Positions 1 to 64,000 of a stretch of DNA of 64,000 bases are shown piece by piece. Made by a program: the position numbers and the translations under genes. The stretch comes from Malania oleifera (Eukaryota > Streptophyta > Magnoliopsida > Santalales > Ximeniaceae). The notes under the pieces are model-generated. The model was not told the DNA's origin. It saw nothing but the letters and a program-made list of their open reading frames with translations, and did no database searches. The stretch spans positions 97,398,397 through 97,462,396 of the forward strand of contig NC_080423.1 of the NCBI RefSeq assembly GCF_029873635.1, given 5' to 3'. The first letter of the stretch is position 1. The number at the start of each line of letters is the position of its first letter.

Positions 1-2920
<2,920 letters not shown>

Positions 2921-3084
2921 CCATCTTCCTGCTTCAATAAGACCTAGTACTTTATTCTCCTTCTCAAACGCTTCGACTGCCCAGCTGAGCTATGGTTTGT
3001 GCACAAAGCCAGTGTGCCGTGTTTGCGAATTGGAATTATCCAAAAACCGTTTTTTGTTTTGGTTTTCCTAAAAAAATGACACAA
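2921..3084 (-). promoter_or_regulatory. 5' UTR / proximal promoter region of AlaRS
   Basis: Only about 165 bases separate the AlaRS start codon from the 3' end of the RTE LINE remnant. No clear TATA box was found. The native proximal promoter must be within this short stretch, or transcription now depends on the transposon block next to it. Inference from position only. Confidence 0.35.
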
Positions 3085-3787
3085 CTACATAACAATAAAA
3101 TCAAACCTTAAGTCCCACTAGGTGGGTCATTTATATAAATCTTTTCGAACCAATTATTTTGATAGATTTATAAATATTAAATTTTTATTTATTATCTCTT
3201 TCCTAGTTATTGTATGTCTACCTCTACCCCTTTTATTGTTCTCATAGTAACTAATTCACTCTTTCTCAATAATGTATTATACGACCTACATTACAAGTGC
3301 TCATACCATCTAAGTCATCACTCTCTTATCTTATCTTATTTTATATAGGAGTTATACCTAATTTACTACAAATATGTCCATTTCTTAATTTATCATTCAA
3401 TGTTATATCACTCATTCATCTAAGCATTCTCGTCTCGATAACGTTTACTTTTTGGATATTATGTTTCTTCATGGCCCAATATTCTGATCCATAGAGCATA
3501 ACTGGTCTTATAACTATCCTTTAAAACTTCTCATTCAATTTTAAGGGTATTCTACGATGACATAACATACTTAAAACATATCTCCATTTTACCCAATCTG
3601 CTTTAACTATATGCGTTATATCATCTTCAATTTCTCTTTCAGTTTACATAATAAATCCAAGATATCAAAATCTACAAATGTTATTTATTTCTTCATCATC
3701 ATCAAGTTTAACTTTGTCTCAAATATTCCTTCTATCATTACTAAAATTGCATTTCATATATTCTATATTTAGCTTCACTAATGATCT
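3085..3787 (-). mobile_element. RTE-type LINE remnant, 3' part
   Basis: On the minus strand the piece encodes the region just after the reverse transcriptase core (IRPVMLYGSEYWAMKK, then R-M-L-R and DKLRN), broken by several stops. It ends near 3090 with CCCACCTAGTGGGACTTAAG followed by a T-rich tail, the 3' end typical of plant RTE LINEs and the SINEs that share it. The Copia element at 3788 interrupts it; the upstream part resumes at 13815. The reverse transcriptase core is missing from both parts, so the LINE had lost its middle before or at the time of that insertion. Confidence 0.75.
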
Positions 3788-6010
3788 TGAAAAGTAAGGT
3801 GTAGTCTCAAGAGGGGAGGTGAATTGGATTATAAAAATTTATTTCAATTCATTTTAAGAATCTTTAACCTTCTTTTATTTCTTTGAACTAAATATTGACT
3901 AGTTTGTTTAATTCTTTAATCATTCAAGAACTTAGTTTTTTTAATTCAGTCAATCAACACAACTATGTAAACAACCAAACCAATCATTTAAGTAACCAAG
4001 TCAATCATCCACAATTTGAAAACAAACAACCAAATGATTTGCCAAGCACAAGTTACTTGTAGCACTTAAAATAGTTTGTTTGTTTATATAAGCCATGTAT
4101 ATATAAAATTTGTACTTGCTGATATAAAGTCCTGTATTGATTGTTTTGCTTCTTCAATATGATGTGCAATACAATATCCAATCAACACAATATCTACACT
4201 CTTCTCAATATTCAGAACTCAACTAAACTCTCAGTTAATTTATCATTGGGCATTTAACCAGGTAACGTACTCTCATATGGTTTCCGCATAGTATGGTATA
4301 ACCAACGTACTCCCTTTCAATTTTCGCAACCCAAATCAAAATTAGACTTCAAGTTTACTTGATTTCTATATTACATAGTATATATGATTATCAATTAAAC
4401 CATCCACGCAATTTAAATATGCTGAAAATAAAGAGTAAGGGAAAGAGAGAGTGAGACAGAGATTTTTACGAGGTTCGGCTTATACTCAGCCTACGTCGTC
4501 ACCTTTGGTAAACCACCAAATGATTCACTTAACCTGTTCCTTTTACGGGTGGAACAAACCTTTAAAACACTCTTTGCTTAATGCTAGAGCTCGCCTTCTC
4601 CAAACGATGTCTCTTCGTTCGGTCACTCCTTAACTAAGTTAGAGCCCGCCTCTTTAAGCAATATCCCCTTGCTTAGCCAACGATCCAAACAACCCTTGGA
4701 ATCGTCAATCTACAAGATACAAATCAAATATTTGTGTACAAAGAATTTGCTTTTAAAAGTGCTGATTAGTACAACAATTTAGAACTATAATATACTTTAA
4801 AGTAAATAATAATATGGAAATTAACTTGAATCTCAATGAAGTATATCATCGATTAATTCTTTCAATGATTGAAAGATTTAGAATTTGTAACACAATTCCG
4901 ATGGAAGAAGATCAGCAAAAACTTAGTTGAATTCGTGCAAGTTATGAGCAAGAGAGAGTCTTGAGAATTTGAGAGCAATTGAAAGAGATTTTGAATTTTT
5001 GCTGAATTTGAATTCCTGGTGTATTGATTCAATGATCTTTGAGGCTTATTTATAGACCTGAAAAATGTATATAACTTGATCCCCAAGTGACTTGGAGTAT
5101 TCCCCAAGTTTTCACAAAGTTTGAGCCCCAAGCAAACCATTTAAAAAATGTTTCAGTTTAACTTTTTAAAATTTTGTTCGAGTGGCAGTCGCCTGCCATG
5201 TTATTTTTTAAGGGGCAGTAGGGACAATAGCGTGACAGTCGCCTGCTAGGACACAGCCAGTCGCCTAGCTTGACCACCCAGGCGCCTGTCATGGTTCAGG
5301 CAGTCTATTGGTGGAACACAACACTGCTGTCAACTTTGAGTACCCTTTAGTCTTTTGGTCATAAAGTTTTTTGTATAACTCCAAATTTGACGAGCTTGGT
5401 GTCAAACGAAAGCTAAGATGAAATCCTACAACTTTCATGTTGAACACTTTTTAAAATAAGGAGTTTTGGATAGAAAAAAAATACACCTCAATGCAGAAGT
5501 AGAAAAATTAATAGCATTTGGAAAATCCTCTTTTTTGTGTTTTTCATTCCAAAAATGATTCTAACATTTTTGAAATAATTTTTGACCTTATAAAAATATT
5601 TTCTAAGTATATTAAAAGGTATCTAGGTCCAATAAATTAATCTCAGAGTTTCATGTATCTATATTGAAATTTTCTGAAGTACTTACATGAAATTTCCTAT
5701 AAATTCTTTCAAATTTTCAATTCTTGAATTTCTTGAGATTTTTATACTTGTTTCATCTTTCTTTGAGCTTTCATCAAGTTTTCTTTAATCATCATGCTCT
5801 CATGATCTTCAAACTTTATCTTTAAATCCATTTTTGAATCCATGCTTCAAGCTTCATATTGATCATCCTTTTTTGAAATATAAGCTTTCATGAATATTTT
5901 AACATTGCATTCATCATTGAGTCCTGAAAATACATCACTTAAATAAAGCATGTTAAGTTCTACTTGTTTGTTAGCATCAAAACAAAATGTTAAGCCTTGT
6001 AAGGCCAACA
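3788..6010 (-). repeat. 3' LTR (2223 bp) of the gag-only Copia element
   Basis: Left-hand copy of the LTR, starting TGAAAAGTAAGG and ending GGCCAACA on the plus strand. It contains the ACGAGGTTCGGC ... GCCTACGTCG inverted motif at about 4469-4500, which is related to a hairpin found in the other Copia LTRs here. It is the uninterrupted reference for recognising the insertion in the right-hand copy. Confidence 0.85.
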
Positions 6011-7300
6011 ATCTCCCCATTTTTCATGATGACAAATAAGAAGCAAAAATTAGAGTGAGCCTTAAATAAGTATCATCTTAACAATATTTGCAAGATCAAT
6101 ATCAATTTCAAAACCTCTTTTACAATCATGTTCATCACTATCAAATACTTCTCCTTTTGATATATATTATGTTCATACTTAGTTTTTGCAATTTGAAATA
6201 CTATGCTCAATGTTTGCTTTAAAACTTCTCCCCCTTTTGACAATGATTAAGTTCAAGTAAAATCACATGTTGAGCATATCATCAAACATGCGTATCAAAC
6301 ATATGAACACACTCAATTTATTATTTTTCAATATAGCATGTGTAGTGTGTTATAACATTCAAGTATATGAGCTGTAACTTCATTACTAATGGCTTTTTCC
6401 TTTAGACAATATTTAAGATTTCAATTGTTGATTTTATGATACCGATTTAAAATTGAATTCATGATATCTATTTAAAATTCATGATACCAGTTAAGAATTG
6501 ATACCAATTGAAAATTTAATTCATGATACCAATTGAAAATTCTCTAAATTGATTAACATGGAAACAATCATAATATAAGTAATATGACATAACACTCCCC
6601 TTGAATTCAATACAATCAGTTTTGTTATCAATTTTGCTTTCATCATCCTATATTTGAAAACATAGCTTCACATTATGTATCAAATATCAATATTATGCTC
6701 ATATCATCAATGTCATACCATGCTCATAGATATAATTATTCTTGTCATACTTAAAAAAACCAATTGATCTTTTAGATTGTGATACCAAATGAGCATTTAA
6801 AAAAAAAAAAAAAAAATTGTGATACCAATTAAAATTTTTAAAATGTGATACTAAAAATATTCATAAATACCAAAGACTTTATAGATACCAAAGTTATTAT
6901 CACATTTTGCATAACTCATGAATACCAATATAACCATTATATCTCTCATAACTCATGGATATCAATATAAAAAGCAGTAAGTCTATCCATGTAATTCATC
7001 AATAGCATGCATGATCAAAAATTAATCTCATATCAAAATTCATACTTATACTCAATAATCTCATGCTTAAATTTTCAACATAGTGAATCATAAATTTCAA
7101 TATAAGTCAAGCATATCATGTAGCATATCATATAGGCATGTAAGCATATAGCATCTCATATAATCATTCATTCTCAAACTTATCTTAAACTCTTCTTTAA
7201 GTTTTTTTATTTTAACTAGTTGTTTGTTGATCATGAATTAAGTTACTTTCTCAATTTTTAAAGGGAATGACTTAATCCATGGAGTTTTTTATTTATGAAC
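6011..7300. other. Non-coding interior of the gag-only Copia element
   Basis: AT-rich stretch in which a full-length Copia element would carry pol, but no pol motif was found on either strand. At 6410-6540 the phrase GATACCAATTGAAAATT recurs in diverged tandem copies. It may be residual 3' untranslated sequence of the element. Confidence 0.5.
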
Positions 7301-7307
7301 TAGTCTT

Positions 7308-7740
7308 TCATCTCGGTACCCATACTTTCTTGGGTCTAGTTGGTTTCATAAAGGATATTTCTTTAACTCTCCATATTTGTTTAGTTTTCACACATTTTCT
7401 CTTAAATGGACATTCAGACTTTATATGCCCATTTTTTTTACATTGATAGCATATGGTGTTAGTGTAAGCATTAAGGGATGTGCTTGCATTATCTTTGGAA
7501 GATTTTGAGAAATAATCCATGTAAAGATACCTTTTCTTTTTATTTTCAATTCCATTAAATCCAATGTCTTCTTTGTTTAGAGACATTCTTTAGGAGCCTA
7601 CCATTTTGTCAAATTTTGTTTTTCCTTTTGTAAAGTTATAAATGATATTTTCTTTATCTTTAATTTGATTTTTTAGATCATTTAACTCTATCTCTTTCTT
7701 GTTGTCAACCTTTTTAGTGTTTTTTATAATTTTAGAGATA
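7308..7740 (-). pseudogene. Second zinc-knuckle block of Copia gag
   Basis: The minus strand encodes CYQCKKNGHIKSEC, a CX2CX4HX4C nucleic-acid binding knuckle, followed by a basic segment ending KPTRPKKVWVPR. A VWVP-type ending after a second knuckle is what I expect of Copia gag proteins of the Sirevirus-like lineage; that lineage assignment is from memory and is an inference. The solo LTR at 7746-9628 separates this block from the rest of gag. Confidence 0.65.
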
Positions 7741-8639
7741 GTTTTTGTAACAACCTGCTTAATAAATTGATTTTTTTTCCACTGTAATAATTATCATACT
7801 CTGATACCGTAACATTATCCTAAGCAGCGAGAAGCATAATCATATAAACAAAACCTAAACCATTACATTCAATACCAGAGTTTCGAAATGTTTTGCAATA
7901 CATACAACATAACTGTATCCCCAAAAATGCCCTCAACTAGCTAGAGCTATACAAAATCATTCCCAAAAATGATACTCACTCTCTGATGGGGCACTACAGA
8001 AGCCCTCTATTTGTGAGCCTGATCTATTCGCCTACCCGAATCACCTGAAAAATATTTCAACATTGGGATGAGCCAACGCTCAGTAAGAGAAAATATGCTA
8101 TTACTAGTGTGTGGCAAATGAGCTACTACATATCATGAAATTTGTTTCATATAAACATGAATAACGGAGTACAGAAGTACAGTACAAGTAATAAAACACA
8201 CCACCCCTTTTCCCTATTGCTTAACATATTAGTATTATGATTATAATTCAAAATACTTCTAGTGTATATAGTAGGATCTCTGTTTCTGTAAATCAATACG
8301 TAAGTAATAGTAACTGAAACTGTTCCCTGTGGCTATCTGTGTCATGACATGCCCCTCATGACGAGGTTGTGTAGCCCGTAGGCTGGATTTACCCTGGCTG
8401 GCCAATCAGGAATAAATCACTGAACTTCGTCAGTCGACCTGCCCTCCTCAACCTATATCTGGATGGGGAGCTTAACCTCTTCAAAGGCCTAGGTGGTCGA
8501 CCGTACCACGTATATCTGAATTGGTAACATAGTTTCTGTAGCAATGATACCGTGCTCTGTAGCTGCAAGTCCAACAGGGTCTGATATCGTATAATATATT
8601 TCTATATGCATGTCTATCTGATTTACCATGATTATGAAG

Positions 8640-8870
8640 TACTGAAATAACCATGATACTGCATAACGTACTGAAATCTGAATAATCATAACATGGAACT
8701 GCATATTCGTAATACTAGAATTCGTGTTATCATGGTGCTGAAATTCATAAGATCATGATACTAAAATATCATAAAATCATGGTATTGAAATTCGTATAAT
8801 CATGGTACTAAAATGCATATAATCACAATTCTGAAATTCGTAAAATCATGAAATTAAATTCATAAACATA
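8640..8870. repeat. Degenerate tandem repeat inside the solo LTR
   Basis: Roughly 30-base units built on ATCATGGTACTGAAATTCG recur at least six times with substitutions. They lie in the part of the LTR downstream of its TATA box. Confidence 0.6.
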
Positions 8871-9360
8871 TCCCCGTACCATATACATAATCATAAGCCA
8901 CACCATACTAAAATACATAATTTTCGTAAATAAATAAACTGCATAATATTCAGAACTTTCCTAACATAGCATATTTCTCTTACCTTAACTCTGAAAAGCT
9001 CCTACTGTATTCTAGCTTGATACTCGCAGAGCCTTCTGCAAAACACCCTGAAACCAATATTTTCCAAAACTAAACATCAGTATTTTTCCGTCTATAACAT
9101 TTTCTCTAACTGCCACAAGGCCAAAAGGAGACTAAAAGGCCTTACCTTGAATTTGGGATGATTTCCAACTCTATTTTCCCGACGATCTGCTCCGACAGAT
9201 GCGTAGAGAACTCCGCCAGGAGCGTCATGGTAGCTTCGGATCGTCGATCAGGCGACTGGTGGGGCCGAAAATGAAGAAAGAAGGGAGAGAGAGTCGTAGA
9301 AGAGAGAGAGGAGAGAGAGAGAGAGCGGCAAGAGAATGAATAAAAAACCCGTCTTTCCAC

Positions 9361-9552
9361 TATTTATACAACCCGGCTCGTCGACGAGACACGTCGCCTC
9401 GTCAACGAGTTCTTCATTAAATTCGTCGACAAAGCCCTGTGTTCGTCGACGAAATTCTGAAGGCCTTCGTCGACGAAGCTTGGCAATTTCCTGTATTTTT
9501 AATTATTTAATATTATCTCCAAAATGCAATGTCGCGTTCGTCGACGAAGTCT
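9361..9552 (-). promoter_or_regulatory. LTR promoter: TATA box with TCGTCGACGA palindrome array
   Basis: Six copies or near-copies of the palindrome TCGTCGACGA lie between about 9378 and 9551, extended on both sides to CTCGTCGACGAG or TTCGTCGACGAA. They sit immediately upstream of a minus-strand TATAAATA (9368-9361). This is where enhancer elements of an LTR are expected. That they bind a factor is an inference. Confidence 0.6.
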
Positions 9553-9639
9553 ACGACCTCCTTCTATTTCAGTACCTATTTTCTCTCCCTCTTATTATTA
9601 TTAACATGCTATTATTCAGGTCACTACAGTTTTCTTATC

Positions 9640-11090
9640 TTATCCTCTAATTAATAAATATATATATGTATATATACATATATATTTCTTAAATTCTATA
9701 GAGTATAGGGATCGAAGGTCTTCTATCATCTTTTCATTTTTGCTTTCTAATTCTTTAATTTTTAAATCTTTTTCATTTTCAGCAAGATTTTTAGCTTCTA
9801 ACTTCTTTGTCATAGCTTCATTTTTACTTTTTATTTTTTTGATTCTAGAATTATTTTCTCTTTCTGCAGCCTTAAGGAATTCTAACTCTTTCTTTCTTCC
9901 TTCGTTCATATTTTTCAATGAAGTATTTTGTTTAGTTGCTTTAATTAGCATCTTATGAACTTTGTATAAATCATTTTGAAATTTTTCATAAGACGACATG
10001 CTCTCATCATCGGATTCATCACTACAAGAATTATTTAAAGATTTAGATGATGAACTTTCCTCATTGTCCCAAGCCATAAAACACGTATAAGCAATCTCTT
10101 GGTCACTTAATTCATTTTTTGAACTACTTGTACTCATCATGTCCCAAGTAGTGACTTTCATGGCATTTTTCTTTTTCTTCTTAGATTTTTTCTTTAGTAG
10201 TGGACATTCTGGTTTAATATGTCCGGTTTTGTTGCAATTGTAACACGTAGGAGTTTTATTCTTTGATATTTTGCTAACTTCTTCTTCTACTTCATCTGAT
10301 TCAAATTTAGATTTTCTTTTGAATTTATTTTTCCTTCTTAGAATTTTTGCTAGCTTTTTAGATATAAAGGTTACTTCATCTTCGTCAATTTCTTCTTCAT
10401 TACTTGAGTTCTCTTTTGAGGCTTTGAAGACTATTGTGTCTTGGGTTTTGGTTTTCCACTTTTTTCATTCATTGTCATTTCATATGTGAGTAAAGAACCT
10501 ATAAGCTCATCTAAAGAAGTGGTTTCCAGATTTCTTCCTTCCGTTATAGCAGTGACTTTTGGTTCCCATTTAGGTGGCAGCCTTCTAAGAATTTTCCTTA
10601 TCATCTCATAAGTAGTGTAGGTTTTTCCTAGTGCATTTGGGGAATTAATTATGTGAGTGAACCTAGTAAACACATTAGTTATGAATTCATCTGAATTCAT
10701 CTTAAAAGCTTAATTTTCACTTGTAAGCATATCGATCCTATTATTCCTAACATCTATAGTTCCTTCATATGTTACTTTTAGCTTGTCCCATATTTCCTTA
10801 ACTGATTTGCAAGTCATTACTCTATTAAATTCATTGGCATCTAAAGCATAATATAGAACATTCATAGTACTAGAGTTTATTTGTAATATTTTATAATCTC
10901 TTTCAGTCATGTCTTTCTTTTCCTTAGGTATTTGTTTTCCATCTACTAATGTGGTAGGAATTAGATCATCATCCGTGACAACCTCCCAAGCTTTCCAATC
11001 CATGGTTTGAAGTATATTTGATTTCTCTTTTTCCAAAATGTATAGTTGTGTCCACAAAAGATTGATGGTCTAGTTGAAGATTGTCCCTCT
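9640..11090 (-). pseudogene. Copia gag remnant (UBN2-type, knuckle and coiled-coil linker)
   Basis: Reading leftward from the primer-binding site: MDWKAWEVV near the N-terminus, a UBN2-like core with CKSVKEIWDKLKVTYEGT and IRKILRRLPPKWEPKV, a Glu/Lys-rich linker, the knuckle CYNCNKTGHIKPEC at about 10250-10210, then an acidic Ser-rich segment (ACFMAW-type) and a coiled coil. The block is decayed. Confidence 0.75.
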
Positions 11091-11176
11091 CCAAAGGGAG
11101 TTACGCCTAATTGAGTCATTTAGATCTTTTTATAACTACTAATTAAGATTTGCTATAACCCCTCTCTGATACCAAT

Positions 11177-13814
11177 TGAAAAGTAAGGTGTAATCCCAAG
11201 AGGGGGCGTGAATTGGATTATAATTTTTTTTTTAATTCCTTTTAATAATTTTTAACCTTCTTTTATTTCTTTGAACTAATTCTTGACTTGTTTGTTTAAT
11301 TCTTTAATCACTCAAAAACTTAGTTCTTTTAATTCAATCAATCAATACAACTATGTAAACAACCAAGCAACCAAATCAATCATTCAAGTAACCAAGTCAA
11401 TCATCCACAATTTGAAAGCAAACAACCAAATGATTTGCCAAGCACAAGTTACCTGCAACACTTAAAATAGTTTGTTTGTTTATATAAGCCCTGTATATAT
11501 AAAATTTGTATTTGCTGATATAAAGCCCTGTATTGATTGTTTTGCTTCTTCAATATGATGTGCAATACAATATCCAATCAACACAATATCTACATTTTTC
11601 TCAATATACAGAACTCAACTAAACTCTCAGTTAATTTATCTTTGGGCATTTAATCAGGTAACGTACTCTCATATAGTTTCCGCATAGTATGGTATAACCA
11701 ACGTACTCCCTTTCAATTTTCGCAACCCAAATCAAAATTAAACTTCAAGTTTACTTGATTTCTATATTACGCAGTATAGATGATTATCAATTAAACCATC
11801 CACACAATTTAAATATGTTGAAAATAAAGAGTAAGGGAAAGAGAGTGAGACAGAGATTTTTACGAGGTTCGGCTTGTTGGGCTTTTGTGGAGCCTAGTTG
11901 TGTCTTAATTTGGATGACGACCCAACCTCTGTTTAATTAGAGATTCCTAACCTAAGGCTTAGTCCATGGAGCGAAGGCTTGGGCCGGAAAATTTTTTGGA
12001 GCCCATTCGGAACGGAACCCTAGGCGCAACATATAAAAAGGGTGCTTTCGGGTGATTAGTGTTTGCGTGGTTGTATCCGCGAGAGAGAGCGAGAGCGAGA
12101 GAATTGTATCGCCGCACTCTTTGTGCTTTCTTCCTGATAATATTGAAATCCCTGCAACTCCGTGGACGTAGGCAAAATTGCCGAACCACGTAAATATTGT
12201 CTTGTGCGTGTGATTGAATTTTTTTTCTTTGGCGTTATTCTTTCTCTATTTGTTTCTCACAGGTTTAAACCCAGCCTCTGTTGTTGCCTTTGGCAAACCA
12301 CCAAATGATTCACTTAACCTGTTCCTTTGACGGACGGAACAAACCTTTAAAACACTCCTTGCTTAATGCTAGAGCTCGCCTTCTCCAAACGATGTCTCCT
12401 CGTTCGGTCACTCCTTAACTAAGCTAAAGCCCCCCTCTCTAAGTAATATCCTCTTACTTAACCAACGATCCAAACAACCCTTGGAAACGTCAATCTACAA
12501 TATACAAATCAAATATTTGTGTACAAAGAATTTGCTTTTAAAAGAGTTGATTAGTACAACAATTCAAAACTATAATATACTTCAAAGTAAATAATAATAT
12601 GGAAATTAACTTGAAGCTCAATGAAGTATATCATCGATTAATTCTTTCAATGATAAAAAGATTTAGAATTTGTAGCACAATTCCGGTGGAAGAAGATCAG
12701 CAAAAACTTAGTTGAATTCGTGCAAGTTGAGAGCAAGAGAGAGCCTTGAGAATTTGAGAGCAATTGAGAGAGATTTTGAATTTTTGTTGAATTTGAATTC
12801 CTGGTGTATTGATTCAATGATCTTTGAGGCTTATTTATAGACATGAAAAAGGTATGTAACTTGATCCCCAAGTGACTTGGAGTATTCCCCAAGTTTTCAC
12901 AAAGTTTGAGTCCCAAACAAACTAGTTAAAAAATGTTTTCGTTGAGCTTTTTAAAATTCTGTTCGAATGGCAGTCGCCTGCCACAATCTGGCAGTTGCAT
13001 GCCACGTTATTTTTAAAAAGGAAATAGGGACAGTAGGGTGACAGTCGCCTGCAAAGACACAGCCAGTCGCTTGGCTTGACCACCCAGGCGCCTGTCATGG
13101 TTCAGGTAGTCTACTGGTAGAACACAACACTGTTGTCAGCTTTGAGTACCCCTCAGTATTTTGGTCATAATATTTTTTTTATAACTCCAAATTTGACGAT
13201 CTTGGTGTCAAACGAAAGCTAAGAGAAAATCCTACAACTTTCATGTTAAATACTTTTTAAAATAAGGAGCTTTGGATATAAAAAAATACACTTCAATATA
13301 GATATAGAAAAATTAACAACATTTGAAAAATCCTCTTTTTTGTGCTTTTCATTCCAAAAATGTTTCTAACATTTTTGAAATAATTTTTGACCTTATAAAA
13401 ATATTTTCTAAGTATATTAAAAGGTATCTAGGTCCAATAAATTAACCTAAGAGTTTCATGTATTTATATTGAAAATTTTGAAGTACTTACATGAAATTTC
13501 ATATAAACTCTTTTAAATTTTCAATTCTTGAATTCCTTGAGATCTTTATGCTTGCTTCATCTTTCTTTGAGCTTTCATCAAGTTTTCTTTAATCTTCATG
13601 CTCTCATAATCTTCAAACTTTATCTTTAAATCCATTTTTGAATCCATGTTTCAAGCTTCATATTGATCATCCTTTTTTAAAATATAAACTTTCATGAATT
13701 CTTTAACCTTGTATTCATTATTGAGTCGTGAAAATACATCACTTAAATAAAACATGTTAAGTTCTACTTGTTTGTTAGTATTAAAACAAGATGTTAAGCC
13801 TTATAAGGCCAACG
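11177..13814 (-). repeat. 5' LTR of the gag-only Copia element, carrying a solo LTR
   Basis: Right-hand LTR, collinear with 3788-6010 apart from about 390 extra bases at 11875-12266 that come from another Copia family. After removing that piece its length matches the left LTR. It is followed directly by the GATCT duplication. Confidence 0.85.
11875..12266 (+). mobile_element. Solo LTR of the same Copia family as the element at 36617-41504
   Basis: It starts TGTTGGGCTTTTGTGGAG and follows the 36617-37033 LTR closely, including the TATAAAA box and the CGTGGACGTAGGC ... GCCGAACCACG hairpin at 12161-12190. The last 25 or so bases of the family LTR are not recognisable. The host sequence on both sides is continuous with the uninterrupted LTR at about 4480. 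The insertion point falls in the loop of that host LTR's own hairpin motif. Confidence 0.8.
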
Positions 13815-14290
13815 GATCTTTTTTGCATTTTTTTTACCTCTTTATACTTTTCAAAGTTTGATATGTTTTTACAATTTTGCCACGTTTTATACTAAATTTA
13901 TTTTGTTTTTATGACTTTTTTAACATCTTTATCTCACTACCAACTTTCTTTTCTATTTAAGAATCTTCCCCTTAATTTACCTAAAATCTCTTTTGTTATC
14001 TTTTTAATAGAGCTAACTAATCTACTCCAAAGAGTATTTGTATCTATCTCATTCTCTATAGTCCAATCCTCATCTTTGATCATTTTATCTTTAAATTTTA
14101 TTATATTTTATCCTTTCAGGTTCCACCGCCTAGTTATCTTATACTGATTTATTTTATCATTTTTCTTCTATTTTTTGATACATATATCTAACACTAAGAC
14201 TCTATGTTGTGTGGTTAGGCTTTTACCTGTAATAACTTTACAATCATTGTATGATAAATGATCTACCCTCCTAATTAAAAAAAAAAATTT
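13815..14290 (-). mobile_element. RTE-type LINE remnant, upstream part
   Basis: The minus strand encodes the linker between endonuclease and reverse transcriptase (RRWNLKG, DKMIKDEDW, ITKEILGKLRG), which in RTE LINEs precedes the reverse transcriptase. It is the other side of the piece at 3085-3787; the GATCT duplication sits at the junction. No complete 5' end was identified. Confidence 0.65.
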
Positions 14291-14409
14291 ATTTGACTTT
14301 TATTTTGTTCTCGTGTAAAGGTTATTAAGTGTTATTCACTATTCTTAAAGCAATTATTCATTATACTAAAATCATATGACATAACAAAGTCTAAGATCAT
14401 ATCCACTTT

Positions 14410-14630
14410 TAGGGACCTCCCATCAGGTTTCAAAAATCTTAAGAACCTCCCATAAAGCTTGCGAAAAAGACACAGACATCTTTTCAAAAAACTTATTTTT
14501 TTTACAAAATACAATGTAGGTTTATGTATTTTTTACAAATTTTAGGGGAGACTCTTAAGATTCTTGAAATCTCAAGAGGGATGTTTAGAATTTTTAAAAC
14601 ATTAGGGAAGATCTTTATCTTTTTGTCAAA
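14410..14630. repeat. Diverged foldback repeat, relative of 662-876
   Basis: It carries GACCTCCCATCAGGTTTC and AAGAACCTCCCATAAAGC on the left, and inverted counterparts (GAAATCTCAAGAGGGATG, ATTAGGGAAGATC) on the right, with the same AAAAAGACACA phrase as the first copy. It is much more diverged than the first copy. Confidence 0.5.
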
Positions 14631-14639
14631 TATAAAAAA

Positions 14640-15928
14640 AAGTGTCTTTTACCCTAAGAAAAAAGGAAAATGGACGCAACTATAGTCTGGAGGGTGGCGT
14701 TTAGCATAAAAATAAATTGTCACAAAAATCTTTCCCACAAGCATCAATGTTGTTGATACTCGTCATTTGTCAATTGAGATTGGAAAAAGAAAATTATTGT
14801 AGTTTTTTTTTTTCATTCTCGAAAAGAGCTAATTTTTTATTTTTGATGACAAAATAATGTGTCAATTTATGTAAATTTTGATGAAAATTCACATTTTAAT
14901 AGAATTTTTATTTTCATTAAAGAATTACCAAAAATAATATGTTTGCAAAAATTATAAATAAAATTTTAAAAGGAGACACATTTGGCACTAGGAACAACAA
15001 AAATGATAGCTAGCATATTTTATTTATCTCATATTATAAAGTGATGAATTACTTTTTTTTTTTTTTTATGTCTTTTTACTTACAAAGTAAAAAATAGGAG
15101 AATTTTTTTTTTATTTTTCCATTAAAAAAAATGGAATGTTAATAATGAATGTCCATAAAAGTACAAGATTCCAAACTTGAACAAATGCATTTTTTTTTTC
15201 ATTCAAACCAAACAGATCCTTAGTGGCTTTAACCTTGAGCTATACGTGGGCACCCCTTACCCAGCTGTTACAAAGAGCGTATGGGACTATTTATTAGACG
15301 TCCCAGAGTCCATTTTAATATCGTAGTGTACTTCAGTCTTTTGTGATTTTCACAAATCTTTTTCAAACCCCAAATAAATTTTTTTTGTCTGAAATAAAGA
15401 CACATCAAATTGTGAATTTTATCTTGTAATTTCTCCTCACATGATAAGTTTTAGGGATCATTTAGAACCACTTAAGTGAAAGTACCTTTTAAATTAGTGC
15501 TTTAATTGATTAGATTGGAACAAAAAGGAATAAGAATCTCTTGAAGATATAGTAGTTAAAGTAGGACCAATGATAAAAGAGCAGTGAGATAATGAAACCT
15601 TAATGTGAATTTTCAATCAACTGAAAAAAATGTGAGAAGCCCTATATGCAGATATGATACTCAAATGCTCGGATATTTGAATGAATGTGTATTTGAATGA
15701 ATGAGTTCTATTTACGCTATATTCCCTTAATTATGCGTTTTTTTATTACGAGATTATGAATCTTTTTCAGGCTTTGCTTATATTAAAACTTTTACCTGAC
15801 CAATGAAAGAAAAAATAAATAAAAATGATATCAAGTTTTCGTTTTATTATATTCACAAGGAAAACTATTTAAAATAAAAAAATTGTTCAAATATCGTTAA
15901 AATTTTTAAAATTAAAAATTAACAATGG

Positions 15929-15960
<32 letters not shown>

Positions 15961-16200
15961 GTTTATTTAGTGTACATTTTACTTCCTTTTTCACTTCATT
16001 TCAAAACTAAACATGAAAAAAAATAAACATTGCGCTAAATTTTATCTAGACTCATGTATTTTTTAAAATTCAACCCTAAACCCTAAAATTTGCCAAGCAT
16101 AACTTTGCCTTTAAATCCTATATCTAACATACTTAAACCCAATTGATTAGCAAACAGTACATTCTGAATCCCAGTTATATATTGGTGAATAAAACCCTAA
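14640..16200. other. AT-rich intergenic stretch
   Basis: No exon-like sequence was seen on either strand. It includes a (TA)n microsatellite at about 15935-15960. Homopolymer tracts are common. Confidence 0.5.
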
Positions 16201-16904
16201 TCCTTCCTGCTCAAGGATATCAGGCAAGATGGAAGCCCTAGGAATGTGGTGCAACTTTGTTGTGAAGCCTCAAACTTATTGCCCATTTCAGATTTAAGTA
16301 CACTGCACAAAAATTATTGAAGAAAATGAGAGTAAGAATAAAACCAATCACTCCATGTATCAATTAAAAAGGGATAAAAACCAGAGTTGACTCACCATTG
16401 TAGGATACATTTGTAGAACTGTTCTGCTCTGTTTGGTGTTCAGGAATTTTGAGAGGAAAGAGGGAAATTTTTCTTTAAAATGGATGCTTTTTTTTTTTTT
16501 CCTCAAGATTTCTTTTCATTAACTTTCCTTTCCCTCTGTTCTCTCTAAAGATCCAGAGGCTTCATGGTCATGGAAAAGAAAACAGCAGACTCAGAGTCAC
16601 AAGCAGTTGAGATTTTTGTGAAACTTGTTTCAAATTGATCACAAACATTTCCAGCAGACAGTCCACTCCATATCAACATCATGGTTCCCCCACCCCCACA
16701 CGTCTCTCTTTTTAAAATTAAAATTCACTCAAAAAAATAAAAGAAAAGAAAGAAAAATAATGGACAATACAGCCTGAAACTTTCAAAGAAGGCCATGATG
16801 AGAAGAAAAGAAGAAAAGAGGAAACTTCATCCAAATTTGGAATGTCCAACCAAAGAAAGAAAATCGGAAGGAAAGGAAACAAGAATACACAAAACTAACA
16901 ATAC
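16200..16904 (-). other. 3' UTR of the coiled-coil gene with a candidate intron
   Basis: Downstream of the TAG stop (16905-16907) the minus strand has CAATG|GTGAGT, a strong donor at 16395. A TTTGTGCAG acceptor at 16303 would give a 93-base intron, a normal plant length. The following sequence could be the last, non-coding exon. Inference from splice signals only; no transcript evidence. Confidence 0.4.
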
Positions 16905-18933
16905 CTACAAAATGTTAGGCAGCTGAGAATCCAATCTCTGCTGCAACTCCTTGATCTTCATAGAGAGCTCTGCTGTCTGTTCCTTATAGCTCCGAAGGAG
17001 GTAGTCCTTTCCCTCAATCACTTCCTTTAAGTCTCCCACATCCCTTTTCAGCTTCTCAATCTTTTCTCCATCTGCTCTCCATTTTTCCAATGATTCCAAG
17101 TTCCTGTCTCCATTCAGATACCCATTTGCATGACCATTTCTCCCTTCAGATGGCCAAATTGTACCTGTGGAGGGCTTATCATTGGAGTTTACATGTTCCA
17201 AACAGTGATCTGCAATTGCTTTCCTCAGCATCTGGATTTCTCTCTCAGAATCAAACAAGTCCCTGTTTCCAGCATCCAGCAGTGACTGCAAATGGGCAGA
17301 ATGTGACATCTGAGTCTCAAGTGAATTCTGCAATTCTGCAATCTGATCATGCATCTCCTGTATCATATCATCCCTTTTCTTCAACTGCTGCCTCAGCTTG
17401 TGTATTACTTCCCGCTTGCTGAATATATCAGAACCACATTCGGAGACAGATGGTGAGTCTGAGCTGTTTGAGTGGTGGAATGGCTTTGGAGGAAGTTCAA
17501 GGCAATCAGGAGAAGATGCCCAAATAATGCCACTCTCTTTACTAAATTCAAGAGTAGGAACTGTGACCAGAGGGAGTGCCACATCAGATTCAATCGAAAT
17601 TTGGCCATTGTGGGGGAACTTGATCTCTGCTATTTCTTCGTTTCCTGCTTCAAAACCCATAAAATGAAAGCACGAAAAGAAAATTCTCAGGAAACCATTG
17701 AAGAAGCCATTGGCATGATGATAATAGAAGTCTAGAATGCAAATCATCAACAAAACAGGGCAGCCCGGTGCACAAAGCTACCGCGTATGCGGGGTCCGGG
17801 GAAGGGGCGGACCACAATGGGTCTATAGTACGCAGCCTTACCTTGCATTTTTGCAAGAGGCTGTTTCCACGCCTTGAACCCGTGACCTCTAGGTCACATG
17901 GCGACAACCTTACTGTTGCGCCTAAGCTCCCCTTAAATCATCAATAAAACAGGATTAACAAAAATACATTAGAAAGAAACCAGAAATTCGACAAAAATTT
18001 CCCATTAAATCAAAGACTAAATAAAAAGAAAAAAAAAATAGAACATTAACAGTCAAAAGTATCAAGAGAAATGCCTCAACTTGACAGCTGAATGCAACCC
18101 AATTATAAGCTGCTCAAGTGTCTGAAGACTTCTCGCAAGAAGCATGATATTACAAGCAAGCTTACTAAGAACTAAAATTGAACGGTGAATAATCTCAATT
18201 TTGCAGTCCAATTTCTAGTGTGCACAGATGTCCAAACTGATGAAAGTCCAACAACAAAGATGAGCACAAATCAAAAATATATTTGGCCTTCATTTGAAAT
18301 TCTCCAAATAGCAACTGCCATTTTCAAATGGTGCACCAGGGAAGCTTCAGCTCAAAGGAATATAGGAATTACTGTGGACGCTCCATTACACCAAAAAAAA
18401 ATTAGCACTTGCCAAGCAAAATGAACATTTTTTCTACTTTCTTTTTCCATTTCTTGATCATAATCCTTTCTTCAATACAATTTTTTGTTTATAAAATAAA
18501 TAAATTAATTAAGAAAAAAAACCGGTTTGGAATTGAGGAATGAAAAATTTACACACCTGAAGTGCAATTGAAGCATCCATCTTCATAGGGTGCAAAAGAA
18601 CAGACATTTGAATGCATATGGCAGCCGCCCAACTTCCTCCTGTCCATGGATTTTCCAGTTCCTGCATTAGATAAAATCTTATTTTAAGAATATGTACAAA
18701 TCAATAAGACAACTTTCCAAATGCTTCACATGATGTATTGAGGTGAGACCTTTCAAACGGTGATTAGCATTCTCCTGTTGCTTTGTGTCAAATATCTGCT
18801 TCAGCTTGTATCCGAGGCGAATTGATAATGTGCTTAATAAGGCACTACCAGCAATGAGGACCCAATTTGGCCCCTCACCCTGAAAATTTTTTGACCGCTG
18901 AGCCCTAGGTATCCCATTGGCTCTCGATTTCAT
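16905..18933 (-). CDS. Plant coiled-coil protein with one N-terminal membrane segment, 342 residues
   Basis: I do not recognise a named family. Coding exons are 18750-18933, 18557-18661 and 16905-17644, joined by two phase-1 GT-AG introns that keep one open frame of 342 residues ending in LPNIL. The start is the first Met in the exon (MKSRANGIPRAQRSK). Residues about 24-44 (WVLIAGSALLSTLSIRLG) form one membrane segment followed by basic residues. The middle exon encodes a cluster of Cys and His (CHMHSNVC, then CFNC, residues about 75-94), a possible metal site. A Ser-rich acidic stretch follows (SSDSPSVSECGSD). Two coiled coils make up the rest, about 172-240 (KLRQQLKKRDDMIQEMHDQI) and 283-337 (KEVIEGKDYLL, MKIKELQQRL). 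This looks like a membrane-anchored scaffold or tether; that is inference. A SINE lies in the second intron. No break was seen. Confidence 0.85.
17760..17934 (-). mobile_element. tRNA-derived SINE in an intron of the coiled-coil gene
   Basis: On the minus strand it starts near GGAGCTTAGGCGCAACAGTA, with a Pol III A-box-like TTAGGCGCAACAG and a B box GGTTCAAGGC about 50 bases on, followed by the AAGGTAAGGCTGCGTAC and CCCCGGACCCCGC segments typical of a widespread eudicot SINE. A 19-base target duplication, AAATCATCAA(C/T)AAAACAGG, flanks it (17741-17759 and 17935-17953) with one mismatch. The well-kept duplication points to a fairly recent insertion. Confidence 0.88.
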
Positions 18934-20055
18934 TTTAAAAGCGAGTTAAGTATTGAAGGGGAGAACTCAGAAGCATCCAAATATGACATAAATTGACAAT
19001 GCACCAAGTTCCATCGTGATATGTATGACAGATCAATTTTGTCAAACTGCACCAGGAAAAGAGCATGCTCACTGATTTAGATCTATAGACAATGGACATA
19101 TTTTTCAAAACATTTATAGGCAAACATCACAACTTAATCAATTACAAGGTTTGAAAAGAAAAAAAATTAGACAACAAAGAGTATGACATGGGAAATTAAC
19201 CAATACATGATTTTCCACTGAAGCAAGTACAGTGACCCCTACCCCCCAAAAAAATAATGAATAAAACAAAAAATAGAATAGCATGAACAAAAAAAACATC
19301 TTTATTTACTCTTTTAGGATTAAAAAAATGTCAAGAAAAGTTTTGTAATTGAAAATAATTTTAAGAATTATGCACAACAAATCCACTTACTAAAAATTCA
19401 TCTCATAAAAAAATAATTCCAACAAAAAAATTTATGGTGTAGACCCTGTAAAGTCCTTTCATCCTTTACATACACACATTTAAATTTTGGTAACAGTGCA
19501 CCTGTGAAGACATTGCTCTAGTCTCTATACCTCTTTAAATATCCAGCTGTTCTCCTCACATACCAAACAATTCTTGGTTGACCAAATGACAGAAAAAGCA
19601 ATTCATCCAACATCTTGGATACCTTTCAACAGGAAATAGTAGAAAGCTACACACCCTCCTCAGATCCTTATTTAACATGGGGAAGAAACCAGCCATTAGT
19701 CGTGGTGATTTATTTTTAATTATTATATTCATATTAGAGAATTCAAAGAAAGACCAAGTTTCCACAGTCAACGTCCATATTTTATGAAATCATATGATTC
19801 ACATCGTCCAAATTTACAAGACAATGGAGATGTTTAGTCACATAAGCAATAAACTTCCTAGATTTAACCACTTGTGTCATAGATCCAAGAAAATACATGC
19901 ATAAACTCACAATTTCATATAAACCCTAGTCCAAGGATGACAGCTTAAGGAATATTTTACAACACAAACTAATTGGCTAAAAATGAACCATGAAAATATT
20001 ATGAATAATGGCCCACAAAAAGAAAGTTCACAAAGCCAACTTAAAGCCTTCTCCT
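18934..20055 (-). other. Sequence upstream of the first coding exon of the coiled-coil gene
   Basis: No coding sequence was seen. An AG at about 18969 (GCTTCTGAG) could be the acceptor of a 5' UTR intron. If the candidate first exon near 27.2 kb belongs to this gene, this stretch is the end of a very long intron. Confidence 0.35.
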
Positions 20056-20064
20056 ACCATATTT

Positions 20065-21015
20065 AGGGGTGTACAAAAATTACCAAAAAACAAAAAATCG
20101 GAATGAAACCAAACTGAAACATATCTCAGTTTGGTCTTTCGGTTTGCGATTTTGGTTTCAGTTTTAAAAGATTGGCTTCGGTTTTGGTCCAAAACCAAAC
20201 CCAAAAAAAAAAAACTGAATTAATAAATTATAATTGTATAATTTTATATAATACTAATATTCAGAGAACCCGCACAGTTTGAGCGGCAGGCTTCTGCTCA
20301 TTGGAGAACCACCACAATAAGTTGCGGTCATGGTCTTCAGCTCAGAGTCATATATCTCCGTTTCAGATGCAATCGCCGGACTTTCTCTGAGAAAATGACC
20401 AGGTGGTCCTCCAGATGCGGTCACACCACCACAGCCACCAAGAAAGCCCTCAAGTTTAGGACTTGGACCGGCAGCGAGAGAGAAGATGAACCAATTTTAG
20501 GAAGCATCCATGTCAACTTGCCGGAAGTTGCAGAGCTCTCGGCTGTCACCCGGTGAACTGATTCTCCGGCAATGCGTGGCCTCCACACACTCCTCTTCCT
20601 CCTCTTTCTTCACTCTGCAGTCTGCAGCTCTCATCACTGCGCTGGGATCTTGAAAAGCTACCTCTAAATGGGTCACACTCCTCATCCCACATCGGTTGCA
20701 CATGGGAAGGGAATTGGTTTCCCTTCCTATAAATACCAACTCCACCCCTCCCTCCTCTTCAGCCTTCAGCTTTACAAGCTGGGCCCATGTTTGGGTTGTG
20801 GGCTGCAGCCGGCAGGCCCATGGAGGCTAATGGCTAAAAGTTTGTTATAATTTAAAATTTCGAAAACCAAAGTTGAACCAAACCGAACCAGAAAACCGGT
20901 GGTTAAGTTTTTTATAAGCCGACGGTTTATTGTTTGGTATCAGTTTGTGAAATTTTAAAACCTAAAATTTCAGTTCGGTGCTTGGTTTTGTTAATAACCG
21001 AACCAAATAAAACGA
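20065..21015 (+). mobile_element. Non-autonomous hAT-like element with internal promoter module
   Basis: It begins AGGGGTGTACAAAAATTAC, as does the copy at 50155. Both flanks carry ACCATATTT (20056-20064 and 21016-21024), consistent with an 8-base hAT duplication plus one chance base. The last 10 or so bases of the expected terminal inverted repeat are missing on the right. Near both ends it is rich in AACCGAACC-type motifs and their complement. The centre is GC-richer and carries a USE plus TATA promoter module. No transposase was seen. Confidence 0.7.
20684..20735 (+). promoter_or_regulatory. snRNA-type promoter module (USE + TATA)
   Basis: ATCCCACATCG (20684-20694) matches the plant snRNA upstream sequence element RTCCCACATCG exactly. 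TATAAATA follows at 20728-20735, with 33 bases between them, the spacing known for plant Pol II snRNA genes. No U1, U2, U3, U4, U5 or U6 5' end is recognisable downstream. Confidence 0.6.
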
Positions 21016-23500
21016 ACCATATTTGACCTTCAAAGTTAACTAATGTTTATAGACTATTTTAAGAGACTTAAGCTCAGTGAGCTCACTACTGCCAATTTGG
21101 ATAAGGTATGGACATGCAGACCCATTGATCAAGAAATAATGATTTTTAAAGGTCCAACTTCATCATGAAAAGAAGATTTGGTTGGAGCAAAAACAGGATT
21201 CTTTTGTAAAAGGAACAATTTGGTCACTCTGGGTAACAGGGGCCTTTTGGCAGTGTTTAGCATTTAATAAAAGGTTAGTACGAAAAAGATTTTTCTGGAT
21301 ATAAACCCACACTTTAAGTGCCCTACTAATCTAAACTCCCTCTAAAATACAAGAACCAATTCTCAAATGCATGCATCCTATTTGAGATGACGATAACTTC
21401 TTAACTAGTGAATTTTTTTTTTTGACTTTGATTATCGGATGCATGCAAAGCTGCATGTTCAGATGTTCCCTACCTTCTAAACCAAGAGAATGCATAAAAT
21501 GCATGTCCTAGGTTTGACCCTAACTCCATGCATGCAAACCCATCATGCAATCTGCTATGCAAGCCCAATAAAATGCAAGGACTGAATAACTTAGAATCCT
21601 ATCATCCCATGCACGCAACCCTAATGTATAAGAATAAGAGTTATCAAATAACCAAATGAAGTGCAATGAGAGTGTCGGCTATGAAATTAAAGCTAGATGA
21701 AACAATGAGGGATTGAAATTGGGGTGTAAACATAAACATAAACATAAACAGCACAAAAAACAGCACAATTATACAACAATTATAAGAATTCAGCACAATT
21801 ATACAACAATTGGAATAAAACAAAAAACTTTAAGAGCTCTTGATGCAAGGTTCTAGATCAATCATTCTAGGGATGACAAATTTTTACCAACACTTAATTT
21901 AACTAAACAAAGCCTACTCACATCTACTTGGAGTTGGCTTGACTAATTTTTTTTAAGCACTTAGCTATCTGTTTGTCGATTATTATTAACTTATTATGCT
22001 TTCAAATTTGATGGAAGTTCTATTGTTTCAGCCACCCCTACACTTAATTTGCTAGTTAATTTATGACTGACTTGAAAAAATACTAAAATTAAATCATAAA
22101 TAAATTTTCAAAAAATACAGAAAATCAATCATTTCCCACAAAATTTCAATTTTCCTTAAAATTTTCTGACACTACCATCCTTACAAATGAAAGACAACCA
22201 AAGTATACAAATTCATAGAATGAATACATTTCATAGTGAACTATTTGCAACACAAAAGCCTTTTAGGACTGGCTCAGACGAAAAAAAATTGTAAAGGCAG
22301 GGGTGTAAGAGAGATCCAGGGTTCAAAACTTACCAATCAAAAAAGTATTTGCAACATGAGAATAAAAGGAAATAAATATTTGACCCTTCTAATATGCACC
22401 AACCTAATCAAAGACAAAAATAAAGTGTAAATAAAATAAAGGAACATGCTAGGAGAAAGGGAGGAAAAAGACGAGGTGAATTCAAAATGGGAAGAAGAAG
22501 CACAGGATGTTTTGTTGAAAGTTCTTTTTGCTTCTGTACAACAATAACATGGTTTTGGGTACAGAGTACCCATTTCTGGCAGTTTTCATGACATAAGGAT
22601 AGAGGTAATCACATTAAGTGAGTTTAAGCACAACTGTTATATAAATAAAGAATTTTATTAAGGAAGAAATAAGAAATTTCAGAAAGGAGGACAAGATACC
22701 CACCATCAATCTAAAACAAATAAATATATACACTGCTAAAGACATAAAGCCTGCCAATCCCTCTGTCAACCAGTGGCAATTCTTTGAAAGGGCTGAAAGC
22801 AAACATCACAACAAACCCAAAGACAGCTCTACCTCAAACCAAGGAGAAATTATCTGGCCCTTAAATATGCTCCAGTCAAATATTTTAAACCCATCTGTGA
22901 AATCAACCCAGATGGCATTATTGCATGACTAGAAATGGAATACTCATTCCTGAACTCTTGCACTTGGAAAGGAGACGCTAGGAAACACCAATGTATTTTG
23001 CATTTTTCATATATTTTTTGCTAGATTACTGCTTGTTCTTGGATGGATGTGTTTCATGCTCCTTATTTCCAACTGCTTATTTCTTGTTATGAGGTGACTT
23101 TTGATTATTGATGATTCTTTTATGATTATCTTGTAAATCTCATACTATTTTTATAGATGTGAATTGTGAAATTTTGAAATATAAATGCAAGCAATGAAAG
23201 TAGAGGAAATTTATTTGTAGAATGTAAATCAATGATGCCTATAACGCATCACAAATTTCCTTTTACTACAATATTTTACATCTAAAGCCAAAAAAAAAAA
23301 AAAAAATGTTCTCAATATGCCTAATACATGTTGATATTTACGTTGGATGTTTCAAATTAAAAAAAATATATCAATTTAATAAAGATTATATAACAGTTGT
23401 CGATTTTTATTTTAATTAAGTATACGTTAAAATTAGTTTATTAGTTTTAACGTTTTTAAAATATTAACTACTACTTTAACGTTTTGTATTTATGATGCTG
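21016..23500. other. AT-rich stretch, probably intronic or intergenic
   Basis: No exon-like sequence was recognised. It includes a short (ATAAAC)n run at about 21727-21750 and a duplicated phrase CAGCACAATTATACAACAAT at about 21762-21813. An ATTTTATTAAGGAAG phrase near 22650 resembles plant L1 3' ends but is too short to call. Confidence 0.45.
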
Positions 23501-23744
23501 AAAGTTATATTTAATTTTATCTATACAAACTGTGATCTAGCTTCATTTCAAGATATGGTTTTTCTTCTTCAAGATAACTTTATTGTCTACACTTTCTTGA
23601 GATTTATATTTTGTTGGGTAATTAAATGACACTACATCTCCTAAAGCTCTAGTGTCTATGAGTGCACACAAAACCAAGCTAGCTGAGTAATCATAGAGGT
23701 CGTGCGCGCAGTGACTATATATACACCGAGAAATGTTCTCCGTA

Positions 23745-23862
23745 GGCACGAAATCGGCTTTAAGGGCAGTGATCCTTCCACGCTTCAGCTTTTTATAAGT
23801 ATTTATATTTTTATTTAATATTAATTTTCTTAGTAAATATTTTTCCTTCTATTATATTTCCA
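23745..23862 (+). repeat. Direct repeat, copy 1 (probable LTR fragment)
   Basis: It shares about 105 bases with 25752-25852: GCACGAAATCGGCTTTAAGG, CAGCTTTT-ATAAGT and TTAGTAAATATTTTTCCTTCTA. The two copies are in the same orientation about 2 kb apart. With the Copia tail at 25500 they look like the two ends of a decayed LTR element. Confidence 0.5.
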
Positions 23863-25450
23863 ACAATCTTAAAGCCAAATCTACATGTCAAAATTGGCCC
23901 TAAATGGGGAATTTATGAATTACTAAAGCATCTGACATTCTATCCATTAAATTTAAACATCAGTGACATTACATCTAATGGCGGTCACCAAGTTGTAATA
24001 CATTCTATTTTTCTTAAAATTAGAGTTTTAGAATGAGGCGTAATATGTGCACCTTATTGTAGAAGTTTTTTAATTTCCAGTGACGAATGAATTATAATAT
24101 CTTACTATACCAAATAATTTAACTCTCTTGTATACTCACTAAGTTGTTTCATATATTAATAATACTTTGTTGTGTTTAGGCTTATTATAAAGATATTAGA
24201 TGATATTTGTAACACAATATTAGCAGATTCTATCTTCTCATTTTAAAATTTATAAAGTCTAGTATTTGCATACATCTCTAAAAGAAAATTTTCACATTTT
24301 ATAAGATGCCTAAATTATTTATTTTATGATAACAAGCTTGTTTTATAATCTGTGAGGGGAAGTGTTGCTGAATAATTCTAAAGAAAAGAGGGGAAAAAAA
24401 AAAAGAAACAACAAGCAAACAAAAAATTTCAAACAATTGTTTTCTAATTCACTTTTGTTAACACCAAAGAAACTACATTTTTTATGCTGAAAGGGCAGCA
24501 TAACAGGGAGCTTCTCCAAAACCAATTTCCATATTGATGAAGACCTAAGTCTCAAAGGCAAAGCAATTTCACATTTTCAGGTCAAAATTAATAATACATA
24601 TTTATATTATGTATATAAGTTATAATGCATTAAGATTGTAAGACATTATATTTGACAAAAATACTATGGACTTTTTCATAATACCCATAATTGCACATGC
24701 CTACATCATAATAATTGTTAAATTAGCACACCTTCTAAAATACCCAACTACTTATCATAGCAACCTACTATATATACACATCCTTGTTATATAACCATTT
24801 AATCCTAACTTTGTTTCCAATGAGATCATAAAATAAAGAAATTGGAAAGGGATCCGCCAAATGATTTGAAGTTAGAATTTTCTCAAGTTGGTAAGGGATG
24901 TCTTATGCGGCCTTCACTCATGCAAAAGGTACAAATATGTTGCATATTTTTATCAAGTGTTTTTTTGTTCTTAGATTTCCATTGTGATAATTTTTTTTTT
25001 AATATTTGCTATTATGAGGTGAATTCTCAGAAGCCACAAAAATTTATTATCTCTAGTTTGGGAGGTATCCAATGTGGTTTTTGGTATTCTTGTTCATTCA
25101 TGAAATGTGTGATGATGCATAAACATGTAGATATATATATGCTCCATGATTGTCATTAATGATTTTTTTGTCTCTGAGAGGCAAATTAACAAGTGCAAAT
25201 AAGGCATAATACATGGAAGCAATGGTGTGGGGGTGGAGTCACTCAACCATAAAATGGCATGGAGAAATTTAAGTGTAAACACACATAGGTGTGTAAACTA
25301 TTTATTTTTGTGGTGCATTATCCAAGTGGATAATAGACACATAGTCATAGTATTGGCATTGGTTAATATATTTGTGGACTAACCTAAACTAATTGAATAG
25401 TCAAATTGGGATATTATTAGTGTGATCACAAAAATATGGGGGCAACCTAA
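23863..25450. other. Stretch between the two direct repeats
   Basis: AT-rich, with no reverse transcriptase or integrase motif. I see nothing further that can be supported. Confidence 0.4.
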
Positions 25451-25852
25451 TATCAATATGATCAAAATATGAAAATTGAGAAACAATTGTTAATTAATGA
25501 TTCCCTTAACTAAAGGACTAGCTAAAAAGCTAATAGAAGAAACATCGAGGGGGATGGGTCCTTAAGCCCTTGACACAAACTACTAATGAAGGCAATCCAA
25601 CCTATGTGACTGGAGATCCCATGAAATAGGTTCAATGGGTAATAACAAGTCATTGAGTAGTTTGGTGAGCACTATCATTTATTTTGATCATCTCTATGGT
25701 ATTTTGAATGGTGCAATTGTAACAATTGTGAGGTTGAGTTTACCTATGTAGGTGCGAAATCGGCTTTAAGGACAATGTTCCTTCCATGCCTCAGCTTTTG
25801 ATAAGTTATACTTTTATTAAATATTAATTTTATTAGTAAATATTTTTCCTTC
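25451..25852 (+). mobile_element. Old Copia remnant: pol tail and LTR fragment
   Basis: Around 25513-25555 the plus strand encodes LAKKLIEETSRGMG, the C-terminal tail of many plant Copia polyproteins. It is followed by CCCTTGACACAAACTACTAATGAAGG-type sequence usual after that tail, and then by the second direct repeat (25752-25852). The rest of the element is gone. It is the oldest-looking LTR element in the window. Confidence 0.55.
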
Positions 25853-25859
25853 TATCTCC

Positions 25860-27175
25860 AAAAATACGTACTTAAAATTAATTAATTGATGTCTCCTCGT
25901 TGTGTCATATTAGAATTGTGTATTATGCACATCATAAAATGCCCTTATAGTGAGGAAATCTCAAGCATTTCCTCAGACCTCATGCCCTGAAAACCAGCTG
26001 TTACATGCAAATAATCCACCAATCTACATCCAAAAATGCTATTCAGCATAAGTTTTGAGTGCTAATCACATCAAGGCTACTGTCTTGCATTAGTTTTTTT
26101 TTTTCAGACAAGTTCTACTCTAATGTCATTTTGGGAAGTCCTTTCCCCCTAACCCATAACTTGAAAATGAATAAGACAAAGCTATGCATACACTCAAGGG
26201 ACTCATTAGGCCTCCCAATAATATAATACAAATTTGGAAGGAGGCTTCTGGGTTTATTAGAAACTTCAGCATATTATCATGAGTGACACTCTTCTCTTCA
26301 AGAACTCCCTGAATCACCCCAAAAAAGAAAAGGCAAAAACAAGATGTATAAAAATTATATAATACATAATTTATATATGCACAAATTAGTTCTTAAATAT
26401 ATGTGCATTGCATGAGCACAATCATACAACCATCAAGGTAAAGATATGGCACAAATCTGCAGTGGCTAGTCCGACTCATGAATGTTTGAAGTATTGTAAG
26501 TTATGCAGGAAAGTAAAAATGACATGTGATGGATATTTTGACCAAAAAGAACAAAAAAACAAAAAAGTGATGCAGTGCAATTTTTTTATAAAAAAAAAAA
26601 TGAATAAAAAAATGAAGCAAAATGCAAAGATGTTGATATGAGGTGTCTCAACTCCCATCCTTAACCATCCACTCGACTTCAACTTAGCAAATGCTCCATT
26701 CCACGTCTTCTCTTATGAAAGTTGAGCATCATAGCGCCCATGATCATACCCAAGGCTTCAAGCTCCGGCACAAAAATCTATATTCACAACGAACACATCA
26801 CTCTTCCTCCCGATATTCAAAACGATCAGACAACTACGAACTTACAGAGAATTATAAAATCAACAGGATAATATCAGTATAAACATCACGCTATGCATAA
26901 TCATATGAAGACACTGAAGTTTAACTCACTACTAAGCCATAAATGCCATTACAAGACATCGAAGATCAAATTCCACGGCCTGATACAGAATATGAAAAAT
27001 AAATCTGAAGCATAAACGTATCCACAAAAACAATCAAAAACTAAACACACAAAGCAAATCGATCATACACAACTCAAAAATCAACAAACATAACATCAAC
27101 GCGGAGAGAGAAAGAGAGAGAGAAAGAACTCAGAATCAAGAGCGAAATAAAAGGGCATAAGAGGAAGAATGAACA
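25860..27175. other. AT-rich stretch without recognised genes
   Basis: No coding exon was recognised. The stretch 26640-27000 has a more balanced base composition but no open frame with family signatures. It may be part of a long 5' intron of the coiled-coil gene. Confidence 0.4.
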
Positions 27176-27179
27176 CACC

Positions 27180-27345
27180 TCATTCGATAGATTTGAGGGG
27201 TTCAACTCGGGTTTTGCGACTCTCGACTCGCCATTTCCCTCGCTGTCAGAAGCTTTGTTCTCTCAGTGCCAATGTCGATGCCCCTTCACAATACCTTCTG
27301 AGCTGTTAGCTTTTTCAGGTACCACTAACACCGCGCTTCAGTCAC
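27180..27345 (-). other. Candidate non-coding first exon and start region of a minus-strand gene
   Basis: GC-richer than its surroundings. On the minus strand it ends in CGAATGAG|GTGTGT, a good splice donor at 27179. It carries only a short frame (MASRESQNPS then stop), so it would be a 5' UTR exon with a small upstream ORF. The nearest minus-strand coding exon to its left is the coiled-coil gene at 18933, which would imply an intron of about 8 kb. Unproven. Confidence 0.35.
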
Positions 27346-27359
27346 GAAAATGTCGTCGT

Positions 27360-29229
27360 TTCGCTCTACTACCTTATAAAGATAAAGTACTTGTAAAAAA
27401 TAATATTTAAAACATTATAAAATAAAAATAATCAGATTTTAAAATTTTGACATTTTAAGTTAGATTTTTTTGTGTGATTATGATATGTTTATAATTTCTT
27501 ATAAGAGGTAATATAGTATATTATTATAATAATAATATATTATTATATTCTATAATATTAATGCATAGAAATATTTTAATATTATTTTATTAATAAAATT
27601 ATATAACAATATATATTTTACCTTATAATATAGTATTATCATTACTGTCACACAATAATACATTGATAATATTTTTGAAAAAAATGTATTCTAATATCGA
27701 GATTATCCATTTATGATAATATAATACTCATCTATTTATGAAATATTACATTATTATTATTATTATTACCTTATACTAAATTATTATCACACATTATTGT
27801 GATATTTGAAAATTTAATATTAGTATAGCGTTAAAAAATTAAAATTATATATACCATTTTGTTTTGTTCTTGTATTTATGCTATTATAATGCGTTAAAAT
27901 ATTAGGACAAAAACCTATAAAGTACTAGATTATACATCCATTCTTCATTGATTTATATCTAAATTAATTTGTGTAGAACCCTCTTATGAGATTTTTTTTT
28001 TATCAAACTGATAAATATTGTGTTACATCCTCAAATATTGTTCAACTTTCAATATTTAGGGTACTGCATCGACCTAGTTCGTAAATTATTATTTTGTAGA
28101 GTTTACTTGAATCGAATATTATTATATTAAAATTGATATAATACTTCTGTCACAGTTGATATATCATTTATAGGGTATGGGGTAAAATATATTTAGAGTG
28201 TTTTTTTGTTAGTTTTTTTTTTCTTATGCATTTTAACCCTCACTCATGTGAAGGTTAAGAGGCCCTCTCGGCCTATCTCAACCTAAACTTAATCCAAAGA
28301 ATAAAAAAGCATCTAATAAACAATAATTATTAGTCCTTTCAAGTCACTCGTAGATCATTCAAGAGAGTAGCTCAAATTAAATTCTTTGTACGTCATTTGA
28401 AATGTTTGGTTTTTTTGAGAAGCCTCACTTAATATCTATACTTGAAAAGAGGTAAACATCAGGGCCCTATAAAATAATCAAAATGTAAGAACTCTTTCTC
28501 ACGTTCTCCCCCTTTATTTAGTTTTGTAATGAATGAATGGGACATTCAAGCATTGTCTCAACGTGCAAAGCTCTCATGTTTACACTCTGGATCCACTTTA
28601 CACTTCACTACAGTAATCTACATCCATAATGTGTTGAGTAATGAAGATGCTCACTGGTATTTAATATTGAAGAACGGAATGAAATGAAATAAACAATTCT
28701 AGTAGTGTTTGGGAAGATGTATTTTGAATTTGAATTTGTATGAACTTAAAAATTCAATAGAATTTTATATTATTTTTATTTAAATATACATAAATTTAAA
28801 TATAAGACTTTAAATTCATGCTTCCAAATCAAGATTGTCTTTATAATTTTACATATCCATTATATAATATTGCACACTTAGTTAATTCTATTTTAGCCTA
28901 ACACTTTTCATTTTGAATATTCATTTCATTATATTTTTCTTCGAAAAGAACATATTCAAGATGATTTTTCTACTTAAAATTTGAAACTTGCTAATTGCAA
29001 AATTTCCCATTAACACTTATACACATGAATTTCGTATTAGACAGTTTAATATGGATCACAATGATATGGATAACACCATTTTAATGGTCTAAATACTGAG
29101 ATAAAACCTCTTATGATTGGTGGATTCTAAATCACTTGTGGAGGACTCTCTATTCACAAATCTCTCTCCTTTTTTAAATTCAAACTTTTGACATATATAA
29201 ATGTTTTATATAATATATATATTTCTGGG
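27360..29229. other. AT-rich intergenic stretch
   Basis: No coding or RNA gene was recognised. The stretch 27400-27900 is extremely AT-rich, with ATTATTATTA runs. I could define no transposon ends. Confidence 0.5.
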
Positions 29230-29794
29230 CCACAAAGTAGGGTTGTTAAAATCCCGGGCAGGCGGATCGTGAGTCATAAACGGATCAATGTTAAATGGAT
29301 CACACATGTTAACTCTAACCTGCCCCATTTATTAAATGTTTGGGTCATCACCCATTTAAAAAAAATAAAAAATTAATTATTTAAAATTTTTAAAGCAAAA
29401 ATTTAAATTATCAATCGTATCTCACATCCCTCAGTTCTTAGTTCTTAGCTCTCGGTTGAAGGAGGAGGAGGATAAGAAGAGGAAGGAGCAGATTTTTAAA
29501 GCAAAAAATTAAATTATTAAACACATCTCTCATCTCTCATCTCTCATCTCTCGGTTGAAGCCTGAAGGAGGAGGGCAAACCCAGATTTTCATCCCTTCCA
29601 TTTTCAAATTTCTCAAACCCAAAATCAAGGAACACCGGAGACTCGGGAGTCGAAGACTAAGCCTAAGAAGAAGAAGAAGAAGCAGCAGCAGCACAACGAA
29701 GGCTTCTTGTTCTCTGCCTGCGTCGCGCACGAAGAAGAAGAAGCAACAGCACAAGACGACGTCGAACCAGCGCGAAACAAGCAAGAGGCCTTCG

Positions 29795-30462
29795 TGTTGG
29801 GAGAGATATCAATAAACAACCACAACGGAATAATTCTTCTCCCTATATGCAAGCAAATGTAGTGTATCTCTACTTTTATACGTGTTGAAAATAATAAGAA
29901 AAATAATCAATCACACCAAGCTACAAGAATACAAGCAATTTTTTACGAAGAAAACTTCCCCAGTGTGAGGAAGAAAAACCACGGGACCTAGTCTAGTTGA
30001 AATTTCCACTATAAATCAAATAATGGGTATACAAAGTCTTTTCTAATCGTAATTAGAGGACACAAATATCTCTCATCAAGATATCAACAATCTTGACAAA
30101 TACAAAGAGAATTGGAGAGAATATACCAAATTCGCGGTTACTGTTCACGGGAAAAAATCTCAACTCCCGAGCTTCAAATCCGATTTCCACCGTTCAGATT
30201 GTAGCTCCTTGAGTTGTGAACCTCTCCTCCAAATTTCAGATCAATCGGATCACAGACGAAACGGGATCGGAGTCTTAATGAAATCTGGTCAGCATGAGAA
30301 AAATCACTTTTTTCTCTCTTTCTTTTGAGAAGTGACGACTCCTCTCTTCTCCCTTCTCTTTTTATAACTTCCTTTAGGTTTTCACACTAAAAGAACTGAA
30401 CTTTGGGCGTTTATTAAAAGCCCACTTGGACTTTCCTCCATATGGAAGGAAATAACCCAACA
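29795..30462 (-). repeat. 3' LTR of the Copia element at 29795-35141
   Basis: 668 bases from TG to CA, directly after the CTTCG duplication. It aligns end to end with 34483-35141. Confidence 0.9.
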
Positions 30463-33400
30463 AATCTCCCCATTTCCAACTATATGGAGGGAATCGCCAT
30501 CCCGGCGATCAAACAACAAACATCAAGCTTCTCCCTTTGTAGTGTCTTTGTCAACATATCAGAACCATTATCATTGTGTGAACCTTCTCAAGTTCCAATA
30601 ACTTATCGTTCAACGCATCTCTGATTCAATGGTAGCGTACATCAACGTGCTTCGATCTTACATGGAAACTGGAACTCTTAGCAAAATGAATAACACTCTG
30701 ATTATCACAAAACAACACATACCTTTGCTGCTCAAAACCAAGTTCTCTCAAGAACTTCTTTGCCCATAGCATTTCTTTAGTCGCTTTCGTTGCTGCAATA
30801 AACTCTACCTTTATCGTAGAAAGAGTAATGCACTTCTGAAGTTTCGATTGCCAAGCTATAGCCTCACCTGCAAAAGTTATCAAATAGCCCGAAGTAGACT
30901 TACGAGTATCCACATCCCCAGCCATATCTGCATTTGTGGAGCCAACTAACAATGGTTGTCCGTTTCCCAAACCAAGTCTCAAACTAGAAGTTCCTCAAAG
31001 ATACCTCATGATCCACTTCACTGCATTCCAATGCTCTCTTCCCGGATTTGACAAGAATCGGCTAACTACACCAACTGCATAGGTTATATTTGGTCTTGTG
31101 CAAACCATTACATACATCAAACTTCCTACTACTGAGGTGTAAGGAACTCTTTCCATGTCTTCATTTTCCTTATCTGTAGAAGGACATTCCTTTGTACTTA
31201 GTCTGAAGTGGGTAGTAAGAGAAGAGCTAACCACTTTAGCTTTGTCCATATTGAACCTCTGAAGCACTTTCTCAATGTACTCCTCCTGTGACAAATATAA
31301 TTTCTTGGCACTCCTGTCACGACTGATTCTTATGTCAAGAATTTTCTTTACTGGCCCCAAATCCTTCATACCAAATGACTTACTCAATTGCTACTTGAAC
31401 TGGTCAATCCTTGAAGCATTCCTGCCAATAATTAGCATGTCATCCACATAAAGTAGCAAAAAAATAAAATCATTATCAGAGAATTTTTGAACAAATACAT
31501 AGTGATCTGAAGTTGTCTTCTTGTAGCCTTGTTCTCCCATAATAGACTCAAACTTCTTATACTACTGTCGTGGTGCTTGTTTCAAACTATATAGGCTTTT
31601 CTTCATCTTGCACACATAATCCTCTTTCCTTTTCACTCTGAAACCCTCTGGCTGCTTCATATAAATCTCTTCCTCCAAATCACCATGAAGGAAGGCAGTT
31701 TTCACATTCATCTGCTCAACTTCCAAGTCAAGAGTAGCTGCTAAGTCGACTACTGTATGGATCGATGACATCTTTACAATTGGAGAGAAGGTCTCATCAG
31801 AGTCAATACCTTTTCTCTGACCAAACCCTTTTACAACCAATCTAGATTTGTACCGTGGCCGTGAAGAGAACTCATTTGGCTTCTTCTTGTAAATCCACTT
31901 GTTCTCTAAAGCTCTTTTTCCTTTAGGCAGCTTCACTAACTCAAAGGTGTGGTTATCATGCAATGACTGCATCTCATCTTGCATGGCCTCAACCCACTCT
32001 GTCTTGTGTTCATTTTCCATGGCTTCTACAAAACACTGGGGCTCTCCCCCGTCAGTCAATAACACATATTGTTCTGCTGAATACCAAGTGGAAGGATGTC
32101 GATCTTTGGCTGACTTCCTGGATGGAATCTCTGGTGGAATCTCTGGCACTGTCAACTGCTCATCAGTCTCAACATCTCTTTGAACCTGTAAGGGAACATC
32201 CATATCACCTCTACTCTGATGGTCATCCTGAACATCATTTTTAACTTGAGATGAAAAATTCTTCAAAGGAATTGGAGCCACATCAGTCAAATTGTCACCC
32301 TCCTGAGACAGATTTCTCTGCCTTCTCAATATCCTGAATCGTCTGATCTTCTACAAACACGACATTTCTGCTTCTCACAATTTTCTTCTCAACTGGATCA
32401 TAAAGCTTCTCACAATTTGCTTCTCATCAAGTTTGGACGTTTCATCTTTTGGAATATGTACAAATGCTTTGCACCCAAAAACACGCAGATGATTATAGGA
32501 AACATCCTTATCTATCCAAACTTGGTCTGACACATCAAACTGTAGAGGAACACAGGGTGTAAGATTCAACACATGAACAACAGTGCTCAATGCCTCCCCC
32601 CAAAAAGATTTTGGTAATCGGGCTTGTGAAAGCAAACATCTCACTCTCTCAAGCATTGTTTTGTTCGTCCTTTCTGCTATGCCATTCAATTGAGGAGTTT
32701 TCAGAGGAGTCTTTTGATGTTAAATACCCTACTGTCTGCAATACTCATAAAATGGACTAGAATACTCTCCACCGTTATCAGTCCGGATGCACCTCAGTTT
32801 CTTCCCAGTCTGTCTCTCAACTGGGTTTGAAATTTCTTGAACTAAGCCAACACTTGGTCTTTTGACTTTAAGATATATACCAACAACTTCCTTGAATGAT
32901 CATCTATGAAGGTCATTAAGTATCTGGAGCCACCAAGTGTTCTTGTCTTCATAGGGCCACAAATATCCGAATATACCAAATCCAGTATCTCAGACTTTCT
33001 CGAATGAGGGGAATTCTTGAAGGAAACTCTGCTCTGCTTCCCTGACAAACAATGAGTATACCTTTTCAGAAGTGTACTTTTCAGTCCACATAGTAGACTT
33101 TTCGTCCCCAATAGAGCTAATCCTTTCTCACTCATGTGATTCAGTCTCTTGTGCCACAACTCTGCTATACCATTATCCTCCATTGCATTAACAATGTCGT
33201 TGGAGATCTTTGCTTACAGAATGTACAATGCAAAGTGCTTCATGCCTCGACCCACAACCATAGCACCTCTGGTGAGCTTCCACTGGCCATTACTGAAAGT
33301 GCTGCAATACCCTTCGTGATCAAGTTTACCTACAGAAATCAAATTCAAACGAACGTCAGGAATACGCTTCACATCTCTAAGAACTAAACTCGTGACATTA

Positions 33401-34482
33401 TTTGTCTTCAGATACACATCCCCAATTCCAATGACTTTAACCAAGCCATCATTTCCCATCTTTACTGTTCCAAAGTCACCAGATCTATAGGATGTAAAGA
33501 AATCCTTCTGAGATGTAGCATGAATGGAGGCACCACTGTCAATCACCCAACTAGTCTCATGATATGCAACATTTATCATCTCGTCATCATAAATAATGAG
33601 GAATTCCGCAGGAGTGGTAGTAGCAACTCTATCATCACCATCTTTGTTATCTCCATTCTTCGTTCCCTTCCCTTTCTCATTATTGTTTTATTTCTTCAAT
33701 TGCTTGCAATATTTCTTGATGTGTCCCTTTTTCCTGCAATGATGACACTCAACATTTGCAAACTTGTTGGACTTGCTCCTGCTGTTACCTTTGTTCTTCA
33801 GACCTCTACTCTTACTTCTCCCCCTATTTTCTGTAACCAAGATCTCTAATTGTGAAGGGAATTCCTGTGTTTTTCTTCTCATCTCTTCATTTAGCAAACA
33901 ACTCTTTGCCATATCCATCGTAATTACACCTTCTGGAGCGGAGTTAGATAATAAAGTTCTGAGCGTCTCCCATGAGTTTGATAATGAACCAAGCAACCAT
34001 AACCTTTGTATCTCATCATCAAACTTAATACTCATTCCAGCCAACTGATTAATAATTCCTTGGAATGTATTCAGGTGATCAGATAAAGGAGTCCCATCCT
34101 AGTACCTCAAAGCCATCATTTGTTTAATCAGAAACAACTTATTATTTCCAGTCTTTCTAGCATATAACTGTTCAAGCCTACTCCATAGAGAACGTGCATT
34201 TGTCTCTCCACTAATATGGTTCAAAACATTATCATCTACCCATTGCCTGATATACCCACACACCTGTCGATGTAACAAAGTCCATTCCACATCACACTTT
34301 TTTTTTCTGGTTTTTAGCACTAAATATCGGTAGGTAATAATCTTTCACATAAAGAAGATCCTCCATTTTTCCTTTCCATATCTGATAATTTAAACCATTG
34401 AGATTAATCATTCTACTAGTATTTGCTTCCATAACTCAAACTGCCAACCTGACAATCTGTCAACCGGGCTCTGATATTACTT

Positions 34483-35141
34483 TGTTGGGAGAGATATCAA
34501 TAAACAACCACAACGGAATAATTCTTCTCCCTATATGCAAGCAAATATAGTGTATCTCTACTTTTATACGTGCTGAAAATAATAAGAAAAATAATCAATC
34601 ACACCAAGTTACAAAAACACAAGCAATTTTTTACGTGGAAAACTTTCCCAGTATAAGGAAGAAAAACCACGAGACCTAATCCAATTGAAATCTCCACTAT
34701 CAATCAAATAATTGGTACACAAAGTCTTCTCTAATCGTAATTAGAGGATACAAATATCTCTCATTAAGATATCAACAATCTTGGCAAATACAAAGAGAAT
34801 TTGAGAGAATATACCAAATTTGCGATTACTGTTCACGGGCAAAAATCCCAACTCCCGAGCTCCAAATCCGATCTCCACTGTTCAGATTGTAACTCCTTGA
34901 GTCGTGAACCTCTCCTCCAAATTTAAGCTCGATCGGACTACAGACGAAGCGGGATCGGAGTCTTGATGAAATCTAGGCAGCATGAGAAAAATCACTTTTT
35001 TCTCTCTTTCTTTTGAGAAGTGACGACTCCTCTCTTCTTCCCTTTCTTTTTATAACTTCCTTTAGGTTTTCACAGCTGGGCTTTGGGCTTTTAATAAAGT
35101 CCACTTGGGCTTTTCTCCACATGGAAAGAAATAACCCAACA
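34483..35141 (-). repeat. 5' LTR of the Copia element at 29795-35141
   Basis: 659 bases from TG to CA, followed by CTTCG. The Met-type primer-binding site abuts its left end on the plus-strand map. Confidence 0.9.
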
Positions 35142-35496
35142 CTTCGTCTTGGAGTCTTTGAGCCTTCGAACCAGCAGCAACCCTTCGTCTTCGAGTGTTC
35201 GAGCCTTCCACCTGCAAAAGAGCTCGCGTTCTGCTGCGGAAATGGTAGGACTGGAGGAGCAGTAGGAGGTAGCCGCAGCGCAGGAATAAGGATTTAGGTT
35301 TTCTCTCATTAGGTGGGTTAAATCATTTAAGGAGCCAAATAAGACCCGAACCCGGGTTGACCTGTTTATAACGGGCGGGTCACGGATTGACCCGTTTATA
35401 AACGGGTTAATTTTTATAAATCCGAACCCGTTATAAACGGGTGGGTCATGGGCAATCCATCGCGTCATGACCCGTTTTGCCACCCCTACCACAAAG

Positions 35497-35575
35497 AGGG
35501 AAGGTTTTCAAATTCTATGCAGTCTTACCTTTACTTTTACACAAAGAGACTATATCCTTATATTCAAACTTATTT
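35497..35575 (-). repeat. Possible SINE fragment beside the hAT element
   Basis: TATGCAGTCTTACCTTTACT and ACAAAGAGACTATATCC resemble, on the minus strand, the middle of the SINE at 17760-17934. If correct, the hAT element jumped into an old SINE copy at its CCACAAAG site. The similarity is short. Confidence 0.35.
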
Positions 35576-36056
35576 TCAATCAATCATAAAAACAACCTTA
35601 TTGTTGATCAAAGGCTTGCTCTCAAAAGGAAAACTCTGAACACAAAATTTTTGTATTTGCGAGGTCCAAAAAAAGGACACATCGTGACATGTCTACAATA
35701 TATGACCTTACATTATAATTTTGCAAACTACACCTCAAACCCATAACCCCTAGGATACTTGAAACTTATAGAGACGGAATTTGTTAAACTCCAAGTGCGT
35801 GTAACTACAAATTTTCATAGCATAAGCAAACTTTACATAATTGAGACTGTTTGATATATTGTGCAAATCTAAGCGTCTCATGTGATTTTTACTGTACATG
35901 CAATGAACAACCAATCAAAACTTACAATCATAAAATTGCGATTGTGTGTAACAATTCCTTAGTTCAAGCATTATCAGCCATTAGGTTGAATAGAGATGGA
36001 GACAAAAAACAAGCTGAAGGATGTAAGATACTAGCAAGAAACAAGGATTTATTAAG
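35576..36056. other. Short unannotated stretch
   Basis: Between the hAT element and the gag-only LTR element. No supported gene or repeat. Its right edge, CTAAG, is the target duplication of the next element. Confidence 0.4.
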
Positions 36057-36061
36057 CTAAG

Positions 36062-36410
36062 TGTTAGGGGGTGACAATGTGATGGGGATTTAATAAGGGA
36101 GAGAGATGGATTCACATGTATTCTCCAGGAATTTGTAAATGAATATCAAATTACTTGTGTCATGACTTGTATAGCGTTCTCTTGGATAAAATAAGTAGTC
36201 TTTATTTTATCACTAAGTATGAATGTCTCTTGCCTTCCTGTTCCATCATTGTCCATATTGATATTTCATGATTATGAGTGGTTGCCGAGAGTTATGTGAT
36301 GCTCACCTTTGCAGGTTTGAACGGGTGATTATTGGCTTACTCTGTAGAGGGAGAGCCTCGACGAGTGCTGCATGACCCCTTAGCTGAGTCTAAATTGGTG
36401 GTCTGTGACA
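36062..36410 (+). repeat. 5' LTR of the gag-only Gypsy-like element
   Basis: 349 bases, TG to CA. It is directly preceded by CTAAG and followed by the Met-type primer-binding site. Confidence 0.9.
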
Positions 36411-36616
36411 GTTGGTATCAGAGCACGGTGTGTGTGAGCACCAAAAACGGCAAGATGAAATCTACGAAGTCGGCAAAGACAGAGCGCGTTGAAGCGCTAG
36501 AGACGAGAGCAACAAACCTTGAAACCTTGGAGTCACACTTCTTCGAACTCCAAGCGTTGGGGACAAAAATGTCAAAAGAGAGAGGCGTGCCAACAGAGCT
36601 TCAGGGCGCCAGAGAG

Positions 36617-37033
36617 TGTTGGGCTTTTGTGGAGCTTAGTTGTGTTTTAATTTGGATGCTGACTTGACCCTTATTTAGTTAGAGATTTCTATCGATACAA
36701 GCCGTACTCGTGGGGGTTCGGGGGCAACGCCCTCGGGAAAATTTTGGAGCCTATTCGGAACGGAACCCTAGGCGCAACATATAAAAGGATTGCTTTCGGG
36801 TGATTAGGGTTTGCGTGGTTGTACCTGCAAGTGAGCGAGAGGGAGAGCATTGTATCGCCGCACTTTCTGTGTTTTCTTCCTGATAATATTGAAATCCTTG
36901 CAACTCCGTGGACGTAGGCAAAATTGCCGAACCACGTAAATATTGTCTTGTGCGTGTGATTGATTTTTCTTTGGTGTTATTTTCTCTATTTTGTTTCTCA
37001 CAGGTTTCGGGAATTTGTTGTTTATTCCTAACA
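36617..37033 (+). repeat. 5' LTR of the Copia element at 36617-41504
   Basis: 417 bases from TG to CA. It contains TATAAAAGG, an R-region hairpin at 36908-36936, and sequence shared with the solo LTR at 11875-12266. Confidence 0.92.
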
Positions 37034-40000
37034 ACTAGTATCAGAGCCTAGGGTTAGGTTCGAGTGGGAGCAATGGCAGAGGAAGCAGGAAAGGCGTCTG
37101 GAATAGAAAAGGTTGATGGCACAAACTTTGGATTCTGGAGGATGCAGATCGAGGATTATCTCTATGGGAAGAAGTTACATCTACCGCTTCTAGGAGAAAA
37201 ACCTGCTACTATGAAGGACGAGAAATGGACTCTCCTTGACAGACAGGTATTGGGAGTTATAAGATTAACTCTGTCCAGGTCTGTTGCACACAATATCGTG
37301 AAGGAGAAAACTACAGCAGATCTGATGAAGGCTTTGTCTGGTATGTATGAAAAACCATCAGCAAATAACAAGGTACATCTGATGAAGAAATTATTTAATT
37401 TACAGATGGCAGAAAACGCATCTGTAGCACAACATCTGAATGAGTTCAATACTATCACAAATCAATTATCGTCGGTAGAAATTGATTTTGATGATGAGAT
37501 TCATGCACTGATCATTTTGGCTTCGTTGCCAAACAGTTGGGAGGCAATGAGGATGGCAGTAAGCAACTCTACTGGAAAGGAAAAACTGAAGTATAATGAT
37601 ATACGGGATTTAATTCTGGCTGAGGAGATTTGCAGAAGAGATGCAGGCAAAACCTCAGGATCCGGCTTTGCCCTAAACCTTGAGATCAGAGGCAGAGTTA
37701 ATGACCGAAATTCAGATCAGGGTAGATCAAAATCCAGAAATTATAATCGAAACAAAAGTAAATCCAGACCTGGCCAAAAGGGACAATGCTGGAATTGCAG
37801 GAAAACGAGTCACTTTAGTAGACAATGCAAAAGTCTTAAGAAGAAGAGTGAGGATGATTCTGCTAATGCTGTAATAGAAGAGGTACAAGATGCACTACTT
37901 CTTGCAGTAGACAGTCCACTTGATGATTGGGTTTTGGACTCAGAAGCTTCCTTTCATACTACTTCACACCATGAAATTATACAGAACTATGTAGCAGGAG
38001 ATTTTGGTAAGGTGTATTTGGCTGATGGTACAGCCTTGGATGTTGTGGGTATGGAAAACGTTCGGATGTCATTGCCAAATGGGTCTGCTTGGTTACTAGA
38101 GAAGGTACGACATATTCCTGACTTGAGAAGGAATTTGATTTCTGTCGGACAGCTTGATGATGAAGGGCATGCGATGCTGTTTGCTGGTGGCACTTGGAAG
38201 GTTACAAAGGGAGCCAGAGTATCGGCTCGTGGAAAGAAATCTGGTACTCTATACATGACCTCAAGTCCAAGAGATACAATTGCAGTTGCTGAAGCAAGTA
38301 CTGATACAAGCTTATGGCACCGCAGACTTGGTCACATGAGTGAGAAGGGGATGAAGATGCTGCTGTCAAAAGGGAAACTACCGGAATTGAAGTCCGTTGA
38401 TTTTGACTTGTGTAAAAGCTGCATCTTAGGAAAGCAGAAAAGGGTGAGTTTCTTGAAAAGTGGCAGAACACCGAAGGCTGAAAAATTGGAGTTAGTGCAC
38501 ACAGATTTATGGTGTCCTTCTCCTATTGCATCCCTTGGGGGTTCAAGGTACTACGTTACTTTCATTGATGACTCGACCTGAAAGGTATGGGTTTATTTTT
38601 AGAGAAATAAATATGATGTATTTGAAACTTTTAAGAAGTGGAAGGCTATGGTTGAGACAGAGACAGGTTTGAAAGAAAAGTGTTTGAGGTCGGACAACGG
38701 AGGAGAGTACATAGATGGAGGGTTCAGAGAGTATTGTGCTACACATGAAATCAAAATGAAAAAGACCATTCCTGGGACACCACAGCAGAATGGTGTGGCT
38801 GAGCGCATGAACAGAACTCTCAACAAGCATGCTAGGAGTATGAGGCTACATGCTGGACTACCAAAAACTTTCTGGGCTGATGCTGTCAGTACTGCAGCTT
38901 ATCTAATAAACCGAGGACCTTTAGTTCCCATGGAGTTTAGACTTCCTGAAGAGGTTTGGAGCGATAAAGAGGTAAATTTTTCTTACTTAAAAGTTTTTGG
39001 TTGTGTTTCTTATGTTTATGTTGATTCTAATACTCGTAGTAAACTTCATGCAAAGTCCAAAGTATGCTATTTCATTGGCTATGGTGATGAGAAATTTGGC
39101 TATAGGTTTTGGGATGAACAAAACAAGAAAATCATCAGAAGTAGAAATGTGATATTTAACGAACAGGTTATGTACAAGGACAGGTCAACCGTAGTATCAG
39201 ATGTCACAGCGATAGACCAGAAAAATTCTAAGTTTATTAACTTGGATGAGTTGACTGAAAATACTGTCCAGGAAAGGGGTGAAGATGATAGGGAGAGTGT
39301 AGAATCGCAGGAAATTCAAATTACACTTGTAGCTGCGGTCCGTAAATATTTCAGGGCCACTAGACCTCCACAGCGTTATTCACATGCTTTAAATTATCTT
39401 CTACTAACTGATGGTGGTGAGTCAGAATGTTATGATGAAGCCTTGTAGGACAAAAGTTCAAGCAAGTGGGAGTTAGCCATGAAGGATGAGATGGACTCCT
39501 TGTTGGGGAATCAGACATGGGAACTAACTGAATTGCCAATAGGGAAGAAGGCTCTGCACAACAAGTGGGTATACAGAATAAAGAACGAACATGATGGTAG
39601 CAAGAGCTACAAAGCCAGATTAGTTGTCAAAGGATTTCAGCAAAAGGAAGGCATTGACTTTACAGAAATATTTTCTCTAGTTGTGAAGATGTCAACAATT
39701 AGATTGGTACTGGGAATGGTAGCTGCAGAAAATCTACATCTTGAGCAGTTAGATGTGAAAACGGCATTCCTTCACGGTGACTTGGAGGAAGACATCTACA
39801 TGATTCAGCCAGAAGGGTTCATTGTCCAGAGACAAGAGAATTTAGTTTGCAAACTGAGAAAGAGCTTGTATGGTCTAAAACAAGCTCCAAGACAGTGGTA
39901 TAAGAAGTTTGATAGTTTTATGCATAAAATTGAGTTCAAAAGATGTGAAGCTGATCACTGTTGTTATGTTAAGTTCTTTGACAATTCTTATATCATTTTA

Positions 40001-41062
40001 TTGCTATATGTAGATGATATGCTTATTGCAGGGTCTAGCATTGAGGAGATTAATAATCTAAAGAAGCAATTATCAGAACAGTTTGCAATGAAGGATTTGG
40101 GAGTTGCAAAACAAATCCTTGGAATGAGAATTATTAGAGACAAGGCTAATGGTACATTGAAGCTTTCACAGTCAGAGTATGTGAAAAAAATTCTCAGCAG
40201 ATTTAACATGAATGAATCTAAACCAGTGAGCACACCCTTGGGTAGTCATTTCAAACTAAGCAAGGAACAGTCACCGAAGACAGAAGAAGAAAGGGACCAT
40301 ATGAGCAAGGTGCCCTATGCTTCAGCTCTTGGTAGCTTGATGTATGTTATGGTGTGTACAAGGCCAGACATTGCACACGCAGTGGGAGTTGTGAGCAGAT
40401 TCATGAGTAGGCCAGGAAAGCAGCATTGGAAGGCAGTAAAGTGGATTCTGCAATATCTGAGGGGTTCATCAGATACATGTCTTTGCTTCACTGGTGCAAG
40501 TTTGAAACTGCAAGGTTATGTAGACGTTGATTTTGCCGGTGATAATGATAGTAGAAAGAGTACTACTGGATTTGTATTTACTTTGGGTGGTACAGCTATA
40601 TCTTGGGCTTCAAATTTGCAAAAGATTGTTACTTTGTCTACTACAGAAGCTGAGTATGTTGCGGCAACTGAAGCTGGAAAGGAGATGATTTGACTACATG
40701 ATTTCTTAGAAGAATTGGGTAAAAAGCAGAAGATGGGCATTCTACACAGTGACAGTCAGAGTGCAATCTCTCTTGCCAAAAATTCGGCTTTTCATTCAAA
40801 GTCGAAACACATACAAACAAAATACCACTTTATCCGTTACCTTGTTGAAGATAAACTGGTAATACTTGAAAAGATATGTGGATCTAAGAACCCAGCAGAC
40901 ATGTTGACTAAGGGTGTTACTATTGAGAAACTGAAGCTGTGTGCAGCTTCAGTTGGTCTTCTAACTTGAGGAGAGGAGGTTGAGTTGCAAGGATGAGGGA
41001 TTGTTTGTTTAGGAGGATTGCGGTTGATACTGGTGATTAAACTAGTCTCCAAGTGGAAGATT

Positions 41063-41504
41063 TGTTGGGCTTTTATGGAGCCTAGTTGTGTTTTAATTTG
41101 GATGCTGACCTGACCCTTATTTAATTAGAGATTTCTATCCTAAGGCTTAGTCCATGAGCGCTGCGGCTTGGGCCGTACAAGCCGTACTCGTAGGGGTTCG
41201 CCCCCGGGAAAATTTTGGAGCCTATTCGAAACGGAACCCTAGGCGCAACATATAAAAGGATTGCTTTCGGGTGATTAGGGTTTGCGTGGTTGTACCTGCG
41301 AGAGAGCGAGAGGGAGAGCATTGTATCGCCGCACTCTCTGTGTTTTCTTCCTGATAATATTGAAATCCTTGCAACTCCGTGGACGTAGGCAAAATTGCCG
41401 AACCACGTAAATATTGTCTTGTGCATGTGATTGATTTTTCTTTGGCGTTATTTTCTCTATTTTGTTTCTCACAGGTTCTGAGAATTTGTTGTTTATTCCC
41501 AATA
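41063..41504 (+). repeat. 3' LTR of the Copia element at 36617-41504
   Basis: 442 bases, aligned with the 5' LTR over its whole length and followed directly by GAGAG. The same hairpin is at 41379-41407. Confidence 0.92.
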
Positions 41505-41539
41505 GAGAGAACACTAGAGGAAACCTCTATAGTGTATCT

Positions 41540-42821
41540 GAGCATAAGATGAGAATTGTGGAACTTGAGAAACTCATTCCACATATAAAATCCTTGGAGG
41601 AAAGACCAATAGATCTTGAGGTCTTCCAGAGGAACATTGAACAATTGGAAGCCTTTGAGAATAGATTGAAACACATTGAAGGCATAATGTCATTCTTGAC
41701 ATCCCAAGGGCTCCAGCCAATAGAGCTTGAGGCCTCCCTACGAGAATTAATTGATGATTTTTATGTGCTTGCAGATAATGTCAAAGAATCTATTAGCACC
41801 ATGAAAGAGGGTGTGAAGGAGGTGGGTAAGCTTCAGAACCTAATGGATCAATTTCAGAATAACTTGCGAGAGGTGAGCACTAAGCTAAATGCATTGGCCC
41901 ATATGTCTTGAAGGCCAATAACCGATACTTGTGTGGGAAATCGGATTAAGGTGCCAGAACCTAAATGTTTTGGGGGCGCTCAAGATACAAAGGAGTTAGA
42001 CAACTTCGTCTTTGATCTGGAACACTACTTTAAGTGCTCAAGGATTGACCTAGAGGAGGACCGAGTTAACATTGCAATGGTATATCTTACTGAGGATGCT
42101 GAGTTATGGTGGAGAACCAAATGTGAAGACATACAAAACAACCGGTATACCATCAATACTTGGGAAGAGTTTAAACATGCCTTGAAAGAACAGTTTTACC
42201 TAGGAAATACAGAGTACATGGCGTGTTGCAAGGTATATGAATTACAATAGACAGGCTCGATAGGGAGTTATGTACGGGAGTTCCAAGCCCTAGTGCTTGA
42301 CATTAAGGATGGGGCAGATTCTGACAGACTCTTCCACTTCCTTCAAGGACTAAAAACATGGTTGAAGAATAAGCTACGAAGGGAGGGGATTCGTGACCTT
42401 CCCTCAACTCTCGCAGCAGCTGAACGATTGAAGGATTTCTCAAGTCGGACCCTAGCAACAGGTGGTGACTACTCAAATGGTTCTCAAAAAAGAATACCCA
42501 ACATCTAACAATCATGAACGGAGATCTTCCTGGGCGTATAGATCTTCAAGCAGAGAAAGTAACAAGGGATCTAATAGCTTCTTGAGCAATAAGGGACCCC
42601 GAACAACGAGAGAGTGGAATGACAAAGATGCAAGAAATGGGATACATCGACCACCACTTGCTTGTTTTCTATGCATGGGGCCCTATCCCGTAGCAGAACA
42701 CCTTGAGCGGAAGGCCTTGAATGCCTTGATAACAATCCAAGAGGGAATAGAGGTCTTAAACACTGATTTGGGAGAAAAGAAGTGTATGAGGAGCGCCCTA
42801 AGGCTTTTGGGGAGTCCTTAA
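41540..42821 (+). pseudogene. Gag remnant of the gag-only Gypsy-like element
   Basis: A heptad-rich coiled coil (about 41550-41890) precedes a Retrotrans_gag domain with FGGAQDTKELDNFVFDLEHY, DAELWWRTK and TWEEFKHALKEQFY. A basic Ser/Arg-rich tail and a degenerate knuckle (CFLCMGPYPVAEH) follow. Nothing of pol comes after it before the 3' LTR. Confidence 0.75.
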
Positions 42822-43368
42822 AAGCCCAAGTAGCGAGTGGAATGGGGGAAAAATACTAGCAACTTTTTGGGAAATTATGTTTCCTATTAGATGTATTATT
42901 TTTGCAGTAATTTTTGTAAAATTTGTTGCAACTAATCATGTCTTGTTGAGATGGCGACAGATGAACAATCATATTTGTCAGGATGGACATTTGCTTGAAA
43001 GCCTACAAACTCACAAAGCCTACATGACCATGACAGTTTGAAGCTGGAGACTTGATTCTTGGAAAGCCTCATGTCAACGAAGAAGATCAGTATAGATAGA
43101 AGTGCAGGAGCCCAACCCTTCCGTGAATGAAGATAGTAGTCAGAGATGTAGTGAAGATCCTTGTAGATAGAGTCAACAATGATGAAGGTTGTCAACATCA
43201 ACACTTGGTTTGGAGAGGAACAATGGTGACAAGACAAAAGACTTCCAGCATCTCGCACACAGAAAATCCAAGAATTTACAAACTTCAAGACAACAATAGC
43301 AAAACCTAAAGATTGAAGTATTTTTACAACAATTCGACGAGGTTGTGGATAGAATGAGTGGGGGAGAA

Positions 43369-43721
43369 TGTTAGGGGGTGACAGTGTAATGGGGATTTAA
43401 TGGGGTAGGGAGATGACTTTACATGTATTCTCCAGGGATTTGTAAATGAATATCAAATTACTTGTGTCATGGCTTGTATAGTGTTCTCTTACTTGAATAA
43501 AATAAGTAGTCTTTACTTTATCATTGAGCATGAATGTCTCTTACCTTCCTATCCCATCGGTGTCCATACTGATATTTCATGATTATAAGTGGTTGTCGAA
43601 ACTTATGCGATGCTCACGTTTGCAAATTTGAAGGGGTGATTATTGACCGATTCTGTTGAGGGAGAGCCTCGACGAGTGCTGCACGGCCCCTTAGCCGAGT
43701 CTAAATTAGGGGTCCGTGACA
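43369..43721 (+). repeat. 3' LTR of the gag-only Gypsy-like element
   Basis: 353 bases, TG to CA, preceded by a purine tract and followed by CTAAG. Confidence 0.9.
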
Positions 43722-43726
43722 CTAAG

Positions 43727-44127
43727 GAATACAATTTTCTATTTTCCTCACAAGATACAAGTTGGTTGGTGCAACATGGTGAAAAACAAAAACAGAAATT
43801 TAAAAACAAAAACAAAAACAAAACAAAATATGACAATGACAACAACAACCCTCCTTTTTTCCTCTCTTATTTGCTCTTCTTTCCTCTTTGTCAACCAATC
43901 AAGAGGAGCAAAGAGATCATTTCTTTTCTCCTGTGTATCCAACAATGGAGAATAAAGGACAGTTGATAGAATCAAAGAGAAATTTTTTGGCCTGAAAATA
44001 AGTGTCTAGCCTGAGCGTGAGCCACTGGAATTTAAGGTTTTCTCTGTTTTAGAGAAGAAAATATACCAAAATGAATAATGTTTCTCAGGCAGCAAACCAT
44101 CCTCATACTTCAACATGCTGCCATTTT
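43727..44127. other. VTE4 downstream region
   Basis: Between the gag-only element and the VTE4 stop codon. It contains AACAAAAACAAAAAC runs and probably holds the VTE4 3' UTR and poly(A) site (minus strand). The LTR element ends only about 400 bases from the stop codon. Confidence 0.45.
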
Positions 44128-46126
44128 TTATTCAGGCTTCTGGCACGTGATAATGGAGAACTTGATTAGATCCTTTTTGTATCCTTCAATCATCAATGGC
44201 ATCACCAATGCCCCTTTAATGGTTTTCCATCCTGGTAACATTTAGACCCATTCCAAAAAAAGACGGGTTGAGTGATGATGCAAAATGCAAATTTTGATTC
44301 TTTCTTTTCCATTTTTTCCCTTCTTTTTGTTCTTTCTATTAAATTTTTTTTTTTAAAATTGATACATGCAAATTACTTCAATCTTACCACTGCGCAGCAG
44401 CGACACAAAGCCTTTCCATGTCAATGCAGAGCGTATCACGGCAGGCCAAAATGGAGCAACATATTCAGACCAATCGTCTGTCTTTATATCCTGCATAAGA
44501 ATTTAGGAGTTTATATATATGGGGAAGTAACAGATCACATCAAATTGGAACTTGGATCGATTAACTTATGGAGATAAATCTTGGTTACAGGATAATTACT
44601 TTCCACATGATCGGGGTAAAAAACAATACATGACTTAAGATGAGCTACTGAGCCCAAGGTTTAAGTGAAGTTTGGCAAATTGAAAGAGTAGCCACCTGGA
44701 GAGAGAGGGGCTGGAGTAATTTTACGTAATCAGCTGTAGAACACCAGGCTGGAAGATAATAAGCATTGCATATCTTGTTCAGGAGCACTTTTTCCTCTGG
44801 CCGTAATGATTCTTCAGAAGGAGCAAGATCCCTATGGCACCATGTTACAATTATTATTTTGGCTCCTGGGGCAGCAACTCGAGCCAACTCACGAACAAAC
44901 TAAGAGAGAGAGAGAGAGAGAGAACAAGTGAACCATAATAACACAATTATACTATGAGAATTAAGGCGTGCATGCCACTATTCTTCTAACCTAGATTAAA
45001 TAAAATGGCAATGAATCCAACTAAATCCTAGTAAAGATTATAAGCAACCTTTTGTTTGTCAGGCATGTGCTCTCCGCTCTCCATGGACCAAACCAGATCA
45101 AATTGTCCTTCAGGAAATGGTAGCTCCAATGCATCTGCAACTTGAAACGATACCTGCAGAAGGAGACCACACCATTTTTCAAGAGGTTCCATACTTCCAT
45201 CAAAGAGATCTACAGAAAATTAATATTGTAAATGAAATTTTTTAAAAATGTAATCATCATAAGAACCAATTATATATGCCCTAACAATGAATGTGATAAT
45301 CATGCTTCCAGTGATCAGATGTTAACGTTAATTCACTGGGTCGCTATTCTCAGAGAATATGCAAATAAGTGATTAACAGACACATTTCCACACACCCCCC
45401 CCCCCCCCACCCCCACATTTTCCAACCAGTTCATGGAATGTGCCAAAAATTAAAATAAAAAAGAATTGGCATGCATCAGGGATTAATACAGAAAAAAGCA
45501 GAAACTGCAACACCAAGAATTACTATGCCTGCAAAGCAAGTCATAGAAGGCCTAGATAAATGAAGTATATGACAGTGAGATCGTACAGGAAATACTATTC
45601 AAAACACAGCAATTTAAGGAGCATTTTTATGATCTAAATACCATTAAACAGATAAAAACAAGTCTCAGGAAAGGATTGTCCTACTTCTAGGGAAGCATAA
45701 AGGCCAGAAGAATATAGCCCCAAAGAATTGGCTTCAGCATTCTTTCAGTAAAATGCCAACAAACTTTCTAAGAACCATCACAAACCTTCCCTAAGGTTAA
45801 TTTCCAGCATGGTGAAGACACTATTACAGAAGCATCAGTAATATCTAAGAAAAATACAGGTAGGTGTGCAGAAAATTGGTCTATGTTTCTGACATTCACA
45901 TTTGATAAAGTTGAAAAATAAAGCTCAGAATGTGGGCAATCAGAAAGCTCACACACCCTGTCAGCTAATCCTTGAGCAGCTGCAAGAGCTTGAGCCCTGT
46001 TGGCCTGGACAGGACTCAAAGTGATGCCTTCACATTTGGCTCCATATTTCCTTGCTAGGTATCTTGAGCTGCCTCCAATTCCGCACCCGACATCAACTAT
46101 GCTTCTGGGCCTCTTCACTGGATGCT
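44128..46126 (-). CDS. VTE4: Gamma-tocopherol C-methyltransferase, last five exons (5' exon not found)
   Basis: S-adenosylmethionine-dependent plastid enzyme that converts gamma- to alpha-tocopherol (and delta- to beta-). Exons on the minus strand are 45957-46126, 45049-45153, 44696-44899, 44388-44490 and 44128-44231, all with GT-AG borders and one open frame ending ITCQKPE. Signatures in order: SAM motif VDVGCGIGGSSRYLARKYGA, GITLSPVQANRAQALAAAQG, SFQVADALELPF, DLVWSMESGEHMPDK, IIIVTWCHRDLAPSEE, YYLPAWCSTADYVKLLQ, DWSEYVAPFWPAVIRSALTW, KTIKGALVMPLMIEGYKK. The order and spacing match plant VTE4 closely. Exon 1, which would carry the transit peptide and the conserved GLWE-IWG-HMHHG segment, was not found to the right. 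The acceptor of the first visible exon could be at 46127 or 46125. The gene is either cut off at its 5' end or has an intron longer than the rest of the window. Confidence 0.93.
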
Positions 46127-46421
46127 CTACACACAAATCATGAGGAAATGTTTTTAGATGAAGCCTAGGAGTCCAAAAACTTGGCACCAATTTCTCCTGT
46201 TTTGACTCACAAAAATTTGCTCCAAACTCTCATTAGTACAATTAATTTCTCCCAAAGCCTCTATTCACTAAAGAGGTTATTAAAGAAATACTCCGCATAA
46301 GATTGACTATGCATTTGATAATATTTTTAAGCATGCAGACTAAAGATAACGGATTAGATTCTAATTAACAGAAAAAGATCAAGTTAAACTACAATTATAC
46401 CATATCAGATTGGCCTACAAC

Positions 46422-47114
46422 CAAGGCCTTAAATTTTGATTTTGATTCAAATTTCGAAGCTCCAAAAGTACGGAAATTTCGACGTAAATTTCAATTTTAA
46501 TATCAATTTCGATTTTGATTAAAAAAAAATGGAAATTAATAGTAAAGCATGGAATTCTTTTATGAAGTTTTATAAATGATTAATAGACATAATAAGTTTT
46601 AGGACTAATATTACAAGTAAATACATTTATGTTGTGTATGAGGTGGAAAAGTTGTAATATAATATGTATAAGATAATGTACATTAAACATATTTAGTGAA
46701 TCAATTGAAACAAATGAAATACATAAACCATTTAAATATTATTTATTATACAAATAATGATAATTTAGACATGAATGGTTAAATAAAATGCCATTGTAAG
46801 TTTATTTTTTCATATAATTTCAAAAGCACTTGTAATAATCTTTAGTTTCGATAAACAATAAATAAAATAAATAAAGAGAGAAATTTCACTTCACCATATC
46901 TTTCATTTGAATTCCAAGGAAATTTCATTGCATAGTTCAAATTTTGACAAGATTAGCTAAAATTTTTGAGATTTCGATAAATTTCGGATGATTCGTTGAG
47001 ATTTCGACGGAAATTATGCAAGATGGAAATCAATTGCCATTTCGATTTTGAGGGTGACAAAAACCAGAAATTTCAACAGAAATTTTGACAATTTTGTGGA
47101 AATTTAAGATCATG
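46422..47114 (+). mobile_element. hAT-type MITE (693 bp) upstream of VTE4 exon
   Basis: The ends CAAGGCCTTAAATTT and, inverted, CATGATCTTAAATTT form terminal repeats. The flanking 8 bases CCTACAAC and CCTACAAT (46414-46421 and 47115-47122) differ at one base. It is packed with GAAATTTCGA-type motifs near both ends. It is the same family as 56262-56938, in opposite orientation. It lies about 300 bases upstream of the first visible VTE4 exon. Confidence 0.85.
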
Positions 47115-47289
47115 CCTACAATGTAGCCAAATAATGCACTAATGAGGAGAAGTGAGCTAGTTAATATTAGTGGCAGTAAAAAGGGTAGTGTCAGACCTAT
47201 GATAACACAAAATGAAAGAGTGAATAAGGATTTAACAGCCCTCCATCTATCAGCGTATATTGCCAAAGACCGTGCTCTCAAGATTTACA

Positions 47290-47640
47290 TACCTGACCCC
47301 ACCTAGTGGGACTTAAGGCTTGGCTGTTGTTGTTGCATCTCCTGGACCTGCTGCCACAATAAATTCTTTGGGGTGAACCCTTCACAATTTTAAAATGCAT
47401 CGTGACCAGCGGGGGTTCCAAACCCACATATATAGCTGAAACCGTTCTCCTCCCCAAGTGATGTGGGACTCTCCCCACCCCAAGATAATAATGCTTTTGG
47501 GCTGTTTGTCACTCGAATTTGACATAGTGTATACCACCCACCTACCAAGACTTTCCGTTCTTGGTAAGTGTCATCACCACACTCCCTGTTGAGATTCTGC
47601 TCTAATACCATACTGTAACACCCAGACTCATTACAACGAG
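47290..47640 (-). mobile_element. TRIM-like fragment with a SINE/RTE tail
   Basis: On the plus strand CCCACCTAGTGGGACTTAAG and GTTGTTGTTG (about 47298-47335) are a 3' tail of RTE/SINE type. Right of it, on the minus strand, lies a known type of plant repeat with GTATGGTATTAGAGCAG (near a Met primer-binding site) and GTCCCACATCA ... TATATATG. I could not define both LTRs, so the TRIM label is tentative. Confidence 0.5.
47427..47469 (-). promoter_or_regulatory. USE + TATA module with 24-base spacing
   Basis: On the minus strand GTCCCACATCA (47469-47459) matches the snRNA upstream sequence element at 10 of 11 bases. TATATATG (47434-47427) follows after 24 bases, the spacing known for plant Pol III snRNA genes such as U6. 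It lies in a repetitive fragment. No snRNA is visible downstream. Confidence 0.45.
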
Positions 47641-48564
47641 TAATGTGGTACTCCCTGTTGTTTTATTGTATGCTCAATGTTATTTTGACGCACATATTAC
47701 ACCAAAAAAACTCACCCAACATATTTTGCTGCAATATTTTCAAGCTAAATTAAGTTGATCAAATTTAGAGGCAAAATTAGCTATGCATCCTTTGGACCTA
47801 ACTATGTTCCATGACCTGATCAATTGCTGCTTGCAGGAGAAATGGGTAATGATCTGGATGTGATCCACTAGTATCTTATTATTATATTTTACTTTCATTC
47901 ATGGCATCTTGTTAACCAAAGTCCAAATTTAGGAGTGCTTGTACAACAAGAGCAGTCATATCTTTAAGTCTCACAAACTGGGGTCCATTTTGTGAATCCT
48001 TTTCTTCCATTCTACTGGATTTTGGGCAATATCCTAGAAAATTATTTACTAGTCCAAGTTAGTCTAGGTCTACCCCCCTCCTTTCCCAATACCTTTTAAC
48101 ATCAACAAAATAGCTCTTTCCCACTAAGTGTAATTTGATCTATGTTGCAAGTGCAAAACCATTTTAGCTACCTTTCCCTTATCTTCCACAGACTACAGGT
48201 ACTAGTTACCCTGGATGCTTGTACATCCTGAAAAAATCTGATATCAAGGCATTAAGTTATCTTATTATTTCATCCCAATCATCAGATGAATAAAATCAGT
48301 GTATTTGGAAGAAATGGACTATGATTTGAGGCTGCTAAGTCCAAACCCATTTTGTGAAGCTTTCTGTCATGCAGATATAGGTTTTGGAAAAATTCTTGAA
48401 TGCATGTTTAGCACCCAAATCTGTGAATTTGATAAATAAATTGTATTTTGCAATCAACATAACCGAAGATTTAAGAATTTGTGTTCCAAGAATCCAAGTG
48501 CCATTGTTGAGATGCCCTTGTCAACAGCAGCAGCAGCAGCACTGCCATGTTCATCATCTTTAAA
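47641..48564. other. Unannotated stretch
   Basis: Searched on the minus strand for VTE4 exon 1; none found. No other gene or bounded repeat is supported. Confidence 0.45.
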
Positions 48565-48745
48565 AGAAAAGGTGTGCCTGGACCACAAGGCTCCCCACTT
48601 TGTGAAGGTAGAGAGATGGCTATCACTTATCATAGTGTACGCAGTCTTACCCCTGCTTTTTATGCAGAGACGCTGTTTCCTTTGACTCAAACCTGTGACC
48701 AACTGGTCAAAAGGAGTAACCTTACCATTGATCCAAGGCTCGCAA
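48565..48745 (-). mobile_element. tRNA-derived SINE, second copy, diverged
   Basis: On the minus strand it shows ATGGTAAGGTTACTCC, a B-box-like GGTTTGAGTC, AAACAGCGTCTCTGC, GGTAAGACTGCGTAC and CACAAAGTGGGGAGCC, in the order seen in the SINE at 17760-17934. More mutated than that copy, and no clear target duplication, so older. Confidence 0.7.
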
Positions 48746-50153
48746 ATATTAAAAACTAAAGAAAGCAAAGGCCCCAAAGCACTGTCTCTCCTGAGACATC
48801 TGATAAAATTGGAACGGAGAATGCACTGTAGCACCAGAAACTATATTGCACAAGGAACTAAAAATGCAAAAAAGAAAATTACTATCTTGCCACTGATTAT
48901 AAAATTGTCCCACGTAGGACACACAATTATGACCTAATGTAACTATATTATGTTTACACATTTGCACCAGGTCAGACCTGCAGCACGCACCCCTAGGACT
49001 GGACGCTGAAACATTTGGAAGGGTCCAATCTCTTTATGGGATATTCTACATAGTCTCAGCTTGGCAGGCACGAATCAGCATTCATAAAGAGAGTCCTGAC
49101 TCTCTTAGGCAGCTCAAGTGTCCTACATTTGTCATTTGTGCATTTGTGTCCCTTTTCATCTATCATCTTCACCATGTGTCACCACCCTATTGAATCAGTC
49201 AACAATCTATGTCATTCTCATTGGTTGAGACCCAATGGGAATCAAATCTTCTCCCATCCTTAAGCCAGAAATGCACAGATTTCTATAGTCTGGAACACAG
49301 ATTCTTAACTGAAGCAAAGACATGGGCTAAGGAGTCCTTAACAGCCAGACTACTCTTCCAATGCCACCCTAGAGGGCTGAAACAAGACTATTGCCATGCA
49401 ATGTAGCACCAACCCACAACTCACCCTCAGAGTCCTAAAGGAACCAAGGACCCCCAACCTCTTGATAACTGACGTGAAAAGGCATCACGCTCATCCTCTC
49501 CCTGCTTGTTTACCTTTTCGCTACAACCATCTTTACTACCACTATTCTCATTAGCATTGTTTATCTCAAAGCCTCTATCAAAAGTGTCGCCTTTGTTACA
49601 TGCAAAACCCGCCTTTTCGCTGCTCCTACCTCCTCTCAAAAGTTGCTCCTCAAAATTTTTTTTTTCTTTTCCCACCCTCAACTGGGGGAATTAGTGCCAA
49701 AAGTGATCTCCTCAATCCTAGTAATCTGCATTACCAGTAGTGTCGGTCAAGTTGTCTGGAGGAACAGCTACTGGGCAGGGTCTGCCTGCAAGTACCTCCT
49801 ATAAAAAGCAAGAAAATAGTCAAAAAAAAGTGCTGTACATACATGTTGAAGTGTGAGAAAAGAAAAAGATGTACCACAAGCATAAAAAATTGCTAGTACA
49901 GGCTTTCTTGACCCGCACATCCTGTGGTGGGGATCAAAAGCATTCTCCCTTGCTAGCTAAGAAAAAAAAAAAAACCCCTCAAGCGCTCTGCTTACTCACC
50001 ACTCTATCATTCTGCCTCTTCTTTAGTCTTTAGAGAGATGAGGGTGCCTTAAGGGCTGATGATCCCTGTATACTTCAATAAAGCAATAAATCACTGAAAC
50101 TCACGCAAGCAATCATCCTAATAGGTGACCCCCCCTTCTGTGACACCGTCATT
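48746..50153. other. Unannotated stretch with a dispersed repeat
   Basis: The piece 49125-49240 resembles 55850-55970 (GTCCCTTTTCATC, then TTCTCATTGGTTGAGA), both on the plus strand, so it is part of a dispersed repeat of unknown type. No gene is supported. Confidence 0.45.
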
Positions 50154-50154
50154 C

Positions 50155-50946
50155 AGGGGTGTACAAAAATTACTGAATAACCAAAAACTGGACTGAAGCC
50201 GAACTGTTAAACATTTGGCCACAGTTTTTCAGTTTTGGTGTTCAGTGTTCGGTTTTGGTTTCTCAATTTCAAAAAACCTATTTTTGGTTGTGGTTTCAGT
50301 TATATAGGGAAACCAGACCAAAAAAACTGAATAAACTGAAATATATGTTTTGTCTAAAATTTTGGCCCAATATTTAACTCTCAATTATTAGCTTTCCAAT
50401 ATTATTATATACTAATATTACTGTAGTTAGAATATACACCAATACATTTACAGCGGAAGAGTGGGAAGGGTTAGGGACATTTTATACAAGAGGATGAGTG
50501 CTCTTCTTTGATCTTTTACTGATGTGGGACAAGATCCTCAAAAGGAATGAGGAAGCCCAGCCCTCACCTAGCCTTCACGCCTTCAGCCTTGATGTCTTCT
50601 CCCACATTGGTTGCCATCAATTTGGTGGGGCCTTCTCCTTTTATAAAGGCAGTTCTCCTACTTCAAGCAGAGTACTCAACTTGGGCTGCAGCAGGATTAA
50701 ATTGTTGCTTGGCCCACCCTGTTTAAGGCCCATTGAACTTCTGAAATTGGGCCTGTTGTATTAAGTAATTTAATTTCAGTCCAGTTCGGTTAGTAACCAA
50801 AAACCGGACAGAAGAACTATAATTTTTTTAACCAAGCTGTTGGTTAACAGTTCGATAATGGTTTGCAATTATATGAACCGATCAGTTTCAGTTCGATGTT
50901 CAGTTTTACACAAAATCGAACTGATAAAAACTGAGTATACCCCTCA
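50155..50946 (+). mobile_element. Non-autonomous hAT-like element, second copy of the 20065 family
   Basis: It begins AGGGGTGTACAAAAATTAC and ends GAGTATACCCCT, forming imperfect terminal inverted repeats. Subterminal AACCGAAC / TTCGGTT motifs match those of 20065-21015, and its central segment has the same promoter layout. I could not read a convincing 8-base duplication, so the insertion is old or the ends are off by a few bases. Confidence 0.65.
50599..50647 (+). promoter_or_regulatory. snRNA-type promoter module, second copy
   Basis: CTCCCACATTG (50599-50609) is the USE-like element and TATAAA (50642-50647) lies 32 bases further on. The position and orientation inside the element are as in the copy at 20684-20735. 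The sequence is less exact but the spacing is kept within one base. Confidence 0.5.
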
Positions 50947-51504
50947 CTCCTTCCCAAAATATGTGGCAACCTGGCCCTGGACTGGATGTCTCTCTTCCTA
51001 CAAATCAGAAACTGCTTCGAACGATCAAAAACATTGCATCAGAATATAATCTCCCATGTTATCACCTTGCACCCAATCTAATGTGCTATAAGGTGTGAAT
51101 TGTATAACTGAAAAGACCTCTCATCTTGGTGCAAACAAATTACATCTATATCATGGAGGCACACATCTTGGATAACTCCAAGTGAAGAGGTCCAAGTCTG
51201 GATCCTCTACAATTTCTTGACCAATATGATGTCAAGTGATAAATACAACAAGACTTTCAAAGCCAAGAAGTTGCCTACATATGGACAGAATGTTAAATTG
51301 ATAGGTGTACGAGGTTGAGAGAATTTAAACCATGACCAAAAATTAAGAGTACCCTCCTTAAATTGAAGGCAAAAGGGAGAATTGCATTTGGGAATGCACC
51401 TTCTAAACATAAGTCGTCTTTACAAAATGATTCATTGACTGTACAACCATTTTGTGTACAAATCTTACGTAAAACAATATCTTTTGCTATTTTATTTTAT
51501 GTTT
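50947..51504. other. Unannotated stretch
   Basis: No gene or bounded repeat is supported. Confidence 0.4.
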
Positions 51505-51900
51505 TTTTTTTTAAAAAAAAAATGAAGCTTTATTAAGAGAAGGAACAATACACAAGGAGGACAAGAAACCTCATACAACAAAACATAATAACAAAAACAG
51601 AAATAAAAAATGACAAAAGCATAAAAGAAACATATGTTCAACAAGGCCTTCCAATCACATCAAAAATCAGAGAAACCAAAACAGCTAAACCAACTAAAAG
51701 AATCCACAGTGAGGCAAAAAAACATGATCCTGCAACAAATCAAATCAACGGATAAGGAATGATCATGAAAAATATGAGCATTTCTCTCTTGCCAAACAAC
51801 CCAGAAAACACAAACTTTCATTAGGTCTTCTAATCAACATATTGTCAGTGTTACTTTCATTAAGGACAAAAGCTAAGCCTAAGAGACAACCTTAGAGGGA
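51505..51900 (-). mobile_element. Probable L1 LINE 3' fragment
   Basis: It starts on the plus strand with a T/A-rich run and GAAGCTTTATTAAGAGAAGG, followed by AGGAGGACAAGAAACCTC. This is the reverse complement of a plant L1 3' UTR ending in poly(A). No coding part can be assigned. The right border is not defined. Confidence 0.45.
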
Positions 51901-52405
51901 ATTCTTAGCTTTCTACAAGTGATTAGGAAAGGAAAAGGAAATAAAAATAAAAATTACAAAAGAACAAACCAGAGGCATCCAAAGTTCAAATTCTAACATA
52001 CTAACAATAGGAAGAATGAGTAGCATCTCAGCCTCCCTATCATCGAGATTTCTTTGACAATAAAAAAGCCCAGGGAATACAAACTTCATAAAAAATCATA
52101 AACAAAGAAATAAGTGCCCCCCTGTAGGAAATTTCCTCCCTCGTCTGGGCACACTCAACGGACAAAAGTTGCCCTCTTTGCAGTAATAGCGTGCCTATCA
52201 ACTTGATTTTTCTATGAGAGAGATGACTGCCTAATCCTTCCAGATATCAATATTTCCAGAATCTCTCTCAAAATCAGTTCACTCTAACTAGAACATGGAA
52301 ACCGTCCAAAGTAAACCCAATCTAACCCCACACTATTAACCGTGTATATGTGGAACTGATCCAACATGTTAGGACATTTTGCCACAAGTTCTTATCTTTA
52401 TCTAG

Positions 52406-55327
52406 TTTTTTTTTTTTTTAACGAAAACCCCAACTTTATTAATAGCCCTCACTTATGTCGGAGGAAAACCATGGTTACAAATAAGCCACAAGGGAATTAC
52501 AAATAACTAACAAAACCCACCCAGGCACCAAAACCACAACAAGCCTAACAAAACTTGAATCATTTAACCAACTTTCAAAACAAACAAACACAAACCAAAA
52601 AAAAGAAACTTGCAAACCGAAGACCAATACCTGCAAAACAAAAACCCAAGGAAAACATAGAAGAGCCAAAAGATAACAATTAAAGACGAAGGCTTGGAAT
52701 ACTCATCTTATCCGTACAAATTAGACCTCTTATTTTACTCGGCAAACCTACAAAATATCTCATCGTGTTACCTCCCTCGCCTTGACGGGTCAAGTAATCT
52801 GCCACTTGATTACCTCCTCTAAATTGGTGCTTTATAGAGAACTGAAGGCCTTGTAGCTCCTCTAACAATTCCCAAAAGTCCCATAAGTACCAGGAAGAGC
52901 AAATTCCAGATGTGATCCATCCCACCACCAATTCCGAGTCGCTTTCAATACAAATATTCTGATATCTCAACTCTTTACAGAGCCGAACACCACTAGTAAG
53001 AGCCTACAACTCCGCTCCAAAATTTTCAGAGAAAGCGGCCTTAATATTACCTGATGAGTTGCGGACGATACCACCACCACCACAAGAACCCATATTTCCT
53101 CTACAAGAGTCATCTATATTTAGCTTCAAACAACCTACAGGAGGTTTTTCCCAGACTACTTTTCAAGGAGTTCTAACCTTCGGAGTTATCATTTTCACTT
53201 GGAACTCTTCCAATAAATTCTTATCAATAGCAGGCAAGGAACCCTTCACGCCTTCTGCAATTTTTGCGAGCCAAAATCTCACCAATAACCAAACTGTGTT
53301 TCCCAACTCATACTTATCTTCCATGTGGGCTTTACAACGTCTGAGCCAAAGTCTCCAAGAAATTATAGTACGTAACAAATCGATGATCGTACCTTTTTGG
53401 GTTGAATTTTTGGCACATCTGAAACATCTACTAATTTTCACCCCTAAGGTTCATCATCAAAATTTAGAATTCCCAAGAGCAACGCAACTCTCTTCCAAAC
53501 CATACTTGCGATGGATCCCGTATTCAGAACATGATTAAGAGATTCCTCTTTTTTATTCACGCAACAGTTGCAACAAGAGACCATATCAACTCCTAGTTTC
53601 CGCACTCTCTCATCTACAGGAAGACATTGGAACATGGCTTTCCACATACACATGGATACTTTCTTAGGTAGTAATTTATGCCAGACCCACTCCATCCATG
53701 GGTACTGCTCCCCTTTAATTCTAATCACCTCCCAAGCCGAGGCAGTTGAAAATTTTCTTTTAATGGAAGGCTTCCAAATAAACACATTAGACCCCACTTT
53801 GTACTTTATAGATGACAACAAAATCTCATCCGTTTTGGGGACCCCAAATCTTTCAGCATATTTGTATCCCAATTCTCAAACTCCCAACAGTCTTGAATCT
53901 TAAGTTCAGGGTGCTGGACCGTGTAAGTACACTCCGCAAGGGGACCACTGCTCAACCACTTAACGAATCAAAAGGAAACCTTTCCTTCTCTAACCTTCAC
54001 ATAAACATTCCCATAGACCTTTGGAAAGACCTTTAAGATTGTCTTCCAAAATCAAGAGCCCATAGGAGTATAATTGATTGAAGCCATGTGACCTTATTTA
54101 ACGTATTTAGCCTAAAAGAACCATGTCCAAAGATTATCTACCGTCATCAGTCTCCAAGCAAACTTCATGTGAAAAGATCTTTGAACATCATTAAGGTCCC
54201 TTACGCCAACACCCCCTTTATCTAGGGGTTTACAAAGCTTTTGACCAAGCACACCATTTCATTTTCGACCAGAAATCAAAGGAGCCCCAAGGTACATCAT
54301 TGGAAAATTTCCTTCCGCAAAACCCGTCAATTGTAAAAGCCCTCTTCTTCTGGAAATATTGATCTTGTTGGACAAAAAGAGAGCAAATTTTTCCTTGTTG
54401 ATTAATTGGCCAGACCAACTTTCATACAAATCCAACATCTTCAAAAGCATCCTCAAGGATCTCTTTTCTCCGTTAGCAAAAACAAGCAAGTCATCTGCAT
54501 ATAATAAATGCGAGATTAAAGGAGCTCCCCACGGAAGATAAAAATATCCAATCCTGCCTTCCTCAATTTTTTTTTTATAATAATCTAAAAAGTATTTTTT
54601 CTATCAAAATAAATAAATATGGAGAAAGAGAATCACCTTACCAAAGGCCCAATGAGACTTGAAAAAACCCCTATATGTACCATTCATCATGATCGAAAAC
54701 CATGGGGTCTTAACACATTCTGCTATTAAGTTAAAACATGACTAGAGAAGCCAAAACCCTCCAAGACTCAAATAAAAAATCTCCAGTCAAGCCTATCATA
54801 AACCTTTGCCATATCCACTTTTAAAACTACATTTCCCCCTTTACTCTTTTTGTTGATTGAGTGAACCATTTCCTGCGCCAGAGTAATATTTTCAAAAATA
54901 CTTCTACTAGGGAGAAAAGCCCCTTGCTCTGGAGAGATAATTCTATTCAGGCAATGTGTCAATCGACCTACAATAATTTTTGAAAAAATTTTGTATGCGA
55001 CAGAACACATGCTAATTGGTCTAAACTTTTCAAAGCTTCTTGGATCCTTCAACTTAGGGATAAGAACAAAATACATAGACGTGAAAAATCTGGAAAGAGG
55101 CGCTCTAGTGAAGAATTCCTTGGCAGCTTCCAACAAATCCTCTTTAACGAATTCCCAACAAGATTAGTAGAATCCTGATCCATAGCCATCGGGACCTGGA
55201 CTACTATCTTTTGGGATAGAATTTAGAGCTGTTTTCAGCTCCATTTCCAAAGGATCTTTGACCAAATACTCATTTTCTTCATCTGTTATCTCCCAAGAGA
55301 TAAGATGGCTCAAATCAGGTAATACTC
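52406..55327 (-). mobile_element. L1-type LINE, 5'-truncated, with RNase H
   Basis: The poly(A) tail shows as a T run at 52406-52419. The 13-base duplication TATCTTTATCTAG flanks the copy (52393-52405 and 55328-55340), which places the 5' end inside ORF2. From right to left the minus strand encodes the start of the reverse transcriptase (SSPGPDGYG at about 55190), KFRPISMCSVAYKI and GAFLPSRSIFENI (about 55020-54880), MMYLGAPLISGRK (about 54290), a zf-RVT segment (WHKLLPKKVSMCMWKAMFQC, about 53690) and an RNase H-like domain (ICIESDSELVVGW, about 52950). Several frameshifts and stops interrupt the frame, for example between 54768 and 54489. The endonuclease is missing because of the 5' truncation. 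Confidence 0.85.
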
Positions 55328-55539
55328 TATCTTTATCTAGTTGAATGTATAAACTAGCACTAAGAAGTTTTGCATCCAAAACCCCTACATGTCTCAATTT
55401 CTCCTCACAGTTGGGACTCTAAATAATGCGGTGCACCAATATCTCCAACAAGTATAGGTGGTCCCTGGCACTCCTAGTGGAAGCTCCCTTCTCCAACTTG
55501 TATTTTGGCACTAAACCCTCCAAAATATAAAAGCGTTGG

Positions 55540-55760
55540 TCAAGCTTTGGCTTTAACATAATCAGGCATAGTGCTGGCCTTTGCTAGCTTGGCTCGAACC
55601 TTTTGTTCTTGTTCACCCCTCCTAAAAAGGAATTGCCTAAGATCATGAGGTCCTACCATTTTTCCTACTTTTGAGTGACTAGAGAACTTCAACAAGTCAA
55701 TAATTACCTCGAGCCTTGCTCTCTTGTCGCTTGGCAAACCTCCTCCAAATGAAGAGGTGA
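55540..55760 (-). CDS. Unrecognised open frame, possible exon or captured gene fragment
   Basis: The minus strand reads openly from about 55760 to a stop at 55540, giving at least 65 residues of balanced, non-repetitive composition (SDKRARLEVIIDLLKF, HDLRQFLFRRGEQEQKV, KASTMPDYVKAKA). The charged helical pattern looks like real protein rather than a shadow frame. I do not recognise the family. It lies beside the L1 copy but outside its target duplication. It may be one exon of a host gene, or a fragment carried by a transposon. Confidence 0.35.
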
Positions 55761-56253
55761 TTTATCCAGGCAAGAATCTCCTTATTTGTTCCCCATTGCC
55801 CTGCAGAGAGAAGCCACCCTATACAATTCAAACTTTCTTCATTGCAATCCTTGCATGCATCATGTGTCACTTGTCAGTTGTCACACGTCCCTTTTCATCC
55901 GTTGCCCTAACCATGTATCATCCCCCCATTAGGCAAATAATCTATCCCCTTCTCATTGGTTGAGATATGACATGGCATTCTCTCTTATTAGAGGATGAAA
56001 ACCCACAAATGTCTCTCTAATATAAAATGCCTCTAGATTCACTCTAGCCACTAGAATTCCTATGCCTGCTACATCTCATGCTTAACCTTCCAAAGGATTT
56101 CCAAGTTCTCCTTTCTGAGCCTTCTCTAGAACACCTATTACTTTTGTAGCGCGCAAGTCAGTGTCACAGTTCGAACACTTCACACCTTGTGAAGGGCCAT
56201 GCAGTACTAGTTATAGCACTCTTGCTTAACTAATCAGCCAAAAGTATACAATA
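55761..56253. other. Stretch with a dispersed repeat
   Basis: The part 55850-55970 is a diverged relative of 49125-49240. TATAAAATGCC at about 56020 could be a TATA box on the plus strand, without a gene after it that I can support. Confidence 0.35.
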
Positions 56254-56261
56254 GTTTTGAT

Positions 56262-56938
56262 CATGGTCTTAAATTTTCACGAAATTGTCGAAATTTCCGA
56301 TTTCCATCACCCTCGAAATAGAAATGGCAGTCAATTTCCATCTTGCATAATTTCCATCGAAATCTCAACGAATCATCCGAAATTTATCGAAATCTCGAAA
56401 TTTGTCAAAATTTTAACTATACAATGAAATTTTATCAGAATTTAAATGAGAGATGTAAGAGTGAAGTGAAATTTCTCTTTTAATTTATTTTATCGAAACA
56501 AAAGATTATTACAAGTTCTATTGAAATTATATGAAAAAATAAACTTACAGTAACATTTTATTTAGCCATTCATGTCTACATTATCATTATTTGTATAAGA
56601 AATAATATTTAAATTATTTATGAATTTCATTTGTATTAACTGAATATGTTTAATGTGCATTATCTTACAAATATGTTTGATACCCATACTATTTTACAAC
56701 TTTTCCACCTCATACAAAACAAAGATGTATTTAATTTGTAATATATTAGTCCTAAAATTTATATTATTATGTTTGTTAACCATTTCTAAAGTTTCACAAA
56801 GAATTTCACGCTTTACTACTAATTTCAGTTATTTTTTCAAATCGAAATCGAAATTGACATCGAAATTGAAATTTTCGTCGAAATTTCCGTAATTTTGGAG
56901 CTTCGAAATTTGAGTTGAAATCGAAATTTAAGACCTTG
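56262..56938 (-). mobile_element. hAT-type MITE (677 bp), inverted copy of 46422-47114
   Basis: The ends CATGGTCTTAAATTT and, inverted, CAAGGTCTTAAATTT form terminal repeats. The exact 8-base duplication GTTTTGAT flanks it (56254-56261 and 56939-56946). The arms are rich in CGAAATTT motifs. There is no transposase. With a perfect duplication this copy looks younger than the one at 46422. Confidence 0.9.
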
Positions 56939-57076
56939 GTTTTGATGAAGTTTAAAAACATTGACAGTAAAATTCTAATTACTCTCGTGAAGAATATTTC
57001 ACCCTCATTACAAATGTTTGTGTGGAAATATATACAAGTATACAAAATCTATTCTAGGAATGAAAGTTAAAAATAA

Positions 57077-57190
57077 GCCTAACTGTTACAAAGCTTTAAC
57101 TCATGATTTGCCTAACTGTTACAAAGTTGTAACTCGTGATTTGCCTAACTATTACAAAGTTTTAACTCATGATTTGCCTAGCTGTTACAA
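57077..57190 (+). repeat. 33-base tandem repeat
   Basis: Three full units of 33 bases starting GCCTAACTGTTACAAAG at 57077, 57110 and 57143, then a partial fourth at 57176. Each ends in AACTCATGATTT or close to it. They probably lie in the 3' LTR of the Copia element to the right. Confidence 0.85.
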
Positions 57191-60100
57191 AAAGTTTCTG
57201 GCTGTTACAACCAGATTTTCAGCCTAATAATCAAGTTGTATGATCTTGTGCTTGATTTGAGGAGTCATCCTTTATACGCCCCCACAAGATGGAGCTGCCA
57301 TTGGCTAAGCCAATCTTGTTTTTGAGAGAATTAGTGTGTTGTCATGACAAGGGCTTTGTCAGTAAATCTATGAGTTGATCTTGAGTGTTGACGTGATGAA
57401 CATTGAGAATGCCATGTATAGCCATATCACAAACAAAATGTAGATCAATCTGAATATGCTTCACCCAAGAATGCTGCACTAGATTAAAACTGAGGTGAGT
57501 TGCACCCAAATTATCACATAACAGTTTCGGTGAAGCTTTCACTAGTAAACCGAGTTCTTTGAATAGTGATAGCAGCCACACAATTTCTGAAGCAACATTT
57601 GCAAGGGATCTATATTCATCTTCAGTCGACGATCTTGCAACAGCTCTTTGTTTTTTTGAACTCCAAGATATGGGGTTTGATCCAAGAAAGCTTATGTATG
57701 TGGAAGTGGATGTATGATCATCAAGATTGCCCACCCAATCAGCATCGGAATATGTTGTGAGATCAAAACTGGAATTTTTTTTATGTGGATGCCTTGAAAT
57801 ATTGTTTGCTTCAAGTAATGGAGGAGTCTCTTTGCAGCTGCCCAAGAGTTACTGTGGGTTTGTGCATAAACTATGAGAGTTTATTTATTGAAAAACAAAT
57901 GCCCGGATGGGTGAGAGACAAATATTGGAGACCTCCAATAACACTTCAAAACTCTATACTATCAAAAGATGTCGTCCCATCAACCAACTTTAGAGTTGTG
58001 CTTGTGGACAGCGGAGTAGAAACTTCTTTAGCACCCGTCATGTTGGTTTTAGATATGAAGTCCTGAATATATGTGTTGTGAGAGGAAGAGACTGGATTTA
58101 GTTGAAATGACTTCCATTCCTAAGAAAAAATGAAGCTGGCCCATGTCCTTTAAAGAGAATCAAACTCCAAGTTGTTCAATGATATAAGGTACAAAGTTCA
58201 TGTCACTGCCAGTGCTAACTAGATCATCCACATATACCAAGAAATAGCACAAAACAAAATTGTGGTTATATATGAACAAAGAGGAGTCCACTTTCGAATT
58301 TTGAAACCCAAGATTCATGATTGCCAAATTTAGAGCCAAGTACTAGACTCAAGGAGCTTGTTTGAGACCATAGATGGCCTTATTTAACTTGCAAACATGT
58401 TTAGGTTTTGAGACATCTTTGAATCCCGGGGGTTGAACCATATATGCGGTTTCAGTCAACTGTCCATGCAAAAATGCATTGTTGACATCAAGTTGTCTCA
58501 AAGGCCATCCCTGCATCACTGCAACTGTCAAAATAGTTCTAATAGTAGCAAGATTCACAACAGGGCTAAAGGTTTCCTTGTAGTCCAACCCAGGATGTTG
58601 ATTATAACCTTTAGCGACAAGCCTCACTTTGAAACGATCAATAAACCCATCAGCTTTGCGTTTTACATGGAATACCCATTTGCAACCCATTGGTTTACAG
58701 TTATTTGGTGGGGGAACCAATTCTCATGTACCATGGCGCATGAGTGCAGTGAGTTCTTCTAACATTGCTGTTCTCCAGTGTGTTTCATGGAGTGCTTGGG
58801 CCACACAACTTGGTTCAATGGTATTTGGAATGGGATGTTTGGTTGTTGAATTCAATTGTTAGGGTTTATGGATGTTGTTCATTGATCAAGTGGTCATGGA
58901 GTGGGTTTTGGTAATTTGTTGTGCAGGTAAGTTGCAGGAAACAGATATGGGATCTATGTGCAAAGTAGTGTCGTGTGTAGGACACAAAGGAACATAGTCT
59001 AAATTTTGGGAATTAGAAGAAGAGAAAACAGAGGCATTACCTGGAGGTGATGCGGAAGTGTTATCCCCTGCCGTAGTCACTAGTGGAGGTTGCGGTGGAG
59101 ATGGCACGTTGATGAGTGGAGCAGCTGCCAAGGACGACGACGACTCTAAGTTGTCATGAGGACCATTTTGGTTTTCATCGAAGAGGACATGCCGAGAGTG
59201 ATAGACTCTTTTGGTTTTTGGATCAATGCATTTGTATGCATTTTGGTCCGAAGAATAGCCCATGAACAAACAGGGAATGGCTTTGGGCTGAAGTTTGTTG
59301 GTATTGTAAGGCCAAGTGAGTGGAAAACATAGACAACCAATTTTTCTTAATTTGAGATAATTTGGTGTCTATTTAAATAATGTTTCAAATGATGATTTGT
59401 TGTTTAGAAGTGGTGTTGGTTGACAATTTATAAGGTATGCAGCAGTGGAAAAAGCATGGGACCAATATTTCAAGGATAGTGAAGCATCATGTAATAGTGT
59501 GAGGCCACTAAGTGACGGTGATGACGCTTGGAAACACCAATTTGTTTTGGTGTATGAGGGGCAGTGGTATAATGGCTTATTCCATGGATAGAAAAATATT
59601 TTTTAAAAGCCACAAATTCACCGCCATTATCCGAATAAATGCTTTTGATTTTTGATTGAAATTTGGTTTCAACGAGATGTTTAAATTGAGGAAATATTGT
59701 GCTAACACCAGATTTTTTTTCCATAGGATAGAACCAAATATATTTTGTGAAATGATCAACCAAAATCAAATAATAACGAGATCCGTCAATTCTAACAGAA
59801 TTAGAGGGGCCCAAAACAACAGTCTAAATTAAGTCAAGTGGTGCATGACTTTGAAGACTAGGGGGTTGAAATGGTTGTTAGTGTGCTTTATTGACGGAAC
59901 AAGAAGTACAAAGTTGAGAAACTTTTGCTTTTATTATGGGAATAGAAAAATAGTTGACAAGATGATGAACAATTTTATTAGAAGGGTGTCCAAGACGTTT
60001 GTGCCACCCATCAATGGACGTCCGTTCATGCATGTTTGCAACAATATTTGGAGAAGATTTCACCATCGACTCTGGTAGGGTGTAAACACCATTTTCATAT

Positions 60101-61120
60101 GCACCTTTGAGTAGAACCGCCCCTGTGGTCTAATCCTTAACAAGAAAAAAAGAATGATGAAATTGAAAAAAAACATGGTTTTGAGTCGTAAAATGATGGA
60201 CGAAAATAAGATTTTTCCATATATTAGGAACACAAAGAGTATCATTTAAATGAAAAGTGCGTGTGGGTGAGTGAAGAACCAATGAACCAATGTGTGAGAC
60301 ATGCAAACCTGAACCATCACTAATTACAACCTCGTCAGTGCCATTATATTCAGAATGAATTGATAAATTAGCCAAATCACCAATGATATTGTGGGATGCT
60401 GCCAAGTCAATAAGCCATTTTGTGTCTTGGGCTGGTAATGTTGAGGTACAGTTTGTCGTTGCTTCAGAGAACTGCAAACGGGAACAGTATTTGGCATATG
60501 TGACCTAATTGATCACAGATTTGGCAGTTTGGTGTGCAAAGGAGTTGTCTAGTGCGCTTGTTTTTCCGATTGTCTCATGGGCCACCACTGTTTCGGTACT
60601 GGGCTGATGAAGAGTTTTGCTGTTGAGACAGGTTGTTACAGCTAGACCCATTTTGCTTTGAGAAGCCCTTAGAGCTGAGACCTCCAGAAGAAGAGTTGGA
60701 ACCAGGTCGTCGATTGGAGTAGTTGGCTGAGGCGACCAACTACTTAGATATAGCTTCAAGACTTCGCAGGTAGGCATCGTGACCTACAAGAAGGTCATGT
60801 AATTCCTCGAATGTAAGTGGGCGTTCCCGTTCGCGAATAGAGGCTGCAATTTCGCGGAAGTCAGCTCCCAATCCATTTAGTATGTAGAGTGCGAGATCAT
60901 CTTCAGAGATAGGATGATCAATGAGGGAAATTTCATCTGCAAAAGATTTGACGGTGTGCAAGTATTCTTGAACCGTCTAATTTCTCTTCTTTATCAAGGT
61001 GAGTTCCTCTTTAAGTTGCATTGCATGAGTGCGGGATTTGCTCGCATACATGGTGTGTAATTTTTGCCATGCTTCTTAGGAGGTTTTGGCAAAGGAAATG
61101 AATGGTGTTATGGTGGTGGT
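57077..61120 (-). mobile_element. Degraded Copia element (minus strand)
   Basis: From right to left: gag about 61110-60510 (LHDLLVGHDAYL); protease about 60430-60200 (IHSEYNGTDEVVISDGSG); GAG-pre-integrase 60066-59878 (WHKRLGHPSNKIVHHL); integrase 59814-59470 (YYLILVDHFTKYIWFYP, IYSDNGGEF); reverse transcriptase 58720-58349 (GCKWVFHVKRKADG, LDVNNAFLHGQL); RNase H 57845-57342 (YSDADWVGNLDDHTSTS). A purine tract GTGGGGGCGTA lies near 57290-57280. No 5' LTR is seen to the right: the element stops about where the next Copia begins. All domains are present in order but broken many times; it is older than the two full-length Copia elements. Confidence 0.85.
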
Positions 61121-61232
61121 CGTTTATGTCTTATCCAATGGTTTCTTTGAAGGATTGTTGTATTTGTGTGTGGCTCTTATACTTGGTGGAGTCCATAAAC
61201 AAAGGAAGAAAAGCATATGGTTGAAGTTATTG

Positions 61233-61778
61233 GCACTCTGCAGTAGGGACTCGTCGACGAGGAGATACCAAGAGCCAGAAAATCTCAGAAATTCAAAGAC
61301 TCGTCAATAAGTGCCCTGCTCTAGTCGACGAGTGGACTTCTCTCTTTCGTCGACAAGTGCCATGCTCATCAGAGAGTGCTCTTGGGGCTGCAAGGAAAAT
61401 TTCAAATTTTGAATATGAACATTGTGACGATTGGGGATTAGGAGGGAAGCCTCCGTGGGGTTATTAAATATACTATTCTAAGTATATTGTAGTGAGAAAG
61501 AGAGGGTGAGAGAAGGAGAGAAGACCATTGTATGCCATTGTAGTGTGTATCTTTGATTTTCATAGTGAAACTCTTTCCTTATTGCTCCCGTGGATGTAGG
61601 CTTTGCCGAACCACATAATTCCTGGTGTCGTTGTTCTTATCTTTGCTTTATTTATATTGCTATGACTGTGGAATGATTCTGGATTTATCATTTAGATTGT
61701 TGCAAGTGTATGTTTGAACATTTACAACAATATTATCATTCCACTGTGCATTGTTTAAGAGGCGTTAATTTCACAACA
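61233..61778 (+). repeat. 5' LTR of the rightmost Copia element
   Basis: It ends CACAACA, directly followed by the primer-binding site AATGGAATCGGAG (Met-type). The start is approximate because the 3' LTR is outside the window. It carries four TCGTCGACGA-type palindromes (61247-61360) and the GTGGATGTAGGC ... GCCGAACCAC hairpin (61591-61613). Confidence 0.6.
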
Positions 61779-64000
61779 AATGGAATCGGAGAGACGTTGT
61801 AATGGCCTCTGCATTGAAGGATCTCTTAGTGCAACAATGTATGGTGAAAGTTTTATACAAAATTCAACCGGATAGCATAAATGCAGCAACTTGGAATAAA
61901 TTGGGAGCAATCATTTGTCTTTGTTTGGCTAAAAATATGTTGTATCACATCATGGATGAGAATTCTCCGGTATTAGTTTGGCGAAAACTGAAATGCCGAT
62001 ATATGTCTAAGGTTCGTCAAAATCTGCAAGTGTAGTGAAGAAAAATTCAGAATGTAGTGATAAAGATATGCTATGTGTTTCATCGGGTTCGGAGTGCCTC
62101 ATGGGTGATTCTTAGATCTTAGACACCCGATGCTTTTATCCTAGAAAATGATTTGACACCTACAGGTCAGTTTATGCTGGTTGTTTTTTTTTTTTATGGA
62201 AAATGATATTTCATGCAAAAGATTTGTTATTGGAAATGTCAAAATCAGAATGTATGATGGTGTTGTAAGAACCATATGTGATGTAAAGCATAAACCGGGT
62301 CTAATGAAGAATGTTATTTTATTGGGTACTTTAGACTATAATGGATATTGTTATAAGTCTTAAAGTGGAGAAATGAAAGTGTGTGAAGGCAACTTGATAG
62401 TGATGAAAAGAAAAAAAGTAGCGGGAAATATCTATGCACCGTAGGATGTTACGGTTGTAGGTGGAGTTGCAACTGTTGAATCTGAGTCAGATATCTTGTG
62501 ACATATGCGGTTAAAGCATATGGGTGACTACATGTTTTTAGATGTTTGGAAATCGATGATGATAGCATCAGGGGATAGACATATGTATTTCGTGAATTTA
62601 TCACAAAGGGTCTTGGTGTACTTCATGCAGTGGTTGAGGCGGATAACCAGACCGGGAGAGAGATTCTCAAGTCAAACATTGGGGTTGAGTACGCTGGTTT
62701 TGTTCAAGGAGTTTTGTGAGCAGGGCATATCATATGCAGGACTTGCAAGGTACTTCATGGTGAAGTCAGTGAGTATGACGCGTTTCTCGTGTAACCGATT
62801 GTCAAAGGTATCACTATATGGAAAAGTTGCAAGTAAATTGTGAACAGATTTTGCGGTAGACTACTCGGTTGTGAGTGGATGTCCACTGGTGCACTATTAT
62901 AGTGATGGAGGATCTAGGCTTGATGTTATGTTTGGACAGTACACTTTTCTGGGGTATAAGAAATGTGGGTTCAAGCTGGGTGATCCTATGGCAAATAAAG
63001 GGGTGATCGAGGACATGGATTTTTTTGATGATGTCATGGATCAGCGTACTCAGGTTAAGGAAGAGAAACAAATGCCGCTGCAACAGCAAAAATCATGTTA
63101 AGGTGGAGTTAAGGAATCAGGGCAGAAATGTGCGGAGTTCTATCTCGGGCCAACAGTATCACGGTATGAAGGGGCATGTGATGCAGGTGGAGCAACAAAC
63201 TCAGGGCAGGAATGACATACTTCATATTGCAGGGAGTTTTAGCTCGGGAGACTAGCAGAATCATGGTGGGCCCATGTGCCCTATCAAACCACCACTCAGG
63301 TATAAATTTAACATTCTGGTGTTTCATGCATCCATTACTATCAGCAGCAAGGTCTCTACTATTTTTAAAGTTATAATACATGACAAAGGGAAAAATAGAA
63401 GGCTAAGTGTTATGGTAGAGAAAATGGATGTATTACATATGTACCAGGTGTGTGAGTTGATGAGACTTCCAGTGTGGAAGAGGGTGATAGTATGCAGTCG
63501 AGTGATGTATCTGTTGTGTGTGAATGACATGTTATTGGCTAGAAATGCTTTAACTGAGGCTATAAGTTGGGAACTCCGTTGAAAGTTTTTGACATGAATG
63601 TGTTTGGTACGGTCGAGATGGGTCTTGGTTTGTTGATTCGCATGGACAAAATTGTAGGGAGATTAGTGTTATCTCAAGATGGTTTTGTGAACAGAGCTAT
63701 AGGGAGATTAGAATTATCTCAGGGTGGCTTTATGGATGGAACCGCAAGGAGACTTTGTTTACTGTCTCAAGGGGGTTCTGTGAAGAATCATTATGGAATG
63801 TCTACCACTCGGTACCTAAGGATGGATTGTGATGTCCGAGATATGTCAAAGGTCCCCCATGATTGTGCAATAGGGTGTTTCAGCAGGCAACATAGTGAAC
63901 CGTTAGTTGTCAGTTTTGTTGAATACTATACAGGGGGCTTTGGTGATATAAGGCTTGCAGCAATTTTTGTGTTTACTGTTGTGGGAAGGTCTTGTTGGAA
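61233..64000 (+). mobile_element. Heavily decayed Copia element, running off the right edge
   Basis: After the LTR come a UBN2-type gag start (KDLLVQQCMVKVLYKI, LGAIICLCLAKNMLYHIMDE), protease and pre-integrase traces (VRTICDVKHKPGLMKN, LLGTLDYNGYCYKS, about 62200-62360), integrase C-terminal traces (FLGYKKCGFKLGDPMANK, about 62950) and, near 63520-63780, faint reverse transcriptase traces. It is broken many times and some parts look compressed, so it is an old copy. The 3' end lies outside the window. Confidence 0.75.

Follow-up and report, generated by a model that had tools for sequence, protein, structure and literature searches.

The element at positions 3788-13814 of the window (the 64,000-nucleotide stretch of the Malania oleifera genome analysed here) is very probably a decayed copy of a high-copy, non-autonomous Copia family of the Sirevirus lineage that supplies gag and is moved in trans by pol-bearing Sireviruses. 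Judged from sequence, protease, integrase, reverse transcriptase, and RNase H are gone from the family and gag has been retained, apparently because the gene still matters. The initial annotation had proposed a capsid-supplying family moved by partners, which fits our selection test on gag. Plant genomes can contain many non-autonomous elements, and for a gag that they keep it is usually unclear whether it still functions or is a relic. Here, a controlled comparison of old shared variants with young private ones indicates that, in a Copia lineage, gag remained useful once pol was gone. The source of the capsid thus becomes a testable question in this genome.

Structure of the window element

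Read on the minus strand, 3788-13814 is one LTR retrotransposon: GATCT is duplicated at its ends, and it carries a primer site, a polypurine tract, and a gag with two knuckles. Its features, including later insertions, are as follows.

3783-3787, no strand: GATCT target-site duplication, left copy (from sequence)
3788-6010, minus: 3' LTR, 2223 bp, TG...CA in sense (from alignment)
6011-6020, minus: AT spacer (6011-6012) and polypurine octamer ATGGGGAG, abutting the 3' LTR
6011-7307, minus: 3' interior of about 1.3 kb in which no coding trace was seen (one forward frame holds 37 stops)
7308-7589, minus: C-terminal gag piece with the second CCHC knuckle (about 7407-7451) and a stop at its end
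7741-7745, no strand: left GTTTT of the duplication flanking the nested solo LTR
7746-9628, no strand: nested solo LTR of a different, abundant repeat, 1883 bp (several other copies match bases 1-1883)
9629-9633, no strand: right GTTTT of the duplication flanking the nested solo LTR
9634-10464, minus: gag middle, with the first CCHC knuckle (about 10201-10248) and a Lys/Glu-rich linker (Pfam, reading frames)
10431-11069, minus: UBN2 capsid core (Retrotran_gag_2) with one in-frame stop inside (Pfam)
11164-11174, minus: primer binding site, sense TGGTATCAGAG, 2 nt inward of the 5' LTR
11177-13814, minus: 5' LTR of 2638 bp, a 390-bp insert counted; its outermost sense base is C (CG, not TG)
about 11876-12265, no strand: LTR-like insert, 390 bp, inside the 5' LTR
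13815-13819, no strand: GATCT target-site duplication, right copy (from sequence)

The two LTRs are 92.9% identical (2054 matches, 158 mismatches; K2P 0.076). We take the primer binding site TGGTATCAGAG to be of the initiator tRNA-Met type. The initial annotation had described the LTR ends, primer site, purine tract, and GATCT duplication as readable, and sequence and alignments bear this out. In Pfam, two stop-free pieces matched Retrotran_gag_2/UBN2 (E 3.6e-9 and 7.8e-11) and two further pieces matched zf-CCHC (E 2.2e-6 and 1e-4); the gag is thus of the copia type, as in the Ty1/Copia superfamily. The window gag carries one in-frame stop and one frameshift, with the frame changing near 10431-10464, and its Lys/Glu-rich linker looks coiled-coil by eye only. 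A search of viral contigs with one 119-aa gag piece from the element returned no relative.

The nested solo LTR splits gag between the linker and the second knuckle and is private to the window copy, being missing in 54 of 58 related loci, with the remaining 4 not measurable. The Copia element at 36617-41502 has LTRs that are 83-84% identical to the 390-bp insert; a clean duplication flanking the insert was looked for and not found.

No pol was found in 3788-13814 or its 3' interior by tblastn with 15 gag/pol ORF pieces from three further Copia elements within the window at E values up to 1. Three matches fell on the knuckles (E 1.4e-4, 0.006, and 0.035) and three others had E values of at least 0.49, while the same queries recovered one another down to E 3e-155. 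The earlier observation of gag blocks without pol between the LTRs is confirmed.

Recurrence of the pol-less structure in the genome

Is this architecture peculiar to the window copy? The initial annotation had asked whether other copies show the interior without pol and with identical junctions, and had held that its proposal would fall if all relatives contained pol and this copy alone had a private deletion. Among 29 other genomic loci picked for the presence of the 3' interior, 28 had the order LTR, interior, gag without pol, so the proposal does not fall on that ground. In 28 of the 29, the LTR/interior junction lay no more than 44 nt from its expected place, and in 28 the junction between knuckle 2 and the linker lay at -77 to 62 nt; the spacing from interior to knuckle 2 was 872-923 nt in all 29 (895 in the window copy). 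When loci were instead found by gag, knuckle 2 was followed by a stretch of 242-370 nt in 26 of 29, none of them with pol in that stretch, and 16 of the 29 carried the exact primer site TTGGTATCAGAG. Here and below, the genomic places examined are the best-scoring 40 or 150 of candidate lists that run from hundreds into the tens of thousands. The 3' interior query was covered end to end in 32 of the 40 scored places (window copy counted) and partially in 8.

Across 68 loci screened, no pol was found between gag and the 3' LTR. Pol-like sequence nearby comprised an antisense integrase outside the LTR (L002), a reverse transcriptase of another element in which an LTR apparently sits (L006), and a reverse transcriptase fragment beyond the 5' LTR (L052). 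The longest open frame was 594 aa for gag among the best 150 knuckle-2 matches and 640 aa among the best 150 UBN2 matches; open frames of at least 1000 aa accompanied 38 of the best 150 reverse transcriptase matches. The very long LTRs of the initial annotation are real in the window copy and in 29 of the 40 best-scoring LTR places (window copy counted), where they span query base 1 to 2221/2222. We found no evidence that they mark a separate kind; in one copy with gag plus a 3' ORF (L043/L075), the LTRs measure just about 420 bp. Elements with gag and this 3' ORF in the absence of pol (L043/L075 and L073) represent a further variant in the genome.

Could the family nevertheless include pol-bearing members with these very LTRs, missed since only the best matches were scored? 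We consider this somewhat unlikely. In its favor, a pol-bearing relative at C12:31459855 has UBN2 (77% amino acid identity), reverse transcriptase, and the 3' ORF following one another on a single strand, and 5 of 13 same-strand LTR pairs have long spacings of 13.4-22.9 kb. Against it, 3 of the 5 long-spaced pairs were sampled, with 2.2-3 kb read from each, and no pol was seen: in one, another element, recognized by a gag-like ORF, lies nested within the same 3' interior (L069), one has gag plus the 3' ORF, with pol absent in the 2.2 kb read (L073), and one has a shortened gag fused to LTR-like sequence (L074). Another 5 of the 13 pairs are spaced 5474-5622 nt; the window pair less its 1888-nt insert gives 5501. 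The pol-less copies would, moreover, be non-autonomous even if pol-bearing members existed.

Pairing of domain matches was less telling. No gag and reverse transcriptase matches lay within 12 kb of each other in the best-150 lists, an uninformative result as 0.36 pairs were expected by chance. UBN2 and the 3' ORF formed five same-strand pairs among the best 150 matches of each, at 2414, 2472, 4108, 5090, and -8477 nt, and knuckle 2 and the 3' ORF formed none among the best 150 matches per list. One literature search for papers that name the title phrase of PF20167 together with retrotransposons found none.

Sirevirus marks and pol-bearing relatives

Several marks point to a place for the family in the Sirevirus (SIRE/Maximus) lineage of Copia. 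Excerpts of two papers (PMC2829016, PMC6317226) describe Sireviruses as having a large gag with a central CCHC and a downstream coiled coil, a polypurine octamer 10 bp from the 3' LTR, an AT/TG attachment site, an inverted repeat around the polypurine tract, and about four polypurine octamers in the linker. In the window family we found the CCHC motif and the large gag, with a putative coiled coil downstream as judged by eye, as well as the AT/TG site and, at a distance of 10 bp from the 3' LTR, the octamer AGGGGGAG; in the window copy AT/TG is exact and the octamer ATGGGGAG has one mismatch to AGGGGGAG. Both octamer and attachment site were exact in 10 of 28 related copies; 1 more had an exact octamer and an altered LTR start, 16 had one to three mismatches in the octamer, and 1 lacked it. 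Counting the terminal one, and going no farther than 1.3 kb from the 3' LTR, the number of exact octamers was 0, 1, 2, and 3 in 1, 8, 9, and 10 of the 28 copies, respectively; the window copy has one, at 225 nt. The inverted repeat matched at 13 of 16 positions in the window copy (1 of 2000 shuffles reached this; the 16-mer was picked by eye) and at 15 of 16 in a pol-bearing relative. Unlike the Sirevirus lineage, the window family lacks pol.

A pol-bearing Sirevirus-like element of this genome has a primer site, U5 end, and polypurine tract/attachment site much like those of the family. The pol-bearing relatives L070-L072 share the primer site, U5 end, and polypurine tract with the pol-less family and have the same gag layout followed by a stop and then the start of protease; in L070, gag is followed by a protease match. 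Because pol-bearing L070 has the two-knuckle gag too, this layout is not peculiar to the pol-less family, and the suggestion that two knuckles were a novelty is not supported. The comparison brought no direct helper to light: in the pol-bearing copy on C9, the gag UBN2 is 49-70% identical to that of the pol-less family, and the LTR body showed no similarity to the family LTR in the 1.2 and 1.3 kb read.

Apparent selection on gag

Selection was assessed in 28 copies with the same pol-less interior, of which 27 passed the coverage filter for the linker and 28 for knuckle 2. Variants present in at least three copies were classed as shared (old) and private ones as singletons (young). The ratio of nonsynonymous to synonymous gag variants was 145:116 for shared and 322:81 for singleton variants (odds ratio [OR] 0.31, P = 4.2e-11), and transversions alone gave an OR of 0.25 (P = 1.2e-5). 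None of three controls read in the same frame, two noncoding and one LTR, was significant (P = 0.17-0.69). Singleton variants were evenly spread over codon positions. Nonsense variants were mostly private, with 24 singletons versus 2 shared in the linker and 7 versus 0 in knuckle 2. Weaker results came from codon-position contingency tests (P = 0.086 for UBN2; P = 0.091 for knuckle 2 at loci found by gag) and from coding segments read in shifted frames, where three readings gave P = 0.036-0.067 and shifted-frame controls reached P = 0.057. Because shared variants are poorer in amino acid changes than private ones and the controls are not significant, gag appears to have been under purifying selection within the pol-less lineage, before the copies decayed.

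Such selection would be best explained by Gag acting preferentially on its own encoding RNA. Family transcripts would be translated into Gag, which would assemble into particles enclosing family RNA, possibly along with helper RNA; pol-bearing Sireviruses would supply Gag-Pol enzymes in trans, and the RNA would be reverse-transcribed and integrated.

Alternatively, gag may be a leftover in passive passengers moved by the Gag and Pol of helpers, with a signal that is ancestral or stems from template switching. The stretch 3' of gag is mosaic among copies, so recombination does happen, and pol-bearing relatives with homologous gag exist; part of the selection signal could have been imported from them by recombination. 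We nonetheless regard this explanation as unlikely, given that the signal was found in copies sharing one pol-less interior and that nonsense variants are almost all singletons. Truncated Gag of yeast Ty1 is a restriction factor, and selection on gag alone cannot separate help from interference. That Gag here chiefly interferes with helper elements is nevertheless highly unlikely, because amplification to many copies with full replication signals, as in this family, needs working particles. Finally, deletions that remove pol are common in plant genomes and the window copy is decayed in other respects, yet an ordinary autonomous copy alone in losing pol is rejected as extremely improbable by the same pol-less junctions at 28 of 29 loci and the same overall length in 5 of 13 LTR pairs.

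Comparison with known systems

With gag-supplying elements moved in trans as the preferred reading, how does the family relate to described elements? TR-GAG elements, as defined in excerpts on Inpactor (PMC6022998), have two LTRs and inside only GAG or GAG plus protease; an ability to transpose is implied by, though not written into, that definition. The window element has two LTRs and a target-site duplication, with gag as its sole domain, and this arrangement recurs in relatives. A LARD, with no coding domain inside, is excluded by a gag that is present and apparently selected; the BARE-2 type, which lost gag and kept pol, is excluded by a kept gag and a pol that was not found. Dedicated descriptions of a pol-less Sirevirus were absent from the literature searched, which covered few subscription papers.

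A Copia version of TR-GAG with two knuckles and very long LTRs had been put forward as possibly undescribed; two Copia gag-only elements are already in print, according to the text available from each source. ATCOPIA63 AT5TE33540 of Arabidopsis (PMC8704663) is a Copia TR-GAG that, like the window family, has two LTRs, gag as its sole coding domain, a non-autonomous lifestyle, and a pol-bearing relative in the genome. Its transposition was observed, whereas that of the window family is inferred from copy number and the selection test; the window family differs in its Sirevirus marks, 2.2-kb LTRs, many copies, and measured gag selection. RLC_Giselle of barley (PMC5738225) is likewise a Copia family without reverse transcriptase and integrase, with a potentially intact gag, and is paired with pol-bearing RLC_Inga via a conserved primer-site region; the comparison is by description, and that text yielded no gag selection test. 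Since such elements are described, the window family is not a new kind of element; it is a well-evidenced new member of the TR-GAG type.

Two Gypsy systems, each known to us from partial text, come close in logic. Entire Athila families of Arabidopsis lack pol and keep gag or gag plus env ORFs, with purifying selection reported (PMC2410132); they are very close to the Copia window family, including the gag and gag-plus-ORF variants. In wheat, gag-only RLG_Quinta is moved by pol-bearing RLG_Cereba (PMC11302176); as in the window family, primer site and LTR ends are shared between partners, gag is strongly diverged, and lineages are mosaic, although that pair is centromere-specific. We tentatively raise the possibility, one we would not yet favor, of a division of labor among the Sireviruses of this genome, in which abundant gag-only and gag-plus-3'-ORF elements might give capsid, fewer pol-bearing elements might give enzymes, and selection might maintain gag in the pol-less partners. 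If true, this would give Copia a system equivalent to Athila and to Cereba/Quinta.

Anatomy of the element and later insertions

The Copia-type element lies on the minus strand and has these main features:

3788-6010, minus strand: 3' LTR (sequence and alignment)
11177-13814, minus strand: 5' LTR (sequence and alignment)
3783-3787 and 13815-13819: target-site duplication GATCT, flanking the element (sequence)
7746-9628: solo LTR nested within gag, starting TGTAACAACC and finishing GGTCACTACA, with GTTTT on either side

In sense order, the interior runs from a primer site (TGGTATCAGAG) through the UBN2 core of gag, zinc knuckle 1, a charged linker and knuckle 2 to a stop, and then through 1.3 kb, in which no coding trace was found, to the polypurine tract (PPT). 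UBN2 and both knuckles were backed by Pfam on stop-free pieces. Gag of this copy is disrupted in three ways: by an in-frame stop, a frameshift and the nested solo LTR. Short imperfect repeats of GATACC-type units (44 nt at 86%) occur in the 3' interior at 6437-6542.

The solo LTR comes from another, abundant repeat; in several further copies of that repeat the alignment runs from base 1 to 1883 (best 40 of 18,161 candidates). Its insertion site was vacant in 54 of 58 related loci and not measurable in the other four (L023, L055, L056 and L065). A 390-bp piece within the 5' LTR matches the LTRs of another Copia element in this window (36617-41502) at 83-84% identity, and no clean duplication was found around the piece.

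Absence of pol is recurrent

Two Copia elements of the window served as pol controls:

29795-35141: LTR pair 90.6% identical, recognisable gag-pol ORFs
36617-41502: LTR pair 86.9% identical, recognisable gag-pol ORFs

With 15 ORF pieces from three other Copia elements of the window as queries, no pol was found in 3788-13814; these gave three knuckle matches (E 1.4e-4, 0.006 and 0.035) plus three more with E values no better than 0.49. As a positive control, the same queries matched one another at E down to 3e-155. Elsewhere in the window we noted a minus-strand Copia pol remnant split into several stop-free pieces (57342-60504), minus-strand ORF pieces with, by eye, a LINE reverse transcriptase look (53444-55163), and an inverted pair of ~700 bp (46419-47114 and 56262-56941, 79.8% identical). 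Two minus-strand, gene-like ORFs presumably resemble the alanyl-tRNA synthetase N-terminus (2462-2989) and tocopherol methyltransferase (45768-46229).

Could the window copy alone have lost pol, the alternative raised by the initial annotation? When the host assembly (1.494 Gb, 510 contigs) was searched with the 3' interior, 32 of 40 scored places covered the full query and 8 part of it (best 40 of 3,855 candidates, window included). Among 29 other loci taken from this search, and thus selected for having the 3' interior, the LTR-to-3'-interior junction fell at most 44 nt from the expected place in 28 (exception L036), the distance from 3' interior to knuckle 2 was 872-923 nt in all 29 (895 in the window copy), and knuckle 2 joined the linker in 28 (exception L023). 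This recurrence of pol-less junctions among the sampled loci rules out a private deletion. In a second set of 29 loci, selected by gag alone, knuckle 2 was present with 242-370 nt behind it in 26, and no pol was found in that stretch, which stops short of the 3' ends.

Pairing of 65 LTR starts gave 13 same-strand pairs within 25 kb. Five were spaced 5474-5622 nt, and the window pair minus its insert would be 5501; the others measured 6380 (one), 7330 (one), 7389 (the window itself) and 13.4-22.9 kb (five). No pol was found in the stretches read from three of these five long-spaced pairs. The first (L069) has the same 3' interior as the window type, split by another element's gag-like ORF (Gypsy type by eye; Pfam Retrotrans_gag 16.7 bits, under the cut-off of 24.1); L073 holds a variant with gag plus a 3' ORF, and L074 a shortened gag fused to LTR-like sequence.

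The longest open frames were 594 aa for knuckle-2 matches and 640 aa for UBN2 matches, whereas 38 Copia RT matches lie in frames of at least 1000 aa (150 host-genome matches scored for each). Gag of the sampled family thus stops ahead of any pol, the figures being a sample from the best-scoring matches rather than a census.

A probable Sirevirus lineage with a pol-bearing relative

Sirevirus marks were taken from the available portion of PMC2829016: a PPT octamer, an AT/TG attachment and about four octamers on average. Of 28 related copies, 10 carried the exact octamer and attachment, and 16 had one to three octamer mismatches; of the remaining two, one had an exact octamer with an altered LTR start and one lacked the octamer. 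The window copy has one mismatch. Exact octamers close to the 3' LTR numbered 0-3 per copy, below the average in that source. An inverted repeat surrounding the PPT matches at 13 of 16 positions, equalled by 1 of 2000 shuffles.

A pol-bearing element on contig C9, read piecewise (L070, L071 and L072), has the gag order UBN2, knuckle, linker, knuckle (Pfam: two zf-CCHC stretches), then a stop and a protease start. Identity of its UBN2 to the window element's two UBN2 pieces is 49% and 70%. The two elements have in common a 67-bp stretch spanning the U5 end and primer site (78%) and a 37-bp stretch at the PPT junction (86%); no LTR-body similarity was seen in the pieces read. The double knuckle, initially taken as distinctive, is therefore not peculiar to the pol-less family, and pol loss starts near the gag end. 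By eye, LTRs at window 4470-4500 and 12150-12180 and at about 740-790 of L071 contain a motif resembling ACGAGGTTCGGC...CCTACGTC; it reads as the reverse complement in the inserted LTR-like piece and the C9 Sirevirus LTR, and is possibly a common LTR motif.

A gag-plus-ORF variant and mosaic copies

In a second pol-less variant, a PF20167-like ORF separates gag from the 3' LTR:

L073:337-1437 and L075:535-1570 (contigs C3 and C4): gag-plus-ORF variant

Two L073 ORF pieces matched Pfam PF20167 (putative plant transposon protein) at 32.5 and 34.5 bits (E 9.7e-8 and 2.3e-8), under the curated cut-off of 45. L075 continues gag locus L043; several polypurine tracts and then a 3' LTR start lie downstream of its ORF, and no pol match below E 0.1 was obtained in it. 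The LTR of this copy is apparently only about 420 bp and resembles the window LTR in a 173-bp stretch at one of its ends. All 40 scored places (best 40 of 2,647 candidates, L073 included) contain about 1.5 kb of the ORF region. An RT match precedes the ORF by 1.9 kb on C4, and a UBN2 match precedes it by 5.1 kb on contig C12, where a 701-base read between UBN2 and ORF contains RT/RNase H sequence (E 4e-20). These arrangements suggest, at the level of sequence, a series of forms: gag-pol-ORF, gag-ORF and gag alone. They also suggest that the PF20167-like ORF may be the counterpart of the extra 3' ORF that many SIRE elements have (excerpts of PMC6317226).

Behind the gag stop, the gag-hit loci L040-L068 are mosaic, some of window type and some of ORF type. 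Since L041, L042 and L057 mix pieces of both, template switching is suggested.

Gag appears to have evolved under constraint

We compared variants found in at least three related copies (older) with singletons (younger). The nonsynonymous share was lower among shared variants in five gag data sets (p 6.6e-9 to 4.8e-4), with odds ratios of 0.25 for UBN2, 0.39 and 0.32 for knuckle 1 plus linker, and 0.26 and 0.30 for knuckle 2, in a test that takes sites as independent. Three controls read in the same frame had odds ratios of 1.55 and 0.82 (3' interior; p 0.33 and 0.69) and 0.67 (LTR; p 0.17), and their shifted frames spanned 0.49-1.15, with 0.057 as the lowest p; coding gag segments read in shifted frames gave p 0.036, 0.047 and 0.067. 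With codon position alone, the contrast reached significance in the linker sets (p 2e-4 and 5e-4) and was weak for UBN2 (p 0.086) and knuckle 2 (p 0.042 and 0.091).

In a set restricted to 28 copies whose interior lacks pol (27 and 28 of them entering the two segments), pooled linker and knuckle 2 gave nonsynonymous:synonymous counts of 145:116 for shared and 322:81 for singleton variants (odds ratio 0.31, p 4.2e-11); transversions only gave 48:28 versus 199:29 (0.25, p 1.2e-5), and sharing thresholds of 2, 4 and 6 gave 0.29-0.40 with all changes counted. Nonsense variants, shared to singleton, were 2 to 24 in the linker and 0 to 7 in knuckle 2. Together with the shared-versus-singleton contrast, these mostly singleton nonsense variants suggest that gag stayed functional while the pol-less family multiplied and decayed freely after each insertion. 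Recombination with pol-bearing relatives could, however, have imported constrained gag variation.

Proposed working and comparison with known systems

The sequences show that pol is recurrently lacking, that the cis signals are preserved, that gag bears marks of constraint and that the same genome contains pol-bearing relatives. Gag encoded by the pol-less elements would package those elements' own RNA and helper Gag-Pol would enter the particle; its enzymes would start reverse transcription of the RNA at the tRNA-Met site and integrate the product, creating 5-bp duplications. Such cis-preference of Gag would account for selection keeping gag.

The gag-only Copia organization, a version of which (with two knuckles and very long LTRs) the initial annotation thought might be undescribed, is already in print (portions of PMC8704663 and PMC5738225). 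We found no published account of a pol-less Sirevirus with gag in the open-access library searched. Partnerships in which gag is supplied are described in wheat (portions of PMC11302176 and PMC9744471). Pol-less families with a selected gag, the state proposed here for the window family, are described among Gypsy elements (portions of PMC2410132).
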